Shown here: piece after piece, positions 1 to 64,000 of the stretch
Numbering within the stretch: position 1 is the first letter of the stretch
Layout of the letters: the number at the start of each line of letters is the position of its first letter
From: a virus
Direction: 5' to 3' (one strand)
Length of the DNA stretch: 64,000 bases
Virus record (IMG/VR): IMGVR_UViG_3300027782_000027
Span: 62,001-126,000 of that record
The notes under the pieces: generated by a model
The model's input: only the letters and a program-made list of their open reading frames with translations
Databases searched by the model: none
Told to the model about the DNA's origin: nothing
Position numbers and translations under genes: made by a program

Positions 1-480
1 TCGTCAACATCTATACCAACATCTACACCAACTCCAACACCTTCTATAACTCCAACACCTTCTATAACCCCTACTAATACTGTTACGCCAACAAATACAA
101 TTACTCCTACTAACACTCAAACACCAACTAATACTGTTACACCAACAAATACTCAAACACCAACTAATACTGTTACACCAACAAATACAATTACACCAAC
201 AAATACAATTACTCCAACTCAAACACCGACTAATACTGTTACACCAACAAATACTCAAACACCAACACCTACTCAAACTCCTACTAATACACCGACACCT
301 TCAATTACCCCAACTAAAACTGTAACTCCAACGGTAACTCAAACACCTACTAATACTATAACTCCAACACCTTCAATTACTCCAACTAAAACTGTAACTC
401 CAACGGTTACTCAAACACCAACTAATACCACAACTAAAACACCTACACCAACTACTACACCTACACCAACAAGATTACCA
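1..480 (+). repeat. Thr/Pro-coding low-complexity repeat
   Basis: Imperfect tandem units of about 15-24 bases (ACxCCAACxAATACxxTT type) encode [12 protein letters not shown] and TPSIT runs. The repeat lies wholly inside the fibre gene and keeps its frame. A very similar repeat lies in another fibre gene near 40430-40795. Confidence 0.9.
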
Positions 481-1122
481 GCATTAGTTTATGATTTAGA
501 CGCCGCTTATTATTCCGCAATGCCAACTAATGGTTCTGTAGTTTCTGGAACAGGAGCCTATAGTGTTACAGTAACTAATGCAGGAAGTAGTATATCTTGG
601 AACAGTGCAAATGGTGGGGTATTTATTAAATCAAATAATGTTGGTACAGATGCGATATATGGTGGTCCAAACTATGTAACCAGTCAAAGTTACACAGTAT
701 TTATGGCCTATAAACTATCAGCAACATCTCTTGGAAGATTGTTAAACACTCAAAATGAAAGTATTAAGGATTGGTTGATGGGGGCATACAATGGTAATCC
801 AAATACTTTTTATCCAAACTTTAGTGTAAACTTACCATCATCAGGAGCTGATACAGTTTGGCATTTAGATTGGGCAACTTGGGATACGGGGACTAATACA
901 GGTACACTGTATACCTCAACAAATACCGCCCCAACTAATTTCTCATATTCTGCAACTAATGGTGGTGGAGGTGGATTTAACCAAATAAGATTGTTTAGTC
1001 GTTCATCAGGTAGTGAAGTACAAACAGCAAACATAGGATTTGTTAAAGTTTGGGATGGGGTATTATCATTATCCCAAATACAGGCTCAACACGCTTTATA
1101 CAAAACTAGATTTGGATATTAA
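1..1122 (+). CDS. Tail fibre protein, C-terminal part (5' end outside window)
   Basis: The frame is open from the first base of the window and ends at TAA 1120-1122, giving 373 residues of a longer protein. Roughly the first 160 residues are a low-complexity Thr/Pro/Asn linker built from TPTNT-type units. The last ~200 residues form a Gly/Ser/Thr-rich beta domain that resembles a LamG/concanavalin A-like fold (for example LYTSTNTAPTNFSYSATN and IGFVKVWDGVLSLSQIQ), a fold used by phage fibres for sugar binding. The next gene is the portal, so this closes an upstream virion operon. The fold assignment is by pattern only. The ATG at 520 is internal, not the true start. Confidence 0.7.
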   Translation, partial: SSTSIPTSTPTPTPSITPTPSITPTNTVTPTNTITPTNTQTPTNTVTPTNTQTPTNTVTPTNTITPTNTITPTQTPTNTVTPTNTQTPTPTQTPTNTPTPSITPTKTVTPTVTQTPTNTITPTPSITPTKTVTPTVTQTPTNTTTKTPTPTTTPTPTRLPALVYDLDAAYYSAMPTNGSVVSGTGAYSVTVTNAGSSISWNSANGGVFIKSNNVGTDAIYGGPNYVTSQSYTVFMAYKLSATSLGRLLNTQNESIKDWLMGAYNGNPNTFYPNFSVNLPSSGADTVWHLDWATWDTGTNTGTLYTSTNTAPTNFSYSATNGGGGGFNQIRLFSRSSGSEVQTANIGFVKVWDGVLSLSQIQAQHALYKTRFGY

Positions 1123-1176
1123 AAACCATTCTATGTGTCCATCATGTTTTGATTAAACTTTAATTTAATTTAAAAG

Positions 1177-1183
1177 TATTTAT
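1177..1183 (+). promoter_or_regulatory. Putative late promoter (TATTTAT) of the portal gene
   Basis: TATTTAT ends 8 bases before the portal ATG. The same 7-mer sits just upstream of about 19 late transcription units in this window. Confidence 0.6.
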
Positions 1184-1191
1184 ATTTTAGT

Positions 1192-3027
1192 ATGAGTGAA
1201 AATAAACTAACGGTATGGCAACGGTTATCCCAAACATTTGGACCCAATTCTCTTTTGGGGCAGGATTATCCTACGTACAAATATGATAAAAGTGAATTAT
1301 TAAAAACAACCTCTAAGTCTGAATATGATAGAGAAAAACTTCAGGCACAACAAACATATTATTTAGCTAACCAATGGGGTAGAATTGAAAATAATCTATA
1401 TACACAGGCGGTTTATTATGAACCAACTCGTTTATCATCTTTCTACGACTATGAGTCAATGGAATTTACCCCTGAAATTGGTGCCGCTCTTGACATATAC
1501 GCTGAAGAATCTACAACCATTGACCAAAATGGTTTTATGTTACAAATTTATTCTGAATCATCGAGAATTAAATCAATTCTTGGAGATTTGTTTAATAATG
1601 CTTTAGATATTAACACTAACTTACCTATGTGGATAAGAAACACATGTAAGTATGGTGATAATTTTGTATATCTTAAATTAGACCCTGAAAAAGGTATTAT
1701 AGGATGTATGCAATTACCAATCATTGAGATTGAACGATTGGAAGCGGGTATGGGAGCACACTCAACAGACTCAACAACTAATCCTGAAAAGAAACATTTG
1801 AAGTTCAAATGGAAACAAAAGGATTTAGAGTTTAATACTTGGGAAATTGCTCACTTTAGATTACTTGGTGATGATAGAAGACTTCCTTATGGAACTTCTA
1901 TGTTAGAAAAGGCTCGTCGTATTTGGAAACAATTATTGTTATCTGAAGATGCTATGTTAATCTACAGAACATCAAGAGCACCTGAAAGACGTGTATTTAA
2001 AGTATTTGTTGGAAACATGGATGATGCGGATGTTGAACCATATATCCAAAGATTTGCTAATAAGTTTAAGAGAAGTCAAACGGTAGACCATAAGACAGGT
2101 AATGTGGATATGAGATTTAATCAGATGGCTGTTGACCAAGATTATTTCGTTCCAGTTAGAGATACCGCACAAGCAAGTCCTATTGAGACATTGGCGGGAG
2201 CTCAAAACTTATCTGAAATTGCCGACATCGAGTATATCCAAAAGAAATTGTTAACGGCTCTTCGTGTTCCTAAAGCGTTTTTAGGATTTGAAGAAACTGT
2301 TGGTGATGGTAAGAACTTATCATTACAAGATATTCGTTTTGCAAGAACTATTAATAGAATTCAGAAAAATATGATTTCTGAATTAAATAAAATTGCAATC
2401 ATACACCTATTCATTTTAGGTTTTGAAGATGAGATATCAAACTTTAATTTAAGTTTAACAAATCCATCAACTCAAGCTGATTTGATGAAGATTGATGTAT
2501 GGAAAGAAAAAATTCTTCTATATAAAGATATGGTTGCTGACCCTGGTAGTGGTATTGCCGCAGTATCTATGTCATGGGCTAAGAAACATATTCTTGGATT
2601 TTCTGATGAAGAAATTAAACTTGATTTACAACAACAACGTATTGAAAGAGCTGTTGGTGAAGAACTTAAGAAAACTGCTGAGGTAATTACTCATACAGGA
2701 TTATTCGATAATCTTGATAAGTTGTATGGTAAAAAGGAAGGTGAACCTGCTGCTGCACCATCAGAAGGAGGGGCACCACCAGATGGTGGAATGAGTGATT
2801 TTGGAGGTGGTGAAAGTGCTCCACCTGAAGCTCCGGCCTCACCAGCTCCAGCACCACCTGAAGCCGCTCCAACAGTACCTGAAGGGTCGTATACCCGTAA
2901 TTCTGAACTTAATATAATATTAGAAAATACAGGAATGTTAAATGAAGATGAATTAATTGATTTAAATCGTGTTCAAGAATCTTTAGGGGAAATGGGTAAT
3001 CAATTAGATAAACTACTTAAAGGTTGA
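1192..3027 (+). CDS. 20: Portal vertex protein, T4 gp20-like
   Basis: The protein has 611 residues (T4 gp20 about 524). The family core is clear: FTPEIGAALDIYAEEST, GDDRRLPYGTSMLEKARRIW, YRTSRAPERRVFKVFVGN, then SPIETLAGAQNLSEI and FQKKL-type YIQKKLLTALRVPKAFLGFE. The portal forms the dodecameric DNA gate and nucleates prohead assembly. Residues ~520-565 are an added Pro/Ala/Gly-rich segment, followed by a short helical tail. It heads an operon whose gene order matches T4 20-67-68-21-22-23. The start is the ATG 8 bases after a late promoter motif. Confidence 0.96.
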   Translation: MSENKLTVWQRLSQTFGPNSLLGQDYPTYKYDKSELLKTTSKSEYDREKLQAQQTYYLANQWGRIENNLYTQAVYYEPTRLSSFYDYESMEFTPEIGAALDIYAEESTTIDQNGFMLQIYSESSRIKSILGDLFNNALDINTNLPMWIRNTCKYGDNFVYLKLDPEKGIIGCMQLPIIEIERLEAGMGAHSTDSTTNPEKKHLKFKWKQKDLEFNTWEIAHFRLLGDDRRLPYGTSMLEKARRIWKQLLLSEDAMLIYRTSRAPERRVFKVFVGNMDDADVEPYIQRFANKFKRSQTVDHKTGNVDMRFNQMAVDQDYFVPVRDTAQASPIETLAGAQNLSEIADIEYIQKKLLTALRVPKAFLGFEETVGDGKNLSLQDIRFARTINRIQKNMISELNKIAIIHLFILGFEDEISNFNLSLTNPSTQADLMKIDVWKEKILLYKDMVADPGSGIAAVSMSWAKKHILGFSDEEIKLDLQQQRIERAVGEELKKTAEVITHTGLFDNLDKLYGKKEGEPAAAPSEGGAPPDGGMSDFGGGESAPPEAPASPAPAPPEAAPTVPEGSYTRNSELNIILENTGMLNEDELIDLNRVQESLGEMGNQLDKLLKG

Positions 3028-3034
3028 TATTTAT
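3028..3034 (+). promoter_or_regulatory. Putative late promoter (TATTTAT)
   Basis: TATTTAT lies 16 bases before the ATG at 3051 and overlaps the region just after the portal stop codon. Confidence 0.55.
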
Positions 3035-3050
3035 ATAAAAAAATATAAAC

Positions 3051-3761
3051 ATGAGATTCGGATTAATAAAAACATTAGTAGAAAATAAATTAATTGATTC
3101 CTTTGTTAAAGGAACTCTTAAAACTGATATGAGACTTTTTGAAAGAAAATTACTTAAAAATAGTGATTTTTGTAAATTAATGTCGATATATGATAATTTA
3201 AAAGAAAATAAAGAATTAGATAAAGAAACCGCAACTTATTTGGTTGATGATTTATCTAGTGAATTTAGACAAATTAAATTATCTGAGAATACAGTAAGTT
3301 TTATTAAAAGTTGGACTAAAGATATTGTTCTTGAAAACAAATACAAAACAATTGATGAGTTATTTTATGGTGACTTATTAAAACCTGAAAAGAAATCAAT
3401 TGCTAAAAAATCAATTGTTGAGTCTTTAGGTAAAAAACCAATAATTAAAGAAAGTAAAACTCAAAACGTCCCAATTAGTTCAATGTTAAAAGTTGCTAAT
3501 AAGACTGCTGAAAAATATTTAGAAAATTTAACTGAATCTGAAAGAAATTCTGTTAAAGAAATTTTAACTGCTGGTGATGAAAATTTAAAGACAAAATTTA
3601 CTGAATTAAAAGAAACAGCAATTAAAAAAATTGATACTCTTATTTCAGAATCAGATGAAGAATTAACTAAAGTTTTACTAGAAACAAAAGAAAGACTTAC
3701 AAATACAAAACATTCTAAAAAAGAATATATTAAATTAATGAATTTAACTCAAAATTTATAA
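3051..3761 (+). CDS. Uncharacterised protein at the prohead-core (gp67/68) position
   Basis: The product is 236 residues, Lys/Glu/Leu-rich and probably almost all helical, with no recognised domain. It lies between portal and prohead protease, where T4 has the small core proteins gp67 and gp68, so a scaffold-core role is a reasonable positional inference only. The N-terminus MRFGLIKTLVENK contains LVE at residues 9-11, a possible prohead-protease site. The gene has its own late promoter motif and an A-rich leader (AAAAATATAAAC). Its stop overlaps the convergent bS21 gene by 6 bases. Confidence 0.6.
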   Translation: MRFGLIKTLVENKLIDSFVKGTLKTDMRLFERKLLKNSDFCKLMSIYDNLKENKELDKETATYLVDDLSSEFRQIKLSENTVSFIKSWTKDIVLENKYKTIDELFYGDLLKPEKKSIAKKSIVESLGKKPIIKESKTQNVPISSMLKVANKTAEKYLENLTESERNSVKEILTAGDENLKTKFTELKETAIKKIDTLISESDEELTKVLLETKERLTNTKHSKKEYIKLMNLTQNL

Positions 3762-3941
3762 TTCAGTATTTTTTGAATTTTTATAAATAGCATTATTTAA
3801 AATCTGACGTTTCATGTCAGATTTTTTTTTATACTCTTTCCTGTCTTGTAATTCTTTTATCATTTTAGTTTTTAAAACTTTTGATTTGAATTTTTTAAGG
3901 GATTTTTCTATATCCCCTTTATCAACTGTGATAATTAACAT
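3756..3941 (-). CDS. rpsU: Ribosomal protein bS21 homologue
   Basis: The product has 61 residues and begins MLIITVDKGDIEKSLKKFK, the Bacteroidota bS21 pattern (MLIIPVKxGExIexALKkfKrK), continuing with KTKMIKELQDRKEY and ending in QILNNAIYKNSKNTEL. bS21 binds the small ribosomal subunit at the platform near the 3' end of 16S rRNA. The start is chosen at MLII: the open frame runs 33 residues further upstream, but that stretch is hydrophobic and unlike bS21. Tyr53 aligns with the tyrosine reported in Flavobacterium bS21 to contact the anti-Shine-Dalgarno strand (alignment from memory). It is encoded antisense between two head operons. Phage-borne bS21 is known, but its role in infection is not established. 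Confidence 0.85.
   Translation of the reverse strand: MLIITVDKGDIEKSLKKFKSKVLKTKMIKELQDRKEYKKKSDMKRQILNNAIYKNSKNTEL
3799..3830 (+). terminator. Rho-independent terminator inside the bS21 coding region
   Basis: The stem AAAATCTGAC / GTCAGATTTT with a 7-base loop is followed by a run of T on the plus strand. It can end plus-strand transcription from the portal operon. The same bases encode KKSDMKRQIL of bS21 on the minus strand. Confidence 0.8.
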
Positions 3942-3980
3942 TTTTTTGACAACTATGCTTTTGTGTGTTATTATTAATGT

Positions 3981-3987
3981 ATAAATA
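3981..3987 (-). promoter_or_regulatory. Possible late promoter (TATTTAT) of bS21
   Basis: Read on the minus strand, TATTTATAC lies 39 bases before the bS21 ATG, similar to the spacing at the sheath gene. Read on the plus strand it is TATAAATA, exactly the T4 late promoter box, about 24 bases before the ATG at 4012. Orientation is therefore ambiguous. Confidence 0.4.
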
Positions 3988-4011
3988 AACGAAGATATGA
4001 AAAGGTTGTAA

Positions 4012-4476
4012 ATGAAAAAAGGAAAAAGTTGCTCTATCAAAGGGTATAAAAAAATAAAATGTTCTTATGGGACTGTGGATTCTAAAAATTTTAAATCAAT
4101 ATACTTAAACATTCAATCTTGGGTTGAACCCAAATCTATTGAGGACTCTTGGATAAGACTTGTGTCTTACTTTAATAAACAAATAAAAAATACTATTGGG
4201 GATTATATTGATGTGGAATTTTTTTATGACAATTTTATAGTTGATTTAGACTTACGAACTTCAGGAATTGCATTAAAGAAAAGGTCTTTTATGAATCTTG
4301 AAATTACTTTTTTTATTAAAAAACCTATGGATTTTAAATCTCTTGAAATAAAAAATTCACTTAAAAAAATTGTTAGTTGTTTAGAATCTGATATTTTTAA
4401 CAAATCTAATCATTTTAGTTTTCATTTAAGTAAAAACGATAAAATCAAAAAAGAAAGTAAAATAGAATTTGTATAG
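4012..4476 (+). CDS. Uncharacterised protein
   Basis: The product has 154 residues and no recognised domain. It is basic at the N-terminus (MKKGKSCSIKGYKKIKC) with a predicted mixed alpha/beta middle (DVEFFYDNFIVDLDLR, FMNLEITFFIKK). The gene lies between bS21 (divergent) and the prohead protease, with only 22 bases to the next start. The position suggests a head-assembly or accessory role, but no sequence evidence supports a specific function. Confidence 0.6.
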   Translation: MKKGKSCSIKGYKKIKCSYGTVDSKNFKSIYLNIQSWVEPKSIEDSWIRLVSYFNKQIKNTIGDYIDVEFFYDNFIVDLDLRTSGIALKKRSFMNLEITFFIKKPMDFKSLEIKNSLKKIVSCLESDIFNKSNHFSFHLSKNDKIKKESKIEFV

Positions 4477-4483
4477 TATTTAT
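4477..4483 (+). promoter_or_regulatory. Putative late promoter (TATTTAT) of the prohead protease gene
   Basis: TATTTAT lies 15 bases before the ATG at 4499, followed by CTATAAAAAGGTAAA. This is one of the few leaders with a GGT/AGG element near the start. Confidence 0.55.
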
Positions 4484-4498
4484 CTATAAAAAGGTAAA

Positions 4499-5218
4499 AT
4501 GCAAAATTACAAAATATTAGGTCCAAAAGAGACAGGAAAAGGTATTTTAATTGAGATGGACGCAGGTTATGTTTCTCCAACAGAAAAACATAATCAAACA
4601 TTCTTACAAGAAAGTAAGGATTTTAAAGATTATTCTAAACCATTTGAATTTTATGCCGTTCTACAAAAATATAATACACCGAATAGAAACGGTAGAATAT
4701 ATCCTGAAAGAATTTTAAAAAGAGAGTCCGAAAATTATATAAAGAATTATATCGGTAAAAAAACCTCTTTATCTGAACTTAACCACCCTGAATCTTCATT
4801 AATAGATTTAGATAGAGTATCACATATGATTACAGAGATGTGGTGGGATGGTAATGTTCTATTAGGTAAATTGTTACTTCTAACTTCACCAGGGTTCCAT
4901 GAAAGAGGTATCGTATCAACAAAGGGTGACCAAGCGGCAAACCTATTAAGACTAGGTGTGACGTTAGGTATATCATCAAGAGGGGTAGGTTCCTTAAAAA
5001 AAGTAGGTGAACAAAATGAAGTTCAGGATGATTTTGAATTAATTTGTTTTGACTTGGTGTCATCACCATCAACACCAGGAGCTTATTTATTTACTGAACC
5101 TGATGGAAGATTTGCGTTTGAGGAAAACCTAAAAGAAGAAAATGATATGAAAGCTGCAAGAACAGTTAACAAATCGCTTGATTTAATGGGAAGACTTACC
5201 GATTATTTAGGAAAATAA
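4499..5218 (+). CDS. 21: Prohead core protease, T4 gp21-like
   Basis: The product has 239 residues (T4 gp21 about 212). Conserved blocks include YNTPNRNGRIYPERIL, SELNHPESS with the likely catalytic His96, and GVTLGISSRGVGSL with the catalytic serine in GISSRG (residues 157-162). The enzyme matures the prohead by cutting scaffold, capsid and internal proteins after (L/I)xE. Its presumed substrates are encoded next to it (scaffold, capsid protein) and at several other loci in the window whose N-termini carry matching sites. The downstream small gene starts 6 bases after its stop. Confidence 0.93.
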   Translation: MQNYKILGPKETGKGILIEMDAGYVSPTEKHNQTFLQESKDFKDYSKPFEFYAVLQKYNTPNRNGRIYPERILKRESENYIKNYIGKKTSLSELNHPESSLIDLDRVSHMITEMWWDGNVLLGKLLLLTSPGFHERGIVSTKGDQAANLLRLGVTLGISSRGVGSLKKVGEQNEVQDDFELICFDLVSSPSTPGAYLFTEPDGRFAFEENLKEENDMKAARTVNKSLDLMGRLTDYLGK

Positions 5219-5224
5219 ATAATT

Positions 5225-5440
5225 ATGGAAATGGACGAAAAATACTTTGTGGCTAAAATACAATACGATTTGCCAGATGAGAACACAGGAAAAATTAAAA
5301 AAGTAAGAGAAGAAAAACTTGTAAGAGGTTATTCTGTTACCGATGTTGAAGCTAAAGTTACTGAAGCTTACAAATCATTTAGTTATGATTGGAGAATCAC
5401 TTCAGTAAGTGAAAGTAAAATTGACGAAGTGTTTGAATAA
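5225..5440 (+). CDS. Small DUF4494-like protein
   Basis: The product has 71 residues. The pattern YFVAKIQYDLPDENTGKIKK, then a segment with RGYSVTDVEAKVTEAY and a C-terminal VSESKIDEVFE, recalls the DUF4494 family common in Bacteroidota (KVRYEK...KVTEPYLVDALSFTEAEARI). The function of that family is unknown to me. It is co-transcribed with the protease and followed by a strong terminator, so it is probably a late protein. Confidence 0.65.
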   Translation: MEMDEKYFVAKIQYDLPDENTGKIKKVREEKLVRGYSVTDVEAKVTEAYKSFSYDWRITSVSESKIDEVFE

Positions 5441-5462
5441 TCACAAAGTTTAAAAAAAATTT

Positions 5463-5489
5463 AAAAGGGGACATTTTGTCCCTTTTTTT
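5463..5489 (+). terminator. Rho-independent terminator
   Basis: AAAGGGGACA / TGTCCCTTT with a short T-rich loop, followed by a T run. It ends the portal-protease block. A near copy of the stem lies after the capsid gene. Confidence 0.85.
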
Positions 5490-5531
5490 ATGCCAATTAT
5501 ATTAAAAAACTATTTTTTTAGAATATCGATA

Positions 5532-5538
5532 TATTTAT
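5532..5538 (+). promoter_or_regulatory. Putative late promoter (TATTTAT) of the scaffold-capsid operon
   Basis: TATTTATCAATAAAATAAC lies upstream of the scaffold ATG at 5557. TATTTATCAAT also occurs before the genes at 38290, 48960 and 50954. Confidence 0.65.
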
Positions 5539-5556
5539 CAATAAAATAACGCACAA

Positions 5557-6951
5557 ATGGCAGAAAAAAACTTAGTTGAAGAGGCATTAATCCAAATACA
5601 AAATTTGGAAGAAGCTATCAATGAAAACGCAAAAGAAATACTTCATTCTACAATGAAAGAAGAAATTAGCGAATTAGTAAAAGAGTCTATGAAAAATGAG
5701 GCTGAAGAAGAAGATGAATTTGAAATCGAAGACGAGATTGAATCAGATGATGAATCAGAAGAAGAAGATGAGTCTGAAGAAGACGAATCGGAAGAAGAAG
5801 ACGAAGATTCTGAGGAAGGATTCGATATGATGGATTTATCTGACGAAGGTGACGAAGATGAAAATGAATTTGATGTTCAAGATTTATCTGACGAACCGAT
5901 GTCGACAGTTCTTAAAGCATTCAAACAAATGAAACCAACTGATTCTTTTGAAATCAAGAAAGAAGGTGATTTTATTCATTTAAAAGATGAAGAAGATGAA
6001 TACCTTATTCAAAACGGTTCAGAAGACGATGAGTTTGGTGAATTTGGTGAATCTCAAGAAGAAGAAACTGAAGAAATGGTTTATGAAATCGAAATGGATT
6101 CACTTGAAGAAGAAGAAACTGAAGAAATGGTTTACGAAATCGAAATGGATTCTAACGACTTTTCATTTGATGATGATGAAGAAGAAGAAGAATCTAAAGA
6201 AGAAGATTTCTATATGGAAGAAGAAATGAATCCTGTTATGGAAACATTTAAAGCAAAATTAGGTAACGGAGCCGCTAAAGTAGGTAATGCTAAAACAGCA
6301 TCTACTTTTAAGAAAACAAAAGGTGGTTTTAACGAAAAGAAAAAAGCCGTTAATCCAACTGCTCACACAGGAAAACCTAAATTTGAATTTAAAGAAGGTG
6401 ATGTGTTTGAAATGCCAAGTCAACGTGCTGAGAAATTCACTAAGGAAGAAGCTAAAGAAGCTGCACGTACTTATGGATTCGGTTCTAAAAAAGGACGTGG
6501 TTTGAGAAAAGCAATTACACCTAACAGAAATCTTACTTTTGAAAACCATGAAATCATGGAAGAAGTTGAAATGTTGAGAGCTAAAAATGAAGAGTATAGA
6601 AAAGCTTTAAATATGTTTAGAGATAAACTTAATGAAGTTGCGATATTCAATTCTAATCTTGCTTACGCTACAAGATTGTTCACAGAACATTCTACATCAA
6701 AACAAGAAAAAATTAACATTTTAAGAAGATTTGATTCAGCGGAATCCCTTAAAGAGTCTAAAGCCCTTTATAAAAATATCAAAGACGAATTATATATTGA
6801 CAACAATAAGAAATTCGTTAATGAGTCAATCGAAAGAGTTATTGAAAAAACTCCACAGTCAGGTTCAGCAGTTAATCTGATTGAATCTAAGACTTACGAG
6901 AATCCACAATTCTTGAGAATGAAAGACATTATGTCAAAAATAATAAAATAA
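5557..6951 (+). CDS. 22: Prohead scaffolding core protein, T4 gp22-like
   Basis: The product has 464 residues (T4 gp22 about 270). Residues ~45-110 and ~145-230 are extremely rich in Glu/Asp, residues ~235-320 are Lys-rich, and the C-terminal ~130 residues look helical and end in NPQFLRMKDIMSKIIK. The assignment rests on position directly between gp21- and gp23-like genes and on scaffold-like composition. Many LxE/IxE triplets fit destruction by the protease. It contains a 17-residue tandem duplication. The gene is expressed from its own late promoter and is followed 26 bases later by the capsid gene. Confidence 0.85.
   Translation: MAEKNLVEEALIQIQNLEEAINENAKEILHSTMKEEISELVKESMKNEAEEEDEFEIEDEIESDDESEEEDESEEDESEEEDEDSEEGFDMMDLSDEGDEDENEFDVQDLSDEPMSTVLKAFKQMKPTDSFEIKKEGDFIHLKDEEDEYLIQNGSEDDEFGEFGESQEEETEEMVYEIEMDSLEEEETEEMVYEIEMDSNDFSFDDDEEEEESKEEDFYMEEEMNPVMETFKAKLGNGAAKVGNAKTASTFKKTKGGFNEKKKAVNPTAHTGKPKFEFKEGDVFEMPSQRAEKFTKEEAKEAARTYGFGSKKGRGLRKAITPNRNLTFENHEIMEEVEMLRAKNEEYRKALNMFRDKLNEVAIFNSNLAYATRLFTEHSTSKQEKINILRRFDSAESLKESKALYKNIKDELYIDNNKKFVNESIERVIEKTPQSGSAVNLIESKTYENPQFLRMKDIMSKIIK
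6058..6153 (+). repeat. In-frame tandem duplication in the scaffold gene
   Basis: A 51-base unit encoding EEETEEMVYEIEMDSLE is followed by a second, almost identical copy of its first 45 bases. The copies differ by only a base or two (TTTATGAA versus TTTACGAA), so the duplication looks recent. Confidence 0.9.
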
Positions 6952-6977
6952 ACTTAAAAATAAAAAACCTATAAAAA

Positions 6978-8867
6978 ATGGGAGCATTATTAGAAAGTGG
7001 ATTAGTTGGTAACATTGGTCTTAAGCACTTGAAAGTTATCAAAGAAGACACAGTAAACAAATGGGACAAATTAGGGTTCCTTGAAGGTCTTAAAGGCCAC
7101 CTAAAAGAAAATGTAGCACAATTGTATGAAAACCAAGCGTCACATTTGATTAACGAAGCATCTTCTACGGCAGATTCAGGTTCATTCGAGACTGTGGTAT
7201 TCCCTATCATCAGACGTGTGTTCTCTAAATTATTGTCTAACGAAATCGTTTCTGTACAAGCTATGAACTTACCAATCGGTAAATTGTTCTACTTCGTACC
7301 ACAAATCCAAGGTTATTCTGGTGGTTCAGCTATTAACGGATTAAACGTTACTTCTGGTGACCACTACCCGCCTGTAGGTTCTCCTGGAAACTATCCTGGA
7401 AGTCCTGACGCAGGTTATGGTTCAGGAACAGGAAGTGCTAACAACCCAACTTACGCGAAAAACCTTTATGATTTATTCTACGAAGGAACTGAGCCAGGTC
7501 TTAACCCAGCAGGTTTATTTGATTATTCTAAAGGACGTTTTGTAACACTAACAGGTTCATGTCCAACAGTTGCTTGGTCTGACGGAGCGTTAATTCCTTC
7601 AGGTTATACTGTACAAGGTGGTTCTAACACTGAATTTAGAAAAATTATTGTAGCACTTTCAGGTTTAACTTCTGCAGGTAATGGTAAGTTAATTGGACCT
7701 GACGGACAAGAGCAGGATACTGAATCTTTCTTATCTGGATTGGTTCTTTATACTAATAACGCAACTGTTGCGTCTAACTTAGGTACTAATACATATACAC
7801 CACTTTTATACCGTGTTGTAACTCAAAAGTATGGTCAATCAATATACGGTCCGAACTATACTAGTACTCAGGCAACTTTTGGTAGTACTTTCGCAAGTAC
7901 AACTCAAGGTAACGGTGGTTACTATGATAACGTATGTAATACACAAGGTTATATCTATTTAGAGATTGACACTCAAGTTCCGGCATGTATTGCTTGTGGA
8001 CAGTCAACTCCTGATGGATATTCTGGAGCAACATTAACTGCTACACAATGGAGTGGTTCTTCTGCTAATACTAACATCCAAGCAGCTTGGAGACGTTACG
8101 AAGAGTTAGAATTTGAAGATAAAATTGGTGAAGTTTCTTTTGACCTTGAGTCAGTAACTGTATCTGTTACAGAAAGAAAATTAAGAGCACAATGGTCTCC
8201 AGAAATGGCACAAGACGTTGCAGCGTTCCACAACATCGATGCTGAAGCTGAATTAACAGCTTTATTATCTGAACAAGTGGCGGCTGAAATTGACCGTGAA
8301 ATCTTACGTGACTTACGTAAAGGTGCAGCGTGGACATTACGTTGGGATTACAACGGATGGAAGCGTCTGAACAACCAATCAACTCCTTACACTCAAAAGG
8401 ACTGGAACCAAACGTTGATTACTGCAATCAACCAAATTTCAGCTCAAATCCACAAGTCTACTTTAAGAGGTGGAGCTAACTGGATTGTTGTATCTTCTGA
8501 AATCAGTGCAATCTTTGATGACTTGGAATACTTCCACGTATCAAATGCGGCCCCTGAGCAGGACCAATTCAACATGGGTATCGAGAGAGTTGGTACATTA
8601 AGTGGTCGTTACCAAGTATACCGTGACCCATACTTCCCAGCTAACACTGTGTTGATTGGTCATAAAGGTACTTCTTTATTGGATACTGGTTACATCTACG
8701 CTCCATACGTACCGTTACAATTAACTCCAACAATGTATAACCCATTCAACTTTACTCCTATCAAGGGTATCATGACAAGATACGCGAAGAAGATGGTGAA
8801 CAATCGCTTCTATGGTCGTATCATCGTTGATGGTGTTCGTACATTCGATTTGAATGAATTAAGATAA
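6978..8867 (+). CDS. 23: Major capsid protein, T4 gp23-like
   Basis: The product has 629 residues (T4 gp23 521). The HK97-fold core is recognisable: FETVVFPIIRRVFSKLL, RKLRAQWSPEMAQDVAAFHN, ELTALLSEQVAAEIDREILR, SGRYQVYRDPYFPANTVLIG and NPFNFTPIKGIMTRYAKK. The sequence SHLINE/ASST at residues 55-64 is a canonical prohead-protease site, so the mature protein probably starts at Ala61, close to T4 (65 residues removed). Residues ~105-345 are a Gly/Ser/Thr-rich insertion between the N-arm and the conserved core, longer than in T4. The codons look more GC-rich and regular than those of neighbours, as expected for a highly expressed gene. A terminator follows directly. Confidence 0.97.
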   Translation: MGALLESGLVGNIGLKHLKVIKEDTVNKWDKLGFLEGLKGHLKENVAQLYENQASHLINEASSTADSGSFETVVFPIIRRVFSKLLSNEIVSVQAMNLPIGKLFYFVPQIQGYSGGSAINGLNVTSGDHYPPVGSPGNYPGSPDAGYGSGTGSANNPTYAKNLYDLFYEGTEPGLNPAGLFDYSKGRFVTLTGSCPTVAWSDGALIPSGYTVQGGSNTEFRKIIVALSGLTSAGNGKLIGPDGQEQDTESFLSGLVLYTNNATVASNLGTNTYTPLLYRVVTQKYGQSIYGPNYTSTQATFGSTFASTTQGNGGYYDNVCNTQGYIYLEIDTQVPACIACGQSTPDGYSGATLTATQWSGSSANTNIQAAWRRYEELEFEDKIGEVSFDLESVTVSVTERKLRAQWSPEMAQDVAAFHNIDAEAELTALLSEQVAAEIDREILRDLRKGAAWTLRWDYNGWKRLNNQSTPYTQKDWNQTLITAINQISAQIHKSTLRGGANWIVVSSEISAIFDDLEYFHVSNAAPEQDQFNMGIERVGTLSGRYQVYRDPYFPANTVLIGHKGTSLLDTGYIYAPYVPLQLTPTMYNPFNFTPIKGIMTRYAKKMVNNRFYGRIIVDGVRTFDLNELR

Positions 8868-8888
8868 TCTTATCTTAATAGATAATAA

Positions 8889-8917
8889 AAAAGGGACAAG
8901 AAATTGTCCCTTTTTTT
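8889..8917. terminator. Bidirectional Rho-independent terminator after the capsid gene
   Basis: AAGGGACA / TGTCCCTT stem with a 6-base loop, an A run before and a T run after. It can end both the capsid transcript and the convergent small gene at 8916-9170. Confidence 0.88.
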
Positions 8918-9170
8918 ATTTAGATAAAAGTCTAAGTGATTTAGATAATACTTCAGATTCTTCTAATGAATATACTCCCTTTAAGAATGAGTATTTAACG
9001 GATTCAATTAAACATAATTTTGCCTGTTCGTCAGTTAGATTAGAGATAAAATCATTTAAACCATCTGATGATTTATATTCAATAGAATTAAATAAGATAC
9101 CACCATCATTTAAATTGTTTAATTCATTTAAAATTTCTGATTTTAATTTGTCTTCTTCTGAATGTTCCAT
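8916..9170 (-). CDS. Small acidic uncharacterised protein
   Basis: The product has 84 residues and is probably all helical (LKSEILNELNNLNDGG, LTDEQAKLCLIESVKYSFL). I recognise no domain. The gene is convergent with the capsid gene and shares its terminator. It is divergent from the gene at 9212; the ~40-base gap carries a late promoter motif that points towards the plus-strand gene. Confidence 0.55.
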   Translation of the reverse strand: MEHSEEDKLKSEILNELNNLNDGGILFNSIEYKSSDGLNDFISNLTDEQAKLCLIESVKYSFLKGVYSLEESEVLSKSLRLLSK

Positions 9171-9179
9171 AGTATTAGA

Positions 9180-9186
9180 TATTTAT
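9180..9186 (+). promoter_or_regulatory. Putative late promoter (TATTTAT)
   Basis: TATTTATGTAAATATAAAC lies 25 bases before the ATG at 9212. Confidence 0.5.
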
Positions 9187-9211
9187 GTAAATATAAACAA
9201 TTTTTTTGGTT

Positions 9212-9949
9212 ATGAAAAGTAATATGATTTTAGAAATTCTTAAAAAACTAACTGAATATGAGAAATATTTAAATGAAGCATCAACTACATCTACTGTTGG
9301 TGGTACATATAAGCCTCCGATTAGACCAGGAATTAGAAAATGGTTTGATGAAAATTTAAAGCCATTTATTGAACCTGTATCTGACTATGTTGATGCTGAA
9401 ATAAATTACGATTCTTTAGATGGTCATGTTAAAAAATCTAAAAAAGAAATTTCTAAAAAAGAAAAAAATGCTAAACATATTAGAGATAAGGATTATAGAC
9501 AAGATGCTCCTGATGAAGGTGATGATGAATATGCTTACGCACCATTTAAAATGTATAAACCAGATTATCAAGTGGATAGTGTAAATGAATCAAAAAAAGA
9601 TACTAATGAAGATTTAGGTGTTTGGTTTGGTACAAAGAAAAAACCAAAGGGTAGTAAACAACCTAAAGGTCCATGGGTAAATATTTGTAGTAAAAAAGAT
9701 GGTAAACATCCACCATGTGGAAGACCTGAGGGTGATACAAAGGGTTATCCTAAATGTAGAGCGGTAGGGGTCGCAGCTAAAATGACCGATTCTCAAAAAC
9801 AATCTGCTTGTCAACAAAAAAGAAAGGCCGAAAAAAAAGATACTCAAACAGGTAAAGGTCAAAAACCTGTTATGACATCATACAAACCTAAAAAGAAAAA
9901 GACCAACGAATCGGTCTTAATATCTTTAATTAGAAAATCTTTAGGTTAA
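9212..9949 (+). CDS. Basic Cys-containing protein, DUF5872-like; candidate internal head protein
   Basis: The product has 245 residues. The start is taken at ATG 9212 rather than the in-frame TTG two codons upstream. Residues 1-22 (MKSNMILEILKKLTEYEKYL then NE) form an amphipathic segment ending in LNE followed by Ala, a prohead-protease-type site. Residues ~130-195 carry the motif GPWVNICSKKDGKHPPCGR and YPKCRAVGVAAKM, with four to five cysteines, which recalls the short DUF5872-type domain common in marine T4-like phages. The C-terminus is Lys-rich, as in DNA-binding internal proteins. Packaging in the head is an inference. The 3' end overlaps the convergent gene by 4 bases. Confidence 0.65.
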   Translation: MKSNMILEILKKLTEYEKYLNEASTTSTVGGTYKPPIRPGIRKWFDENLKPFIEPVSDYVDAEINYDSLDGHVKKSKKEISKKEKNAKHIRDKDYRQDAPDEGDDEYAYAPFKMYKPDYQVDSVNESKKDTNEDLGVWFGTKKKPKGSKQPKGPWVNICSKKDGKHPPCGRPEGDTKGYPKCRAVGVAAKMTDSQKQSACQQKRKAEKKDTQTGKGQKPVMTSYKPKKKKTNESVLISLIRKSLG

Positions 9950-10191
9950 TAAATACTTTTACTAACTCTAATACCTGGTCTAAGAGGTTCGTAAGCTCTT
10001 TCAGGTCTTGAGTATTGTCCTGTATTATATTCAGAATTTAATTCTCTCAATGCGTTTTTATATTCACCTGTTTCATCAGATAATATTCTATCAATAACAT
10101 CTTGAACTAAGCCTCTATCAAGTCTTCCGTATTCTGGTTCTTCTGACATTTCTTTTAATACTTTTTTAATTTGCGTATCTAATTTTGACAT
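9946..10191 (-). CDS. Small protein with capsid-targeting-like N-terminus
   Basis: The product has 81 residues. Its first 14, MSKLDTQIKKVLKE, match MKNLNNIIKKVLKE of the gene ending at 10665 in length and in the IKKVLKE core, although the rest of the two proteins is unrelated. LKE at 12-14 fits the (L/I)xE cleavage rule of the prohead protease. The remainder (LVQDVIDRILSDETGEYKNA, RPERAYEPLRPG) has no recognised domain. A TATTTAT motif lies 28 bases upstream, within the end of the preceding gene. Confidence 0.6.
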   Translation of the reverse strand: MSKLDTQIKKVLKEMSEEPEYGRLDRGLVQDVIDRILSDETGEYKNALRELNSEYNTGQYSRPERAYEPLRPGIRVSKSIY

Positions 10192-10201
10192 GATTCTAAT
10201 A

Positions 10202-10606
10202 TTAACAATTTATTTTATTATAAATATTGTCAAGAGAATGATTAATTTGACTTTCTAATTCTTTTTCAATTTCCATTGCTCTATATTCCATTTCTCTACG
10301 GAACGCACTAACCAATTTATCCCATTGAGTTTTATTTAATTTAATAAAATAACTGTATGTATGATTAGTTACAGTAACTTGTCCACCATCCATTGTAACA
10401 AAAATACCTAATTTATCATTACGGATATATTTCTTATCTGATATGGGTGCGATTATGAGTTCAGAATCTTCCGAATGAATGAGTTTACGACATATGGTGG
10501 AACATTTCCTCACGTTAGACATATAGATGTCAAATTCGGTATCCTTTCGGTCTAATCTACGTAAGTATAGACGATATTTAATCCACAGTTTTTTTATTAT
10601 AGTCAT
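10202..10606 (-). CDS. Uncharacterised basic protein
   Basis: The product has 134 residues. It has a very basic N-terminus (MTIIKKLWIKYRLYLRRLDRK), a middle region that may form a small beta fold (LGIFVTMDGGQVTVTNHTYSY) and a helical Glu-rich tail. No domain is recognised. It lies in the minus-strand run after the virion genes at 11700-17333, separated from the next upstream gene by 58 bases with no clear promoter motif. Confidence 0.55.
   Translation of the reverse strand: MTIIKKLWIKYRLYLRRLDRKDTEFDIYMSNVRKCSTICRKLIHSEDSELIIAPISDKKYIRNDKLGIFVTMDGGQVTVTNHTYSYFIKLNKTQWDKLVSAFRREMEYRAMEIEKELESQINHSLDNIYNKINC
10220..10226 (-). promoter_or_regulatory. Possible late promoter (TATTTAT) for the 9946-10191 gene
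   Basis: On the minus strand, AATATTTATAATAAAATAAAT lies 28 bases before the ATG. TATTTATAATAAAATAAA also occurs before the tail tube gene. Confidence 0.4.
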
Positions 10607-10664
10607 GTCATTTATGATTTGACTACAAATATACTACGATTTTTTAATAATCCAAAATAATTGA

Positions 10665-11183
10665 TTAACAATATGCTCCTGAACAATGTTTTTTTCCATC
10701 AAGACCTTTGATTTTACCTTTACATACTTGAACAGCGTGACCATTTGAATAAGCGGAAGGGTAAACGTCATATTTTGATTTTGCAGATGCGACACCACGA
10801 GCACATAATTTAGTACCAGCCTTTTTACGACCTTCAGTCATTTGATATAATGCCAATGCTGTGCCAGGGTCTCCATTTACATCATCTACCATAGCTAAAT
10901 CGTCGATAATATTGTCATCTTCCATTACCTCTTCAGAACTAAAATCATCACCTTCAATTTCGTTCATTATAAAATCAAAAACTTGGTCCATATTATTTTT
11001 AGATTCTGCAATGTGGTCTTGAGCCCAATCATGACCATTGTCTAAAATAGATTCTATCATTTTTTTATCCTTACCAAGGAGTATTTCACATTGGCGTTTC
11101 ATTTGTTCTAAATTACTGAAGAACATATATCTTTGAGTTTCCTCTTTAAGTACTTTTTTAATTATGTTATTTAAATTTTTCAT
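10665..11183 (-). CDS. Candidate internal head protein with C-terminal YPSAY motif
   Basis: The product has 172 residues from the ATG at 11183, one base past the upstream stop. The in-frame TTG three codons earlier would overlap the upstream gene and is less likely. Residues 1-14, MKNLNNIIKKVLKE, look like a capsid-targeting peptide with an LKE cleavage site. The middle is acidic. The C-terminus has KLCARGVASAKSKYDVYPSA and YSNGHAVQVCKGKIKG, a Cys-containing motif I recall from many marine T4-like phages without a known function. It resembles the Cys motif in the 9212-9949 protein in spirit (ARGVASAK versus AVGVAAKM). Confidence 0.62.
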   Translation of the reverse strand: MKNLNNIIKKVLKEETQRYMFFSNLEQMKRQCEILLGKDKKMIESILDNGHDWAQDHIAESKNNMDQVFDFIMNEIEGDDFSSEEVMEDDNIIDDLAMVDDVNGDPGTALALYQMTEGRKKAGTKLCARGVASAKSKYDVYPSAYSNGHAVQVCKGKIKGLDGKKHCSGAYC

Positions 11184-11184
11184 A

Positions 11185-11703
11185 TTACGCAATCATATCA
11201 TCTTCTTTTAGGTCATTACAGACTACATCTAAAAACACTTCAATATCGTGTTCAATACCTTCATAATCCTCAAATACATTATTTCCTTCAGTTGTATTTT
11301 CAAACATACAAGTTTGAAAATTACCTTCAGTATCACAGTAAATTTCACCATAGTAATCACTATCATCAACTGTTAGATATCCTGTATGTATTTTTTCATC
11401 TTCAGTATCTTCAGTTGACTCGTATCTAAATTTAAATGACGGCATACCTGGAAATTCAAAAGACCAAAAACCACCAGCTTTAGTCATAAAATCATCTTTA
11501 GATGATGGTTCATCTTCTATTGAAATACCTTTAGTGAATTTCCCAAGAATTTCTCTTTCTTTAGGAGTAATTGATTCCATACCTGACTGACTAATCTTAT
11601 CTAAGATTGCGTCAATTTTATCTTCACCTGGTGTTAACGCTTCAGATAATACAAATTTTAATAACTTAATATATTCGTTTTCTTTTAATACTACTTTTTT
11701 CAT
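11185..11703 (-). CDS. Acidic protein with DUF6576-like segment and capsid-targeting-like N-terminus
   Basis: The product has 172 residues, and its ATG overlaps the upstream stop (ATGA). The first 21 residues end in VLSE followed by Ala22, a prohead-protease-type LSE site. Residues ~30-58 (DAILDKISQSGMESITPKER) resemble the short DUF6576 helical motif found at the C-terminus of Bacteroidota rhomboid proteins. The rest is acidic, with a possible beta region (FWSFEFPGMPSFKFRYES). The function is unknown; packaging in the head is inferred from the N-terminus only. Confidence 0.6.
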   Translation of the reverse strand: MKKVVLKENEYIKLLKFVLSEALTPGEDKIDAILDKISQSGMESITPKEREILGKFTKGISIEDEPSSKDDFMTKAGGFWSFEFPGMPSFKFRYESTEDTEDEKIHTGYLTVDDSDYYGEIYCDTEGNFQTCMFENTTEGNNVFEDYEGIEHDIEVFLDVVCNDLKEDDMIA

Positions 11704-13196
11704 TTCTTATTAACTATTTGGAATGTTAGTGTTTTTTTATAAGTATCTACTTCTCCTGATGTTAGTACTTTAATATCAACATTATATTCATTTGGTATTT
11801 TATCTTTTGTATCAAATATAAAATAGTATTCATTAGACGCTCTATTAATTTGAGTCCAGTCTTGAACTTGTACTTCAGTCGTTCCCTCGTTAACATATAT
11901 TCTATAATATGCGGTAACAGGTGTTAGTACTTCATTTGAAGTGTATGCTTTTTTAATAACCACACCAACTTTTCTAACATCAGTATTGAGTATTTTTTCA
12001 TCTTGTTTGATACCGTAAAAATCAAATCCAAATAACTCAGGGTCCCTACTTTGAATACCTAATGTAAAATAACCTTGATAAGGTAATACAGTTAAATCAT
12101 TAACTACATCAGGTAATGAAATGCCGTTATAAACTAAATTAGACCAAGTATCCGTAAACATACATGGGGTTGTTACAGTTATCCCACTTGTTGTTATTTG
12201 ATAAACACCTTGTGTTATTTGACAACCTGTGTATGTTCCAACAACATTACCCTGATTATTCTCAAGAGTAACAACAGGTAGATTATCTAAACTTGTTGGG
12301 ACCCCTCCGATATAAGAATATAAATAAAGACGATTATTGTTATGAGAATAAAATGAATTTCTATTATCTAATATTAAATCATTATATGAAGTTTCTAAAA
12401 AAGGTTCGTAAAATGTTTGAGTGTGTCTTGTAAAGAATCCAACTGAATAATTTTCAGTTAACCCTGTTAAATTTTCTAACTGAGGTAAATAAGCAATTCC
12501 CCATCCTGTAAATCCTGATGTCGAACCTGTAAGATACTGATTAATTTCATTTGTCATGTCAAATTCAATATCCTCATTACCAAATTCAAAGTGTTGTGTA
12601 TCAACGATGATTAAATCAGAATAATCAACATTACCTCCTGTTGTGTTATTGTATATTCCATTAGTACTCCAACCACTTAATGTTGTTCTTTGATACCAAT
12701 TTGAAGGTCTTTGTGAATATGATTTATCTTGGGGTAATGTAATTGGTGTTAATAATCCATTAGATGTATTAAGTGTATTTTGAACATCGTAATAGTCGTA
12801 TCCAACTCCCTCATCCCAACTTTGAGCCACCCCTGTACTACCTGAAGTTAATGGTATTCTAAATAAAATTAAATCAAATGAAGTGGCTCTTAATCTACCC
12901 TGAGATGTATATTCATTTGATAAACCTTCTTTATCAAATGAAGATGTATTTGTCATTCTCAAGGTATGTGTTATTCCTGAAAATCCAGTACATCCTGTAG
13001 ATATTGTTTTGGTTTGAATTTTCCCTACAAGTTGTGAAAGGTCTAAATCAAATATGAATCTGCTAAATCCTGGTGAAGCAATTACATCTGATGATGAACC
13101 AAAATAAAGTTGTGTCCACGGAGACTTACCAGTGTTAGTAAAACTGTTGGATAATAACGTATTATTACGACTAAAATATGAACGATGAATTGACAT
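11700..13196 (-). CDS. Virion structural protein, probably tail or baseplate
   Basis: The product has 498 residues rich in Ser, Thr, Asn, Tyr and Gly, with a predicted all-beta character (LYFGSSSDVIASPGFSRFIF, RNSFYSHNNNRLYLYSYIGG, AYYRIYVNEGTTEVQVQDW). Its start lies 19 bases after the stop of the gp5-like hub gene and behind its own late promoter motif, so it is a late protein of the baseplate or fibre region. I do not recognise a named T4 counterpart. The C-terminal ~110 residues look like an Ig-like or carbohydrate-binding beta sandwich, which is an inference. Confidence 0.65.
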   Translation of the reverse strand: MSIHRSYFSRNNTLLSNSFTNTGKSPWTQLYFGSSSDVIASPGFSRFIFDLDLSQLVGKIQTKTISTGCTGFSGITHTLRMTNTSSFDKEGLSNEYTSQGRLRATSFDLILFRIPLTSGSTGVAQSWDEGVGYDYYDVQNTLNTSNGLLTPITLPQDKSYSQRPSNWYQRTTLSGWSTNGIYNNTTGGNVDYSDLIIVDTQHFEFGNEDIEFDMTNEINQYLTGSTSGFTGWGIAYLPQLENLTGLTENYSVGFFTRHTQTFYEPFLETSYNDLILDNRNSFYSHNNNRLYLYSYIGGVPTSLDNLPVVTLENNQGNVVGTYTGCQITQGVYQITTSGITVTTPCMFTDTWSNLVYNGISLPDVVNDLTVLPYQGYFTLGIQSRDPELFGFDFYGIKQDEKILNTDVRKVGVVIKKAYTSNEVLTPVTAYYRIYVNEGTTEVQVQDWTQINRASNEYYFIFDTKDKIPNEYNVDIKVLTSGEVDTYKKTLTFQIVNKK

Positions 13197-13208
13197 TATC
13201 TTTTTTAG

Positions 13209-13215
13209 ATAAATA
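13209..13215 (-). promoter_or_regulatory. Putative late promoter (TATTTAT)
   Basis: On the minus strand TTGATATTTATCTAAAAAAG lies 12 bases before the ATG at 13196. Confidence 0.55.
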
Positions 13216-14841
13216 TCAATTTATTCGAATATTTTGATTAATAACTTTTTGGTCAAATAAATTGAATTCTTCTAAAACTTGTTGACTGGTTATTGGTGCG
13301 GTTTCAGTAGTTGTTTCATAAGGTGGGTAACGGTTATACAAGTGCTGGTGATTTAATAAAAATCTAACCATTAGTGATAATAATTTCTTTAAAGACTCAC
13401 CCCTAACCATACCCTCAGTTGCCTCCATGTAGTTTGTTGAAAGTTTTGACTCACCAATGCCATAAACATCTTCATCATCAACAATTATACTTGGTTTGTC
13501 AGGTATCTGTGAAGTTCTTGAGATAAAAAATACTTTATCCGACCCTAATACAGCGTAAGACTGTTCAGTAATTTCTTTATTAAGACTGGTTATTTTTTGT
13601 AAAGAGGTTTTTAATAACTGTCCAAAATAATTCTTTTTGGATATTAAACCCGCACCAGGATTTTCTTTTCTAGATTGTGGAAATACTACTCTTGAGGATA
13701 ATGCATTTATAGTTTTTCTTTGATTTGCATCCCCTTTATTTAATAAATTTTGGTTAGTAACACTTGGTCGGTAAAAAAATGGAAATCTATTATCTAAAAT
13801 TTTTTGATAAACTCTTACTTTTTGTTCCTGCCCATCAACTATTGATGTATATTCAAAATCAATTTCACCCTTGTTTAACCCTTTAAGGATTGAATTCACA
13901 ATAAACGACACTGTTTCTATTGTATATACATTAACAAATTCATGTATAAAGTAAGGGAAAAAAGAAGTATAGTCATCTAAAACGGTATCACTTCTAAAAT
14001 TTGTAGTTGTTGTTTTGGAGTTTCTACCCGGTAAATTATATATGTTAATATTACCTGAATAAGGTCCATCTGTTCCCTCATTAAATCCGTAATCAATTTC
14101 ATACTCAACTAATTTGACAATTTGTTGGTCAACAACTTCCTCTTTAATAATATTTTTTGGAGGATTTTTGGTTGTTTTAAATTCAAAATCAGAAAGTTGT
14201 AAAAAAGAACGATTTTTATTAACTACAGGACTTTCATTATTTTTAAATTCTTTAGTCTTTCTAGCTCTTAAAATAACTTCAGTATCCTTAAGAATAATAT
14301 CTGACCTACCTTTTGAATAAAGTCCAACATCTTCAACTTCTGCCATAACACCTTTTGTTGAAGTGTTAAAATATCCATTACTATTTTTTAAAGGTTTACC
14401 CGCTTTAACATTAGGTAAATTACCTAATATACCTTTTGTTTGGTTACTATCTTCAGCTTTTAATGCGGTTATTGTTGAAATTGACGCTTTAATAAAAAAT
14501 TGTTTTTTTCGGCCAGAATTATCAATCGAATTAAAATAAATTAATAATACACCATCATTAATTGCTGGTACGATATTAATATTCATTGGTAATAACGGAA
14601 AGAAAACAAAAGGGTCATCCTTTGTGAAATACAAATCTTCTCGGATATCGTCTTGATTAGGATTTAATAAAGAACCTTTTAAATCAGTTCTATCTTTGTA
14701 TGACCCAATTATTTCTAAAAATTTCTCATGTTCCGGAACTACTCTAACCCTTTCTAATAAATTAGGGTCATCATTATCTTTTACCGTTCCAAAAAATAAT
14801 GTTCTATTAAGATTTGGATTAAACGTTACTTCTTGACTCAT
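13216..14841 (-). CDS. 5: Baseplate hub protein with gp5-like OB fold
   Basis: The product has 541 residues. The N-terminus has the gp5/VgrG OB-fold signature: LNRTLFFGTVKDNDDPNLLE then RVRVVPEH (residues ~10-37), followed by FVFFPLLPMNINIVPAINDG. The C-terminus carries GESLKKLLSLMVRFLLNHQH, similar to the segment that precedes the needle in related hub proteins. No lysozyme domain is visible between them, so this hub appears not to digest peptidoglycan itself. It sits at the tail tip in the central spike complex. The gene overlaps the end of the small coiled-coil gene upstream. Confidence 0.78.
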   Translation of the reverse strand: MSQEVTFNPNLNRTLFFGTVKDNDDPNLLERVRVVPEHEKFLEIIGSYKDRTDLKGSLLNPNQDDIREDLYFTKDDPFVFFPLLPMNINIVPAINDGVLLIYFNSIDNSGRKKQFFIKASISTITALKAEDSNQTKGILGNLPNVKAGKPLKNSNGYFNTSTKGVMAEVEDVGLYSKGRSDIILKDTEVILRARKTKEFKNNESPVVNKNRSFLQLSDFEFKTTKNPPKNIIKEEVVDQQIVKLVEYEIDYGFNEGTDGPYSGNINIYNLPGRNSKTTTTNFRSDTVLDDYTSFFPYFIHEFVNVYTIETVSFIVNSILKGLNKGEIDFEYTSIVDGQEQKVRVYQKILDNRFPFFYRPSVTNQNLLNKGDANQRKTINALSSRVVFPQSRKENPGAGLISKKNYFGQLLKTSLQKITSLNKEITEQSYAVLGSDKVFFISRTSQIPDKPSIIVDDEDVYGIGESKLSTNYMEATEGMVRGESLKKLLSLMVRFLLNHQHLYNRYPPYETTTETAPITSQQVLEEFNLFDQKVINQNIRIN

Positions 14842-15016
14842 ATTCTTTTAATATTTGATTGTATAAAGATTCTGCTTTATCTAATTTTTTCGTTAATTTA
14901 ATTACAATATCTTTTGTTTCATCAAAATCTTTTGATAAAAAATCCAAAACAATTATTAATTCTTTATTAGATTTATTCTTAAAATCAGATATAATTTCTT
15001 TTATTTTATTTTCCAT
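14819..15016 (-). CDS. Small coiled-coil protein
   Basis: The product has 65 residues from the ATG at 15016, which lies immediately after the upstream stop codon. The in-frame TTG at 15034 is the alternative. It is almost certainly all helical and heptad-like (MENKIKEIISDFKNKSNK, IVIKLTKKLDKAESLYNQIL). It is coupled by overlap to the gp5-like hub gene, which suggests a baseplate-assembly role. No family is recognised. Confidence 0.6.
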   Translation of the reverse strand: MENKIKEIISDFKNKSNKELIIVLDFLSKDFDETKDIVIKLTKKLDKAESLYNQILKEYESRSNV

Positions 15017-15017
15017 T

Positions 15018-16967
15018 TTATATAGATTTTCCAACTATTCTAACAATTCCTGTTGGTTGACCTGTAGGTGAAATAGTTTCAGTATATGCAACTCCCTCAA
15101 CTTTTCCATTTTTGGCCCTTTCATTAAATATCGCTTGGAAAGTAGCATAAGTTGCAACGGTTGCAATATCAGGTTCTCCATTTATACCTCTACCAACAGG
15201 TAATCCTAAACTCTGCATTTGTTCAATATACTCAATTAACTCTCTATCAGGGTTAGAGCCTGATAACGTTTGAGATAAAAAAAGAATTGGGGTTGGTATA
15301 AGTTCTTTTTTCTTTAATCGTTGTAACGACGCGATTCCACCAATAGAAAGTAAATTAAAAATGTAATCCAAGAGTGATTTACATTGTCTATAATCATTTA
15401 TGGCGTTTAATCCCCCTTGAACTATTAATTTTGTTTGTTTGATAATATTTTCAACTAAGACGTATAGATATTTATTTTTATTTTTTATAATATCTAAAAC
15501 AATATTTTCAGCCAATTTAATTAAATCCTTTCTTAACCTATTCATTAATTCTTCAATAAAAACCGCACCTACACGAGAAATTACGTTAATCATAAAAGAC
15601 TTATTATTTCGAGCAAATGCCATGGCACCTGGAAATTCGTCAGTAACAGAATTTTCAACTGTAGAACCAAACTGAGATGCCGATAATAATAATGATTGAG
15701 CGACAACAAATTGAGGAAACAATACTTTTGGTGATAAAATTGAAGCGACTACACCTGAAATAAAATTTTTAATAATGTCTTCATTGAAAGATGCGTTAAA
15801 AATTTGAGGTAATTGTAAATTCCATCTTCTATCATTTGATAAATTAAAGAAAACTTCCTGTATAATCGTGTCAACGTTTGAACCATCGTCATTTGTTTCA
15901 GTAATAATATCTGATATATATTCAGTATTAGTTACTGGTAATATTATATTGTTACAATCAATAAACTCAACAACCCCTCTTCGTATTAAATCAATTTCAT
16001 TATCTATTTGTGATAATTCTGAAGGTGTAAATTCAAATAAACTATTTGTAGTGTCATCATATTCAGGATACTTAGATGTTCCTCCGACATCAATTTCTTT
16101 ATCATAGTCAAAACACATACCTAATATTCTTTGTAAAATAACATAGAATTTTTTTTGGTCATTTAAAGAAACAGGACCAGTACCGGCATTAACTGTAAAA
16201 CTATTTAAAACTAAATCAACAATTTTAGTAATTGCGTTCTGAAAATCAAAGATTTTTAAACTTTTATAGTAATCAACTAAAAATGATGAAATTAAGTTAG
16301 GGGAATTTAATCTATCTAATAAAATAACTTTAAAGTAGTTACCTTGTTCAACACCATTAAATGTTTCATAACTTATGTTGAATAACGGTTGACCTGACGC
16401 TCCATTATACTGAAAAACTAAACCATTCCCTTGTATTACTTGATAGAAAAATCTATTTGTGCTTTTAGGCGGTGAATCGGTTTGACTTGTATACGGTTTC
16501 TTTTCATATATTGTTGCTCCAAGTTGACCATCAGGGTCAAGTTGTAGTTGTTTCCATATATCAATTTTAGATATTGGAATGTATATTTCTTGATTTGTTG
16601 GGTATGTTTCGTCTTGGGGACATCCCGAAGATTTTAAAATTTCTTCCTGAATAATTTGTTCAACTATTGAGGGTAATTTCTGTAAGGATTCTTTAAGAAT
16701 TTTTATTAATTCATCTTGTGTTGAACCATCATTAGATGTTTTAATCATCTCTATTAGTTCATCAAATGATGTTGTAAATTTTTCTTTAAGTTCTCGGGCC
16801 TTTTCAGCACTATCCAAATTAATTTGAATATTATCCGCTTTTTTTTGAAAATTATTAGTGAACTTATCAATTCGATTATCATACTCAGTTTTTACCTCAT
16901 TGAGTTTTTTAAAAGAATTAATTTTTCTTTTGGCATCATCATATGATTTACTAATGTCTATAGCCAT
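15018..16967 (-). CDS. Large virion protein, baseplate-associated
   Basis: The product has 649 residues. Residues ~1-100 form a charged coiled coil (AKRKINSFKKLNEVKTEYDN). Residues ~120-250 look beta-rich, and residues ~400-560 are strongly helical with hydrophobic stretches (FISGVVASILSPKVLFPQFV). I do not recognise a named family. It lies directly upstream of the hub cluster and in the same transcription unit, so a structural or tail-assembly role is likely. Four bases separate its start from the upstream stop. Confidence 0.6.
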   Translation of the reverse strand: MAIDISKSYDDAKRKINSFKKLNEVKTEYDNRIDKFTNNFQKKADNIQINLDSAEKARELKEKFTTSFDELIEMIKTSNDGSTQDELIKILKESLQKLPSIVEQIIQEEILKSSGCPQDETYPTNQEIYIPISKIDIWKQLQLDPDGQLGATIYEKKPYTSQTDSPPKSTNRFFYQVIQGNGLVFQYNGASGQPLFNISYETFNGVEQGNYFKVILLDRLNSPNLISSFLVDYYKSLKIFDFQNAITKIVDLVLNSFTVNAGTGPVSLNDQKKFYVILQRILGMCFDYDKEIDVGGTSKYPEYDDTTNSLFEFTPSELSQIDNEIDLIRRGVVEFIDCNNIILPVTNTEYISDIITETNDDGSNVDTIIQEVFFNLSNDRRWNLQLPQIFNASFNEDIIKNFISGVVASILSPKVLFPQFVVAQSLLLSASQFGSTVENSVTDEFPGAMAFARNNKSFMINVISRVGAVFIEELMNRLRKDLIKLAENIVLDIIKNKNKYLYVLVENIIKQTKLIVQGGLNAINDYRQCKSLLDYIFNLLSIGGIASLQRLKKKELIPTPILFLSQTLSGSNPDRELIEYIEQMQSLGLPVGRGINGEPDIATVATYATFQAIFNERAKNGKVEGVAYTETISPTGQPTGIVRIVGKSI

Positions 16968-16970
16968 TTT

Positions 16971-17333
16971 TTATATTGAGAAATTCTCGTTACTTGAATT
17001 TATATCTTTATCTAAAAGACCTTGTAAAATATCGTCATCCATAGATGAAATATCAAAACTTGATTCGTGACTTTGTTGTTTTTCCCATATACCTGACTGT
17101 AACTTTGAAAGAGTTAATTTCTTTTCAACACAGTCGTTTACAATTTTTTGTTGTTTTTCGATTACAGGGCCTATTAAAGTCATATCTTCAGGTTCTTTCA
17201 TCATTCCAATCATTTTATTTTGAATTCTGATGGCGGTAGTCCTTTGCTCCACTAATTCATTATATATTTCTTGCATCAAAGCAAGAATAGAATCTTTAGT
17301 AAAATTAATTTGTTTCTTTTTAGGTTTTGTCAT
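16971..17333 (-). CDS. Uncharacterised helical protein at the head of the hub operon
   Basis: The product has 120 residues: Lys-rich N-terminus (MTKPKKKQINFTKDSILALM), helical middle (YNELVEQRTTAIRIQNKMIG, EKQQKIVNDCVEKKLTLSKL) and acidic tail. No domain is recognised. A TATTTAT motif ends only 4 bases before the ATG, so this gene probably begins a late transcript that runs through the hub genes to about 11700. Confidence 0.6.
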   Translation of the reverse strand: MTKPKKKQINFTKDSILALMQEIYNELVEQRTTAIRIQNKMIGMMKEPEDMTLIGPVIEKQQKIVNDCVEKKLTLSKLQSGIWEKQQSHESSFDISSMDDDILQGLLDKDINSSNENFSI

Positions 17334-17337
17334 ACTA

Positions 17338-17344
17338 ATAAATA
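17338..17344 (-). promoter_or_regulatory. Putative late promoter (TATTTAT), very close to the start codon
   Basis: On the minus strand TATTTAT-TAGT-ATG. The 4-base spacing implies a leaderless mRNA if the motif acts as a -10 box. Confidence 0.55.
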
Positions 17345-17360
17345 GATATTTAGTGGAAAT

Positions 17361-18098
17361 TTACTCTTCCTTAACATCTATTAACGAAGAGTAAATTTTC
17401 TTGAATTTTTTAATTGAAGCTCTAATCTCTTTAGTTGACATATTTGTCATTTCACGAATAGATAATAAAATTACATTTTTATTAAATTTATTATTATCTG
17501 TTGCCGGAAATATCGTTTCGTAATTGTCTAAAATATCGATAAGTGCAAAACCTAATTTTAATTCATTATCATTTAATTCATCTTCTTCTATTGTTGTTTT
17601 AATATAATCTTTTAATATCGGAATTACATTATATTCTTGAATAGGTTCAATTTCTAAATAATAAATCATTTCAGGTCTATTTTCTAAATCACTTGAAATA
17701 TCCTCATATGAAATTTTTCTATTTGTTTCTTTTTGGTCTTTTAATATTTGGCCCATAAGATAATTCTTACAAATAGTTCCAAAATATGAGTAAGCTTTCT
17801 TTTCTTTTGAAGGACTAAATTTTTCAATTTTTGTCATCAAAAAAGAATGTGTGTCGGTATGAATTTCAGTAAAATTCATATCTTTTCTATACAATTTATA
17901 TCTTCTTATTATCGAAGATATCATCTTATCTAAAGGGAATCTTAAAAATTCATTATAAATTTTATTTTTTTCCTCAGAAGTAGATGCGGTTAGAAATAAT
18001 CTAACAGCATTTTCCTCTCTTATATCAAAATAATTTTCTGTGGCCGGTTTTTTCTTCTTAGTTAAAGAATCTTGAACAGACGTTGCACTTAAAATCAT
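17361..18098 (-). CDS. 55: Late-transcription sigma factor, T4 gp55-like
   Basis: The product has 245 residues (T4 gp55 185). Residues ~48-128 match the sigma region-2 pattern: FLRFPLDKMISSIIRRYKLY, then HSFLMTKIEKFSPSKEKKAY and SYFGTICKNYLMGQILKDQK, comparable to the gp55 segment around [20 protein letters not shown]. The rest has a helix-turn-helix-like end (MTNMSTKEIRASIKKFKKIY) that could act as a small region 4. Such a factor directs host RNA polymerase to late promoters, here probably the TATTTAT boxes. Its start overlaps the upstream glycosyltransferase stop (TAATG), so it is expressed with the earlier block. Confidence 0.78.
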   Translation of the reverse strand: MILSATSVQDSLTKKKKPATENYFDIREENAVRLFLTASTSEEKNKIYNEFLRFPLDKMISSIIRRYKLYRKDMNFTEIHTDTHSFLMTKIEKFSPSKEKKAYSYFGTICKNYLMGQILKDQKETNRKISYEDISSDLENRPEMIYYLEIEPIQEYNVIPILKDYIKTTIEEDELNDNELKLGFALIDILDNYETIFPATDNNKFNKNVILLSIREMTNMSTKEIRASIKKFKKIYSSLIDVKEE

Positions 18099-18904
18099 TA
18101 AACATTTTCAGGTGTATATTTTATGTTTCTGTCTTGGCTAAAGAAATATTCTTTTTTTGCAGTATTAACCCAAAACTTAACTTCATTTTCTGTTAACACA
18201 TTTTCGCCATTTTTATAATCCCAAAAAATAGAACCTTCTCTTAAATTCATATGTTTATAACCAATTCTTGGTATTGTCATGAATTTAACTGAGTTATAAG
18301 TCATTCTTAATAAAAACTCGTAAGCAAATGTTAGTTTAAACCCTGGTTTAAATCCTCCAAAATCTTCAACAATTTGTTTTTTAAATACCATACCTGAAGT
18401 TTGGAAATTTTGATAACTTAATAATGTTTCATTTGTTAATATTCCCATTTCTTGTGAGAAATTAGCAGCAAATGTCGCTTCGTTTGTAAATCCAGCAAAT
18501 ACTGATTTATTATCAACATCAACAACGATTGGCATAAATACATCTACATCAGTATAAATTTCTGAATATTTTCTAACATTTTTAAACCAAATTTTAGAAA
18601 ACTCATCGTCAAATTCTAAAATACTATTCCATTCAGTTTTTGAGTTTTTAATACCTGTATTAACTTGTTCGCAAAAACTAAGCTCACCGTCAAATTTAAT
18701 CTTATTAACTTTTAAATCACCAAAATCAAAATTGTTTAAATAATTAATTAAACTTTCTTCTTCAGAGTGAACAATTATAAGTTCGGTGGGTAATATATCT
18801 TGTATAGTTAATGACTCGATACTTTTTTTAAAAAACTCGTCAAAATCTCTAACTACTGAGGTTTTTAATGGTAATATAACACTTAATTCAAATTCTTTTT
18901 TCAT
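18098..18904 (-). CDS. Glycosyltransferase, GT2-like (GT-A fold)
   Basis: The product has 268 residues. The ATG at 18904 follows the upstream stop by one base; a TTG four codons earlier is less likely. The N-terminus ELSVILPLKTSVVRDFDEFF is a GT-A start, and SILEFDDEFSKIWFKN carries the acidic metal/nucleotide site in the place of DxD. Later FQTSGMVFKKQIVEDFGGFK is the usual acceptor-side block of GT2 enzymes. The substrate cannot be read from sequence. It is the last sugar-block gene before the sigma gene. Confidence 0.75.
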   Translation of the reverse strand: MKKEFELSVILPLKTSVVRDFDEFFKKSIESLTIQDILPTELIIVHSEEESLINYLNNFDFGDLKVNKIKFDGELSFCEQVNTGIKNSKTEWNSILEFDDEFSKIWFKNVRKYSEIYTDVDVFMPIVVDVDNKSVFAGFTNEATFAANFSQEMGILTNETLLSYQNFQTSGMVFKKQIVEDFGGFKPGFKLTFAYEFLLRMTYNSVKFMTIPRIGYKHMNLREGSIFWDYKNGENVLTENEVKFWVNTAKKEYFFSQDRNIKYTPENV

Positions 18905-18905
18905 A

Positions 18906-19964
18906 TTATTGTTCAATTAATTGTAATTTATTTATTTCTTCTTGAAATCCTTGAGTTCGTTTACTGAAGTAATCTGAAAATAATTCAATAACGTTCTTTT
19001 CAAATTTTTGAAAATCTGAAAACTCAGATGAAGTATCTAATCCATTTTGATATAATTTTTCAGATATATTATCTTCTAACCAATTTTGGATAAATTCGGC
19101 AACGAAATCAACTAATTTAATTTCTTCTTGAATCCAAATACCATTTTCTTCATTTAACCATGAGGGAACCATCTTAGGTAATACACCTAAAACAGGAACA
19201 TTAGATTTCATAGATTCCAATGGGAAAGTCCCAAAAGAACTTGTTTTATCAATCCAAACTGATAACATACAGTCCTTTAAAGTATTAGCAAATTCTTCTT
19301 CTGAAATTCCTCTCATGTCTCTAAATGTTACCCATCTAAATTGTGGATATTTTTGATAGAAAGTTTTAATCAGATTAATTGCCTCACGTTGTTCTCTTGA
19401 AGAGACTGCGATGATTGGTTTTGCCGGAAATTTAGATGTTGTAAATACAGGTGAAACAACAGGTTCTAATATATCAATTGAGAAGTTTCTCATAATATCC
19501 GAGATATATTTTTTCTGATTTTCAGAAGTTGTTATACATTTTGTAAATCCAAATTGACTCCATACTTGTCCTGGTTGTAAAGTTTCGAAAATATGGTCGT
19601 AAGCTTGTGATAAAACAACTTTAGTACAAGGTAAATTAGTTAATTGTGACATAATATACCCAAAAATTTCAGGAATAATAATGAAATCTTCAGGTGAAAT
19701 CCCTAAATTTTGACCTTCAACAGACTGATGAGGTAAATTAGAATATTTATCACCTAACCATCCTGAAACACCAAAATAATCTGGTTTTTCATGTAACATA
19801 ATCGGATTGTATCCGTTTTCTTTTAACGTTAATCCCATCTGGTAGATATATCTTACCGACGCATTAGCATTTCCCTTTGTGTCCTGAACAAAAAAATAAA
19901 TCTTTGATTTTTTATTTTTAAGGTTTTCAATAGAACCTTCAATTTTTAAAACTCTTTCTTCCAT
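18906..19964 (-). CDS. Glycosyltransferase, GT-B fold
   Basis: The product has 352 residues. It shows a GT-B-like layout: residues ~18-60 KSKIYFFVQDTKGNANASVR, a middle region with FIIIPEIFGYIMSQL, and a C-terminal Rossmann half with SVWIDKTSSFGTFPLESMKS then NVPVLGVLPKMVPSWL, where the FPLES glutamate fits the nucleotide-sugar site of GT4-type enzymes. Donor and acceptor are unknown. It is separated from the next upstream gene by 3 bases. Confidence 0.75.
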   Translation of the reverse strand: MEERVLKIEGSIENLKNKKSKIYFFVQDTKGNANASVRYIYQMGLTLKENGYNPIMLHEKPDYFGVSGWLGDKYSNLPHQSVEGQNLGISPEDFIIIPEIFGYIMSQLTNLPCTKVVLSQAYDHIFETLQPGQVWSQFGFTKCITTSENQKKYISDIMRNFSIDILEPVVSPVFTTSKFPAKPIIAVSSREQREAINLIKTFYQKYPQFRWVTFRDMRGISEEEFANTLKDCMLSVWIDKTSSFGTFPLESMKSNVPVLGVLPKMVPSWLNEENGIWIQEEIKLVDFVAEFIQNWLEDNISEKLYQNGLDTSSEFSDFQKFEKNVIELFSDYFSKRTQGFQEEINKLQLIEQ

Positions 19965-19967
19965 ATT

Positions 19968-20228
19968 TTAATATTTGTTTATTATTTTATTATTTAATAA
20001 AGTGTTGAATGCCAATTTAAATGGTATTGATAAATTTGATTTATGACCAAGTTTTTCATCAGTTTCTTCACTTTCTGATAGAACAACATCTACCATAATT
20101 TTTATTAGTTCATATTTTACAACACTAATATGTTGTTCACTATCTCCGCTAATACTCGCGTCATATGTAACACTGTCACTAATTAAATCTAAATCAATGT
20201 AATAGTGTTCATTAAGAATTGTCAGCAT
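19968..20228 (-). CDS. Small uncharacterised acidic protein
   Basis: The product has 86 residues with no recognised domain. A short beta-like N-terminus (ILNEHYYIDLDLISDSVTYD) is followed by a helical region. Its ATG lies inside the end of the HAD-like gene (17-base overlap), which indicates translational coupling within the long minus-strand operon. Confidence 0.55.
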   Translation of the reverse strand: MLTILNEHYYIDLDLISDSVTYDASISGDSEQHISVVKYELIKIMVDVVLSESEETDEKLGHKSNLSIPFKLAFNTLLNNKIINKY

Positions 20229-20817
20229 CTAATTTATTTTTTAAAATTAACTTTAGTTCTTCGATAGAATTAATTGATTCATTACAATTAATTTTTTCGT
20301 TATAAATTGTATTGAATTTAATACAATTATTATAATTAATAAGAATATTAGGGTTAGAAGTAACTATTAAATCAAAATCTCCTAAAACTTTGGACTTATT
20401 TGAATCATTATAGAATAAAATTGATTCTATTAAACATCCGAACTTTGATAGGAAAAATAAAGTTGCGGGTTTTGTTTTACCTATTTCATCTGAAATTATT
20501 ACGATATCATTTTTATCTCTAAAATCTAAATAAAAGTCATTTAAATAGTTAAAACTTAACAATTCAGTTGAGGGTGAATGACCAAAAATCTCCATGGGAA
20601 ATTCTTCGTATAAAAAACTAAAAAACTCTTCTTTTGATTGAAATGAAAAATGATTCATTAAATCTAAAGAATTAATTGGTTCATTAATTACATATTCAAA
20701 CGGGTTTTCAGATTCAGAATTTTCTAAATTATTATCTATTAAAAATTTTTCGTAAGTGGTTTTAAACTTACCTATAGTATCTCTTAAAACTCCATTAATA
20801 TCAATTCCTATCTTCAT
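20212..20817 (-). CDS. HAD-superfamily-like protein with altered motif I
   Basis: The product has 201 residues. The N-terminus MKIGIDINGVLRDTIGKF is HAD motif I, but the second aspartate of DxD is Asn7 (DIN). A motif II-like IVIISDEIGK and a following Lys (KTKPATLFFLSKFG) are present, and FDLIVTSNP may be motif IV. 5'-nucleotidase-like enzymes of this size occur in phages. Loss of the general-acid Asp could mean weak or absent phosphatase activity. It overlaps PhoH by 17 bases. Confidence 0.6.
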   Translation of the reverse strand: MKIGIDINGVLRDTIGKFKTTYEKFLIDNNLENSESENPFEYVINEPINSLDLMNHFSFQSKEEFFSFLYEEFPMEIFGHSPSTELLSFNYLNDFYLDFRDKNDIVIISDEIGKTKPATLFFLSKFGCLIESILFYNDSNKSKVLGDFDLIVTSNPNILINYNNCIKFNTIYNEKINCNESINSIEELKLILKNKLDADNS

Positions 20818-21541
20818 ATCTTTTTAACATTTCAGTAATTAATGGATTTCTAACAACATCACCATCACCAAACTCATGAACACCAATTTCGGAAATATTT
20901 TTAAATTTTTCAATAGCATCCCATAACCCTGAATGTTTTTTATCTTTATATCTATCAGTTTGTTCTAAGTCACCTGATATGAAAAATTTACTATCAGTAC
21001 CAATACGAGTTAATAATAATTTCATTTGTTTAGGAGTTGCGTTTTGAGCTTCTTCAAATATTAAAATAGAATTATCAATATTCATTCCTCTCATATACGC
21101 TAAAGCAAATACTTCAATAACCTCCATTTGTTTTAATTTCTCTCTTGCTTCTTTACCTATGATTTTATTCAATAAGTAATATGATGGGAAAATATACGGG
21201 TCTAATTTTTCTTCAACATTACCGGGTAATGAACCAAGTTTTTCTTCAGCCTCAACTGCTGGTCTAACTATAATAATCTTTTCGTAAGGTGATGTGTGGT
21301 CAGCTAATAAATCAACAGCCGCTTTCATTGCAATAAAACTTTTACCAACACCTGCCGGACCTGAACAAATTGTAATTTGATTTTTAACTAATTTATCGTA
21401 ATACTCTCTTTGACTTTGAGTTAAGAATTTATCTTTACTCTTTTTAATCATAACACTAATTTGGTCTTTTTTAGACATTCTTGGTTTAGCTTCAGTGGAA
21501 ATATACTGAGTGTCTTTGATAATTGTTTTTTTTCTTGTCAT
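20801..21541 (-). CDS. phoH: PhoH-like ATPase
   Basis: The product has 246 residues. Walker A is GPAGVGKS (61-68), followed by IIIVRPAVEAEEKLGSLPGN, the Walker B-like SILIFEEAQNATPKQMK (~158-174) and GDLEQTDR. This is the compact PhoH ATPase core (often called PhoH2/PhoL type without accessory domains) that is very common in T4-like phages. Its role in infection is unknown; RNA or phosphate metabolism has been proposed. It lies inside the sugar/nucleotide block rather than beside replication genes. Confidence 0.92.
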   Translation of the reverse strand: MTRKKTIIKDTQYISTEAKPRMSKKDQISVMIKKSKDKFLTQSQREYYDKLVKNQITICSGPAGVGKSFIAMKAAVDLLADHTSPYEKIIIVRPAVEAEEKLGSLPGNVEEKLDPYIFPSYYLLNKIIGKEAREKLKQMEVIEVFALAYMRGMNIDNSILIFEEAQNATPKQMKLLLTRIGTDSKFFISGDLEQTDRYKDKKHSGLWDAIEKFKNISEIGVHEFGDGDVVRNPLITEMLKRYEDRN

Positions 21542-21544
21542 TAT

Positions 21545-22369
21545 TTAATTTGTGTGTAACTTTTTTGAGAATAATTGCATTTCAATTATCTGAAATTCCA
21601 ATTCAGGTATATCATATTTTATATCAAAAATTGTTGATAATGTTCTATCAACAATATATTCTGAATCAACTGGATTAATTTCAATATTTAAATTGTATGA
21701 ATTTGACAACATTTTAACTAAATCATATTTTGAGACTTGAGTTGGTGAGATGAAATGTTTAGTTCCCTTCCAAAAATCTTTGTTATTTATAATTTTTTCT
21801 ACTAATTTAGCCCATTCTAAACAAGTTATACCGTTCCAAAAATGATTCAGAAACCCATTAACTTTATTATTTTTTTGACTTTTAACCCATTCAACTAAAG
21901 ACCTATGTTGATTAATTTCTTCCCCAATTATTGAAGTTCGAATTATTGTGCAATTTTTTGGTTCCCCAATAGCCTTAGACATACCATATACATCATCAAC
22001 ATCATATTTATCTTTTTCATTATATTTCCCTTTTTTACCTGAATATACACAATCTGTTGTTGGGTGAATCATGTCCCATTTATTTTTTTCGCAAATATTT
22101 GATAACATTCTTGGAAATACTGAGTTAACTAAAATAGCATTTAAATCCCCTAATTGGTCAACTCTTGGTTTAATAGTACCAATACAATTTATGATAACGT
22201 CTCCCTGATTTACACCACAATTAATTAAAATTTCTTCTAATGTTTTTTCTGTTTGTTGAGAGGCGTCAAGAACATCTCTATTAATTTCGTTAACATTAAA
22301 TTTTTCGGATAAATAAGTGTAAACATATTTACCTAACATACCTTTTGAACCTAAAATATAAATTTTCAT
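21545..22369 (-). CDS. NAD(P)-dependent sugar reductase, RmlD-like
   Basis: The product has 274 residues, the usual size for RmlD-type 4-keto-6-deoxysugar reductases (SDR extended family). Residues 1-12 contain the dinucleotide-binding GSKGMLG, VINCIGTIKPRVDQ follows the second strand, and the catalytic YxxxK is YGMSK. The position near GDP-mannose dehydratase suggests that it reduces a 4-keto-6-deoxyhexose, possibly GDP-linked, but the substrate is inferred. The start codon is preceded by an unusual A-tract repeat. Confidence 0.82.
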   Translation of the reverse strand: MKIYILGSKGMLGKYVYTYLSEKFNVNEINRDVLDASQQTEKTLEEILINCGVNQGDVIINCIGTIKPRVDQLGDLNAILVNSVFPRMLSNICEKNKWDMIHPTTDCVYSGKKGKYNEKDKYDVDDVYGMSKAIGEPKNCTIIRTSIIGEEINQHRSLVEWVKSQKNNKVNGFLNHFWNGITCLEWAKLVEKIINNKDFWKGTKHFISPTQVSKYDLVKMLSNSYNLNIEINPVDSEYIVDRTLSTIFDIKYDIPELEFQIIEMQLFSKKLHTN

Positions 22370-22403
22370 AATTTTTTTTATTTTTTTTATTTTTTTTATT
22401 TTT
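22370..22403. repeat. A/T microsatellite before the RmlD-like start codon
   Basis: Four tandem copies of ATTTTTTT(T) on the plus strand, that is an (AAAAAAAT)n leader read on the minus strand, fill the whole gap between two sugar genes up to the ATG at 22369. Confidence 0.85.
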
Positions 22404-22823
22404 TTATCTAAAATCTTCTTCCCATATATTCCAATTATCGTGCGGTAATCTTATATCGTCACCTAAACTTTCTTCTAATGAAGTAGTTGAAAAGAAAATA
22501 ACTGAAGTGTTATCTTCTAAATTTTTAAAACCATTATAATGGTTTGGTGGAATAAATAATACTTTTGGTTGTTTTGAACTTAAAATATATTTTGTAATTT
22601 CTTCAGTTTCCATGTCAACAATCCCAATAAGGGCGGTTCCACTCGAAACATAAACATATTTCCCTTCTTTTTTGTGACCATGCCACGCTCTTATAAAACC
22701 TTGCCTATGATTTTCAACTTGATAAAATCTTTTTATATTTTCAAAATTGAAGTCATTAACAAATCTAACCGAACCCCTGTCATCAACAGAGATACCACCA
22801 TTCATTAATTTTTTTGTGTCCAT
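22404..22823 (-). CDS. Cupin sugar 3,5-(3,4-)epimerase/isomerase, RmlC/FdtA-like
   Basis: The product has 139 residues. It has the cupin pattern of the WxcM/FdtA and RmlC-related enzymes: RFYQVENHRQGFIRAWHGHK, YVYVSSGTALIGIVD and VLFIPPNHYNGFKNLED. These act on 4-keto-6-deoxy nucleotide sugars. Whether it epimerises or isomerises is not decidable here. The gene overlaps the following epimerase gene by 19 bases. Confidence 0.75.
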   Translation of the reverse strand: MDTKKLMNGGISVDDRGSVRFVNDFNFENIKRFYQVENHRQGFIRAWHGHKKEGKYVYVSSGTALIGIVDMETEEITKYILSSKQPKVLFIPPNHYNGFKNLEDNTSVIFFSTTSLEESLGDDIRLPHDNWNIWEEDFR

Positions 22824-23779
22824 AATAATTCTTTTTGATTTTTTTTATTTGTTAAAAACGCTCCATTGTGGTAAACTTTATCTTCAGGATTTTCAATTCT
22901 ATTTTCTTCAAATAAAGTTACCATTCTTAATACCTCATCTTCAACGGTTGTAATTGGTTTATATTTAAAAACTTTTAAAGATTTTGAATTATCAACACGA
23001 TAATTTCTAGCATCTTGAAAAGATATTTCAGTGTATGTTACTTTAGTATTAGGTACTATTTTAGCAACACGTTCACCTAGTTCTTTAATTATAACATTTT
23101 CTTTTGATAAAACAAAAATTCCGGGATACTTTTCTTTACATGCCTCTGTAATGTATCCTGCAATATCTTTAACCGCAATTATTGGTCTCCATTGTTCACC
23201 TCCATTAATAGTTATAGTACCTTCTTTTACCGCTTTCATAGTTAAAACATTAACAACTAAATCCATTCTAATTCTAGAATATGTGTCACCAAGACCAAAG
23301 ACAGTTCCTAATCTGAAAATTGTCCCATTTTTATCTAAAATGTGTTTTTCGGCTTTAAGTTTTGTTGAAGCGTATGATGATAATGGATTTGTTTCACTTA
23401 ATTCATCTAATATACCATCTTGAGCTCCGTAAACTGAACACGTAGACATAAAAATTAAATGTTTATCAGATGGAACAATATTACAAAAATTTTTGATAGA
23501 ATTATAATTAATTTCTTCAGTTAAAAATGGGTCAACACTACAAGCCGGGTCACCAACTAGAGCCGCCATTAAAACTATAATATCAAAATCTTTAGATACT
23601 TCATAAAGTTTATTAGTATCTCTAATGTCTCCATAAATAAAAGAAACATCTTTTAAATATCTATTTTCATATAATAAATTATCGTAAATAGTTATATCAA
23701 ACCCTTCTCTAATAAGATAATCTGATGTTAATCCTCCGATGTAACCGGCACCACCGACTAATAAAACTTTTTCTTTCAT
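22805..23779 (-). CDS. NAD-dependent sugar epimerase/dehydratase
   Basis: The product has 324 residues, an extended SDR enzyme. Residues 1-20 contain VGGAGYIGGLTSDYL with the GxxGxxG motif, D31IxxYDNLL follows, and SSYASTKLKAEKH holds the YxxxK-type catalytic pair (YASTK). The C-terminal sugar domain includes GGEQWRPIIAVKDIAGYITE. It most resembles UDP-glucose 4-epimerase/NAD sugar epimerases, but the substrate is not clear. It is part of the nucleotide-sugar section of the block. Confidence 0.82.
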   Translation of the reverse strand: MKEKVLLVGGAGYIGGLTSDYLIREGFDITIYDNLLYENRYLKDVSFIYGDIRDTNKLYEVSKDFDIIVLMAALVGDPACSVDPFLTEEINYNSIKNFCNIVPSDKHLIFMSTCSVYGAQDGILDELSETNPLSSYASTKLKAEKHILDKNGTIFRLGTVFGLGDTYSRIRMDLVVNVLTMKAVKEGTITINGGEQWRPIIAVKDIAGYITEACKEKYPGIFVLSKENVIIKELGERVAKIVPNTKVTYTEISFQDARNYRVDNSKSLKVFKYKPITTVEDEVLRMVTLFEENRIENPEDKVYHNGAFLTNKKNQKELLWTQKN

Positions 23780-23807
23780 TATTTTATAAATTTATATTTT
23801 TTTACTT

Positions 23808-24632
23808 TTAAAAAACAGGTATTGTTTCAGCTTTACATCCTCCAAACCACCATATACATTCTGAAAATGTACTGAGACGATTGCAAACCAACATATCACA
23901 TTTTGAGGCTATTAACATACTGGCTGCGGAATATTGCATTTGAGTAACATTATTTGGTTTAGTATAAGTTATTACATTATAGTCTTTTAAGTATTCTAAA
24001 TATTCAGGTAAAACACTGTCGTTATCTGAAGTAAGAAAAATAGTTTTTACTTTTGGTAAAAATTCATTAATTGCATTTTTATAAGTTTCAAAATTATAAT
24101 CTCTAATAACACCGTCTCGAATACTTGTACAGTTTGGAGGGTCAAATTGATGAGTCCAAGTTCTTATTTGTATGGTAAGTAATGGGTATTCAAAATCTTT
24201 TGATACTCTCTCAACTTCAGATAATACTTCAGGTCTCCATTTAATTTTACCAATTCCTTTTTGTATTCTATTAAATACTGTATTACATATTAAATTTCTA
24301 TTAAAAAACCAATCAATTGAATGTGTCGAAAATAAATATGATAAATTTTTGTTGACGATATTTGGATGGTCTCCTAATGATTTCGCATCATTTATTAAAT
24401 CCGGTTGTTCATTTTCTTCTGATTTTAAAATAAGAAATCTTGCAGAAATAAACGATTGACCAAATTCATGAGAACCATGACAAATTAAACTATCGTCTAA
24501 AATTTCTTGATAATCAGCATCAAAATGAGCATCAAATCTAGGTAAAAGATTAGTTTCACCTATACTTAAAGCTGTAACAAAAGATTTTAAAACATTACAT
24601 AAACCAGATTTTATTTCTACTGTAAATTTCAT
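23808..24632 (-). CDS. Glycosyltransferase, fucosyltransferase-like (GT-B)
   Basis: The product has 274 residues from the ATG at 24632, chosen because the protein then starts MKFTVEIKSGLCNVLKSF without overlapping the upstream gene. An in-frame ATG at 24654-24656 gives eight more residues. The pattern LLTIQIRTWTHQFDPP, KTIFLTSDNDSVLPEYLEYL and MLVCNRLSTFSECIWWFG recalls the NodZ/GT23-type and O-fucosyltransferase motifs (IRRxD, SDN, STFS). A GDP-6-deoxyhexose donor would fit the neighbouring GDP-mannose dehydratase. The family call is moderate. Confidence 0.6.
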   Translation of the reverse strand: MKFTVEIKSGLCNVLKSFVTALSIGETNLLPRFDAHFDADYQEILDDSLICHGSHEFGQSFISARFLILKSEENEQPDLINDAKSLGDHPNIVNKNLSYLFSTHSIDWFFNRNLICNTVFNRIQKGIGKIKWRPEVLSEVERVSKDFEYPLLTIQIRTWTHQFDPPNCTSIRDGVIRDYNFETYKNAINEFLPKVKTIFLTSDNDSVLPEYLEYLKDYNVITYTKPNNVTQMQYSAASMLIASKCDMLVCNRLSTFSECIWWFGGCKAETIPVF

Positions 24633-24639
24633 ATATATT

Positions 24640-25563
24640 TTATTTAACAAATTCATTAATTAAATTAATCCATTTTTCACGACAACGCTCTAATGTGTAT
24701 TCTTTTGAATAATATTCACGTGGTGTAAATAATTGACGATTATTTGTAACATATCTTATTGTTTCAGGAAAATCTTCGTCATTAGCAACTAATCCCCATG
24801 TTTCATCATCTTTTCTATCTAAATAACACCCCATAGGTCTTGCGACCATTGGTATATTACACGCACCTATTTCTATCCCAGCAAAATGACCTTCTTCATT
24901 TCCCGATGTACAAATACCACATACTGATGAATTAATTAAAAGTCTAACTGTAGTTGTGTCAACTCTATTAAATATTTTTACCCTATCTTTACTATGAGAA
25001 GGAATAATATCAATTGTTGTATTATCTTTCATTACTAAACAAAAATTAAAATCAGGCATTTGCTCAATTAGATTTAAAACTCTATGAAATCCTTTTTTTT
25101 CATTAGAAGAATCACCTATAAAAATAATTGAATTAGGTAAAACATCAGGATGTTTTTCAGGGATGGGTTTAAAAAAATCAAAATCAGAAGATTGTTCAAT
25201 TATCCTTACGTTTTTTGGATTAATTCTTTCTTTGTATATATTATACGTTTCTTTTGATGCAAATACCACACATGTACATGAATTTATGACTTCAGTCTGC
25301 ATTGGATTGTTCATAGTATCTTGTATTAAACAAAATGTTGGAACATCAATATTAAGTTTACGAAAATAACTACCGTTTCTAATTATATAATCTGGGCGAT
25401 TCTCAATTGATTCTATTCTATCTGCTAATATAGAATAATCTGTATATCCATCGCATTTATCTTGAAGATTGGGAAACCAATCTAATAAGTCATGCCAAAA
25501 TGTTCTTGTATTAGGAATACAAGTCAATCTATCATTAACTAACCACCCAATTTTGTTTTTCAT
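24640..25563 (-). CDS. Glycosyltransferase, GT4-like
   Basis: The product has 307 residues of GT-B type. The C-terminal Rossmann half is clear: PNSIIFIGDSSNEKKGFHRV, then DRVKIFNRVDTTTVRLLINS and CTSGNEEGHFAGIEIGACNI with the ExxxxxE-type nucleotide-sugar site. The short N-terminal half has LIQDTMNNPMQTEVINSCTC. The donor sugar is unknown. The leader contains a second A-tract microsatellite. Confidence 0.78.
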   Translation of the reverse strand: MKNKIGWLVNDRLTCIPNTRTFWHDLLDWFPNLQDKCDGYTDYSILADRIESIENRPDYIIRNGSYFRKLNIDVPTFCLIQDTMNNPMQTEVINSCTCVVFASKETYNIYKERINPKNVRIIEQSSDFDFFKPIPEKHPDVLPNSIIFIGDSSNEKKGFHRVLNLIEQMPDFNFCLVMKDNTTIDIIPSHSKDRVKIFNRVDTTTVRLLINSSVCGICTSGNEEGHFAGIEIGACNIPMVARPMGCYLDRKDDETWGLVANDEDFPETIRYVTNNRQLFTPREYYSKEYTLERCREKWINLINEFVK

Positions 25564-25568
25564 AATAT

Positions 25569-25597
25569 ATTTTATTTTTTATTTTTTATTTTTTATA
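25569..25597. repeat. A/T microsatellite before a glycosyltransferase start
   Basis: Tandem TATTTTTT units on the plus strand ((AAAAAAT)n on the minus strand) span the stop of the GDP-mannose dehydratase gene and the leader of the gene starting at 25563. Confidence 0.8.
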
Positions 25598-26557
25598 AAT
25601 GTCTAACCAATAATTTATCATTTCGTCCATCATCGTTTCAAAAGTATATTCAGGTTTCCATCCTAAAGACCTAATTTTACTTGAGTCTCCTTTAAGATAT
25701 GGTAATTCTTCAGGTCTTAAAAACTTATCATTTTGAACAACGTAGTTTTTATAATTTAAATTTAATTTACTAAAAACATATTCACACATATCTCTAACTG
25801 ACCTAGATTCTCCAGTGGCAACAACTAAATCGACTGGATTATCTTGTTGTAATATTAAATGCATTGCTTTTACATAGTCTTTTGAATGTCCCCAGTCTCT
25901 GTAAGAATCCATGTTACCAAGTTCTAATTTATCAGATAAACCTAAACTTATCATCACCGCGGCTTTAACTACTTTATTGGTAACAAAATTAGAACCTCTA
26001 CGAGGAGATTCATGATTGAATAAAATACCATTGTTGGCATGTAAATTATACGCATTTCTATAATTTCGAACAATGTTATACCCAAATACTTTACTACACC
26101 CATATGGTGAAACTGGATTCATATGAGTTGTTTCTCTTTGATATCCATCAGGGTCTACCGAACTTCCAAACATTTCCGAACTACTCGCTTGATAAAATTT
26201 TGATTTAGGACAAATTCTACGATAAGCGTCTAAAATATTTAAAACACCTAAAGAATTAACTTGTGATGTAAATTGTGGGATATCATAACTAATACGTACA
26301 TGACTTTGAGCTGCTAAATTGTATATCTCATCAGGTTGTATTTCATTTAATAATCTTTCAATATTAGATTGGTCTAATAAGTCACCATAATATATATTTA
26401 TTTTGTCTCGAATTTCGTCAAGTCTACTTTGTTGATGTTCAGGTGTGGAATTTCTTCGTATAATACCATGAACTTCATATCCTAATGATAAAAGATATTC
26501 TGCTAGATATGACCCATCTTGGCCACTCACACCGGTTATAAATGCACGTTTAATCAT
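25586..26557 (-). CDS. gmd: GDP-mannose 4,6-dehydratase
   Basis: The product has 323 residues and is very well conserved: FITGVSGQDGSYLAEYLLSL, HGIIRRNS, NLAAQSHVRISYDIPQFT, YQASSSEMFGSS, the catalytic YGCSK, FNHESPRRGSNFVTNKVVKA and YRDWGHSKDYVKAMHLILQQ. It converts GDP-mannose to GDP-4-keto-6-deoxymannose, the precursor of GDP-fucose, GDP-rhamnose, GDP-perosamine and related sugars. A host supply of GDP-mannose is assumed. The next step could be the RmlD-like reductase (21545-22369) or the aminotransferase next door. Confidence 0.96.
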   Translation of the reverse strand: MIKRAFITGVSGQDGSYLAEYLLSLGYEVHGIIRRNSTPEHQQSRLDEIRDKINIYYGDLLDQSNIERLLNEIQPDEIYNLAAQSHVRISYDIPQFTSQVNSLGVLNILDAYRRICPKSKFYQASSSEMFGSSVDPDGYQRETTHMNPVSPYGCSKVFGYNIVRNYRNAYNLHANNGILFNHESPRRGSNFVTNKVVKAAVMISLGLSDKLELGNMDSYRDWGHSKDYVKAMHLILQQDNPVDLVVATGESRSVRDMCEYVFSKLNLNYKNYVVQNDKFLRPEELPYLKGDSSKIRSLGWKPEYTFETMMDEMINYWLDIYKK

Positions 26558-26566
26558 ATTTTATTT

Positions 26567-27190
26567 TTAACTTTTAAAAAAATTCATTTTAGTCAAATCT
26601 GGCCAATCCTCATATTTCCATTTTTTAGGATTTGTATTAATAGCGTTAGATAATTTATCTAATCCTAATTTGGCAGTCTCAGGAGTCATATAGTAATGGT
26701 AACCCATAGTATCAATATTTTGTTCTCTCCATGGAATATTGGGTAGTCTGCCGTCATAACTCATTTTTTTTAACTGAATAGCATCTTGTTCGTTGTCCAA
26801 AAGAATCATACCACCTCTACCTAAACTTAAATGTTTTTGAAATTGAAAACTTAAACACATATATGTGTTTGGAATATAACTGTCTTTTTTCCACAATACT
26901 GCAGCGTCAATTATTCTTTTTTCTTCGTAATTTAAAGTGTAATAATCTTCCCATTTTTCATCTCTCCAATTTAATCCAATTCCCAATTTTTTAGACAACA
27001 TGGGTATGGATAAATAAGTTCGTAATGGGACATTAATTTTAGTAGTATTTGTTAGTCTTAAACATAACTCGATACCATGGGTACAACTATCTACAGCAAC
27101 TGCATAAGGGGCATTGTAAAATTGTGATATTTTTTTTTCAAATTCCGTCACAGTATCCATATTCACTTGTTCCATAAGATTAGTAATCAT
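26567..27190 (-). CDS. Short DegT/DnrJ/EryC1-type aminotransferase
   Basis: The product has 207 residues, little more than half the usual ~370. It keeps the family landmarks: YAVAVDSCTHGIELCLRL (cofactor phosphate region), IIDAAVLW with Asp95 in the place of the PLP-ring Asp, and the Schiff-base block LSFQFQKHLSLGRGGM with Lys119. Much of the C-terminal small domain is missing, yet there is no visible frameshift, so it looks like a compacted enzyme rather than a pseudogene. With GDP-4-keto-6-deoxymannose it could make GDP-perosamine, an inference. The start overlaps the upstream stop by 11 bases; Met6 is an alternative. Confidence 0.72.
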   Translation of the reverse strand: MITNLMEQVNMDTVTEFEKKISQFYNAPYAVAVDSCTHGIELCLRLTNTTKINVPLRTYLSIPMLSKKLGIGLNWRDEKWEDYYTLNYEEKRIIDAAVLWKKDSYIPNTYMCLSFQFQKHLSLGRGGMILLDNEQDAIQLKKMSYDGRLPNIPWREQNIDTMGYHYYMTPETAKLGLDKLSNAINTNPKKWKYEDWPDLTKMNFFKS

Positions 27191-27704
27191 ATCCTAATTT
27201 TTTTGCATTGTAAAGTATTCTTGTACTATCTATTTTTTTAACTAAAATTGCTGGATTTCCTTTATATACCCCCCATTCTTCAGTATCACCCATTAATAAA
27301 CTACCTGCAGATAATAGAACACCCCGTCTTAATCTTGAGCCGGGTAATACAATAGAATTTGTTCCGATATTAGAAAATTCTTCCATAAAAACAGGTTTAA
27401 TTATTTGAGTACCTTTTAATTCTTCAGGTATCATTGCTCCAAATAATCCACTATCATCAAATCTATCTGAACCACATACAATTCTAGCTCCGGCCATTAT
27501 GTTATTAAACCCTTTAGCCGTAAAATCTGAGTTTTTACCACCTATAATTGTCACATAAGGACTAATATGTGTATAATCACTAATATATAATTTTGTGGTA
27601 CAATAAAATCCTTTATCTATTGCAACATGATTACCTATAACACAATTATTTTTTTCTTTTATTATTATATCTAAATCTAAAACAACATCATTACCTATTT
27701 TCAT
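27180..27704 (-). CDS. Hexapeptide-repeat acetyltransferase
   Basis: The product has 174 residues with a left-handed beta-helix pattern: VVLDLDIIIKEKNNCVIGNH, TKLYISDYTHISPYVTIIGG and GTNSIVLPGSRLRRGVLLSA. This fits sugar O- or N-acetyltransferases of the WbbJ/NeuD type. Next to an aminotransferase, an N-acetyltransferase acting on an amino-deoxysugar is plausible. The ATG at 27704 overlaps the upstream TGA by one base; the TTG at 27707 is less likely. Confidence 0.82.
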   Translation of the reverse strand: MKIGNDVVLDLDIIIKEKNNCVIGNHVAIDKGFYCTTKLYISDYTHISPYVTIIGGKNSDFTAKGFNNIMAGARIVCGSDRFDDSGLFGAMIPEELKGTQIIKPVFMEEFSNIGTNSIVLPGSRLRRGVLLSAGSLLMGDTEEWGVYKGNPAILVKKIDSTRILYNAKKLGYDY

Positions 27705-28114
27705 CAAATAAAAGTTTTATCAATTGTTTGACCAAAATACGGCCCTGTTTTATATTCATATACAATAGTATCGTCTTCTAAAATCAAATAATTATGACCA
27801 CCATTAAATGTAAAACTAATATCACCTGCGGATAATATAGGTTCTGCAATCACATTATCATCAATGTCATAGAAAATACATTTTACCTTTCCTTTTATAA
27901 CACACCAACTTTCTTGAGGTATATAATTTTCGTCATGTCTTGGGATTATGTTATGTTTGTGAGGTTTAAATGTGTGTCCTTTAGATAATTTTAAACTGGC
28001 ACACTGAAGATAGTTTTTATCAGTACTTAAATCGGTTCTTTTGGAAATAACATCAGATAATCTCACAACTTGATGAAGGAGTTCTCCATTAATTTTAGAA
28101 TATATTTTTTCCAT
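27704..28114 (-). CDS. Cupin-fold protein
   Basis: The product has 136 residues. A single cupin domain is suggested by GHTFKPHKHNIIPRHDENYI (His-rich metal site), ESWCVIKGKVKCIFYDIDDN and ISFTFNGGHNYLILEDDTIV. It may be a sugar isomerase/epimerase or a sugar-binding cupin. It sits between glycosyltransferases and the acetyltransferase, so a role in the same pathway is likely, though no reaction can be assigned. Confidence 0.65.
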   Translation of the reverse strand: MEKIYSKINGELLHQVVRLSDVISKRTDLSTDKNYLQCASLKLSKGHTFKPHKHNIIPRHDENYIPQESWCVIKGKVKCIFYDIDDNVIAEPILSAGDISFTFNGGHNYLILEDDTIVYEYKTGPYFGQTIDKTFI

Positions 28115-28137
28115 ATTATTTTTTTAATTTTAACATT

Positions 28138-28866
28138 TTAATCATCTTTTTCACCTTCTTGTATGTGGTATACTAATGAATCAAAAACAGTTACGTGTTT
28201 CATACCATAGTTTGATTCAAGTTTTCTAAAGTACCAGTCATCTCCACTTTGTACGACCCAACCGTTTAATGTTCCAATTCCGTCAGGGTAAATATTACCT
28301 TCAGGGTACTTACCACTCTCTAAAAATCTTGTTTTTTCAAGTATACATGGCATATATAATCCACCTGAATAAATTTTATCTTCTCTTATTGTTGTATTTA
28401 CCTTTTCCCAAAGTTCGAAATCAATATTATTTGGGTGTTTTCCACAATTAATACTTAATCCATATGTTCCACTTCCCATTTTTCCGCTTTCAACTAATCT
28501 AGATGTCGGAATATTAATTCCATCATGATGTTTTAATAAATTTTCTAACCAACCATCACTAAAAACCATATCAGAATTGACGAAACATATATTGTCATAT
28601 TCACTGGTTTCACCCGCAAAATTCCAACATCGATATACTCGATTTAAATAATAATCATTAGGTTTTGTGTCATTATAAATTGTATATGGAATATCTAAAG
28701 TTTTTAATTTATCTAAAATTTCTTGTGTTGCGTCATTCGCTACAATTCTCAAACTAACATCCCACCCATTAACCTTACATTTGTTACTTTTTAATTCATT
28801 ATAAATTAATTCTAAATAGTCAATTGATTTAAAAATTAATGAAATTATTTCAACGTTTTTTTTCAT
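28138..28866 (-). CDS. Glycosyltransferase, GT2-like
   Basis: The product has 242 residues of GT-A type. It starts NVEIISLIFKSIDYLELIYN, has the metal-site region YDNICFVNSDMVFSDGWLEN (NSD in place of DxD) and ends with a block around SGDDWYFRKLESNYGMKHVT and a final VYHIQEGE. Such proteins transfer sugars from nucleotide donors; the acceptor is unknown. It lies 4 bases from the upstream GT17-like gene. Confidence 0.75.
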   Translation of the reverse strand: MKKNVEIISLIFKSIDYLELIYNELKSNKCKVNGWDVSLRIVANDATQEILDKLKTLDIPYTIYNDTKPNDYYLNRVYRCWNFAGETSEYDNICFVNSDMVFSDGWLENLLKHHDGINIPTSRLVESGKMGSGTYGLSINCGKHPNNIDFELWEKVNTTIREDKIYSGGLYMPCILEKTRFLESGKYPEGNIYPDGIGTLNGWVVQSGDDWYFRKLESNYGMKHVTVFDSLVYHIQEGEKDD

Positions 28867-28870
28867 GTAT

Positions 28871-29659
28871 TTATTTTTTGTATAAAAAATCAGGATATAA
28901 TTCTAAAAATTTATCCATAGATTTTGGTTTATCTTTTGTTATATCAACAATTTCTTTTTTAGCATAATCATCGGTACGATTCCATAAGTCAGTTTGATTT
29001 TTCATTTTACTTTCTATTTCAGAAGGATTACCAACATTATCAATTATCAAAGATGATTCTGCAATATTTTCAACTTTATATCTAATTCTCTCAGGCCCTC
29101 CCATAAAACTATAATGCCATCCTCCGTGAAATTTACTATTATAACCATGTCTTGCGGTATTTCTTAATTGTTGTGGTGACTGAAAAGTTCCGTAATTTGC
29201 CATTATTGGTCCATCCCATAAACAATTTTGTTTACAATTTACATAATAATAATACAAATTTTGTTTAAAAGTTACCCACTCATTATTATCAATATTATTA
29301 ACAATTAAATCAGTATTTGGAATTTCATCTAAATCTGAAACAATTATTTTATCACCTATTGACGCATGGTCAACTAAACCTCTCATTATACAATTTCTTT
29401 GGTAATTTTCAGGCACCCATATATTATCTGAAGAATATACCGGTAAATCCTCAACTTTAACATGTATTATTTTATCAAGATATTCTTTAAAAAGTTCTTT
29501 ATTTTTTTCAAAAATAAATTCTTTAGGATTTCCGGTATGTGTTTTATTAGATTCAACTATTACAAAATAATCTACAACAGGATTTAACTCCATTAATCGT
29601 AGGTGTAATAATTCTATTTCATTAAAAAATTTAAAACAATCAAATATTTTTTTAGACAT
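28871..29659 (-). CDS. Glycosyltransferase family 17-like
   Basis: The product has 262 residues. The GT17 pattern (beta-1,4-N-acetylglucosaminyltransferase-like) is clear: IFDCFKFFNEIELLHLRLME, VVDYFVIVESNKTHTGNPKE, then DKIIVSDLDEIPNTDLI with a DxDE metal site and GGWHYSFMGGPERIRYKVEN. In bacteria and giant viruses this family builds surface glycans. A UDP-GlcNAc or related donor is a family-based inference. Confidence 0.88.
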   Translation of the reverse strand: MSKKIFDCFKFFNEIELLHLRLMELNPVVDYFVIVESNKTHTGNPKEFIFEKNKELFKEYLDKIIHVKVEDLPVYSSDNIWVPENYQRNCIMRGLVDHASIGDKIIVSDLDEIPNTDLIVNNIDNNEWVTFKQNLYYYYVNCKQNCLWDGPIMANYGTFQSPQQLRNTARHGYNSKFHGGWHYSFMGGPERIRYKVENIAESSLIIDNVGNPSEIESKMKNQTDLWNRTDDYAKKEIVDITKDKPKSMDKFLELYPDFLYKK

Positions 29660-30455
29660 TATTTATAGAGTATTTATTTTCAATTTTAGTAACATAATTA
29701 AATAAGTAATTATTTTTATTCCACATTTCCCAAAATTTATTATCCATATTTACTCGATTTGTTACTGTCGCATTTTTATCATTTCCGTAATGCCATAAAT
29801 GAAGTGCTACAAAATCATCAATGAACCTAACATTTAATTTAATACGAATTCTATGTATAAATTCATCATCATCAAACGCCACTCCAGATGCAAATCTTTC
29901 GTCAAATCCTCCTAATTCTTTTAAATCTTTTTTAGTTATTGCGGTACAAAAATGATAAGATTTTGGTCGATATAATGAATGATTATACCATCCTTCATCA
30001 CCATCATTAACTACTGATATTTTTCTATACGTTGAGGGGTTAATAAATGATTTAAAATCATTCAGTTGTAACACTGCTGATGTTTGAATTTCACTTAAAG
30101 AATAACAAGCAAATGATAAATAATCATTATCAATCAAATTCTTGTTTACAAAATTTAAAATATCATCTGAATGTAAACATTCAGGATTTTGTATAATAAT
30201 TTTATCACCTAACGCTTGATTAAATCCGATGTTAAAGGGAACACATGGATTTACATACCATTTATCTTTTTTTTCTAATCTAATAATTTTTAAAAAAGGA
30301 AATTCGTTTACCAAATCTTCTAATCTTTCATCTTCGTGACTACAGTCATCAACTGCAATAACTTCAAAATCAGTAAAACTACTTTTTTTAAAACTTTCTA
30401 ATGTTTTAATAAATATTTTTTTTCGATTGTGATATGCGGTAACGATAGAAATCAT
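29652..30455 (-). CDS. Glycosyltransferase family 2
   Basis: The product has 267 residues. A standard GT2 start, ISIVTAYHNRKKIFIKTLES, is followed by VIAVDDCSHEDERLEDLV (DD) and PFNIGFNQALGDKIIIQNPE. Later TAITKKDLKELGGFDERFAS and the acidic FDDDEFIHRIR complete the family signature. Both ends overlap neighbours by a few bases, so it is tightly coupled in the operon. Confidence 0.87.
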   Translation of the reverse strand: MISIVTAYHNRKKIFIKTLESFKKSSFTDFEVIAVDDCSHEDERLEDLVNEFPFLKIIRLEKKDKWYVNPCVPFNIGFNQALGDKIIIQNPECLHSDDILNFVNKNLIDNDYLSFACYSLSEIQTSAVLQLNDFKSFINPSTYRKISVVNDGDEGWYNHSLYRPKSYHFCTAITKKDLKELGGFDERFASGVAFDDDEFIHRIRIKLNVRFIDDFVALHLWHYGNDKNATVTNRVNMDNKFWEMWNKNNYLFNYVTKIENKYSINNV

Positions 30456-31510
30456 AATTTTTCTTTTAATATTTCAATAATTTTGTCTGATGTTTTACCA
30501 TCTCCTAACCAATCTGTGTTTGAGTTATAATTTGATAGATAATTAAATGAATCAATCCACGAAACATCTAATTCATTTACATTAATCATATATGAACATC
30601 CATACTCAACCGATTCAGGCCTTTCAGTAAAATCTCTCGGTACAATAACTGGAGTGTTAAATAAACAAGGTTCTTCTTGAGCTGTGCCTGAATCTGAAAT
30701 TATAAATTTAGAATGATACATTTCATTTATATAATTTTTAAAAGATAATAAATTAATTACTTTAATATTTTCTAAATCTAAATTAAATTCGGAAATTTTA
30801 TCAATAGTTCTTTTAAATGATAACATTTCAATAGGTATCCCAAATCTTTGGGAACAAATATTAGCGTAGTTTAATATGTTTTTTAAACGTTCCTTACTAT
30901 TAAAATTTTCAGGTCTATGAATATCTAAAATTATTTTATTATTTTTTTTAGATTTATTTAATTCTATTTTATTTGCAACCTCTTTAATTGTATTTCCTAC
31001 AACATAAATTGATTTTGGATTAATTGATTCTCTAATCAATTTTTCTTTGTAATTATCATGATAAACAAATAAAAGGTCACTACAATGGTCACAAACAATT
31101 CTATTAATTTCTTCAAGCATTCTTTTATCGCCCGACCTCATACCCGCCTCAATGTGAGCAATTTTATACCCCTCTTTTTTAAGAGGTACGGATGCTAATG
31201 CTGAATTTGAATCACCTAAAAAAATTATTAAATCAGGATTTATATTTTCGTTACGAATTAAGTCAATTATTTTGACAGATAAGTCTGCCTGTTGATGAAA
31301 ATGTTCTTTTCCATTTGAACCAATCTCTAAATTAAAATCAGGTTTACGTATTGATAACTCATCAAAAAATACATCTGACAACATTTTATCATAATGTTGT
31401 CCAGTATGTACTAATATATGATTAAAATTATTATCTAATTTTTTAAAAATTTCAGACATTCTGATGAAGTCAGGTCTAATACCAGTAATAGTTATAATTG
31501 TTTTTTTCAT
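30452..31510 (-). CDS. wecB: UDP-N-acetylglucosamine 2-epimerase (non-hydrolysing)
   Basis: The product has 352 residues. Family motifs are ITGIRPDFIRMSEIFKKL, HILVHTGQHYDKMLSDVFF, AHIEAGMRSGDKRMLEEINR and the C-terminal SDSGTAQEEPCLFNTPVIVP followed by RDFTERPE. The enzyme interconverts UDP-GlcNAc and UDP-ManNAc. No UDP-ManNAc dehydrogenase is visible in the window, so the product is probably used directly or passed to host enzymes. Confidence 0.92.
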   Translation of the reverse strand: MKKTIITITGIRPDFIRMSEIFKKLDNNFNHILVHTGQHYDKMLSDVFFDELSIRKPDFNLEIGSNGKEHFHQQADLSVKIIDLIRNENINPDLIIFLGDSNSALASVPLKKEGYKIAHIEAGMRSGDKRMLEEINRIVCDHCSDLLFVYHDNYKEKLIRESINPKSIYVVGNTIKEVANKIELNKSKKNNKIILDIHRPENFNSKERLKNILNYANICSQRFGIPIEMLSFKRTIDKISEFNLDLENIKVINLLSFKNYINEMYHSKFIISDSGTAQEEPCLFNTPVIVPRDFTERPESVEYGCSYMINVNELDVSWIDSFNYLSNYNSNTDWLGDGKTSDKIIEILKEKL

Positions 31511-33144
31511 TTGTTTAAAATATCAAGATATGTTTGTCTTATTGTTTTGGAGACATTTGACGATTTAAATTTATTAATATCGTCAGGAATATTAAATAAT
31601 TCTTTATTAATAATGTTTCCTGTATTATCTACATTATATATCCATCCTGGTTTACCACACATCCACCCCTCAATAGTTGTCCTACCTAAAAGTATTCCGG
31701 CAGTTTCAAAACATTTATGAATATATTTGTCCACATCTAATGTGGGCCCGTGAAATTTAACATGAGAATTTTTAGTTATTTCTGAAAGAAAATTTGATTT
31801 GTTTTCACCAACTAACCATAATTCTTTATTGTTTTCTTTAGTGTGGTCAACTAAATCTCTTATAGTTTTTTCTCGTAAATAATCGATTGAACCAACAAAT
31901 AAAACGTAATTTTCAGAATTTAAATTTTTATTAAAAAATTTAGTTTCATCTATCGGATTATAGATAACATCAACCATGTTATCAGGTATATTAAAATTAG
32001 AAATAATGTGTTCTTTAATCTCAGGTCTAATTGCAATGTATTTTTTAATTGATTGATGAACAACTGGATTTTCTAATTCAATAACCTCAGAATGTATTGT
32101 GGATATTTTATTAACATTTGGATATAACATATTCATTATATCAACAATAGGTTTATGTTGACAATGAATGATATCGAAATGTGTCTCTGAAATTTTATAA
32201 TAATTGTTTGGCATTGATGGTTTAGGACCTTCTGGTGTCATTACAATCCATTTACCATCACCTAATTTATATCCCGGTGTTTCTTTTATATTTTTAACTT
32301 TAATCCCTAATTTAGTTGCCATTAACACTAATGGACCATTAGTTTCGGACGCAACAATTGTAACGTCACAGTTTTGTTTTACCAAATTTTTTGCAAGTTC
32401 AAAAACATACATTTCAGAACCTGTAAATTTCTGAAAAAATAAACATGATATTAACACGTTTAACCTACTATCTTCGGTAAACTTTATTTTTTTAGGTAAA
32501 AATTCTGAATATTTCTCAACAAATAAATTTCTATTTTCCTCCCACTTTTCATTCGTCATTCCAATAGATTTATGTGTTAATCTGATATTAGTTAGAACAC
32601 CAATTTTAACATTCTCTAAGAAATTTTTAAAACAAAAATTAACATCATACATGTGAAACCCACTAACCGTCTCATCAAAATTAAATTTAATCTTTTGTTT
32701 GTTAATTGCTATAAAAACACCGTCAACAACAACTACTTCTTTAATATTATTTCCTAATGAATCAGAATATTTTGATTCCCATTTTTTACCCTCAGATTCA
32801 TGATTTACTATACCATACATCTTTGACCTATCTTCCCACCACATTCCACTTATTGGCATTTCTGTTGTACCTGCCATACCAAATATTCCGTAATCAGGAT
32901 TTTTATCAAATTGTTTAACTAATTTTGATGCCCAATTATTTGTGTCAAAATAGATGTCGTCATGACATAATACAATTATATCAAATTTGGATTCAGATAT
33001 AATTTCGTTATAAACCTCAGAAAGATTTTTTTCACCATTATTGACTTTTTCAATAATTTGAACTTTGGGGTGACCCGAAGATTTTTTTAAATACTCTTGA
33101 AATTCTGAGTTAGAATTTCGTGTGCTATATCCTATTGTTATCAT
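31507..33144 (-). CDS. Two-domain glycosyltransferase (GT2-like plus GT4)
   Basis: The product has 545 residues. Residues ~1-215 are a GT-A domain (ITIGYSTRNSNSEFQEYLKK, DIIVLCHDDIYFDTNNWASK, VVVVDGVFIAINKQKIKF). Residues ~225-545 are a GT-B GT4-type domain (LNVLISCLFFQKFTGSEMYV, YVLFVGSIDYLREKTIRDLV, AGILLGRTTIEGWMCGKPGW with the ExxxxGxP-type site). A fused pair suggests that two successive sugars are added by one protein. It is the first glycan gene downstream of dUTPase and overlaps both neighbours by 4 bases. Confidence 0.85.
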   Translation of the reverse strand: MITIGYSTRNSNSEFQEYLKKSSGHPKVQIIEKVNNGEKNLSEVYNEIISESKFDIIVLCHDDIYFDTNNWASKLVKQFDKNPDYGIFGMAGTTEMPISGMWWEDRSKMYGIVNHESEGKKWESKYSDSLGNNIKEVVVVDGVFIAINKQKIKFNFDETVSGFHMYDVNFCFKNFLENVKIGVLTNIRLTHKSIGMTNEKWEENRNLFVEKYSEFLPKKIKFTEDSRLNVLISCLFFQKFTGSEMYVFELAKNLVKQNCDVTIVASETNGPLVLMATKLGIKVKNIKETPGYKLGDGKWIVMTPEGPKPSMPNNYYKISETHFDIIHCQHKPIVDIMNMLYPNVNKISTIHSEVIELENPVVHQSIKKYIAIRPEIKEHIISNFNIPDNMVDVIYNPIDETKFFNKNLNSENYVLFVGSIDYLREKTIRDLVDHTKENNKELWLVGENKSNFLSEITKNSHVKFHGPTLDVDKYIHKCFETAGILLGRTTIEGWMCGKPGWIYNVDNTGNIINKELFNIPDDINKFKSSNVSKTIRQTYLDILNK

Positions 33145-33710
33145 ATTCCAGTACTACCAAATCCGTTTTCACCACGGTCTTTATCATTTATTTGATTAAC
33201 CTCAACTAAATTAACCCATCGTCCTGTAACACATCTTGCGACAACTGCTTGGGCTACTTTCATTCCCTTTTCAATTTTAAACTCTGACTGATTTGTATTA
33301 AAAATAATAACTTTAATCTCTCCTGTATATCCTTCATCTACGGTACCAGGTGAATTTAAAACCATTAAACCTTGATTAATGGCTAAACCACTTTTTGACC
33401 TAACTTGAACTTCAAAATCTTGAGGTAAATCAAAATATATACCTGTTGGAATTAAGGCTCTACCAAACGGAGGTATAATAATTTCTTCATTTGAATATAA
33501 ATCAAATCCACTATCAGATGGGTAATTGTATTTTAATTTTTTATTATTATTTGATTTATATTTTATAGTGATTTTACCATCAAATATTTTTTCAAAATCA
33601 CCTTCAATTTCACCTATATCTAAATTTAAATTTTTTTCACCTTCATTATCTATTTCTTTTAACATTTTTGAAAGTTCATCTAATTTTATATTAAATTGTT
33701 CTTGATTCAT
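33141..33710 (-). CDS. dut: dUTP diphosphatase
   Basis: The product has 189 residues. All five trimeric dUTPase motifs are present: DSGFDLYS (66-73), VRSKSGLA (103-110), GTVDEGYTGEI (122-132), GMKVAQAVV (149-157) and the C-terminal RGENGFGSTG (179-188). It hydrolyses dUTP to dUMP, which keeps uracil out of DNA and feeds dTMP synthesis. An N-terminal extension of ~45 acidic, helical residues is not typical of the family. Confidence 0.95.
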   Translation of the reverse strand: MNQEQFNIKLDELSKMLKEIDNEGEKNLNLDIGEIEGDFEKIFDGKITIKYKSNNNKKLKYNYPSDSGFDLYSNEEIIIPPFGRALIPTGIYFDLPQDFEVQVRSKSGLAINQGLMVLNSPGTVDEGYTGEIKVIIFNTNQSEFKIEKGMKVAQAVVARCVTGRWVNLVEVNQINDKDRGENGFGSTGI

Positions 33711-34405
33711 AAATTTGTTAATTTAATTAAAACTTTTATTAATACCTCAACATCTTTTTCACAATAATCTTGTATCTCTTGGTATTTGTTTTCATTCCAA
33801 AATGCGTTATGGACTTTATTACCTGTTACCTCCATATTTTTAGGACTTTCAATACCAAGAGATACACACATTAATTCTAATGAACTGATAGCTCCAAATT
33901 GTCCGTATTGCCAAATTTCTTTTGTGTCAATCGCTTTAATTTCCCACGGTTTAGTATCGTAAGACGGTAAGATAGATGATGGTAAAATACCATTTATTAA
34001 CATTCTTTTTGCCAATACAGGAATATCAAAATTCTTAAGGTTATGTCCGCAAAGAATAAAACCTAATTTGTCAACACGATTTAATAGTGTGTTAGCGTCT
34101 TTAAGTAATACTTTTTCGTCTGAGTTAAAGAAACTTTGTTTTTTAATATCACCCTTTGGGTCAACAAATCCTACTGAAACACAAACAATTTTAGAAAATT
34201 CAGGAACTAATGCCGCACGGTTAACAAAAATTTCGTCCAAACTTAATTCACTATCTTCAGGAAACCTTTTTTTAAACCAATCTAAATAATTAATAAATTG
34301 AAAATGAAGTTCAGGATAATCCTTTTTGAAATTTTCATAATTACTTGAAACTCCTACAGTTTCAATGTCAATAAATAAGATTTTGTGTAATGGATGCTTT
34401 ATCAT
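33707..34405 (-). CDS. 3'-5' exonuclease, PolB-exonuclease-like (DEDD fold)
   Basis: The product has 232 residues. ExoI is FIDIETVG, ExoII is CGHNLKNFDIPVLAKRM, and ExoIII is YCEKDVEVLIKVL with Tyr and Asp of the DEDDy type. It matches the stand-alone 'predicted PolB-related 3'-5' exonuclease' family common in Bacteroidota and their phages. It may assist replication or recombination, since the DNA polymerase in this window already has its own exonuclease domain. Confidence 0.85.
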   Translation of the reverse strand: MIKHPLHKILFIDIETVGVSSNYENFKKDYPELHFQFINYLDWFKKRFPEDSELSLDEIFVNRAALVPEFSKIVCVSVGFVDPKGDIKKQSFFNSDEKVLLKDANTLLNRVDKLGFILCGHNLKNFDIPVLAKRMLINGILPSSILPSYDTKPWEIKAIDTKEIWQYGQFGAISSLELMCVSLGIESPKNMEVTGNKVHNAFWNENKYQEIQDYCEKDVEVLIKVLIKLTNL

Positions 34406-35616
34406 ACGATTGATTTATAAAATTCTGCTCTTGTTTTTGTTACGACATCTAAACTATAGTGTTTAGAAACATGTTCATATAGTCTTTCACCCATATCAAT
34501 TCTCATATTTGGATTTTGGACTAATTTCTTAACATATTTTGCCCAATCACTGTGATTTCTTGCGTCATCGACTAGTAATGCGTTCCCATCAGTAAACTCA
34601 CCATTCTTCATTGCGTGTTTTAAGTCAATTGTATAAGGTCCGTAATTAGTTGCAATTAACGCTTTCTTATAAAAACCTGCTTCAATAACTTTAAGTTGTG
34701 ATTTTACTTTGTTAAACATATGTTGTTTAATTGGTGCCAAAGATATATCAAATTTAGAGTAACTACGGGCGTAAGATGTTACGGGTTTTGTCCAAACTCT
34801 TCTATAAGGTTGGTTTTCCTCATTTTCATATGGTGTTTGAACAAATAATTCTAAATGGTTTTTATATTCAGGTGTAACGATTGAATAATTATTTGTAAAT
34901 ATTTTTTCGTAATCATACCATACGGTTTCGTGTGGTTTAATTGGTCTTCTTGTTTGTTCACCTGTCTGTTGGTTAATTTCTGTCATCATACCGCGAGTAT
35001 CAAAACCACAAACAACAAACTGTAAATTTTTCTGAATATCAGAAAGTTTAGATACCATACCATCAAGTAACATCAAATCATGTAGGTGTGAAGAACCTCC
35101 TAACCACCCAACTCTTACCAAGTCAGATTCTTCAGTCGGTTCATTAAATTGAGCCTCTTTATGGTCAATTGCGTTAGGAAAAATTACAACATTTTTATTA
35201 TGTTTTTTTATTTCATCAGCAAATAACTCAGTTGTTGTAGTTACATATTTTGCTACTTTTAAATTCGCAACAATTTTTTCGTGTATTTTTTCTTGAACGA
35301 TTAGTTGATGAAGTGGGTGTTCTTTACCAGGTAACCAATAGTCATCTAAATCACATACTGTAATAATACCTAAAGCGTTAAGAATTGGAACTATTTGTAC
35401 TGACTTATCCATATCTTGACCAAGAGAACGATGGTAATGTATAATTTGGTAGTTTTTAAAATAATTTAAATTAGTTAAATCAGGATTGAATTCAATATCA
35501 ATGTGAAAATCGTCTCCATATAGAGTTTGTAAATGTGTATGTGGAGTTATTGACCTAAATCTACCGACACCAGTAGTATCAGACGGGACTACTAAAACTT
35601 TTATCTTTTCTTTCAT
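34402..35616 (-). CDS. Glycosyltransferase, GT-B fold, first gene of the long minus-strand block
   Basis: The product has 404 residues. It starts KVLVVPSDTTGVGRFRSITP, has YQIIHYHRSLGQDMDKSVQI and CDLDDYW, and ends with a GT4-like donor half (SLAPIKQHMFNKVKSQLKVI, EAGFYKKALIATNYGPYTID). Similar proteins are widespread in large phages and are usually annotated only as glycosyltransferases. Its leader lacks the late motif but has a TATTTTTG box 15 bases upstream that fits the Bacteroidota -7 consensus TAnnTTTG. Confidence 0.8.
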   Translation of the reverse strand: MKEKIKVLVVPSDTTGVGRFRSITPHTHLQTLYGDDFHIDIEFNPDLTNLNYFKNYQIIHYHRSLGQDMDKSVQIVPILNALGIITVCDLDDYWLPGKEHPLHQLIVQEKIHEKIVANLKVAKYVTTTTELFADEIKKHNKNVVIFPNAIDHKEAQFNEPTEESDLVRVGWLGGSSHLHDLMLLDGMVSKLSDIQKNLQFVVCGFDTRGMMTEINQQTGEQTRRPIKPHETVWYDYEKIFTNNYSIVTPEYKNHLELFVQTPYENEENQPYRRVWTKPVTSYARSYSKFDISLAPIKQHMFNKVKSQLKVIEAGFYKKALIATNYGPYTIDLKHAMKNGEFTDGNALLVDDARNHSDWAKYVKKLVQNPNMRIDMGERLYEHVSKHYSLDVVTKTRAEFYKSIV

Positions 35617-35631
35617 AAGTTAAATGATAAT

Positions 35632-35639
35632 CAAAAATA
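35632..35639 (-). promoter_or_regulatory. Candidate host-type (TAnnTTTG) promoter box
   Basis: TATTTTTG on the minus strand, 15 bases before the ATG at 35616, matches the Bacteroidota primary-sigma -7 consensus. I see no well-placed -33 TTTG, so support is weak. It would drive the early/middle sugar-nucleotide block. Confidence 0.35.
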
Positions 35640-35660
35640 AAAGATATTTCAACAATAATA

Positions 35661-35685
35661 AAAAAAAAGTCCCATAAGGGACTTC
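35661..35685 (-). terminator. Rho-independent terminator of the 35705-38242 operon
   Basis: On the minus strand AAGTCCC-TTAT-GGGACTT is followed by nine T. It separates the WYL operon from the glycosyltransferase block. Confidence 0.85.
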
Positions 35686-35704
35686 TATAATTTTTTAGGT
35701 TTTT

Positions 35705-36286
35705 TTATTGGAGTTTTTTAACTTTAGATATTTTACCTTCAAATATATGTTTACCAACTTTGATTGTCATAATTTCATTAGATTTTTGAGTTGATTCAAC
35801 CATTAATCCATTTTCAGTTAATACCTCCTCAACAGTTTCTCTAACAATTTTTCTTATGTCATTAGCACTTAATCCAATACCACTATTTGAAGGTTGATGT
35901 TGAGGTTGTGGTTTGTTTTCTACAACAGTTTCTTTACGGGTGCCCATTAATCTTGACGCCTTTTCAATAATATCATCTGATATTGTTGCTTGATATTGTT
36001 GAGCTTGTTGAATTGGGTGTTCCATCATTAACCTTTTAATTGCGTCAGGTAATTTAGAATTTTTTATTCTATCTTCAGTTATTACTGCCGTAGATGCTTT
36101 TGGTGTTTGAGGAGATGAAGACAAATACTCTTCAGGTATGTTATAAGTTGACGGGATTGGAGTCTCATCATATTCTCTAACTAATTGTTGTTGATTTGAT
36201 TTTTTAGGTGTTACACCTCTATCCATATCATTATGTCTATCCATTATCTGTTTAGACACCATTAATTTCTGCATTAAATCATTCAT
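35705..36286 (-). CDS. Uncharacterised protein, last gene of the WYL operon
   Basis: The product has 193 residues. It has a disordered Gln/Pro/Ser-rich middle (KPQPQHQPSNSGIG), a conserved-looking LPDAIKRLMMEHPIQQAQQY, a predicted helix NDIRKIVRETVEEVLTENGL and a short beta end (EIMTIKVGKHIFEGKISKVK). I recall similar proteins in marine T4-like phages without function. It is probably a minor virion or assembly protein, because the operon is driven by a late motif at 38257. Confidence 0.6.
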   Translation of the reverse strand: MNDLMQKLMVSKQIMDRHNDMDRGVTPKKSNQQQLVREYDETPIPSTYNIPEEYLSSSPQTPKASTAVITEDRIKNSKLPDAIKRLMMEHPIQQAQQYQATISDDIIEKASRLMGTRKETVVENKPQPQHQPSNSGIGLSANDIRKIVRETVEEVLTENGLMVESTQKSNEIMTIKVGKHIFEGKISKVKKLQ

Positions 36287-36671
36287 TTTCTAATTCAAAT
36301 TTTGTACAAACTTTTAATCCTACCATTCCTTTATCATCAGGATTATAATTTGGTCTGATTACGTCAAATTTATCTCTAGGGTCTACTGAAAAGTTACCTA
36401 TTCTATCAATCCTAAATAATCTCCACCCCGGTAATGGTTGGTCACCAATTTGTGCGGTGTGAGACGCTCCTTCTCTTTCCCATGCTCTTATTACTTTATT
36501 TCCTCTTTTTGAGGTTCCGTAACAAAAAGGTTCAATTACACGAAGTCCTTTACCCCCATTATCTTTACCATTGTAGTAAATTGTAACCAAATTTCTATTT
36601 TTAATAGCATTGGTTATTTCATCGCTACTAGCTTCAAAAATAAGTTGTTTTATTACGTTGTAAAGCTTCAT
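36279..36671 (-). CDS. WYL-domain protein with capsid-targeting-like N-terminus
   Basis: The product has 130 residues. Residues ~16-110 match a WYL domain (Sm-like beta barrel): DEITNAIKNRNLVTIYYNGK, GLRVIEPFCYGTSKRGNKVI, RAWEREGASH and PGWRLFRIDRIGNFSV. WYL domains bind ligands or nucleic acid and often regulate transcription or defence systems. There is no HTH domain. The first 13 residues MKLYNVIKQLIFE are followed by Ala14, so IFE is a good prohead-protease site and the domain may be delivered with the DNA (inference). It overlaps both neighbours. Confidence 0.75.
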   Translation of the reverse strand: MKLYNVIKQLIFEASSDEITNAIKNRNLVTIYYNGKDNGGKGLRVIEPFCYGTSKRGNKVIRAWEREGASHTAQIGDQPLPGWRLFRIDRIGNFSVDPRDKFDVIRPNYNPDDKGMVGLKVCTKFELENE

Positions 36672-36961
36672 TCTGCAGATGGAAACTGATATGGTTTACT
36701 TGAGTTAAATTTATTAATTTTAATATCGTCTTTTCTTTCGATTTGGTCTTGTCTTGAACCTCCATTTGCGACATCTAAGAAAATACCTGTTCCTTTTCCT
36801 TTATCATCCCCATCAGCAATTGCGTCAGGATTTGTAACCCCATATTCATTTTTTTCGGGTTTGTAGTCATTTCTAACTATTAAATCTTTTCTAATTTTAT
36901 CAGCAATTGTTGATAAATTATTTGATGGTTGTTCTAAATTTATTGGGTCTTTTGATGCCAT
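36668..36961 (-). CDS. Small uncharacterised protein
   Basis: The product has 97 residues, hydrophilic and probably largely disordered (MASKDPINLEQPSNNLSTIA, then NPDAIADGDDKGKGTGIFLD). No domain is recognised. It lies in a tightly spaced operon with overlapping starts and stops, which supports it as a real gene. Confidence 0.55.
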   Translation of the reverse strand: MASKDPINLEQPSNNLSTIADKIRKDLIVRNDYKPEKNEYGVTNPDAIADGDDKGKGTGIFLDVANGGSRQDQIERKDDIKINKFNSSKPYQFPSAE

Positions 36962-36965
36962 AATT

Positions 36966-37376
36966 TTATAATTTTTTCATTATTTCGTTTATTCTTTTTA
37001 AACTATCAACCACTTCTTGGTCATAGTTTTCGTATAATTTTGAATGTGGTTTATTCGTTATATTTCTTGGGTCACTCTTTTGGTGAGCAGATAAAAATTG
37101 GTTTTGCATACCTGAATCGCTAGCATCTCTTTTTTGTCTATGAACACTTCCTCTATCTGAACCTAAATTTTGTGTGATAAAAGATTTTAAAGTACTCAAA
37201 TTTTTATCACCAAATTTACCATTATCAATATCGTGAAGTATTTTTTTCATATTTTGATATGTTAAATAACCATTTGTAAAAATATTATGAATAGTTCTTT
37301 CATCTTTAAAATTTTCTAAAGACGTTAATACGTTGTGTGGGACTTGGTATTGGTTCCCGTACATTTCACTATTCAT
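36966..37376 (-). CDS. Small uncharacterised protein
   Basis: The product has 136 residues. The pattern VLTSLENFKDERTIHNIFTN then GYLTYQNMKKILHDIDNGKF looks helical; the C-terminus has SLKRINEIMKKL. No domain is recognised. Its ATG overlaps the upstream stop by 4 bases. Confidence 0.55.
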   Translation of the reverse strand: MNSEMYGNQYQVPHNVLTSLENFKDERTIHNIFTNGYLTYQNMKKILHDIDNGKFGDKNLSTLKSFITQNLGSDRGSVHRQKRDASDSGMQNQFLSAHQKSDPRNITNKPHSKLYENYDQEVVDSLKRINEIMKKL

Positions 37377-38242
37377 TTCTTCAGTATTTTTACCAAGTCA
37401 TTTATTTCAATACCTTCTTTATCTGCTAATTTTTTAATATTTTCTAAATTTTTTGTCAAAATTTTACTTAAACCTGTTTTTTTTGAGATATCTTTATCTG
37501 AAGATTTTTTTTTCATAACAATATCTTCCACCATCTTTCTCATCATTTCTTTTTTTTCTTCTTCTAAATTTTCTTTTTCGGAAATTGTCATTCTATCAAT
37601 AAAACCTTTTTGTTTTCTAATTTTTTTAGGAACCATCTCTAATTTTCTTCTATGTTTTTTAACATCAGGTTCTTTACCTTGTTGTCTTGTTCTATCTGCT
37701 GCTTCATCTTTATCTAATCCTAATTCTTTAACAAATGTTTTAAAAGTTTCAGGACCGTTTTTGTCTTTTGTTTCTTCATATCCGAATGCATCTGAAAAAT
37801 CTGTTTCATTAATTACCTCGTCAGTCTCTTCTTCACCCTCACCCCAATACACACGATATCCACGAGTAATAGGGTTGTTTGTTTGTCTTGTAGCAACGAC
37901 CTCTTGGTCCATTGTACCCTTTGGTGAAAGGTATGGGTTATGTATTTGAATTTTTGAACTTAAAAAAGAACCGTCATAGTCAACTAATTCTCCAAGCTCG
38001 TCTTTCTTTTTTGTTAGAGTTTTTTTAACGTCAGAATTATTTTTTAATTTTTTTTCTTTTTGAATCTTTGAAATTGTTTTTTCAACCTCTCTTCTATTTT
38101 TTTTATCAAATTTTACAATCTCATCTTTCTTTCTAGCTTCACTTAAAGTGTTGCTGACACTAAAATAAACGGAAATAGTATCTTTACCCTCTTTGATATA
38201 GAAGTAATAAGGTGACAAAAAATATTCTTTATTAAATTCCAT
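37373..38242 (-). CDS. Highly charged uncharacterised protein, first gene of the WYL operon
   Basis: The product has 289 residues, Lys/Glu-rich, with long predicted helices (KKNRREVEKTISKIQKEKKL, KENLEEEKKEMMRKMVEDIV) and a small beta-like N-terminus (YFLSPYYFYIKEGKDTISVY). No domain is recognised. It starts behind a late promoter motif, divergent from the fibre gene at 38290. Confidence 0.6.
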   Translation of the reverse strand: MEFNKEYFLSPYYFYIKEGKDTISVYFSVSNTLSEARKKDEIVKFDKKNRREVEKTISKIQKEKKLKNNSDVKKTLTKKKDELGELVDYDGSFLSSKIQIHNPYLSPKGTMDQEVVATRQTNNPITRGYRVYWGEGEEETDEVINETDFSDAFGYEETKDKNGPETFKTFVKELGLDKDEAADRTRQQGKEPDVKKHRRKLEMVPKKIRKQKGFIDRMTISEKENLEEEKKEMMRKMVEDIVMKKKSSDKDISKKTGLSKILTKNLENIKKLADKEGIEINDLVKILKK

Positions 38243-38256
38243 TTGGTATTTTACAT

Positions 38257-38263
38257 ATAAATA
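38257..38263 (-). promoter_or_regulatory. Putative late promoter (TATTTAT) of the WYL operon
   Basis: On the minus strand AAAGTATTTATATG lies 14 bases before the ATG at 38242. It forms a back-to-back pair with the box at 38276. Confidence 0.6.
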
Positions 38264-38275
38264 CTTTGATTTAAC

Positions 38276-38282
38276 TATTTAT
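38276..38282 (+). promoter_or_regulatory. Putative late promoter (TATTTAT) of the fibre gene
   Basis: TATTTATCAATAGA-ATG, 7 bases before the start at 38290. Confidence 0.6.
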
Positions 38283-38289
38283 CAATAGA

Positions 38290-41214
38290 ATGGCTCAACA
38301 GAATATAAATCAGTTCAATTTTAAAAAGTGGTATGTTAAACCTGTCCCAAAAATTTTTGACATTTGTTTAGCATCAGATGAAAAAGATTATAACGAAGAA
38401 GTTGTATTTTCAACTAATCTTATTGGTTATAATGATGGTAATAGATTACCTATTTATTTTGATTTAAACAATCCTTTATCATCACAAGAACTAACAATTA
38501 ATTATGGTGATTTTTTATCAGGTAATACTTTAGTTTCATTAAATTACTACAATCCACTAAATGAAGATTTAAATTGTTTAACGGCTTCTACATTATGTGA
38601 TATTGGGTTAACAGGTATAGATAACGGTTTAGTTCCGCAGATGACTGGTGAAACAATCAATTATACGATGGGGCTATTTACCGGGTCGAGTAAGTGGGAT
38701 AGATATCATTTTGATAGAAGAACAAAACTATTTCAAGTAACGGGTTATACAAATCCTCCAAACGAAAGATTTTCAGGGAATACAAAACAAACTTTGTATA
38801 ATATGGTTTCAGAATCAGGTTATACTATAACATATTACAATCAATTATATGGTGGTTTTTACCAAGGGTTCTTTAGTTTGTTTGGGTATGATTACGAAAC
38901 ATTCCCAAATAGAACAAACGAAGGGTGGACTGTTGAGATGTTGATTAGACCAAGATATGTTGATGAATTTTATCCAACCAACACTCAAACAACTTTAAAT
39001 TTAACATATCCTGAAAATGAAAATACTTTTTTTTATTTTGGGGCAAGAGCTGAAAATAAATTTTATCATCATGCCTCAGGTTCACCATCTTCAGATAGTG
39101 GATATACAAGAGTTACAAGTGTTTTAAGCGGATGTTTAGAAACTTGTGCATGTTCAAACACAGGTGTTACTAATTCAAGGTGTGTTGAAGTATATGAACC
39201 TTTAGTTTATAAAGCTCAGCATAATACCGATTGTAACTGTGGGTGTAACGCAACCACACAAGTTCCAAATAGTGATAAAGACCCGTTATATGACTCAATG
39301 TCAAACTCGTTTTCTTTAAGATTGTCTGGTGACCCAAAAAACCCAAAAGTTTGTGTTAAAGTATTAACATTTACAGGAGGTTGTGTTACAACGGGGACAT
39401 GTCCAACAACGGGAATTACATATCAAACAGGTTATACTATTACAGAATATTGTTCATCAAATCAAATTTTTGATTATTGTGAAGATTTAAATTCTGATTA
39501 TACAACAAAAGAACATTGGATTTTAGTTGATTGTGTGTGGGAAAGAAGTACTTACTTTGATACTTGTGATTTATATTACAGGGGTGGATTAGGATTGATT
39601 AGTGATACAGAGTATGTTGATAGTTTATCAAATAATAGTATATTACTTATTCAACCACCTATTACTCATGAGGGTTCGGCACCTGCTGAAGAGGTTGAAA
39701 TTGTTAACCTAAATGAAAGATGGTTAATTGAGAGAGAAGATAGATTAGGTGTTTTAAAAATTTATATTAACGGAAGATTATTTTATGTCATTAATGGATT
39801 TGAAGAAGTAATTCCAAGAGCTCTAAACACAGAAAAAGAAAAACAATTAGGTGTTCCGTTTAATATATCTTGGGGTGGCGGCACACAAGGGTTAAGGGAA
39901 AGTTTAACCTTTACAGGATGTCCAACAACCTTAACAGGATTGACTTACATGCAAGACCCTGAGGTTATGCCAAATCAAACATTATCAGGAACATCATATT
40001 CGGCATTAACAACTAACATATTATTAGAACCAACATTTGGTGGTACATTTGACGGGGCAATTTCTCAGTTTAGAATGTATACTGAACCATTAAGTTATCC
40101 TGAAATTATACATAATTTTGATATTTTAAAAAGTCCTTTTTTACTTTTTGATTATGGATGCCCCGACTGTACAGACAGTTTAATCAATGATATTTGTTTA
40201 TTAGTATCAGGCAATAATCTTACAGTTACTTCAACCACTTTTGCAAATAGAACATTTAATTTGTATTACGAAGTTTCTCCTGAAATACCAAGATACTTAA
40301 TAACATCTGCTCAAACTTTTCCATTTACTGTGGATAATACAACAATACCAAATTGTTGTTATAATAATTTTTATCTATATCTTATAGAAGATGACCAAAC
40401 ATTTATTTTAACTTGCTTTGACCCAAGTAGACCAACACCAACCCCTACACCAACAGTCACACCAACCCCATCAATGACTCCGACAATTACACCAACACCA
40501 TCAATTACACCAACAATTTACGCATCCCCAACACCAACAACAACACCTACACCAACTAATACTGAAACTCCAACACCTACACCAACAAACACACCTACCG
40601 TAACTCAAACACCAACTAATACTGCTACGGTTACACAGACTCCGACTAATACTGTAACACCTAGTCAAACAGCGACAAACACACCAACTGTAACGCAAAC
40701 ACCAACGGTAACATCAACAGTGACTAATACACCAACGGTTACCAAAACACCAACGGTAACTCCGACAACTAGTTTAACTCCATCACCATCACCGGCGGAA
40801 CCTTTAAATATGTATGTGATTGGTAATGAAAAAAATGGTGACTGTTCAGTATCAAGTATGGTAGTTCAATATAGAAATATTAATGGTAATTATGTAAGTC
40901 AAACTTTAGGTTCACTCACAGATATTGGTTATATGACGGTTATATCTTATGCTAGTTATCCACCAAGATGGATATCAGGGCCAGCGTCACCTGATGGATT
41001 TGATTTAATTGACTTAGGAACTTATACATCAACAAGTTGTTATAATTTCCAATTAACAACTTATTGTCAAACATTACCACCTGACTTAACTTTAAATTAT
41101 GTGGATTGTAATGGTGTGAGTCAAACTATAGATTACGCAGGTGAAAGTGAGTATTCTTTCTCGGCAAGAACATTTACGGCTGAAAACAAAATACAAATTC
41201 AGAAACTACCTTAA
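38290..41214 (+). CDS. Tail fibre/adhesin-like protein with Thr/Pro linker
   Basis: The product has 974 residues. Residues ~1-620 are beta-rich and Cys-containing, and ~560-615 resemble the end of a LamG/ConA-like domain ([20 protein letters not shown]). Residues ~715-835 are an almost pure Thr/Pro/Val/Asn repeat linker. The last ~140 residues are a Cys-containing domain ([40 protein letters not shown]). The layout of sugar-binding-like domains around a stiff O-glycosylatable linker fits a receptor-binding fibre or decoration fibre. It shares the linker type with the gene at the window start. Confidence 0.72.
40427..40795 (+). repeat. Thr/Pro-coding low-complexity repeat
   Basis: Tandem units encoding TPTPT, TPSIT, TPTNT and TVTQTPT inside the fibre gene, about 120 codons. 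It strongly resembles bases 1-480. Confidence 0.9.
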
Positions 41215-41266
41215 ATTTAATTTGACTTATAATATTTAATTGGTTAATCTTACCACATAAGGTAAA

Positions 41267-41285
41267 TTCCGACCTTAATTCGGAA
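41267..41285 (+). promoter_or_regulatory. Hairpin in the DNA polymerase leader
   Basis: A 6-bp stem TTCCGA / TCGGAA with loop CCTTAAT lies 23 bases before the polymerase ATG and follows a shorter TACC/GGTA inverted repeat at 41251-41264. T4 gp43 represses its own translation through a leader hairpin; a similar role here is a guess. No TATTTAT box is present. Confidence 0.4.
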
Positions 41286-41308
41286 GCAAATACACCATTT
41301 TAAATTTT

Positions 41309-44089
41309 ATGATATCAAACGAAGAAATTGAAAATTTCCTTCAGGGAAATGATGACGAAAAATATATCGTCAGTGTTGAATACGATTACGTCAAAGATTG
41401 TGTTTGGAAAATTCTTGAACACCCAATTCACGGAAAACAAATTAAAAAAGATACCTTCATCCCATTTGCTTGGGTAGGTGACTTACGTGGATTAAACTTT
41501 TATAAATCCTCAAAAGCATTACAGAAAGAAGCAATGACAAAACATAAAATTGTCATTGAGAAATTAAGAACAGATGGTAATGAACGATTAGAAAAAGGTT
41601 TAACTTTTATGGTTAAGTCTTTAAACGGATATCGTTCACTCATTCAGTTTTTTAGAGATGGTGGTGTTGACCCATGGGGTGAAACAACTAAAGGATTGGT
41701 ATTAATATTACCACCTGTTGAACAATTTTTGGTAACCAAAGAGAAACGATTATTCAAAGGATTTGATGACTACAATAGTATCACAAGATTTGTATTTGAC
41801 TTAGAGACGACTGCATTAGAACCAAAGGATGGTCGTATATTCATGATAGGGATGAAAACCAATAAAGGTTTTAGTCAGGTAATTGAGTGTTCAGATGAAG
41901 ACCAAGAAAGAGAAGGTATCATTAAATTTTTTAATACCATAGATGAACTTAAACCAAGTATTATCGCGTCATACAACGGATTTAACTTTGACTGGTTATG
42001 GATTTTTGAAAGAGCCAAAGCCTTAAAATTAGATATTAAAAAAATTGCCAAGACATTAAATCCAATCAACCCAATCAAACAATCTGAAAGTATGTTGAAA
42101 TTGGCAAACGAGGTTGAAAGATTTAATCAGACATCCATGTGGGGTTATAACGTTATTGACACGTTACATGCCGTTAGAAGAGCTCAGGCAATCAATTCAT
42201 CCATCAAATCAGCCGGTTTGAAGTATATTACCCAATACATTAAGGCAGAATCACCTGACCGTGTTTATATTGACCACACAGACATTGGTTCATTTTACTC
42301 AAAGAAAGAAGATTTTTGGTTAAATATACAAAACGGAAAATATAAGAAAGTGGGTGTTGACCCAAAGATTGATGACGCTTGTTCCAAACACTCAAGTATC
42401 TACATTAAGACAACAGGTGATGACTTGGTTGAACGATACCTTGACGATGACTTAGAAGAAACTTTAACGGTTGACGAAGAATTTAACCAAGGTTCATTCC
42501 TACTCGCATCTTTAGTTCCCACAACATATGAAAGAGTTTCAACAATGGGAACGGCAACATTATGGGAAATCCAAATGAGAGCTTGGTCATATAAGAACAT
42601 GTTGGCAATTCCTAAAAAGAATGAAAAAACAGAATTTGTAGGAGGCTTATCACGATTACTTAAAGTAGGATTTTCAACTGATGTATTGAAACTTGACTTC
42701 TCGTCACTTTATCCTTCAATTCAACTTGAACACGATGTATTCCCAACTTGTGATATTACAGGGGCGATGAAGGGTATGTTAAATTACTTCCGTAATACTC
42801 GTATCAAATATAAAAACTTGGCAAAAGAATATCAGGATATTGATAAAAAGCAAGCAACATCATTTGACAGAAAACAATTACCAATTAAGATTTTTATTAA
42901 CTCCATGTTTGGAGCTCTATCGGCTCCACAAGTATTTCACTGGGGTGACATGTATATGGGTGAACAGATTACCTGTACAGGACGACAATACCTTCGTCAG
43001 ATGTTACGTTTCTTTATGAAGAGAGGATATGTTGCGTTAGTGTGTGATACGGATGGTATGAACTTCTCATTACCTGAAGGTGGTGTAGACGATAGAAGAT
43101 ATATCGGTAAGGGAAAGAATTGGTTAGTTAAAGAGGGTAAAGAATATAAAGGATATGATGCCGATGTTGCCGAGTTTAACGATATGTTTATGAAAGGAGC
43201 CATGGGGTTAGATTGTGATGGGACTTGGAAATCCTGTATGAATATCGCTCGTAAGAACTACGCAACAATGGAACATAATGGTAAGATTAAACTTACAGGT
43301 AACTCAATCAAGAGTAAAAAACTTCCACTTTATATTGAGGACTTCTTGGATAAAGGAATTAAAATGTTATTGGAAGGTAACGGACAAGATTTTGTTGAGT
43401 GGTACTATGAATATTTGGAAATAATCTTTAACCAACAAATCCCTTTAATGAAGATTGCACAAAGAGCAAAAGTAAAACTATCTATTGACGATTACAACAA
43501 ACGTTCAAACGAAAAAACAAAGGCAGGTCATATGATGTCAAGACAAGCCCATATGGAACTTGCAATTCGTGACGGTATTGCGGTAAGTTTGGGTGATGTA
43601 ATATTTTATGTTAATAACGGTCTTAAAGCATCACATGGAGATGTTCAAAAGGTAAATGAAAAAATGTCTAAGCAAGAAAAAGACCAGTATAGTTTATTTC
43701 ATGGTAAAGAACCTGTGTTAGGTTCACACGTCCAACTTAATTGTTATCGTATTGACCCCTCAGATTTAGAGAATAACCCTACTATGACAGGTGAATATAA
43801 CATTGCAAGAGCAGTTGCTACTTTCAACAAACGTATTGAACCATTATTGATTGTGTTTAACGAAGAAATTAGAAATAATTTAATTGTTACTGACCCTAAA
43901 GACAGAGGTTTATTTACCAAAGAACAATGTAGACTAACCAATGGTATTCCTTTTGAATCTGGTGACCAAGATAGTATTGAAGATTTGTTAACTATTACAG
44001 ACCAAGAAATGGTGTATTGGGGTAAACGAGGAATTGACCCTGAATACATTTACGAACTTGCAGAAGAAGGGTGGGAAGAGATGGTATAA
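41309..44089 (+). CDS. 43: DNA polymerase, family B, T4 gp43-like
   Basis: The product has 926 residues (T4 gp43 898). Exonuclease motifs: ExoI FDLETTAL (Asp164, Glu166), ExoII SYNGFNFDWLW (221-231), ExoIII YLDDDLEE (377-384). Polymerase motifs: A KLDFSSLYPSIQLEH (461-475), B KIFINSMFGALSA (527-539) and C VCDTDGMNF (578-586), where the usual DTDS is DTDG. KLTGNSIKSKKLP lies in the thumb-proximal region. It replicates the phage genome with proofreading. The gene stands alone on the plus strand with its own non-late leader and a terminator after it. Confidence 0.96.
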   Translation: MISNEEIENFLQGNDDEKYIVSVEYDYVKDCVWKILEHPIHGKQIKKDTFIPFAWVGDLRGLNFYKSSKALQKEAMTKHKIVIEKLRTDGNERLEKGLTFMVKSLNGYRSLIQFFRDGGVDPWGETTKGLVLILPPVEQFLVTKEKRLFKGFDDYNSITRFVFDLETTALEPKDGRIFMIGMKTNKGFSQVIECSDEDQEREGIIKFFNTIDELKPSIIASYNGFNFDWLWIFERAKALKLDIKKIAKTLNPINPIKQSESMLKLANEVERFNQTSMWGYNVIDTLHAVRRAQAINSSIKSAGLKYITQYIKAESPDRVYIDHTDIGSFYSKKEDFWLNIQNGKYKKVGVDPKIDDACSKHSSIYIKTTGDDLVERYLDDDLEETLTVDEEFNQGSFLLASLVPTTYERVSTMGTATLWEIQMRAWSYKNMLAIPKKNEKTEFVGGLSRLLKVGFSTDVLKLDFSSLYPSIQLEHDVFPTCDITGAMKGMLNYFRNTRIKYKNLAKEYQDIDKKQATSFDRKQLPIKIFINSMFGALSAPQVFHWGDMYMGEQITCTGRQYLRQMLRFFMKRGYVALVCDTDGMNFSLPEGGVDDRRYIGKGKNWLVKEGKEYKGYDADVAEFNDMFMKGAMGLDCDGTWKSCMNIARKNYATMEHNGKIKLTGNSIKSKKLPLYIEDFLDKGIKMLLEGNGQDFVEWYYEYLEIIFNQQIPLMKIAQRAKVKLSIDDYNKRSNEKTKAGHMMSRQAHMELAIRDGIAVSLGDVIFYVNNGLKASHGDVQKVNEKMSKQEKDQYSLFHGKEPVLGSHVQLNCYRIDPSDLENNPTMTGEYNIARAVATFNKRIEPLLIVFNEEIRNNLIVTDPKDRGLFTKEQCRLTNGIPFESGDQDSIEDLLTITDQEMVYWGKRGIDPEYIYELAEEGWEEMV

Positions 44090-44091
44090 TG

Positions 44092-44130
44092 AAAAAAGGA
44101 ATATGTTAAAAATACATATTCCTTTTTTTT
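44092..44130. terminator. Bidirectional Rho-independent terminator
   Basis: AAAAAAGGAATATGT / ACATATTCCTTTTTTTT with a 7-base loop. It serves the polymerase gene on the plus strand and the connector operon on the minus strand. Confidence 0.88.
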
Positions 44131-44464
44131 ATGATTGTTTTAATCCGTCTGAGGAAACTACAAACCATGAACCAAATGCATAATATAGTTCAACACAAGC
44201 GCCTTTTTCAATATTAATTTCACTATACTCTTCATCAATCAAACCTTCAATGGGTTTGATTTTTGTATTTGTAAGTGCTTTAACAATTACGTGGTCAGTA
44301 TTGTTATGATTTAAAATGATTTTAATTTCATCTAATTCTTTTGTAATAACTACTGATTCTCCTTCTGTTGTATAACTTTCATCTGAAACCATACATACTT
44401 CAGATGTTGTTAAAACTTGGTTCCCGATAACACGTCTCATCGGAATTGATTTTTGTATACTCAT
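44129..44464 (-). CDS. Small beta-rich protein, possibly virion-associated
   Basis: The product has 111 residues, probably all beta (VCMVSDESYTTEGESVVITK, IKIILNHNNTDHVIVKALTN, GACVELYYAFGSWFVVSSDG). The ending resembles small surface or decoration proteins seen next to virion genes, but I cannot name a family. It follows the connector-like gene by 4 bases and ends at the bidirectional terminator. Confidence 0.55.
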   Translation of the reverse strand: MSIQKSIPMRRVIGNQVLTTSEVCMVSDESYTTEGESVVITKELDEIKIILNHNNTDHVIVKALTNTKIKPIEGLIDEEYSEINIEKGACVELYYAFGSWFVVSSDGLKQS

Positions 44465-44468
44465 AAAA

Positions 44469-45599
44469 TTATATTACATACATATTTCTTGGGAACGCTC
44501 TGAACTTCATTTGTTTGTTAAGATTTTCAGCAATTAATGCCTCACGTTCCATTATTTTTTCAGGTCTTAATCTTGTCAATCTACCATCTGCTCCAATTAA
44601 CTCCTCAATCAATTTTGTTTTTTCATCTTTACCCTCAGTGGCTAAAGTAGCGTAATCCATAGTTAATTCAGAGTCAGGTGTCTTTAAGTTTCCTGAATAT
44701 TTTCCTCTAACTTTTGATAATGTTTCTTTACAACTTGCTACAAAATATCTTCTAACCCACTGTTGTGCGGGGTCATTTAAGTCAACCCAACCAATTGAAT
44801 TCATCGGAACATCTGAAGGAAGTTTAATAATATCAGGATTTGCAGCTAAACAAGCATCTCTATCCTGAGGTCCAACATCGTAATACCAATACCATACTTG
44901 GTGATGGTTTAATGATGAACTACCAAAGTCAAATTTACCACCAGGTGTCTGCATTAAATGAATTGCCTTTTTACCATTAGGTAATCCTGTTATTCTATAA
45001 GTTAAATCACCACCAATAATTCTTCTTTGGATATTAATTTCTTGCATTCTTAATAACATATCAAATGCGGATGTCATAAAGTATGAACCCGAACCACCCA
45101 TTTGAGCAAAACCACCAGGTCCACCAATGCCTGTACCACCTAAAGCCCCAAAACTCCATGGGTCAAATAATACATTATTTAACGTTGCCGGTGTAAACCA
45201 TAATAATTCATTGATTTCACGACCTGCGGGTATTTCATAAATCTGTTGGTTTGGAACTAATGTGATATAATCTTTTTTAAGTTCCCAATCACCAAGAGGT
45301 GATGATTGTAAACCAACTATTTTAGAGTATGCCTGAGCATATCTGTTTTCGTAATCTAAACTCTTAGTTACAAATGCTCTTGATAATGATTGTGTATCTA
45401 AATTTAAATTATATAATGAAGTCCATTGTGATTCAATTAACCAATCTTGAACATATTGGGAGTAATCCCCGATAGAAAATTCCAAGATTGAATCCATTTG
45501 TTCATCTTCTAATTCAATTGAACGAATTGGTGCTCCGAGTACGTGTCTAACTTTTGTATATAGTTGACTTCTGTATGGTTCTGCGATTATTGTATTCAT
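44469..45599 (-). CDS. 13: Neck/head-tail connector protein, gp13-like
   Basis: The product has 376 residues. The N-terminus VRHVLGAPIRSIELEDEQMD then ILEFSIGDYSQYVQDWLIES and the C-terminal QQWVRRYFVASCKETLSKVR, GKYSGNLKTPDSELTMDYAT and EEKTKLIEEL-like helix match the pattern of T4-like neck/connector proteins. Residues ~130-180 are a Gly-rich loop (GALGGTGIGGPGGFAQMGGS). It would seal the portal and join the tail. The gp13 label is a family guess; another connector or baseplate role is possible. It has its own late promoter motif. Confidence 0.6.
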   Translation of the reverse strand: MNTIIAEPYRSQLYTKVRHVLGAPIRSIELEDEQMDSILEFSIGDYSQYVQDWLIESQWTSLYNLNLDTQSLSRAFVTKSLDYENRYAQAYSKIVGLQSSPLGDWELKKDYITLVPNQQIYEIPAGREINELLWFTPATLNNVLFDPWSFGALGGTGIGGPGGFAQMGGSGSYFMTSAFDMLLRMQEINIQRRIIGGDLTYRITGLPNGKKAIHLMQTPGGKFDFGSSSLNHHQVWYWYYDVGPQDRDACLAANPDIIKLPSDVPMNSIGWVDLNDPAQQWVRRYFVASCKETLSKVRGKYSGNLKTPDSELTMDYATLATEGKDEKTKLIEELIGADGRLTRLRPEKIMEREALIAENLNKQMKFRAFPRNMYVI

Positions 45600-45615
45600 G
45601 AAGTGATATTTTTAT

Positions 45616-45622
45616 ATAAATA
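45616..45622 (-). promoter_or_regulatory. Putative late promoter (TATTTAT) of the connector gene
   Basis: On the minus strand TTGATATTTATATAAAAATA lies 16 bases before the ATG. The box directly abuts the stop codon region of the SOD gene. Confidence 0.6.
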
Positions 45623-47128
45623 TCAATTCACAGTATAAATTAAATCTTGTGTTGGGATTTTAAACATACTTGAACTAAAAGCGACAGTTTTGTTTTTAAA
45701 AATATAAACTTCTTTATTAATATTTGAGAAAATTAATAAGTCGGTATTAAACTTTTTGACAAAACCTTTAATTTTAATATTATAGAAACCGTCAATTACT
45801 TCCATACTTAAAATTGGTTTAACTTGAGCGTTTTGTATTTTGTTATCAAAATTCACTGTTAAATCAGTTCCCGCAAAATCTTCTTTTGAACCTAAACTAC
45901 CAACTACAACTGCAGTTCCTTCACCAAATTCTTGATTGATTTTTTTTGCGACATACTCCTCAAGTTGACCACCTTTGTCATGTGTTCTTTTTAAAAGTTT
46001 CATAATCTTATCAAGAGTTTTAGACCCTTTAAAAATTCTTTCACCAAAAAACTCCATATAAGAACAAAATTTATTTATTTCTTCTACTTGTTGTAAAGGT
46101 GTTACCCCAATAAAATTTAATGTGGGTTTATTTAGTTTCGTAAGGACTGCGTTTAAATCATCAACTAAAATCTTAAACCCAATATAATTTGTATTTAATT
46201 TATTAATTACTGAACGACCTGGTTGTTCTAAGTCGTAAATACCTGAAGATGAACCTTCGGAGTGTTGATTGTTTTCATGCCACTTATCAGACAAAACCGT
46301 TTTCAACGTATTATCAATACATCGTCTGTAAGTCCAAAGAACATTTTTGTTGTTACTAAAAATATCTGAGTAATCCGACACGTTTTCGTATAACAGTTTT
46401 TTTGGTGAAGTTGATTCGTTCAATTTTTTTTCAGTTTTTGATTTGTATAACTCATTAACAAATTCCCAGTTGATTACTTCCCAAAAATTTTCAATATATT
46501 CGTCTCTTTTGTTTTGGTATTTTAAATAATATGCGTGTTCCCATAAATCCAAACCTAACAACGGAAAACCACCTTGATTAATTATATTCATAAGTGGGTT
46601 GTCTTGATTTGAGGTGGACATTACTTTTAATCTACCTGTATCGGTTAGAACTAACCAACACCATCCTGAACCAAATCGTTTTTTTGATATTTCTTCAAAT
46701 TTAGTTTTGAAATTACGATACGTCCCAAATTGTTTAACAATTTTTTCAAACACTTCACCACTTGGTTTTTGCGGTGTGGGTGATAACATCTTCCAAAACA
46801 ATGCGTGGTTAAATGCTCCACCTGCGTTATTTCTTATTGTTGTATTATACTTTGATATCTGTTTAACAATATTCTCCAATTCAACATCACCATAATCTTT
46901 TTTACGAAGAGCTGAATTTAATTTTTTAACATACCCCTTGTAATGTTTTTGATAATGAAATTTCATTGTCTCAGGGTCAATAAATCTTCTTAACGATGCG
47001 TATCCATACGGTAGTTTATCAATACCAATGGTTTTCATTTCATTAATAAAAAATTTGGTTTCAGGTTGAGTTTCCTCACCTAACAAACGACTAACTAATG
47101 ACTCTGATACTATATTTAACGATTTCAT
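45623..47128 (-). CDS. Mn/Fe superoxide dismutase fused to a PD-(D/E)xK-like domain
   Basis: The product has 501 residues. Residues ~35-230 are a complete Fe/Mn SOD. The metal ligands are His58 (FHYQKH), His108 (FNHALFW), Asp194 and His198 (LDLWEHAYY); Tyr66 is retained; and NNAGGAF plus Gln175 in STSNQDNPLM point to the Mn-type or cambialistic subclass. Residues ~230-380 are helical and unrecognised. Residues ~385-501 look like a restriction-endonuclease fold: GGQLEEYVAKKI, then GTDLTVNF (Asp422) and AQVK (Gln435-Lys437). The first 18 residues end in LLGE, an (L/I)xE site, so packaging in the head is possible. Its start lies 5 bases after a late motif. Confidence 0.82.
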   Translation of the reverse strand: MKSLNIVSESLVSRLLGEETQPETKFFINEMKTIGIDKLPYGYASLRRFIDPETMKFHYQKHYKGYVKKLNSALRKKDYGDVELENIVKQISKYNTTIRNNAGGAFNHALFWKMLSPTPQKPSGEVFEKIVKQFGTYRNFKTKFEEISKKRFGSGWCWLVLTDTGRLKVMSTSNQDNPLMNIINQGGFPLLGLDLWEHAYYLKYQNKRDEYIENFWEVINWEFVNELYKSKTEKKLNESTSPKKLLYENVSDYSDIFSNNKNVLWTYRRCIDNTLKTVLSDKWHENNQHSEGSSSGIYDLEQPGRSVINKLNTNYIGFKILVDDLNAVLTKLNKPTLNFIGVTPLQQVEEINKFCSYMEFFGERIFKGSKTLDKIMKLLKRTHDKGGQLEEYVAKKINQEFGEGTAVVVGSLGSKEDFAGTDLTVNFDNKIQNAQVKPILSMEVIDGFYNIKIKGFVKKFNTDLLIFSNINKEVYIFKNKTVAFSSSMFKIPTQDLIYTVN

Positions 47129-47133
47129 TAATT

Positions 47134-47140
47134 ATAAATA
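47134..47140 (-). promoter_or_regulatory. Putative late promoter (TATTTAT) of the SOD fusion gene
   Basis: On the minus strand AAGTATTTAT-AATTA-ATG; only 5 bases separate the box from the start codon. Confidence 0.55.
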
Positions 47141-47141
47141 C

Positions 47142-48902
47142 TTACTTACTATTGATTTCGTTAAGTATTTGTTCAACAATATCTACAGAACTTTCGTCAA
47201 TATCACCCATAACCGTACCAATTATCTGTTTCTTCCTTGTAAGAATATCATAAATAACTCCTTCAATAGAGTTATCAAATAATGGATAGTATATTGAAAC
47301 TGAATTTTTTTGTCCATATCTATACGCTCGGTCTTCGGCTTGAGCATGTTCAGCGGGTACAAACGATAAGTCATTCATAATAACGGCCTCACCAGCGGTA
47401 AGTGTCAATCCAACCCCCGCAGCTTTCATGTTACCACAAAAAACTTGTATTTTATCACTCTCTTGGAACTTGTCAACCGCATCCTGTCTTGCGGGTTTTG
47501 ATGTTGACCCATCTAAATAAACAGACTTCTTACCAAAATGTTCGTGTATCTTTTTTAAAGGTTCAGTGAAGTTACTGAAGATAATAACTTTTTTACCCTG
47601 TTCAATAATGTTCTCAGCAAGTTCAATTGTTATAGATATTTTTTCTTCAGCAATTACCTGTCTTACTTTCATAAGTTTTGAAAACTGAACTGAGAGAGAC
47701 CTTGACTCATCTTGTCTATTATTATACCAATCATAATACTCACCCATCAACCCTTCATACAATCTTGATTTTAAACGAAGATAAACAGGTGTGATAATTT
47801 TTTCAGGTAAATCTAAAACTTCAGTCTTTAATCTTCTTAATATTTGACGTGAAGTTCTTTCTCTTAATTCTTCTAAATTAGATGCTCCTGTCACATTCCA
47901 AATCTTTTTACCACCAACTCTAAACTGATACCCACCACAATATCTAATTGCATATGCTTGCCAGTTTTGACTCACAGGACTATCAATAAGTTTTAAGATA
48001 TTATAATAATTCATGGGACGAGAAGTCATTGGTGTCCCCGTTAATAACCAAAGTTTTTTAATGTTTTTGGTTACATCCATTATAATCTTTGTTCTTTGAG
48101 CCTGAGCATTTGAAACATAATGGGCTTCATCAATAATAACCAAATCAAATTTTGAATTAAGAATTGTTGAACCATTTTTATCTTTTGGGTCGTGAAAGTT
48201 TTTCAGGATATCGTAATTTACAATTACGTAATCCGACAATTCAAACTTTTTACCTTCACAGATATAAACTGATTTGTCGGTATAGTTTTTAATTTCTCTT
48301 TCCCAATTTATTTTAAGAGATGCCGGACATATGATTAAAATTCTATTTGTACCGCTTTCTAATGAAGCAATCACCGCAGAAGTGGTCTTACCAAGTCCCA
48401 TGTCATCCGCCAAAATGAACTTATCGTTCTTTAATAATTTTTCTATCGCTTCTTTTTGATGAGCAAGTGGTGGTCGGTTTTCATATTTTGTATAATCAAC
48501 ATCAACCAAGTTTTCGGTGTATTGTTTAATAACCGCAGCTCTCGGTATCCAAAAATCATGGATAGTCTCTCCACTAAAAATTTTACCCCAAATGTGATAT
48601 GACTTATCTTTTTCAACTAAAATTTTTTCAACGTATATTTTATCAGGTTCCTTAATAAAAGGATTGTCAGCAACAAGTTTTTGTGAAAAGTATGAATCAA
48701 TCTCAACCCATTTTTTAGCAACTTTTGGAACTACTGAATTGTAGTCAATAACATAATCACATTGAGCTCTTGTTGGAAGATACTTTTTATTTGAATCAAT
48801 CTGTTTTTTTAATTTGAGGATATAGTTATTTGACCCCTGATAATTTTCAAGAATAGATATTGCTTGTTGTTCAATACTTAAATGTCCTGTAGAAGTTGTC
48901 AA
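47142..48902 (-). CDS. SNF2-family helicase-like ATPase
   Basis: The product has 586 residues. Motif I is LADDMGLGKTTSAVIA (165-180), motif Ia ILIICPASLKINWERE, motif II VIIDEAHYVSNAQAQ (DEAH 258-261), motif III WLLTGTPMTSRP, and motif VI GLTLTAGEAVIMNDLSFVPA then AEDRAYRYGQ. The N-terminal ~140 residues are a small separate domain. It resembles SMARCAL1/UvsW-like branch-migration or fork-remodelling enzymes. The frame has no usable ATG: the start is taken as TTG at 48900-48902 (MTTSTGHLSI), so low translation may be intended. It is divergent from the late gene at 48960. Confidence 0.88.
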   Translation of the reverse strand: MTTSTGHLSIEQQAISILENYQGSNNYILKLKKQIDSNKKYLPTRAQCDYVIDYNSVVPKVAKKWVEIDSYFSQKLVADNPFIKEPDKIYVEKILVEKDKSYHIWGKIFSGETIHDFWIPRAAVIKQYTENLVDVDYTKYENRPPLAHQKEAIEKLLKNDKFILADDMGLGKTTSAVIASLESGTNRILIICPASLKINWEREIKNYTDKSVYICEGKKFELSDYVIVNYDILKNFHDPKDKNGSTILNSKFDLVIIDEAHYVSNAQAQRTKIIMDVTKNIKKLWLLTGTPMTSRPMNYYNILKLIDSPVSQNWQAYAIRYCGGYQFRVGGKKIWNVTGASNLEELRERTSRQILRRLKTEVLDLPEKIITPVYLRLKSRLYEGLMGEYYDWYNNRQDESRSLSVQFSKLMKVRQVIAEEKISITIELAENIIEQGKKVIIFSNFTEPLKKIHEHFGKKSVYLDGSTSKPARQDAVDKFQESDKIQVFCGNMKAAGVGLTLTAGEAVIMNDLSFVPAEHAQAEDRAYRYGQKNSVSIYYPLFDNSIEGVIYDILTRKKQIIGTVMGDIDESSVDIVEQILNEINSK

Positions 48903-48948
48903 ATTATTTTAATTAACTATACAACTATAATAATAATCAAAAAAGAAA

Positions 48949-48955
48949 TATTTAT
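48949..48955 (+). promoter_or_regulatory. Putative late promoter (TATTTAT), 4 bases from the start codon
   Basis: TATTTAT-CAAT-ATG. It decides the start at 48960 over an upstream in-frame ATG at 48882. Confidence 0.6.
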
Positions 48956-48959
48956 CAAT

Positions 48960-49475
48960 ATGTCAAATAGAATAGTTCCAATAACAAGGTTAGGTAAATT
49001 TTTCGGTGCGGAAGATTATAATTTAGATATTAGTATGGGAAGAGAATGGTTAGAAGGCGATATGAACTTCACTCTTGTACTATATCGTATTGACAAACAG
49101 AAGACAAATGTTGATGATGTGTATGGTGAAGCCTCCGTTGATGGTGTTAAATTTTTACCACCTATTGAGTTTAAAGCTTATCTACAAATTGTTGCCCCTG
49201 AAAATAAATTTCTTGGGACAAGTAAGATTAATCAAATGGAGCCGGGTAATGCTAGAATTTCGGTTTATCAAAAACATTTAGATGAATTGGAAATTGACAT
49301 TGAATATGGTGATTATATTGGGTATTACGAAACTGAAACTCAAGTAAGATATTATGTAGTTAATAATGATGGTCGTGTTGTTTCAGATAACAAACACACG
49401 TACGCAGGATATAAACCATTTTATAGAACAATAAACGCATCTCCTGTAATGGAAAACGAATTTAGAGGATTATAA
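48960..49475 (+). CDS. Probable head completion/neck protein
   Basis: The product has 171 residues from the ATG at 48960. The longer reading from 48882 would run through the divergent promoter region and adds an unlikely Ile-rich stretch. The C-terminal half, LDELEIDIEYGDYIGYYETE, VRYYVVNNDGRVVSDNKHTY and GYKPFYRTINASPVMENEFR, recalls beta-barrel head-closure/neck proteins of T4-like phages (gp14 position). The assignment is by position, before the gp15-like and sheath genes, and by weak pattern. Confidence 0.55.
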   Translation: MSNRIVPITRLGKFFGAEDYNLDISMGREWLEGDMNFTLVLYRIDKQKTNVDDVYGEASVDGVKFLPPIEFKAYLQIVAPENKFLGTSKINQMEPGNARISVYQKHLDELEIDIEYGDYIGYYETETQVRYYVVNNDGRVVSDNKHTYAGYKPFYRTINASPVMENEFRGL

Positions 49476-49476
49476 A

Positions 49477-49635
49477 ATGAAAATTATTATTTCTAAAAAA
49501 CAATTGAAAATGATTGTTAAATCAATAGAAGATGGTCGGGTAATTTGTGATTGTGGTTGGTCTTGGGACTTATCTGACGGAGGAAATGACCCATATATTT
49601 GTCATAAATGTGGTAATGATAATGAAGAAAAATAA
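49477..49635 (+). CDS. Small zinc-ribbon protein
   Basis: The product has 52 residues, too short for most gene finders. The ATG at 49477 follows the upstream stop by one base, and its TAA overlaps the next ATG (TAATG at 49633-49637). Cys24, Cys26, Cys42 and Cys45 form CxC-x15-CxxC within VICDCGWSWDLSDGGNDPYI and CHKCGND. I recall the same CGWSW...DGGNDPYxCHKCG ribbon at the ends of many virion-associated phage proteins. Zinc binding is likely; the role is unknown. The operon position suggests a neck or tail-completion partner. Confidence 0.8.
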   Translation: MKIIISKKQLKMIVKSIEDGRVICDCGWSWDLSDGGNDPYICHKCGNDNEEK

Positions 49636-50687
49636 TGGCTTTACCAAAAATTAAAAAAACTTTACCTCTTACATACCCTCCTATTGGTTATGAAAGAAGA
49701 GAACAACTTCTTGAAGATATTAACAAGGATGGAACTTACTTGCCTAAGTCTATTTTACATGAAGATTTGGATAGGGGGTTTTTGGACTTTGTTAAAGATG
49801 ATTTAAAAACTGTTGTTGGGGGAAAGATTGTTAAGGTTGTAGATATATTAATGACAACTCAGAATTGGTCTCAATTTACACAGACTTGGGATTTTAATAA
49901 CATTGATAAAAATGTTCAACCACCAATTATTACAACAGTAAGAACTCCTGAAGTAAAATACGGGACATTACCATCATTAAGATATAACATACCAAATAGA
50001 AAACAATATTATTATGCTGCGGTTCCTACATGGGACGGACAAAGAAAAGGTATGGACATTTACACCATTCCACAACCTGTTCCTGTTGATATAAAATATT
50101 CAGTTAAAATTATCTGTAATAGAATGAGAGAATTAAATAAATTCAATCAGATTGTTATTGAAAAATTTGCATCTCGTCAGGCTTATACACAAATTAAAGG
50201 ACATTACATTCCAATAACACTTGACGAAATATCAGATGAGTCGGTTATGGATGTTGAAAAAAGAAGATATTATATACAATCGTATGCTTTCACTTTACAA
50301 GGGTTTTTAAGTGATGAAGAAGAATATGAAGTTAAACCTGCAATCAGTAGAAGTTTAATGTTAGTTGAAATAGACCGTAGAAAGAAAAAAGTTAAAAGAA
50401 AACAATACCCACCAAATCCTGACCAATATGTTTTTAATGCGAACTTTCCTATAGGTATGACTTCTTATACTCAAACATTTAATTATTCGGCCAATATTAA
50501 TATTAATGGTGATGTTAATATTAACACATATGAATTTTTAATTAATGGTTTGTATTATGGAAATGATATTACAACATTACCTGCCGGTATGATACAAATT
50601 AATACAAATGATATTTTAACTATTAATATTGTTAAAACAAATAACGCTCAATCATCGTCATTTAATTTAGTATCAACAATAGTTTAA
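49635..50687 (+). CDS. 15: Tail completion/sheath stabiliser protein, gp15-like
   Basis: The product has 350 residues (T4 gp15 272). The core PVPVDIKYSVKIICNRMREL then NKFNQIVIEKFASRQAYTQI, IPITLDEISDES and RRYYIQSYAFTLQGFLSDEE follows the gp15 layout (PIKMIYELSIFTRYEDDMFQ ... RRRIEWSLTFEVNGW). gp15 caps the sheath and tube and docks the tail to the neck. Residues ~265-350 are an added Asn/Ile/Thr-rich beta domain. The gene is translationally coupled to the zinc-ribbon gene and lies just before the sheath gene. Confidence 0.78.
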   Translation: MALPKIKKTLPLTYPPIGYERREQLLEDINKDGTYLPKSILHEDLDRGFLDFVKDDLKTVVGGKIVKVVDILMTTQNWSQFTQTWDFNNIDKNVQPPIITTVRTPEVKYGTLPSLRYNIPNRKQYYYAAVPTWDGQRKGMDIYTIPQPVPVDIKYSVKIICNRMRELNKFNQIVIEKFASRQAYTQIKGHYIPITLDEISDESVMDVEKRRYYIQSYAFTLQGFLSDEEEYEVKPAISRSLMLVEIDRRKKKVKRKQYPPNPDQYVFNANFPIGMTSYTQTFNYSANININGDVNINTYEFLINGLYYGNDITTLPAGMIQINTNDILTINIVKTNNAQSSSFNLVSTIV

Positions 50688-50833
50688 CGTTCCCCGTAGA
50701 TATCTTTTTTTTCCTCACAATTATCCCTAATTAGTTTTTCTAAAAACTTGTGAATCTTCAAACCATGTTTCATACAATAGTCCTTTAGGGTTTTATGACT
50801 GTCAGGGGATATTTTTATATTCTTAATTTCCAA
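50684..50833 (-). CDS. Small ribbon-helix-helix-like protein
   Basis: The product has 49 residues, with a TTG start at 50833 and TAA at 50684-50686. The sequence EIKNIKISPDSHKTLKDYCM and KHGLKIHKFLEKLIRDNC has the strand-helix-helix pattern of Arc/CopG-type phage RHH proteins (xxKISxxxHxxLKxxCxxxG). Dimeric RHH proteins bind DNA operators. A TATTTAT box lies 35 bases upstream on the same strand, which supports it as a gene. It converges on the gp15-like gene with a 4-base overlap. The lack of an ATG lowers certainty. Confidence 0.6.
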   Translation of the reverse strand: MEIKNIKISPDSHKTLKDYCMKHGLKIHKFLEKLIRDNCEEKKDIYGER

Positions 50834-50868
50834 GGTAGAAAAAAGGTAGAATTTATTCCTACTGATTT

Positions 50869-50875
50869 ATAAATA
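50869..50875 (-). promoter_or_regulatory. Putative late promoter (TATTTAT) of the RHH-like gene
   Basis: On the minus strand AACTATTTATAAATC, 35 bases before the TTG start. Confidence 0.4.
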
Positions 50876-50911
50876 GTTAGTGACCCCATTAGTTTTTGAT
50901 TAAAATGACAA

Positions 50912-50918
50912 TATTTAT
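50912..50918 (+). promoter_or_regulatory. Putative late promoter (TATTTAT) of the sheath gene
   Basis: CAATATTTATCAATAAATAA lies 35 bases before the sheath ATG. The leader between them is A/T-only except for a few bases. Confidence 0.6.
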
Positions 50919-50953
50919 CAATAAATAAATTTTTAAAAACATTTAAAATAAAC

Positions 50954-53900
50954 ATGGCAACATCAAACAAAGTTTTCGTCTCGCCGGGTGTATATACATC
51001 AGAAAGAGACCTATCATTTGTTTCACAAAGTGTCGGAGTTACTACTTTAGGTATAGTTGGGGAAACCTTAAAAGGTCCTGCGTTTGAACCTATATTTATC
51101 TCAAGCTACGGAGAATTTGAAACTTACTTCGGTGGTACACTTCCGGAAAAATTTGTGAACACACAAATCCCAAAATATGAAGCGGCATACATTGCTAAAT
51201 CATATTTACAACAATCAAATCAACTTTTTGTAACAAGAGTTTTAGGTTTATCAGGTTATGACGCAGGTTCTTCTTGGTCTATTACTACTGTCGCGAATGT
51301 TGATTGTAATACAGTAGGACTAACTGGAGGAACTTCGTATAGTTTTAATTTTACAGGTTCAACTGCTTCAACAACTTCAATACAGTTTACTTCAGCAGTA
51401 CCTTCAGTAATTTCAGGTAATACTTACTACTCAAATAATTACACAGCATTAGATGGAACTAATTCATCAATATTGTCAGATTTAAGAAATCAGATATCAA
51501 GTATTTTATCAAGTAATTCATTATCAGCATCATCGGCGTATTATTTCGGACCTGTTTCAGGGACTCAAGTTAATGCGAATGTTGTTGCTGGTTTAACTGC
51601 TGCGACAAACGTATTTGATGTAGATAGTATCAGCGCATCAACAATAGATTATTGTTCAAGTGTAAACGACACTTGGTTCTACGCTAACTTTGTACCACCT
51701 GCAACAGGTGAGGCATATTACGGAAATTCTTTTTATAGTAGAATCGGTTCTTTATCAGGAACTGCATTTGGAACCTCTGGAAGTTTTACAGGAACTGTTT
51801 CAGGGTTTTATTATGGATTTTCAGGTTTAACTTATTCAGGATATAATGATTTAGTAATTGCGACACTTCGTTCAAGAGGTGTTACTAATTATTCATCAAC
51901 TCAACATGGTCCTGATTATCAAGTAACTGGAACATCTAACGTTCAAATGGTTTGTACTGGAAGTTACTCAGCGGTAACACAAAATCCATTTGCAACATTT
52001 GTAATTTCAGGTTTAAGTTACGACTCTACGTCGTTTAGTTTTGAAACTTCGTTTACACCGTCAAATGCTAACTTTATAACTAAAGTATTTGGAGTTGAAA
52101 ACTTCGCTAAAGACCAAACTGAAGTTCCTTTATTTACTGAAGAAAGATATTCTACGTTATTATCTTATGGATATAATAAAGGATTTATTAGAGGTTTAAA
52201 TTGTTCTTTAACTGCTTTACCTGAAGCTAGAAATAATAGTGTGGATTCAATTGCATATTATTTAGAGAGATATCAAACACCTCAATCACCATGGGTTGTT
52301 TCAGAATTACGTGGTAATTTAGTTTATAGATTATTCAGAGCAATTACAATTTCTGACGGAAATGACGCTAACGCTGAAATTAAAATTTCAATCGCAAACA
52401 TTTCATTTAACAACGGAACATTTGATTTGATTGTTAGAGATTTCTTTGACACGGATTCTAACCCTGTTGTTTTGGAGAAATTTACTAATTGTAGTATTAA
52501 TCCTGGTGAAAATAACTACATCGCTAAAAAAGTTGGTAGTTCAGATGGTGAGTTTGCAATTAAGTCGAAATTTATAATGGTTGAAGTTAACACGGAAGCT
52601 CCGGTTGACGCACTTCCTTGTGGATTTGAAGGTTTTGAAACTCGTAAATACACAGGTGCTAAATCACCATTCCAAATTTATAAGACAAAGTATGATTACC
52701 CAGGTGAAGTTATTTATAACCCACCATTCGGAACTACTTCAGGTGCTGATAACTCTGTACAAAGTTCAGGTGATAATATAAGAAGAACTTACTTAGGTAT
52801 TTCTTCAGCAGTGGCGTTCTCGTCGGATTCACCGGGTTATGACCCAGATTTCTTCCAATACAAAGGAATGCCAAATCCAACAACAACTACTTGTACTGAA
52901 GCAAATCATGTAACTTGGGGATTACAAACTAAAGGTTTCCACATGGATAGTGGAGCAACTTCAGTAACTATTGCAAATGTTTACTCAAATAGTGGACAAA
53001 CAGCGTTTTATGTTGGGGCGGGAGCGTTTAGTTCTGAACCTACTTCACAAACTAGTCCATATTACTTCTTATACTCTCGTAAGTTTACTTTCTTGGTACA
53101 AGGTGGTTTTGACGGATGGGATATCTATCGTGAATACAGAACAAATGCTGACCGTTACAGATTAGGTAATACTGGTTACAAGCAAGGAGCGTTAGCGGGT
53201 TGTGTACCTTACACAGATGCAACAGGATGGGGAGCGTTTAAACAAATCACAGTTGGTGATAACACTGTTGATTACGCAAACACTGACTATTACGCATACC
53301 TATTAGGTGTTCAACAATTTGCAAATCCTGAGGTAACAAATATCAACGTGTTAGTAACACCTGGTATTGATTATGTTAACAATGGTGATTTAGTTGAACA
53401 AGTAATTGATGTTGTTGAGAACGACAGAGCGGATTCAATCTATATCTGTACGAGTCCTGACTTCAACTTGTTACAACCATCAACTTCAATGGATAATTTA
53501 ATTTACCCACAAGAGGCGGTTGATAACTTGGAAAATACTAATATCGATTCTAACTACACCGCAACTTACTACCCATGGGTTCTTACTCGTGATACAGTAA
53601 ATAACACTCAAATTTATATTCCAGCAACTGCTGAAGCGACAAGAAATTTCGCCTTAACAGACAACATCGCGTTCCCTTGGTTCGCAACCGCTGGTTATAC
53701 AAGAGGTGTGGTAAACGCAGTTAGAGCTCGTAAGAGATTAACTCAAGAAGATAGAGACACTCTTTACAAAGGAAGAATTAACCCAATTGCTACATTCAAC
53801 GACGTTGGAACAGTTATTTGGGGTAATAAAACTCTTCAAATCAGAGAGTCAGCTCTTGACAGAATTAACGTAAGAAGATTGTTATTACAAGCTCGTAAGT

Positions 53901-54169
53901 TGATTTCAGCAGTAGCCGTAAGATTATTGTTCGAACAAAACGACAACTTGGTAAGACAACAGTTCTTAGATTCTGTTAATCCAATCTTAGATGCAATTCG
54001 TAGAGACAGAGGTTTATATGACTTCAGAGTTACTGTTCAAAATACACCTGAAGACTTAGATGCTAACCAAATGGTAGGTAAGATTTACATCAAACCAACT
54101 AAAGCTCTTGAATTCATTGACATTGAGTTCTTAATCACTCCAACAGGAGCGTCGTTTGAAAACATCTAA
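50954..54169 (+). CDS. 18: Tail sheath protein, T4 gp18-like
   Basis: The product has 1071 residues (T4 gp18 659). The N-terminus VFVSPGVYTSERDLSFVSQS then IVGETLKGPAFEPIFISSYG and the C-terminus NPIATFNDVGTVIWGNKTLQ, NVRRLLLQARKLISAVAVRL and IYIKPTKALEFIDIEFLIT are typical of contractile sheaths. Residues ~105-385 are a Ser/Thr/Gly/Tyr-rich beta insertion, and another variable part lies at ~560-760; these would project from the sheath surface. The sheath contracts around the tube to drive DNA entry. A terminator follows. Confidence 0.95.
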   Translation: MATSNKVFVSPGVYTSERDLSFVSQSVGVTTLGIVGETLKGPAFEPIFISSYGEFETYFGGTLPEKFVNTQIPKYEAAYIAKSYLQQSNQLFVTRVLGLSGYDAGSSWSITTVANVDCNTVGLTGGTSYSFNFTGSTASTTSIQFTSAVPSVISGNTYYSNNYTALDGTNSSILSDLRNQISSILSSNSLSASSAYYFGPVSGTQVNANVVAGLTAATNVFDVDSISASTIDYCSSVNDTWFYANFVPPATGEAYYGNSFYSRIGSLSGTAFGTSGSFTGTVSGFYYGFSGLTYSGYNDLVIATLRSRGVTNYSSTQHGPDYQVTGTSNVQMVCTGSYSAVTQNPFATFVISGLSYDSTSFSFETSFTPSNANFITKVFGVENFAKDQTEVPLFTEERYSTLLSYGYNKGFIRGLNCSLTALPEARNNSVDSIAYYLERYQTPQSPWVVSELRGNLVYRLFRAITISDGNDANAEIKISIANISFNNGTFDLIVRDFFDTDSNPVVLEKFTNCSINPGENNYIAKKVGSSDGEFAIKSKFIMVEVNTEAPVDALPCGFEGFETRKYTGAKSPFQIYKTKYDYPGEVIYNPPFGTTSGADNSVQSSGDNIRRTYLGISSAVAFSSDSPGYDPDFFQYKGMPNPTTTTCTEANHVTWGLQTKGFHMDSGATSVTIANVYSNSGQTAFYVGAGAFSSEPTSQTSPYYFLYSRKFTFLVQGGFDGWDIYREYRTNADRYRLGNTGYKQGALAGCVPYTDATGWGAFKQITVGDNTVDYANTDYYAYLLGVQQFANPEVTNINVLVTPGIDYVNNGDLVEQVIDVVENDRADSIYICTSPDFNLLQPSTSMDNLIYPQEAVDNLENTNIDSNYTATYYPWVLTRDTVNNTQIYIPATAEATRNFALTDNIAFPWFATAGYTRGVVNAVRARKRLTQEDRDTLYKGRINPIATFNDVGTVIWGNKTLQIRESALDRINVRRLLLQARKLISAVAVRLLFEQNDNLVRQQFLDSVNPILDAIRRDRGLYDFRVTVQNTPEDLDANQMVGKIYIKPTKALEFIDIEFLITPTGASFENI

Positions 54170-54186
54170 TCAACGATAAAATAATT

Positions 54187-54215
54187 GAAAACCCTCACGA
54201 AAGTGGGGGTTTTTA
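54187..54215 (+). terminator. Rho-independent terminator after the sheath gene
   Basis: ACCCTCAC-GAAA-GTGGGGGT with a GNRA-type loop and a T run (one G-T pair). Confidence 0.85.
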
Positions 54216-54225
54216 TTTTACATAA

Positions 54226-54232
54226 TATTTAT
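54226..54232 (+). promoter_or_regulatory. Putative late promoter (TATTTAT), 4 bases from the start codon
   Basis: AATATTTAT-AGAT-ATG directly after the sheath terminator. Confidence 0.6.
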
Positions 54233-54236
54233 AGAT

Positions 54237-55052
54237 ATGAAAATATTTTTAGTAGAAGAATTTGATGAAGAAATCACACCCGATTTAAAATATTACGCTT
54301 TTGACTGGGACGATAATATTCTTACAATGCCGACACAAATAATACTTCGTACAGAGGATAATGAAGAAGTTGGTATGTCAACTGAAGACTTTGCGGAATA
54401 TCGTGTTAAGGTTGGAGTTGAACCTTTTGAATATAAGAAAAAAACTGTTGTAGGGTTTGCTGACGACCCGTTTAGGAACTTTGGGACTAAAGGCGATAAA
54501 AGATTCATCATTGACTCTATGATGGCAAAACCAGGTCCTGCATGGGATGATTTTGAAGAAGCAATTAATGGGGGTTCTATTTTTTCAATAGTTACTGCAA
54601 GGGGACACTCACCATTGGCTTTACGTAGGGCAATTGAAAATATGATTGAAACTAATTTTAAGGGAATATCTAAAAAAGAATTGGTTAAAAATTTAAGAAA
54701 ATTTAGAAAGTTTGCGGGTGAAGAGGATATGAAGGATAAAGAACTTATAAATGCTTATATGGATATGAATAAGTATTATCCTGTAACATTCGGAGCCGGG
54801 TCAGCACAAAGTCCTGAGGTTGGTAAAGTCGCAGCTTTAAAAGAATTTCAACAATATGTAAAATATTTAGCTGGTAGATTAAATAAACCAATAATGTTTA
54901 AAGATGATATTAGTAATAGATTCATACCTAAAATAGGATTTTCAGATGATGATTTAAGAAATCTGGAAAAAGTTAAAGATGAATTATCTAAAGACCCAGA
55001 AAATATTATTCAAACAATATCAACACATGGAGGAGAAAAGAAATTATACTAA
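54237..55052 (+). CDS. HAD-superfamily hydrolase-like protein between sheath and tube genes
   Basis: The product has 271 residues. HAD motif I is AFDWDDNILTMP (Asp23, Asp25), motif II IFSIVTARGHSP (Thr in VTARG), and a late acidic pair IGFSDDDLRN may be motif IV. Between them are helical caps (GISKKELVKNLRKFRKFAGE). The catalytic Asp residues are intact, so a phosphatase or nucleotidase is plausible. The start MKIFLVEEFDEE contains LVE, a possible prohead-protease site. Its place within the tail operon, with a private late promoter, is unusual for a metabolic enzyme. Confidence 0.75.
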   Translation: MKIFLVEEFDEEITPDLKYYAFDWDDNILTMPTQIILRTEDNEEVGMSTEDFAEYRVKVGVEPFEYKKKTVVGFADDPFRNFGTKGDKRFIIDSMMAKPGPAWDDFEEAINGGSIFSIVTARGHSPLALRRAIENMIETNFKGISKKELVKNLRKFRKFAGEEDMKDKELINAYMDMNKYYPVTFGAGSAQSPEVGKVAALKEFQQYVKYLAGRLNKPIMFKDDISNRFIPKIGFSDDDLRNLEKVKDELSKDPENIIQTISTHGGEKKLY

Positions 55053-55127
55053 TATTTATAAACTGGACTTATAGCAAGTTTGACTAAAAAAAAGTTTAAA
55101 GTAAATAGAAAAATATTTAGTTGACAC

Positions 55128-55134
55128 TATTTAT
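55128..55134 (+). promoter_or_regulatory. Putative late promoter (TATTTAT) of the tail tube gene
   Basis: CACTATTTATAATAAAATAA lies 34 bases before the ATG at 55169. The 55053-55168 gap otherwise holds only A/T-rich sequence. Confidence 0.55.
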
Positions 55135-55168
55135 AATAAAATAAAAGAAAATTTAAAAACAAAATGAT

Positions 55169-55657
55169 ATGGCTGATTTACTGATGAAAATGCCTTTTCC
55201 GTATGAACCCAAAAAGAAAAATAGATTTATTCTAAGATTTCCTTCTGAATTGGGTATAAACGAATGGTTTGTAGAAACAACAAATAGACCTAAAATAACA
55301 ATTGGAAGTATTGATATTCCTTTTCTAAACACTAAAAGATATGTTGCAGGAAAATACGAATGGGGAACTATCGGTGTTACACTACGTGACCCAATTGGAC
55401 CTTCAGCGGCTCAAGCAATGATGGAATGGGTTCGTTTACACGCTGAATCAGTAACGGGTCGTATGGGTTACGCGGCAGGATATAAGAAAGACGTTGAACT
55501 TGAAATGTTAGACCCGACAGGCGTTGTTATTGAAAAGTGGTCTTTAATCCAATGTTTCTTGACTGACGTTGATTTTGGTTCTCTTGGTTATGCAGACGAC
55601 GCATTAGCTAATATTACATTAACACTTCGTCCTGACTATTGTGTATTACTTTACTAA
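55169..55657 (+). CDS. 19: Tail tube protein, T4 gp19-like
   Basis: The product has 162 residues (T4 gp19 163). It has the family layout: KKNRFILRFPSELGINEWFV, RPKITIGSIDIPFLNTKRYV, WGTIGVTLRDPIGPSAAQAM, then ELEMLDPTGVVIEKWSLIQC and ITLTLRPDYCVLLY. Hexamers stack into the inner tail tube. A second ATG five bases upstream is out of frame, so the start at 55169 is used. Confidence 0.95.
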   Translation: MADLLMKMPFPYEPKKKNRFILRFPSELGINEWFVETTNRPKITIGSIDIPFLNTKRYVAGKYEWGTIGVTLRDPIGPSAAQAMMEWVRLHAESVTGRMGYAAGYKKDVELEMLDPTGVVIEKWSLIQCFLTDVDFGSLGYADDALANITLTLRPDYCVLLY

Positions 55658-55681
55658 TACTATTACAAATATTATAATAAG

Positions 55682-55705
55682 ACCCACAGAAATGTGGGTT
55701 TTTTA
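55682..55705 (+). terminator. Rho-independent terminator after the tube gene
   Basis: ACCCACA-GAAA-TGTGGGT with a GNRA-type loop and a T run. Confidence 0.88.
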
Positions 55706-55751
55706 TTTACAATAAATTAAACTATTATATGTTATAAACAAAAACGAATTT

Positions 55752-56504
55752 ATGGAAGAACAGAATATTAACCAAACTAATTTTAATTTACCACATGATG
55801 TATTAACTTTACCAAGTGGAGGTAAATTTTATAAAAACAAAAAAAAATCGGTTAAAGTTGGTTTTTTAACTGCTGCTGACGAAAATATTTTGGCAAGCGC
55901 TTCTAATATGTCTGGAGACCAAGTTATCCAACAATTAATTCGGGCTAAAGTTTATGAACCTGATTTGAAGGTTGACGATATGTTAGAAGGTGATATTGAA
56001 GCGATTTTAGTTTTTTTAAGAAATACTGCGTTTGGTCCTGAATATAACGTTAATTTAACTGACCCTGAAACAGGTAATAAATTTGAATCAACTTTTTCTT
56101 TGGATGAGTTAAATTTTTCTAAACCCGAAGTTGACCCTGATGAAAATGGACACTACACTGCAACACTTCCAAAAAGTGGAAAAACCGTAAAATTAAAATT
56201 ATTAACTTTTGGTGATAAAAAAGAATTATCGGATAGAGAAAATTCATATCCCAAAAACATGGTAACACCTAAAGTTACTTGGAGATTATTAAAACAAATT
56301 ATTAGTATTGATAATAATGAAGACAAAACAGAAATTGCTAAATTTGTTGAAAAAATGCCAATAATGGATTCTAAATTCATTACCAATTTTATAAACAAAA
56401 ATCAACCGTCATTAGACTTAATCAAAGAAATTATAGCCCCATCTGGAAAAAGTGTACTCACGCGAGTTACCTTTGGGGCGGAGTTTTTTCGTCCTTTCTT
56501 CTGA
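55752..56504 (+). CDS. T4_baseplate family protein (gp26-like) / tail assembly protein
   Basis: The product has 250 residues. The N-terminus FNLPHDVLTLPSGGKFYKNK and VGFLTAADENILAS, then ILVFLRNTAFGPEYNVNLTD and a C-terminus ending FGAEFFRPFF, match the pfam T4_baseplate (gp26-like) pattern found just before tape measures in many contractile phages. The usual Cys pairs of the C-terminal ribbon are missing. Its stop lies within an overlapping +1 frame that continues for 47 codons, so it may be the shorter product of a frameshift pair. No TATTTAT box is visible. Confidence 0.72.
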   Translation: MEEQNINQTNFNLPHDVLTLPSGGKFYKNKKKSVKVGFLTAADENILASASNMSGDQVIQQLIRAKVYEPDLKVDDMLEGDIEAILVFLRNTAFGPEYNVNLTDPETGNKFESTFSLDELNFSKPEVDPDENGHYTATLPKSGKTVKLKLLTFGDKKELSDRENSYPKNMVTPKVTWRLLKQIISIDNNEDKTEIAKFVEKMPIMDSKFITNFINKNQPSLDLIKEIIAPSGKSVLTRVTFGAEFFRPFF

Positions 56505-56646
56505 TTATACCAAACATCTTTTAGACCAATATCTTTTATTGAGTAGGTTTTTACATATTCCGTATTCGGATTTTATGTTAATCCCTACGTCTCATCGTAC
56601 TTATTTGGTTAATACTGTCATAGAAATGAATACTCCTAAAAGTTAA
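56452..56646 (+). CDS. Overlapping small tail-assembly ORF, possibly made by frameshift
   Basis: The frame encodes up to 64 residues from a GTG at 56452 and overlaps the previous gene by 53 bases in the +1 frame. The part after the overlap, SDYTKHLLDQYLLLSRFLHI and PYSDFMLIPTSHRTYLVNTV then IEMNTPKS, looks like the short helical proteins (or C-terminal extensions) that precede tape measures. The only ATG in frame is far inside. A T-run (GAGTTTTTTCG, ~56487) in the overlap could allow slippage. It is either a separate gene with a weak start or the extension of a chaperone-like fusion. Confidence 0.55.
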   Translation: MYSRELPLGRSFFVLSSDYTKHLLDQYLLLSRFLHIPYSDFMLIPTSHRTYLVNTVIEMNTPKS

Positions 56647-56654
56647 ACCTAAAG

Positions 56655-56661
56655 TATTTAT
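56655..56661 (+). promoter_or_regulatory. Putative late promoter (TATTTAT) of the tape measure gene
   Basis: AAAGTATTTATTTAAAAAA lies 13 bases before the ATG at 56675. Confidence 0.55.
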
Positions 56662-56674
56662 TTAAAAAATACGT

Positions 56675-58672
56675 ATGTTACTAGAAGATGCTTCAAAAAA
56701 AATTGCCTTAGACGCTGAGGAAACTAAACTTATAGGTTCTAATTTACTTGATTTAGCAGCAAATATTAGTAACGTACTAAAACCAGCTCAAGATTTAATC
56801 GTTAGTTTTGCTGAGGTAGGTAAAAGAATTGGGGAAGCTGACAAAGGTGCATTTCAGTTGGTCGGAAAAATGGGGTTAAATGAAAAGGCCGCTGAAAGAA
56901 TTAAAAGAACTTTTGGTGAAGCGTATAATGAATTAGGTTTAATTGGTGCTGATTTTGGAACTTTCGTTAAAACACAAGAAGAATTTAACACCGCGACAGG
57001 ACGTAATGTAATTCTAACAAAAGAAAATTTAAAAGACTTAATTTCTACTAATAAAGTTACAGGAGTTGCCTCGGCAACTTTATTAACAAGTTTTCAAAAC
57101 GCTGGTTTTTCAATGTCACAAATTAGTACAAATATGGAGAAAGTGGTTACACTTGCTTCAAGTATGGGGGTTAATAGTCAGGTTGTGTCTAAATCTGTAA
57201 CTGAAAATTTAGAAAAATTAAATAAATTTGGTTTTGGTAATGGGGTGGAAGGTTTGGCAAAAATGGCGGCAAAGGCAGCATCTATGAGAATAGACATGAA
57301 ATCAGCCTTTGCAGTTGCGGATGACATCTTCTCGAGAGGACCGGAGGCTGCTATAGAAATTTCTGCGACTCTACAACGGATGGGTGCAACATCAGGGGCG
57401 TTACTTGACCCATTAAAACTTATGGATTTGGCTCAAAACAATATTCCTGAGTTACAGAACCAACTTGTTGATTTATCTAAACAATATACAGTATTTAACG
57501 AAGATACTAAACAATTTGAAATCATGCCAGGTGCCAGAAAGCAATTGAATGAAGTTGCAAAATCTTTAGGTATGAGTTATGATGAATTTGCTAGAATGTC
57601 TTTGGAAAGTTCAAAAATGGAAAAAAAACTTTCTGAAATTGATTTTAGCCGATTTAACATGAATATGACTGAAGAACAAAAATCTTTGATTACAAACATG
57701 GCAGAAATGAATACTCAGGGTGAGTATGTTGTTAAAGTAAAAGATGAAAAAGGTGTTGAAATTGAAAAAGCTATAAGTGAATTAAACCAAGGTGATTTAG
57801 AAGAACTACAAAAACAAACTTTAACTGAAGGTGAAAAAATGTATGATATCGCTTCACAAAGTTTGAGTCAACTTGAAAGAATTGGGAATTTACAAGAAAC
57901 TTTTGCTAATTCTTATAGTACTATGTTGGCAACAAGTGAATATGGAAATACCTACTTACAAACATTAGTTGCGGGTAATGAAAAATTATATGGTGTAAAT
58001 GACGCTTCAAAAAATGAAACTTTAAAACTTTTTAATTTAAATAATGAGGCCATGAAGCAAAGTAATGCTGATATTGCAAATTTAACTAAATTAGCTCTTG
58101 AAAAAGCTCAAGAGGGAAAATTTGCTGAATCTGCGGTTCTTTTTAAAGAACTTGGTGAACAAAGTTTTGGTCAAATGAAAAAAGGTTTGGACGCGAGCTA
58201 CCAAGACAAAACTGTTGTAAGTATCCTAACTGACGCTGGAATTAATGTAATAGCTAAAACAGGCGCGGAATTAGTTAACACTTTTGTAAATTTTTTAAAA
58301 ACTGGAGATTTAACTAGCTTTATACCTAAAAAAGACATTGCAATCACCGCTGACGGAATGCACTACTCTTTAGATAAAGGTGATATGTTGATGGCACTTA
58401 ACCAAGAAAAATTAGCTTCCGCAATCGGAGCATCATCACCTTCACCAATCTTACCAACTGCGGTTGAAAATAATTACGCTTCTAATGAAGTAAAAAAAGA
58501 ATCAACTCCAAAAGAACTTAATGTGAATATAAACTTTACACATGAGTCTAAAGGTGCTGATATAAATGTTGCTCAAGAATTTTCAAAATCTTTAAGAGAT
58601 AATACATCATTACAACAACAACTTGTTCAACAGATAAGTGAAAATATTAAAAACTACGGTTTGACTGCCTGA
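56675..58672 (+). CDS. Tape measure protein
   Basis: The product has 665 residues, mainly helical and rich in Ala, Ser, Asn and Lys, with no long hydrophobic membrane segment apart from weak ones (GASSALLTSF-like stretches near 140-160). The pattern (VTGVASATLLTSFQNAGFSM, LAKMAAKAASMRIDMKSAFA, ISATLQRMGATSGALLDPLK) recalls tape measures of marine T4-like phages, and position after tube and gp26-like genes supports the call. The protein sets tail length and is ejected with DNA. T4 gp29 is of similar size (590). Confidence 0.75.
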   Translation: MLLEDASKKIALDAEETKLIGSNLLDLAANISNVLKPAQDLIVSFAEVGKRIGEADKGAFQLVGKMGLNEKAAERIKRTFGEAYNELGLIGADFGTFVKTQEEFNTATGRNVILTKENLKDLISTNKVTGVASATLLTSFQNAGFSMSQISTNMEKVVTLASSMGVNSQVVSKSVTENLEKLNKFGFGNGVEGLAKMAAKAASMRIDMKSAFAVADDIFSRGPEAAIEISATLQRMGATSGALLDPLKLMDLAQNNIPELQNQLVDLSKQYTVFNEDTKQFEIMPGARKQLNEVAKSLGMSYDEFARMSLESSKMEKKLSEIDFSRFNMNMTEEQKSLITNMAEMNTQGEYVVKVKDEKGVEIEKAISELNQGDLEELQKQTLTEGEKMYDIASQSLSQLERIGNLQETFANSYSTMLATSEYGNTYLQTLVAGNEKLYGVNDASKNETLKLFNLNNEAMKQSNADIANLTKLALEKAQEGKFAESAVLFKELGEQSFGQMKKGLDASYQDKTVVSILTDAGINVIAKTGAELVNTFVNFLKTGDLTSFIPKKDIAITADGMHYSLDKGDMLMALNQEKLASAIGASSPSPILPTAVENNYASNEVKKESTPKELNVNINFTHESKGADINVAQEFSKSLRDNTSLQQQLVQQISENIKNYGLTA

Positions 58673-58689
58673 TAAAATCTGTTTCATTC

Positions 58690-58696
58690 TATTTAT
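58690..58696 (+). promoter_or_regulatory. Putative late promoter (TATTTAT) of the large baseplate gene
   Basis: TTCTATTTATTATAAAAAG lies 14 bases before the ATG at 58711. Confidence 0.55.
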
Positions 58697-58710
58697 TATA
58701 AAAAGATTTG

Positions 58711-61700
58711 ATGCAAGAAAATATTCTTTCTTTTAACGGTTCGGAAAATTTTAGAAAAACACTTGTTTCTCGAAACTTAAAGCCTTATAAAATTGAGGGT
58801 TCATTTTCCAGTGCCGAATATCAACAAAATTATACTGCAAATTTAACGGATAGTTCACCTGTTGACACCCCTGATATAAGTTATGATATATATGAAGAGC
58901 CGAAATTAAATACAATTATAAATGTTTACGGACCGGCTGGAAATTTCATTGACGGTGCTGAAGTAGTAAATTCTCTTGATATACCACAACCACCAAGACC
59001 TGTTTCTACAGGTGAGGAAATTGGTCAAAACGAATATAACCCAAACTTTACTAAACTCGATATAATAAATGAAACATTTATTGATAATGTTGCGGTTGTA
59101 AATCGATATACTCCTGAAGGTAATTATGATGATTTATTTGTTGTTGATGAAAAAATATTGGCAAAAACATTACAACAAAGTGGAGTTTATGGTGACGGTA
59201 TTTCATCTCCAATAAATTTTGTTCAGGGTGATTATACTGTAACTGAAATATTAAATAACGACCCTGAATTAATAAGTGATTCTTATATTCAAAAAATTGG
59301 CGCGGAAAGATTAACATATGCGTTCCAACAAAGAATTGCTCGTGAAATCGAAAGAAATACTGTTGGGTCAATTAATTTAGGGATTTTAACAAGTCCGTTT
59401 GAGGCAACATTAGTTGCTACAGGTCAAGAACCTTTTATACAGAGAAACTATACAATTACAGTTCCTAATGGTGTCATAGATTACGCAGCATACTTTTTAC
59501 AAAGAGTTGCTGGTTTTTTATTACCCTATTCACCAATCGAAGGAAGTTATTTTTCAGATGTTGAAAGACAAAGAATTAAACCACAACAAACATTAGGTAA
59601 TTTAGGTGGTAATATTTTAAATAGACAAAATCCTTCTATAATTTTTTTACAAAATACAGGTTCAGGACAAAAAAGTGTTTTATTTAATACTATTGCTTAT
59701 AACAGATATAAACCTGATTATACATTTTATCTAACTCAACTTGGTAGTTCTCTTTCTGACTTTTTTGAAAATCCTAATTCTATCGGTAATTTATACATTG
59801 GTAGACAAGAGTCGGACATAATTAATGTTACATCACCTCCAGGTGCTAGTCCGGTTAATGCTTATGGAATACCAACAAGGACACCTGTTTACGGACCTGA
59901 TAAAGTCTCAATGCTTTATGAAGGTGACCAAAACTTCCAATTTGGTTTGGCTGGAAAAGATTATAGTCAAAGACCTGTTTTTGACGGAGGGTTTGTTTGG
60001 ATATCTGAATTAACAAAAGTTGAAGCAGGAAGAACTGTTGGACAAGATGGTAGAATTTATGACAATAATTTAACATTTTCACCACTAAGTTCATCTTATC
60101 AACAAGTCTTGTCAACAGGATATGAGTTTAGACCTGGTTCAATATTAGATGTTACACAAAGAATAATTGACTCTACACCTGCTCAGGGTAAGGATAGATT
60201 AGCTCATGTGGGTAATGCGATGAACCAAGTGTCGAAAGTTTTTTGGGACGGATATAAGGAATTAACAAAGGGTTCCAAAGTTAAAAAATATGTTGATGAG
60301 AATGGTTCTATTGTTGGAACTGAGTATGGTAGAATTTTCTCAAAGGATAGACCTTACTACACTTACGGAGATTTACAAGGAACTTACGCTAACAAAAGTG
60401 GGGCGGATACAAACGGTAATATAAGAAGGTATTCATATTCGGTATTAGATAGTGCGTATAACCTTAATATTGTTCCTTATAAAAATGGAGGAACATCAAC
60501 TCAAGGAGGAAGTGTTAAAAAATACATGTTTTCGTTAGAGAACTTAGCTTGGAAATCAACACCTGAATTTAATAATTTACCTGATATTGAAAAGGGCCCA
60601 AACGGTGGTAGAATCATGTGGTTTCCACCATATGAATTAACTTTTGGAGATAGTTCTACAGCAAATTTTAATGCAACTAATTTTATCGGAAGACCTGAAC
60701 CAATCTATACTTACAATAATACAACAAGAACTGGTGATATAAGTTTTAAAATAGTTGTTGACCATCCATCAGTATTAAATTTAATTGTTAATAGAGAATT
60801 AGAAAATCAAAATAGTGATTTAATAAATGGTGTGGTTAATTCATTTTTTGCTGGATGTAGAAAATATGACATATATGAATTAGCGAAAAACTTTGGAAGT
60901 TTAAGTTTAAACACTATCGAAGACATCTATCAACAAGTATTAGAAAGTGACCAAACATCTCAAGAAGATAAACTTGAGGCTTTAGAATCATTACCACAAG
61001 ATGAAGGTAATCCTACTGATTCACAAAGAGTTAGCTTAAGTCAAAATTACAATGATTTTGGATTTTATTTTGAAGCATATCAAACTATTGATTCATCAAC
61101 TGATTACGAAATTTTGTATGCTGATTATCTAAGTAAAGAAGGGTTTTATGCCGAACAACAACCCCAAGAACCTATAAGTAGTTTTTTTGACAAAGTTATA
61201 AAAGAAAATTATAATACAATACTATCATTAAGAGATGAGATTGTTGAAATTTTAATTGCTGGTGGTGAAGTAAGTTTAGAACTTGTTGGCACTTTGGATG
61301 TTGAAACAAATTCTAGTGAGTCTTCAACATATAATAATGATAGATTATCATCAATTAATATATTTTTTGAAGAATATGTTTTTCAAAGTACGTTAGCTAG
61401 CAAATACATTAACAACGGAAAGTTGAAAATTACATTAAGTAGTGAAATACAATCTTCCGCAATTATAAAATCAAGTGAACCTTTTGACTCGTTTGATTGT
61501 AACACAATTATTAATAACACTAACACTCCGTTCTCAATTCAAGCGATGGCTTGTAGAGGTATAAGAGTAAAAAATGTAATAGTTACACCACAACCACCTG
61601 ATAGTGAAAATAGTGGTGCGGTTAACACAAACAGTAATGATGGTGACAGTAATTTAAGAAGAAGTACTGGACAATTTTTGTCAGATGTTTTTGGTAATAA

Positions 61701-63543
61701 GAAAAAGAAAAAAGAAAGTGTTGAGGCTAAAGCTAAAAATTTAAGTAAAACAATTCTATCAGAATTATTAAATGAGAAGAATTATTTTGAAATAATTAAA
61801 CAAGAAGACCCATTTTTATATGATAGTTTTAAAACAAAAATTAAATTCTTTAACCCAGCATTCCACTCTATTACACCTGAAGGATTTAATTCAAGATTAA
61901 CTTTTTTAAATCAATGTGTTAGACCTGGTAATACAATACCAACAAAAAATACTTCAGGTGATTTTGAAACTAAAGATTCTTTAAATACAAATTTTGGTTC
62001 ACCACCTATTTTAGTGTTAAGAATTGGTGATTTTTATAATTGTAAAATCGTACCTGAAACTTTAGGTTTTACATACGAAGCATTAGATTTTAATCCTGAA
62101 GGTATTGGTGTTCAACCAATGATTGTTACTGCAAAATTAGGTTTTAAAATGATTGGTGGACATGGTTTAAAAGAACCGATTGAAAGATTACAAAACGCTC
62201 TTTCATTTAATTATTATGCTAATACTGAAATGTATGATGAAAGGTCAATTCCTACTGATACAACTAAATTAACAGCAGTTTTAAATGGTGATACCGGTTT
62301 AAGTTCAAATCTAAGAACTTTACAAAACTTAGCTAATCAAACTAATAACCAAAACTTGGCTAGTAATCAGGCGACAAATCAAAACCCAACCGATGGGGGT
62401 AATTTTATTGGAAATGTGTCTGAGTCAACAAACACAAATGGTGTGTTAACAGGAACTATACAATATAAGAATTTAGTTGACTCAACTGTTGATAACAGTC
62501 AAAATTACATGAATTTAGTTGAAAGTTTTATTACAAGTGTAACTAAAGAATATAATTATGGTGTTTTAACTCAGATATATAATGAAAGACTATTTAACAA
62601 TGGAACTTTCAATTCCTTACAAGGACCTGTCTCAGACGTAAAAATTTTGGGTAAATTTAATAATTACTCAAATTATATTACAAGTGTAATGTCAGCATTA
62701 ATTACTGAGATTGATAATGGTACAGATATATTAACTGTTTATTTGTTATCTAAGAATGTTCCGCAAAATGAAATTAGAATAGTTCAATCAAATTTTAAAG
62801 CAGCTTGTCAAAATAGAAAGAATACAATATTACAAGGTATTGGTAGTAAAATACAATCAATAACTAATCAACAGTCTGAGATATATCAAATTTTTAGAAG
62901 AATGGATTTAGTTTGTGATTCTACAGATGGTAAGTTAAATTCAAATGGTTCTATATTTGCATTAACTAATACTGGTGAACCTTACGGAACATCGGATACC
63001 TTAACGGATATTAGAACTGATTATACACAAATAGCTAATGATTTCAAAAGTTATTACTCTTTATTGTTATCTAATAATATAATTATTGAACCAGCGGTTT
63101 CAACATTGTATTTCACACCTTTCACTAGTTATAGTTCAACAGGTGGATTAAATTTATTCTTCACATTATTCTCAAACGATTTTACAGATAATCAATCTAT
63201 TGAAAATTTAAAGAATTTTTTAACACAAAACTATACACCTGTAAATGAAAACACAAAAACAAAAGTTTTAACATATTTGAGTTCTATTTCACAATCAATT
63301 ATTGATGAGAAAAACGCTCAAACAACATATGTAAATAATTTCTTTACAGGTCAAAGTTATTTGATTTATAAAAATTATAATCCACAAGTTGATGGTGTTA
63401 GTGTGAAAGGAAGGGATAGAGATTTTACATTTACTTCAGCAGGTTCAACATCAAATCAACAAACTAATGTTTCCAACATTTATAAAAATGTTAATATTGA
63501 TAATAATCAATCAACATACAACGGAAAAAAATATTTTAACTAA
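58711..63543 (+). CDS. Very large baseplate/tail structural protein
   Basis: The product has 1610 residues from the ATG at 58711; the TTG one codon earlier is not needed. It has a central conserved-looking block near residues 600-720 (KYMFSLENLAWKSTPEFNNL, GGRIMWFPPYELTFGDSS, GRPEPIYTYNNTTRTGDISF then KIVVDHPSVLNLIV) that recalls baseplate hub or tube-initiator proteins of T4-like phages of Bacteroidota. A Lys-rich segment (GNKKKKKESVEAKAKN) lies near 990. The N- and C-terminal thirds are Asn/Ser/Thr-rich. Position between tape measure and gp53-like genes supports a baseplate hub or tube-base role. A named T4 homologue cannot be given. Confidence 0.7.
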   Translation: MQENILSFNGSENFRKTLVSRNLKPYKIEGSFSSAEYQQNYTANLTDSSPVDTPDISYDIYEEPKLNTIINVYGPAGNFIDGAEVVNSLDIPQPPRPVSTGEEIGQNEYNPNFTKLDIINETFIDNVAVVNRYTPEGNYDDLFVVDEKILAKTLQQSGVYGDGISSPINFVQGDYTVTEILNNDPELISDSYIQKIGAERLTYAFQQRIAREIERNTVGSINLGILTSPFEATLVATGQEPFIQRNYTITVPNGVIDYAAYFLQRVAGFLLPYSPIEGSYFSDVERQRIKPQQTLGNLGGNILNRQNPSIIFLQNTGSGQKSVLFNTIAYNRYKPDYTFYLTQLGSSLSDFFENPNSIGNLYIGRQESDIINVTSPPGASPVNAYGIPTRTPVYGPDKVSMLYEGDQNFQFGLAGKDYSQRPVFDGGFVWISELTKVEAGRTVGQDGRIYDNNLTFSPLSSSYQQVLSTGYEFRPGSILDVTQRIIDSTPAQGKDRLAHVGNAMNQVSKVFWDGYKELTKGSKVKKYVDENGSIVGTEYGRIFSKDRPYYTYGDLQGTYANKSGADTNGNIRRYSYSVLDSAYNLNIVPYKNGGTSTQGGSVKKYMFSLENLAWKSTPEFNNLPDIEKGPNGGRIMWFPPYELTFGDSSTANFNATNFIGRPEPIYTYNNTTRTGDISFKIVVDHPSVLNLIVNRELENQNSDLINGVVNSFFAGCRKYDIYELAKNFGSLSLNTIEDIYQQVLESDQTSQEDKLEALESLPQDEGNPTDSQRVSLSQNYNDFGFYFEAYQTIDSSTDYEILYADYLSKEGFYAEQQPQEPISSFFDKVIKENYNTILSLRDEIVEILIAGGEVSLELVGTLDVETNSSESSTYNNDRLSSINIFFEEYVFQSTLASKYINNGKLKITLSSEIQSSAIIKSSEPFDSFDCNTIINNTNTPFSIQAMACRGIRVKNVIVTPQPPDSENSGAVNTNSNDGDSNLRRSTGQFLSDVFGNKKKKKESVEAKAKNLSKTILSELLNEKNYFEIIKQEDPFLYDSFKTKIKFFNPAFHSITPEGFNSRLTFLNQCVRPGNTIPTKNTSGDFETKDSLNTNFGSPPILVLRIGDFYNCKIVPETLGFTYEALDFNPEGIGVQPMIVTAKLGFKMIGGHGLKEPIERLQNALSFNYYANTEMYDERSIPTDTTKLTAVLNGDTGLSSNLRTLQNLANQTNNQNLASNQATNQNPTDGGNFIGNVSESTNTNGVLTGTIQYKNLVDSTVDNSQNYMNLVESFITSVTKEYNYGVLTQIYNERLFNNGTFNSLQGPVSDVKILGKFNNYSNYITSVMSALITEIDNGTDILTVYLLSKNVPQNEIRIVQSNFKAACQNRKNTILQGIGSKIQSITNQQSEIYQIFRRMDLVCDSTDGKLNSNGSIFALTNTGEPYGTSDTLTDIRTDYTQIANDFKSYYSLLLSNNIIIEPAVSTLYFTPFTSYSSTGGLNLFFTLFSNDFTDNQSIENLKNFLTQNYTPVNENTKTKVLTYLSSISQSIIDEKNAQTTYVNNFFTGQSYLIYKNYNPQVDGVSVKGRDRDFTFTSAGSTSNQQTNVSNIYKNVNIDNNQSTYNGKKYFN

Positions 63544-63869
63544 TGGCTAACGAATATTTAAATAGATACCAATTCTTTACGGCAAACGACCAACAAAATA
63601 CTATTCCGTATATTAATATTCCTTTGAAAAATTCCGATAAAAAATACATTTATAAACTTGGAGTTTCTCGTTTAGATAAAATATCCCAACTGTATTATGA
63701 CACGCCTTATTTTGGTTGGCTTATTTTACAATCAAACTCACAGTATGGTGGTTCAGAATTAAACATTCCTGACAATGCCGTTCTTAACATACCCTTCCCT
63801 TTAACATCTTCTTTATTAGATTATAAATCAGCTTTAGAGCGTTATTTCTATTATTATGGCGAACAATAA
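63543..63869 (+). CDS. 53: Baseplate wedge protein, gp53-like
   Basis: The product has 108 residues (T4 gp53 196, so a short version). The pattern KYIYKLGVSRLDKISQLYYD then TPYFGWLILQSNSQYGG and a LysM-like end NIPDNAVLNIPFPL fits the gp53/LysM-like wedge family, in which a short domain recognises neighbouring wedge proteins. Its ATG overlaps the previous TAA (TAATG) and its stop overlaps the next gene, a tightly coupled baseplate operon. Confidence 0.75.
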   Translation: MANEYLNRYQFFTANDQQNTIPYINIPLKNSDKKYIYKLGVSRLDKISQLYYDTPYFGWLILQSNSQYGGSELNIPDNAVLNIPFPLTSSLLDYKSALERYFYYYGEQ

Positions 63870-64000
63870 TATTTTTATTGAAAAAGATGTAAATAATATC
63901 TTCATAGTTAATCCTAATAAAGTTACCAACCAATTTGGTAACGCTGAAGATAGGAATGTTCCTATGGAAGATTTGGTTTATTATGTCAATTTAGACTGTG
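63856..64000 (+). CDS. Virion/baseplate protein, N-terminal part (runs off the window)
   Basis: The frame is open from the ATG at 63856, overlapping the gp53-like stop by 14 bases, to the end of the window (48 codons). It begins MANNNIFIEKDVNNIFIVNP and continues KVTNQFGNAEDRNVPMEDL. The motif NPxKVxNQFGNxEDRxV recalls large structural proteins of T4-like phages. It is probably the next baseplate wedge component, but too little is visible for a firm name. Confidence 0.65.
   Translation, partial: MANNNIFIEKDVNNIFIVNPNKVTNQFGNAEDRNVPMEDLVYYVNLDC

What the first reader, a model, noticed from the sequence alone, without database searches (positions are those of the whole stretch)
9212..11703. 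A shared N-terminal peptide ending in (L/I)xE marks a set of candidate internal head proteins
Unrelated proteins start with an amphipathic 13-22 residue segment ending at a gp21-type site: MSKLDTQIKKVLKE (10191), MKNLNNIIKKVLKE (11183), ...VLSE/A (11703), ...YLNE/A (9212), MKLYNVIKQLIFE/A (36671) and ...SRLLGE/E (47128). Two of them share IKKVLKE at the same distance from the start although their bodies differ. Knowledge: T4 internal proteins and Alt carry a short capsid-targeting peptide cut by gp21 after LxE/IxE. The capsid protein here has the same site (LINE/ASS). Inference: this phage packages a cargo including the SOD fusion, a WYL protein and basic Cys-containing proteins. Single (L/I)xE triplets near an N-terminus are common by chance, so the shared motif and recurrence carry the weight.
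Basis: partly seen in the sequence, partly recalled or inferred. Interest (0 to 1): 0.8.

Follow-up and report, generated by a model that had tools for sequence, protein, structure and literature searches.

The report
Swappable capsid-address tags on phage proteins
In a large aquatic phage distantly related to T4, and in hundreds of related viral contigs, dozens of otherwise unrelated proteins begin with one of several interchangeable short tags that all end at the cutting motif of the phage's own head protease; this looks like a shipping-label system for loading many different proteins into the phage head and probably into the host.

Summary
The window is part of a 240,759-bp virus record with a T4-type head module (gp21-like S77 protease, gp23-like capsid protein). 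In relatives, 200 distinct tagged proteins fall into about 139 body groups. A probe built from tag positions 1-17 only finds [LIVM]xE exactly at positions 20-22 in 180 of 187 cases, and conservation ends there. At least seven unrelated tag families end the same way, most preferring Gln next. Tags are absent from 556 genes of random viral contigs. Tagged genes share a late-promoter-like motif with head genes. The same screen recovers T4's known IPII/IPIII targeting peptide. Best explanation: a modular capsid-targeting and maturation-cleavage system of T4 type, greatly expanded (about 25 candidates here, a few in T4). Packaging and cleavage themselves are inferred; no virion proteomics exists.

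The parts
4499..5218 (+). Prohead protease, Peptidase S77 (T4 gp21-like), the predicted cleaving enzyme; conserved self-type site TFLQE/S at residue 38
   Evidence: Pfam PF03420 1.9e-26, PHROG head maturation protease 1.1e-43; site conserved in the alignment of 40 sequences
5557..6951 (+). Acidic protein between protease and capsid protein, probable scaffold/core protein (candidate receptor of the tags)
   Evidence: position between protease and gp23 and acidity; no family match; inference
6978..8867 (+). Major capsid protein (gp23-like) with propeptide ending LINE/A at residue 60
   Evidence: PF07068 2.8e-72; LINE/(A or S) in 30 of 30 distinct homologues
9212..9949 (+). Tagged candidate cargo, body strongly basic (+18), Cys-containing C-terminal part
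9212..9277 (+). Tag MKSNMILEILKKLTEYEKYLNE ending at YLNE/A; homologues have other prefixes ending ILNE/V, ILLE/A, VLRE/A; short forms have NILSE/DLAVWFG
9946..10191 (-). Tagged candidate cargo, 81 aa, tag MSKLDTQIKKVLKE/M
   Evidence: homologues ..VLKE..VLRE..HLRE
10150..10191 (-). Tag of gene 9946-10191 (short IKKxLxE family)
10665..11183 (-). Tagged candidate cargo; body RYMFFSNLEQM.. plus Cys-rich C-terminal domain (phrog_27331); homologues carry tag A, tag D or an ITESQ tag on the same body
   Evidence: AlphaFold model: separate low-confidence helix 2-13, break at 14-18, confident body from 19
11142..11183 (-). Tag MKNLNNIIKKVLKE; Glu14 (P1) is the only invariant column before the body in 29 aligned sequences
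11185..11703 (-). Tagged candidate cargo with DUF6576 motif (DKIDAILDKI..); homologues carry fuller LTESQL/LTESEL tags ending in xNE
   Evidence: PF20216 5e-8
11641..11703 (-). Tag MKKVVLKENEYIKLLKFVLSE/A
36279..36671 (-). WYL-like tagged protein; tag MKLYNVIKQLIFE/A with P3 Ile, P2 F/L/V/T, P1 Glu kept down to 45% identity
   Evidence: PF13280 3.2e-4, just under cut-off
36633..36671 (-). Tag of the WYL-like protein
45623..47128 (-). Fe/Mn superoxide dismutase fused to a C-terminal PD-(D/E)XK-like domain; propeptide 1-30
   Evidence: PF02777 2.8e-41; Glu30 invariant; PDB SODs begin at query residue about 31-33; Foldseek nuclease-like hits
47039..47128 (-).

Best explanation
[quoted passage not shown] Late in infection many different cargo proteins are made with a short amphipathic helix in front. 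The helix docks the protein into the scaffold core of the growing prohead. The phage's gp21-like protease then cuts after [L/I/V]-x-E, removing the tag at the same step that matures the capsid protein (LINE/A). The mature cargo stays in the head with the DNA and is probably ejected into the next host. Tags are modules: several unrelated helix families serve, the same body takes different tags in different phages, and one protein can carry two in series. Shown by sequence: tag sharing, swapping, the conserved site, the cognate protease, the late-promoter-like signals. Inferred: docking to the core, cleavage, presence in the virion, ejection.
For: Own genome: ten tag-A proteins on unrelated bodies; invariant M1, K3, R6, L7, E9, L12, K17, E22 in the nine aligned, free P2. 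Relatives: 200 unique tag-A proteins, P1 Glu 98%, P3 I/L/V 97%, information falling from 4.0 to 0.4 bits within two residues after the Glu. A blind 17-residue probe finds the site at 20-22 in 180 of 187; 139 body clusters. Seven or more unrelated tag families on many bodies. P1' Gln in 47-100% of families A, B, C, E and F against 3.4% background. Seven body clusters carry more than one tag family, including 18 homologues of gene 10665 (9 D, 7 A, 2 ITESQ). One protein has two tags in series. Protease and capsid protein present with the same kind of site. S77 in 20 of 22 tagged records of 78 kb or more. Tags in 0 of 556 genes of random contigs and 3 loci in 84,980 cellular genomes. Late-promoter-like TATTTAT: 14 of 15 tagged genes versus 61 of 221 others. 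SOD: cutting after Glu30 leaves the N-terminus of ordinary SODs. Positive control: T4 IPII/IPIII recovered by the same screen. T4 rule L/I-x-E and targeting by the first 10 residues of IPIII: PMC9026906.
Against: No proteomics or experiment shows any tagged protein in a virion or cleaved. About 30% of the ITESQ family lacks an [LIV]xE site. P1' is Gln in most tag families but Ala/Ser in the capsid protein. Two tagged records over 78 kb lack S77, but they also lack portal and gp23, so the head module is probably missing from the fragment. Gene starts come from a crude caller. IMG/VR contigs are partly redundant.
Confidence: 0.86

Rival explanations
1. The tag is an uncleaved N-terminal docking helix that recruits proteins to another phage or host hub (transcription complex, membrane, replication site), and [LIV]xE is just the end of the helix.
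For: Strong amphipathic moment (0.67 vs 0.32 in shuffles); helix predicted in front of the body; many ITESQ-tagged proteins lack the site.
Against: A helix end would not fix P3 and P1 with a free P2 in seven unrelated tag families, nor favour Gln after the Glu. The same kind of site occurs in the capsid protein and before the SOD core at the normal SOD start.
Confidence: 0.09
2. The shared N-termini are relics of gene duplication: one paralogous family whose bodies have diverged beyond recognition.
For: Within this genome same-residue codons agree more than expected (0.64 vs 0.50), so tag-A copies share descent.
Against: Bodies include thioredoxin, ECF sigma factor, M23 peptidase, peptidoglycan-binding and MORN proteins. 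Orthologous bodies carry different tag families. Unrelated tags converge on one ending.
Confidence: 0.02
3. The conserved segment is a DNA or RNA element (promoter, leader or recombination site) that happens to be translated.
For: A TATTTAT motif lies about 20-24 nt upstream of many tagged starts.
Against: Codons vary at conserved residues (GAA and GAG for P1 Glu, several Leu and Arg codons). Homologous bodies keep only the Glu while the rest changes. The same upstream motif also precedes untagged late genes.
Confidence: 0.02
4. Chance: short [LI]xE triplets near N-termini in a Lys/Glu/Ile-rich proteome.
For: Single matches are common: 10.9% of internal windows of this proteome match.
Against: z 5.9 in this genome, 0.7 in controls; conservation across homologues.
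Confidence: 0.01

Closest known systems
Capsid-targeting sequences (CTS) of T4 internal proteins IPI, IPII, IPIII and Alt
   Same: Short N-terminal propeptide, shared by proteins with unrelated bodies, ending at L/I-x-E for a gp21-type protease in a phage with gp23/gp21. In T4 the residues that target and the residues that are cut can be separated (PMC9026906). The same screen recovers IPII/IPIII.
   Different: T4 has a few such proteins and essentially one shared tag (MKTYQEFIAE). Here there are about 25 candidates in one genome, at least seven tag families with no similarity to MKTYQEFIAE, tags of 13-30 residues, swapping between orthologues, and tandem tags. Cargo is not uniformly small and basic.
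Diverse internal proteins of T-even phages that share only a CTS (reviewed in PMC3012670)
   Same: A hyper-variable cargo set behind a constant address peptide.
   Different: Here the address peptide varies too, and only the protease site is constant.
Head-protein propeptides of phiKZ/SPN3US-type giant phages (PMC5694885)
   Same: Several head proteins cut after x-x-E by a gp21-related protease; two SPN3US paralogues share an identical 15-residue start.
   Different: The SPN3US motif is A-x-E and several of its propeptides exceed 100 residues; no family of interchangeable short tags described.
T4 vertex protein gp24 start MAKINELLRE/S
   Same: Resembles the short D-type tags here (MSKLDTQIKKVLKE) in length, hydrophobic spacing and ending.
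   Different: gp24 is a shell protein, not internal cargo.

Membership tests
T4-type capsid-targeting propeptide | Short N-terminal segment before the mature protein | tested here: met
   13-30 residues; separate predicted helix before the body in gene 10665; SOD core starts right after it
T4-type capsid-targeting propeptide | Ends at L/I-x-E, the gp21 cleavage rule | tested here: met
   P1 E 98%, P3 I/L/V 97%, P2 free in 200 proteins; 180 of 187 with a blind probe; V also tolerated at P3
T4-type capsid-targeting propeptide | Shared by proteins with unrelated bodies | tested here: met
   139 body clusters for tag A; 155 for 247 tagged genes of all families
T4-type capsid-targeting propeptide | Cognate S77 prohead protease and gp23-type capsid in the same phage | tested here: met
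   window 4499-5218 and 6978-8867; S77 in 20 of 22 tagged records of at least 78 kb
T4-type capsid-targeting propeptide | Sequence similarity to the T4 CTS MKTYQEFIAE | tested here: not met
   No recurrent family here resembles MKTYQEFIAE; only WYL's MKLYNVIKQLIFE starts similarly. Function, not this sequence, defines the kind.
T4-type capsid-targeting propeptide | Late expression with head genes | tested here: inconclusive
   Shared TATTTAT motif is a prediction; no transcript data
T4-type capsid-targeting propeptide | Cargo found inside virions, tag removed | not testable with these tools
   needs virion proteomics
T4-type capsid-targeting propeptide | Tag suffices to send a foreign protein into the head | not testable with these tools
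   needs a fusion experiment
T4 internal proteins (IPI-III) | Homologous bodies to T4 internal proteins | not tested
   No direct comparison with IP bodies was made; of the candidate cargo in the window only 9212 and 10665 hit unknown-function PHROGs clearly, and most tagged proteins have no family

The most novel reading that the evidence does not exclude
These phages run a general, hot-swappable address-label system. Any gene that acquires one of several unrelated N-terminal helices ending in [LIV]xE(Q) is packaged, trimmed and injected, so each phage carries an arsenal of tens of different proteins (thioredoxin, SOD-nuclease fusion, peptidoglycan-binding and M23 proteins, an ECF sigma factor, many unknowns) into its host. 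The several label types may dock to different core proteins.
Probability: 0.5. Interest if true: 0.88.

Novelty: new variant of a known kind. Interest (0 to 1): 0.76.

Why it matters
If right, the injected proteins of an abundant, uncultured group of large aquatic phages, most of them proteins of unknown function, can be read straight from sequence by their label and cut site. It would turn the few internal proteins of T4 into one case of a much larger modular delivery system. It would also offer new tags for loading foreign proteins into T4-type heads, and it gives a ranked list of candidate host-takeover and counter-defence proteins.

Tried and rejected
tblastn of the 25-residue tag against 50,697 phage records gave no match, so no cultured carrier of tag A was found; the nearest cultured relative by capsid protein, Flavobacterium phage immuto, lacks tag A but repeats its own FDLKKFLVE/N start on four genes. 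No paper mentions RLTESDL, and three other searches found no description of such a tag set in Bacteroidota phages (open-access library only).

Gene 10665's model matched nothing clearly, and Pfam did not identify the SOD C-terminal domain. The S77 association is only a modest test, because T4-type phages are common among random long contigs too (11 of 28). Nucleotide-level conservation was tested and rejected as the cause.
Full report
What was checked. The window is part of a 240,759-bp virus record. Its head module is of T4 type: S77 prohead protease 4499-5218 (PF03420, 1.9e-26), an acidic scaffold-like protein 5557-6951, and a gp23 capsid protein 6978-8867 (PF07068, 2.8e-72). In 30 distinct homologues the capsid propeptide ends LINE followed by Ala (28) or Ser (2). 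The nearest cultured relatives by capsid protein are Flavobacterium phages.

The rest of the genome. Between 2.5 and 37 kb, ten genes begin with nearly the same 22 residues, MKK(I/V)VRLTESDLxxIVKRVIxE, and then continue into unrelated proteins.

Is the ending real? IMG/VR holds at least 464 tag-A loci. Over 200 unique proteins, P1 is Glu in 98% and P3 is Ile, Leu or Val in 97%, while P2 is free; information drops from 4.0 bits at P1 to 0.4 bits two residues later. To avoid circularity I rebuilt the profile from tag positions 1-17 only: of 187 unique hits, 180 have [LIVM]xE exactly at 20-22. The bodies form 139 single-linkage clusters. Even a MAFFT alignment of 148 tagged representatives has a clear consensus only in the tag.

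More than one tag family. An all-against-all search for genes with similar N-termini but non-homologous bodies, over 2,732 genes of relatives, gave a 532-gene component that splits into several unrelated families. They are LTESDL (A); IExYKxRFxNLMESTIGDVKPLIxE (B); EEEKNRILxLHExxTKxxYLTE (C); short MNLxExIKkILxE (D); ITESQ; SYSKIRHIQExNxLLENRxLxE (E); MKYLFxYkxGxVISE (F); and LLLMKYDxxxTLxEN..INE. Most end in [LIV]xE. The residue after the Glu is Gln in 47% (A), 53% (C), 63% (B) and 100% (E/F), against 3.4% background; family D prefers Glu or Ala. Unrelated prefixes converging on P3, P1 and P1' point to a shared protease site. One protein carries an E-type and a B-type tag in series.

Homologues of gene 10665 have MKNLNNIIKKVLKE, MDKLIKKILKE, MRNIDNIIRKVIKE, MKKIKLTESELTNIVKKVLEE, MKKVVKLTESDLSRIVKRVLNE or MRITESQLNNLVKKIVTE before the same YMFFSNLEQM body; in 29 aligned sequences Glu14 is the only invariant column before the body. 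Gene 9212 behaves the same way, and its short homologues begin directly with, for example, MEERLNNILSE/DLAVWFG. Gene 11185 homologues carry LTESQL and LTESEL tags. The WYL-like protein keeps I-x-E down to 45% identity. Seven body clusters carry more than one tag family. Untagged neighbours 8916 and 10202 have variable starts without such an ending.

Correction for the SOD fusion. Its LLGE/E at residue 18 is not conserved, but Glu30 in FFINE/M is invariant in 34 aligned sequences. Profile matches to solved SODs place their first residues at about query residue 31-33. Cutting after Glu30 would therefore release an SOD with a normal start.

Statistics and controls. A blind scan of 68 gene families found conserved [LIV]xE with a free middle residue about 8.7 times more often in residues 5-30 than beyond (p 4e-7). 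It also flagged the protease itself (TFLQE/S). [ILVFM][LIV]xE near the N-terminus is in excess here (z 5.9) and in immuto (z 4.1) but not in random contigs (z 0.7). Random contigs have no tags in 556 genes and no convincing tag-A hit in 28 records, although 11 of those records have an S77 protease; tag A is thus a feature of one group of T4-type phages. Of 15 records chosen by capsid protein alone, 14 have tag-A hits. Tagged records of 78 kb or more have S77 in 20 of 22; the two misses also lack portal and gp23. In 84,980 cellular genomes only three loci were found. Applied to two long stretches of T4, the same screen recovers IPII and IPIII.

Protein or DNA level? Among the own tags, identical residues use the same codon in 64% of comparisons against 50% expected: shared descent of tag-A copies, but selection on the peptide. 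A TATTTAT-N4-AAA element lies about 20-24 nt before most tag-A starts that have it. In this genome TATTTAT precedes 14 of 15 tagged genes against 61 of 221 others, including protease, scaffold, SOD and tail genes. It looks like the late promoter of this phage; that is inference.

Cargo. Most tagged proteins match no family. Those that do include peptidoglycan-binding domains (5 of 148), an M23 peptidase, thioredoxin, an ECF sigma factor, MORN repeats and WYL. These are plausible proteins to send ahead of, or with, the DNA; the roles are not tested.

Mechanism and prior knowledge. In T4, gp21 cuts after L/I-x-E, the first ten residues of IPIII suffice for packaging, and targeting and processing residues are separable (PMC9026906); T-even internal proteins differ in all but the targeting sequence (PMC3012670). 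The system here fits the sequence-testable features of that kind, except that its tags do not resemble the T4 tag sequence. It differs in scale (about 25 candidates in one genome), in several unrelated tag families, and in tag swapping between orthologues. Docking to the core, cleavage, presence in virions and ejection remain inferred.

Limits. Gene starts come from a simple codon-usage caller. IMG/VR contigs are partly redundant and were only de-duplicated by sequence. The literature search covers open-access papers only. The host is inferred as Bacteroidota from the nearest cultured phages.

Noticed in passing
window 45623-47128 (minus), residues 250-501: The SOD is fused to a C-terminal domain of PD-(D/E)XK-like fold (Foldseek hits to PD(D/E)XK endonuclease proteins, probability 0.99, E about 0.04; Pfam silent). 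A homologue of this domain occurs on its own in L065 with the start MKITISEGQYNILSE.
   Followed up: partly
upstream of many genes, e.g. window 4499, 5557, 9212, 50954; genome 14242-35422: Candidate late-promoter element TATTTAT-N4-AAA about 20-24 nt before the start; TATTTAT in 75 of 236 gene upstreams against 2.5% background and 2.7% in control contigs.
   Followed up: partly
L124:8676-9059 and L127:8466-9044: A thioredoxin carrying tag A and an ECF-type sigma factor carrying an ITESQ tag: candidate injected redox and transcription-takeover proteins.
   Followed up: partly
L136:13082-13537: Two different tag types in series on one protein (..RIISE/Q.. then YKRRFYGLMESSIGNVKPLLSE/D).
   Followed up: no
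L092-L095 (Flavobacterium phage immuto, NC_055915): A cultured phage with S77 protease whose unrelated genes repeat their own start F(D/N)LxxFL(V/T)E/NxLT (1803, 103806, 117631, 118632); a practical test system.
   Followed up: partly
window 49477-49635 (+): Start MKIIISKKQLKMIVK/S has Lys where homologues have Glu at the conserved position: a possible lost cleavage site.
   Followed up: no
window 17361-35616: A long run of sugar-nucleotide and glycosyltransferase-like genes on the minus strand upstream of the WYL gene.
   Followed up: no
ITESQ family, (160 genes, 73 body clusters): A very common N-terminal start of which about 30% lack an [LIV]xE site; it may be uncleaved or serve another role.
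   Followed up: no
L402, L403, L404 (MAG contigs): MAG-derived tag forms with a four-residue insert, LTE(S/N)DLHRIVKESVK(K/R)xxxE; no cellular chromosome clearly carries the tag.
   Followed up: partly

Follow-up and report, generated by a model that had tools for sequence, protein, structure and literature searches.

The open reading frame (ORF) at 45623-47128 (minus strand, ATG start) of the window, that is, the whole 64,000-nucleotide stretch analysed here (positions 62,001 to 126,000 of the IMG/VR virus record IMGVR_UViG_3300027782_000027), encodes a 501-aa protein in which a superoxide dismutase (SOD), Mn-type by its signature residues, is fused to a C-terminal part (hereafter, NUC) that likely ends in a PD-(D/E)xK nuclease fold. 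The fusion (hereafter, SOD-NUC) has an N-terminal leader and an inter-domain linker, both with putative prohead-protease sites. We consider it somewhat probable that SOD-NUC is a late, capsid-targeted polyprotein, of which the SOD and the nuclease are cut apart, stored in the head, and injected at infection.

Gene, locus and relatives

The ORF, which the first-pass annotation of the window had reported without a strand, was confirmed as real and assigned to the minus strand. Its host record is an IMG/VR virus of 240,759 bp with T4-type head genes, including a gp21-type prohead protease (Peptidase_S77; 4499-5218 of the window, plus strand) and a gp23-type major capsid protein (MCP; Pfam Gp23; 6978-8867, plus strand). 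The closest named relatives of the MCP are from Flavobacterium phage immuto, Microcystis phage Mel-JY01, and Rhodothermus phage RM378, and it is also related to that of an uncultured megaphage. The gene order in the loci examined is UvsW-like helicase, SOD-NUC (or NUC alone), and head-tail adaptor; in the window, the conserved upstream neighbour is an SNF2/UvsW-like helicase (47142-48902, minus strand), and the conserved downstream neighbour is a head-tail adaptor (PHROG 211; 44469-45599, minus strand). No further copy of SOD or NUC was found in the 240-kb record. Two other assignments were read from the sequence only, namely, a portal-like ORF (1192-3027) and an extended series of ORFs resembling glycosyltransferases, epimerases, and sugar transferases (18098-31510, minus strand).

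At least 597 relatives were obtained, and the best 80 of these span nearly the whole length with 48-99% identity, in at least 80 viral contigs; the carriers are a widespread group of large freshwater phages. Chance was excluded because of the conservation across at least 80 contigs, and an assembly artefact as the source of the fusion was ruled out by the full-length homologues in these contigs at one locus. Some phages have NUC without SOD at the same locus. The SOD label changes twice on the NUC tree, and both SOD-less groups are nested among the fusions; since this tree is unrooted, two losses of SOD are suggested and not proven. The leader heads the SOD-less L144 and the L207 group; L144 keeps the leader, the linker end, and ILSE immediately before NUC, and the SOD-less 294-aa group keeps the leader and LSE. 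In L184 (5279-6822), the frame shifts within the linker, and the rest of the linker and NUC are encoded by a second ORF; this single case resembles a frameshift, which may be a sequencing error or, less probably, a real split into SOD and NUC genes.

Domain assignment

The SOD domain corresponds to residues 36-227 (46448-47023, minus strand). Residues 36-226 matched Sod_Fe_C (E=2.8e-41) and Sod_Fe_N (E=2.8e-23) of Pfam, both above the cut-off, and the top PDB sequence matches were solved Mn-SODs (E~1e-59). The metal ligands (H58, H108, D194, and H198) are unchanged throughout the family alignment, and the family has the Mn-type signature (NNAGGxFNH, with GG before the second ligand, and NQDNPLM, with Gln in NQDNP). 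A complete SOD with four metal ligands and Mn-type residues, as previously annotated, is thus agreed on by Pfam, PDB, and ligand invariance, and the domain is very likely an active enzyme, with its Mn type indicated by the signature residues. The closest bacterial SODs are up to 53-57% identical and largely from Bacteroidota; when placed in a tree alongside 75 bacterial SODs, those of the phages grouped into a single clade (support, 100). Several of the nearest bacterial SODs (L337, L338, and L340-L344) start with a twin-arginine-like export signal, and the phage leader may stand in place of an earlier export signal.

NUC comprises a helical domain (residues 250-384; 45977-46381, minus strand; AlphaFold helices with pLDDT of 85-98) and a nuclease-like domain (residues 385-501; 45626-45976, minus strand). 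Searches of residues ~250-501 against Pfam, PHROG, and PDB sequences gave no convincing match. The AlphaFold model of NUC obtained with 29 relatives had a mean pLDDT of 87.6 and consisted of the helical part and then a mixed alpha/beta core. In the Foldseek ranking against PDB, I-Ssp6803I was first (E=0.0035, probability 1.0), archaeal Hjc was next, and RecU was lower, all of which are PD-(D/E)xK proteins; these E-values are weak (0.0035-0.4, with none <0.001 in PDB). The fold matches in BFVD included PD(D/E)XK proteins, and among the viral predicted structures, one 1113-aa protein had a fold closely similar to that of NUC. E390, D422, and Q435xK437 (D-x12-QxK) are unchanged in the 29 family members and in a distant megaphage homologue, and G304-R-S306 and N309 are invariant in the helical domain. 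Because the top matches agree with each other, and because of the predicted topology and the invariant E390, D422, and Q435xK437, residues 385-501 were assigned as a likely PD-(D/E)xK nuclease fold. The fusion of SOD to such a fold, which had been proposed from the E-D-x12-QxK spacing, is supported by AlphaFold, Foldseek, and the invariant residues, and structure prediction with fold search found the nuclease core to be present. Since the sequence profiles gave no match to any described family, NUC appears to be a new family inside the PD-(D/E)xK fold and outside its described subfamilies. The full-length AlphaFold model was less confident, above all in SOD (pTM 0.50), and because of this low confidence, no domain-domain arrangement was taken from it.

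A search of GTDB genomes for a bacterial NUC homologue found none at the sensitivity used, and the window's own NUC gave no match among named phage records; a SOD-less relative used as the query matched the megaphage records LR756501/LR756503. The 735-kb megaphage LR756501 (L332, 5950-6822) has a standalone, unannotated, leaderless 290-aa homologue of NUC (profile comparison, E=2.6e-12).

Leader, linker and late-class motif

The leader (residues 1-30; 47039-47128, minus strand) is a putative capsid-targeting propeptide with a variable sequence that ends in an invariant [IL]xE. Site conservation was counted over 45 representatives (<95% identity). E30 and the I or L at its -2 position were each found in 45/45, and the putative prohead-protease site I28-N29-E30|M31 (47036-47047, minus strand) has the same motif as that of T4 gp21, which cleaves after L/I-X-E (PMC9026906). 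Among the other conserved Glu columns, only that of E197 (in the WEH motif of SOD) has the -2 [IL] pattern in every member. Processing had been placed by the first-pass annotation at residue 18, after an LGE site (residues 16-18); this LGE occurs only in the nearest relatives, the candidate site that is conserved is E30|M31, and two sites in the linker had been overlooked. The linker (residues 232-249; 46382-46435, minus strand) is disordered (mostly pLDDT <50 in both AlphaFold models) and contains the putative cleavage sites L236-N-E238|S (46415-46423, minus strand; E in 40/45) and L246-Y-E248|N (46385-46393, minus strand; E in 44/45). The leader and the linker are the most variable regions (1.83 and 1.9 bits/column, respectively, vs 0.66 in SOD), and at least two [LIM]xE were nevertheless found in the linker of 41/45 members, compared with 7.4 (maximum, 17) after shuffling. 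The E248-type site stays directly before NUC in the SOD-less proteins that have a leader. For the MCP, cleavage was predicted at L57-I-N-E60|A61; L-I-N-E was invariant across its relatives (39/39), with A or S next and then a variable stretch.

The late-class promoter-like motif TATTTATA is located 4-5 nt before the ATG (47133-47140, minus strand). A late promoter 5 bases upstream had been claimed before; its position and late class hold, and the motif and orientation were revised, since the T4 late promoter TATAAATA at 47133-47140 lies on the plus strand, opposite to the gene, and its occurrence in the window is at the chance level (16 vs 15.3). In the coding sense, the TATAAATA bases give TATTTATA, the late-class motif of the phage, which was found upstream of 35/225 ORFs of the phage genome G000 (3.4 expected). 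Upstream TATTTAT was present in 68/68 fusion genes (4-28 nt from the start), 99/103 adaptor genes, 11/96 helicase genes, and 1/77 DNA polymerase genes. TATTTAT/TATTTATA was read as a candidate late promoter of the phage group, and SOD-NUC is likely expressed late. TATTTATA in the coding sense was also observed just upstream of late genes at 45615-45622, 1177-1184, 54226-54233, and other positions.

In one SOD-less subclade (277-278-aa NUC), the leader, the [IL]xE site, and, mostly, the late motif are gone. In this leaderless subclade, TAnnTTTG, which is the -7 consensus of the Bacteroidota sigma-ABfr (PMC7366714), was found upstream of 9/11 genes (L134, L210, L223-L225, L231-L233, and L238), compared with 0/83 fusions; the 12th row of this class, a truncated leader-type gene, was excluded manually. 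Across the genome as a whole, TAnnTTTG showed no enrichment (16 vs 12.7). The loss of the leader, site, and late motif together with the gain of TAnnTTTG is one event in one clade, and this joint change fits a protein required early that is supplied through either late packaging or early synthesis.

Leaders of the [IL]xE type are shared by dozens of small ORFs (G000 C1:1-60000 and elsewhere, inside and outside the window), such as MKKVVRLTE-SDLTRIVKRVINE, MNLQENIKKVLRE-E, and MKYLITE-SQLDKA. [LI]xE[AGSMT] was found near the N-terminus of 64/248 ORFs (27.6 in shuffles), and the late motif is commoner among the ORFs with such leaders (Fisher p~1e-5). These are possibly a genome-wide head-cargo leader; the alternative would be a helix-capping motif. 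A 130-aa protein (36279-36671, minus strand) starts with MKLYNVIKQLIFE-ASSDE, resembling a T4-type capsid-targeting sequence, and gave a sub-threshold match to the WYL domain.

Proposed role and alternatives

The internal proteins of T4 are targeted into the head by N-terminal propeptides of 10-19 residues, and foreign enzymes, including nucleases, fused to the capsid-targeting signal were packaged and delivered (PMC9026906). In our model, the ~30-residue leader would carry the polyprotein into the prohead, the gp21-like protease would cleave after E30 to remove the leader, and a cut after E238 and/or E248 would free the Mn-SOD from NUC. Both proteins would be kept in the head and enter the Bacteroidota host with the phage DNA, and SOD would then clear superoxide while the phage takes over the host, with NUC working on DNA at the outset of infection (that of the host or of a rival, or recombination intermediates of the phage). 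We infer packaging and cleavage because the [IL]xE sites are conserved, a gp21 homologue is encoded, the MCP site has the same form, and T4 provides the precedent; injection and the two biological roles are inferred as well. The previous suggestion of a virion protein stands as a reasonable one, given the [IL]xE sites and the gp21 homologue; the functions suggested with it, protection of the incoming genome from oxidative damage or disarming of an oxidative or nuclease-based host defence, are hypothetical. We regard packaging with trimming at E30 as probable, and give the separation of SOD and NUC slightly less than an even chance. The inter-domain cut is less certain than the cut at E30 because the prohead-protease cuts in SPN3US, except for the self-cleavage of the protease, removed N-terminal propeptides only (PMC10052503), and by this analogy, cleavage between folded domains would be an exception.

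In favour of the packaged polyprotein, the presence of SOD changes at least two times on the NUC tree while the leader, [IL]xE, and NUC persist; the late motif is shared with the adaptor, unlike the polymerase and the helicase; the leader, site, and late motif decay together in one subclade (a single clade) while TAnnTTTG appears; the SOD ligands and the E390, D422, and Q435xK437 residues are invariant; and the packaged late SOD of PBCV-1 is a precedent (PMC7019647). The following points count against it: the P1' residue at site 30 is mostly Met, in contrast to Ala in the MCP and T4 gp22; [IL]xE is short, and a structural role could account for E30 or E248; and such a leader is absent from the distant NUC of the megaphage. 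The wider proposal, in which a virion-delivered SOD and nuclease polyprotein is cut in the capsid and the phage group loads its head by means of [IL]xE-ended leaders on dozens of small late ORFs, is offered tentatively and is rather doubtful at present.

If SOD-NUC is trimmed at E30 and packaged without separation, it would be one bifunctional protein, in which SOD guards the DNA around the nuclease or is a dimerisation scaffold. Classical Fe/Mn-SODs form dimers or tetramers, no site is better conserved than E30, and the SPN3US cuts are as this reading would have them; however, the paired linker [IL]xE far exceeds the shuffled expectation, and two lineages have NUC without SOD, and we consider the unseparated protein unlikely. 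Less likely still is that NUC is a Holliday-junction/branch resolvase that partners the UvsW-like helicase and works in the infected cell and not in the virion, with SOD as an accessory. Hjc and RecU are among the nearest solved folds, the helicase adjoins the gene in the loci examined, and searches of the 240-kb record, which is possibly incomplete, gave no endonuclease VII, RuvC, or RusA; in this reading, NUC would take the place of T4 endonuclease VII, an enzyme that works during packaging. However, it leaves the leader, the [IL]xE sites, and SOD unexplained, the gene is late-class whereas the helicase is mostly not, the Foldseek E-values are weak as described above, and the role itself is compatible with packaging. 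An ordinary auxiliary metabolic SOD joined by chance to an unrelated phage protein, with structural Glu motifs, would be consistent with the lone SOD genes of PA5oct-like phages and Vibrio phage 2.275.O and with the proximity of the SOD to those of Bacteroidota, but is improbable, since the fusion, domain order, and sites persist in relatives with as little as 48% identity, the phage SODs group as one clade instead of reflecting repeated host captures, and the linker [IL]xE pair sits in a disordered segment.

Phage SODs, PD-(D/E)xK nucleases, and capsid-targeted proteins have each been described before. In the literature searched, of which the coverage is thin for subscription journals, no report was found of a fusion carrying paired protease motifs, of the NUC family, or of the coupling to the leader and the late motif. 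If the packaged, cleaved polyprotein is true, the antioxidant enzyme would arrive with the phage itself just as infection begins; this would point to superoxide as a genuine obstacle in Bacteroidota hosts, and T4-type capsid targeting would extend to two-enzyme polyproteins. A functional context would also be given to a new PD-(D/E)xK family shared with 735-kb megaphages, and the leader, [IL]xE, and TATTTAT would serve as sequence rules for predicting which proteins many uncultured phages load into their heads.

Comparison with known systems

Another member of the same family, A0A6J5L953 in BFVD (uncultured Caudovirales phage; 501 aa, 95% identical over the C-terminal part), is named only superoxide dismutase, and this name is silent on the nuclease part and the sites. 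The SODs elsewhere in large phages (PA5oct-like jumbo phages and Vibrio phage 2.275.O) also belong to the Fe/Mn-SOD superfamily, but they are single-domain and very distant (~180-190 aa, 22-30% identical), have no leader or nuclease, and have other neighbours. The late SOD of PBCV-1 (A245R) is packaged in the virion and has been proposed to lower superoxide at infection (PMC7019647); it differs from SOD-NUC in being a Cu/Zn SOD (an unrelated family) of a eukaryotic virus with no nuclease fusion. I-Ssp6803I and archaeal Hjc/RecU share the core fold and E...D...(Q/E)xK with NUC; there is no significant sequence similarity, NUC adds the helical domain of ~135 residues, and its nuclease activity is predicted. 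With IPI, IPII, IPIII, and Alt of T4, SOD-NUC shares a short, putative N-terminal propeptide that ends in [IL]xE, T4-type gp21 and gp23 in the genome, and, probably, the late class. The SOD-NUC cargo differs from the T4 internal proteins in that it has no recognised homology to them and consists of two enzyme domains with putative cuts between them, and its leader, by which packaging would take place, is ~30 residues, longer than the T4 propeptides.
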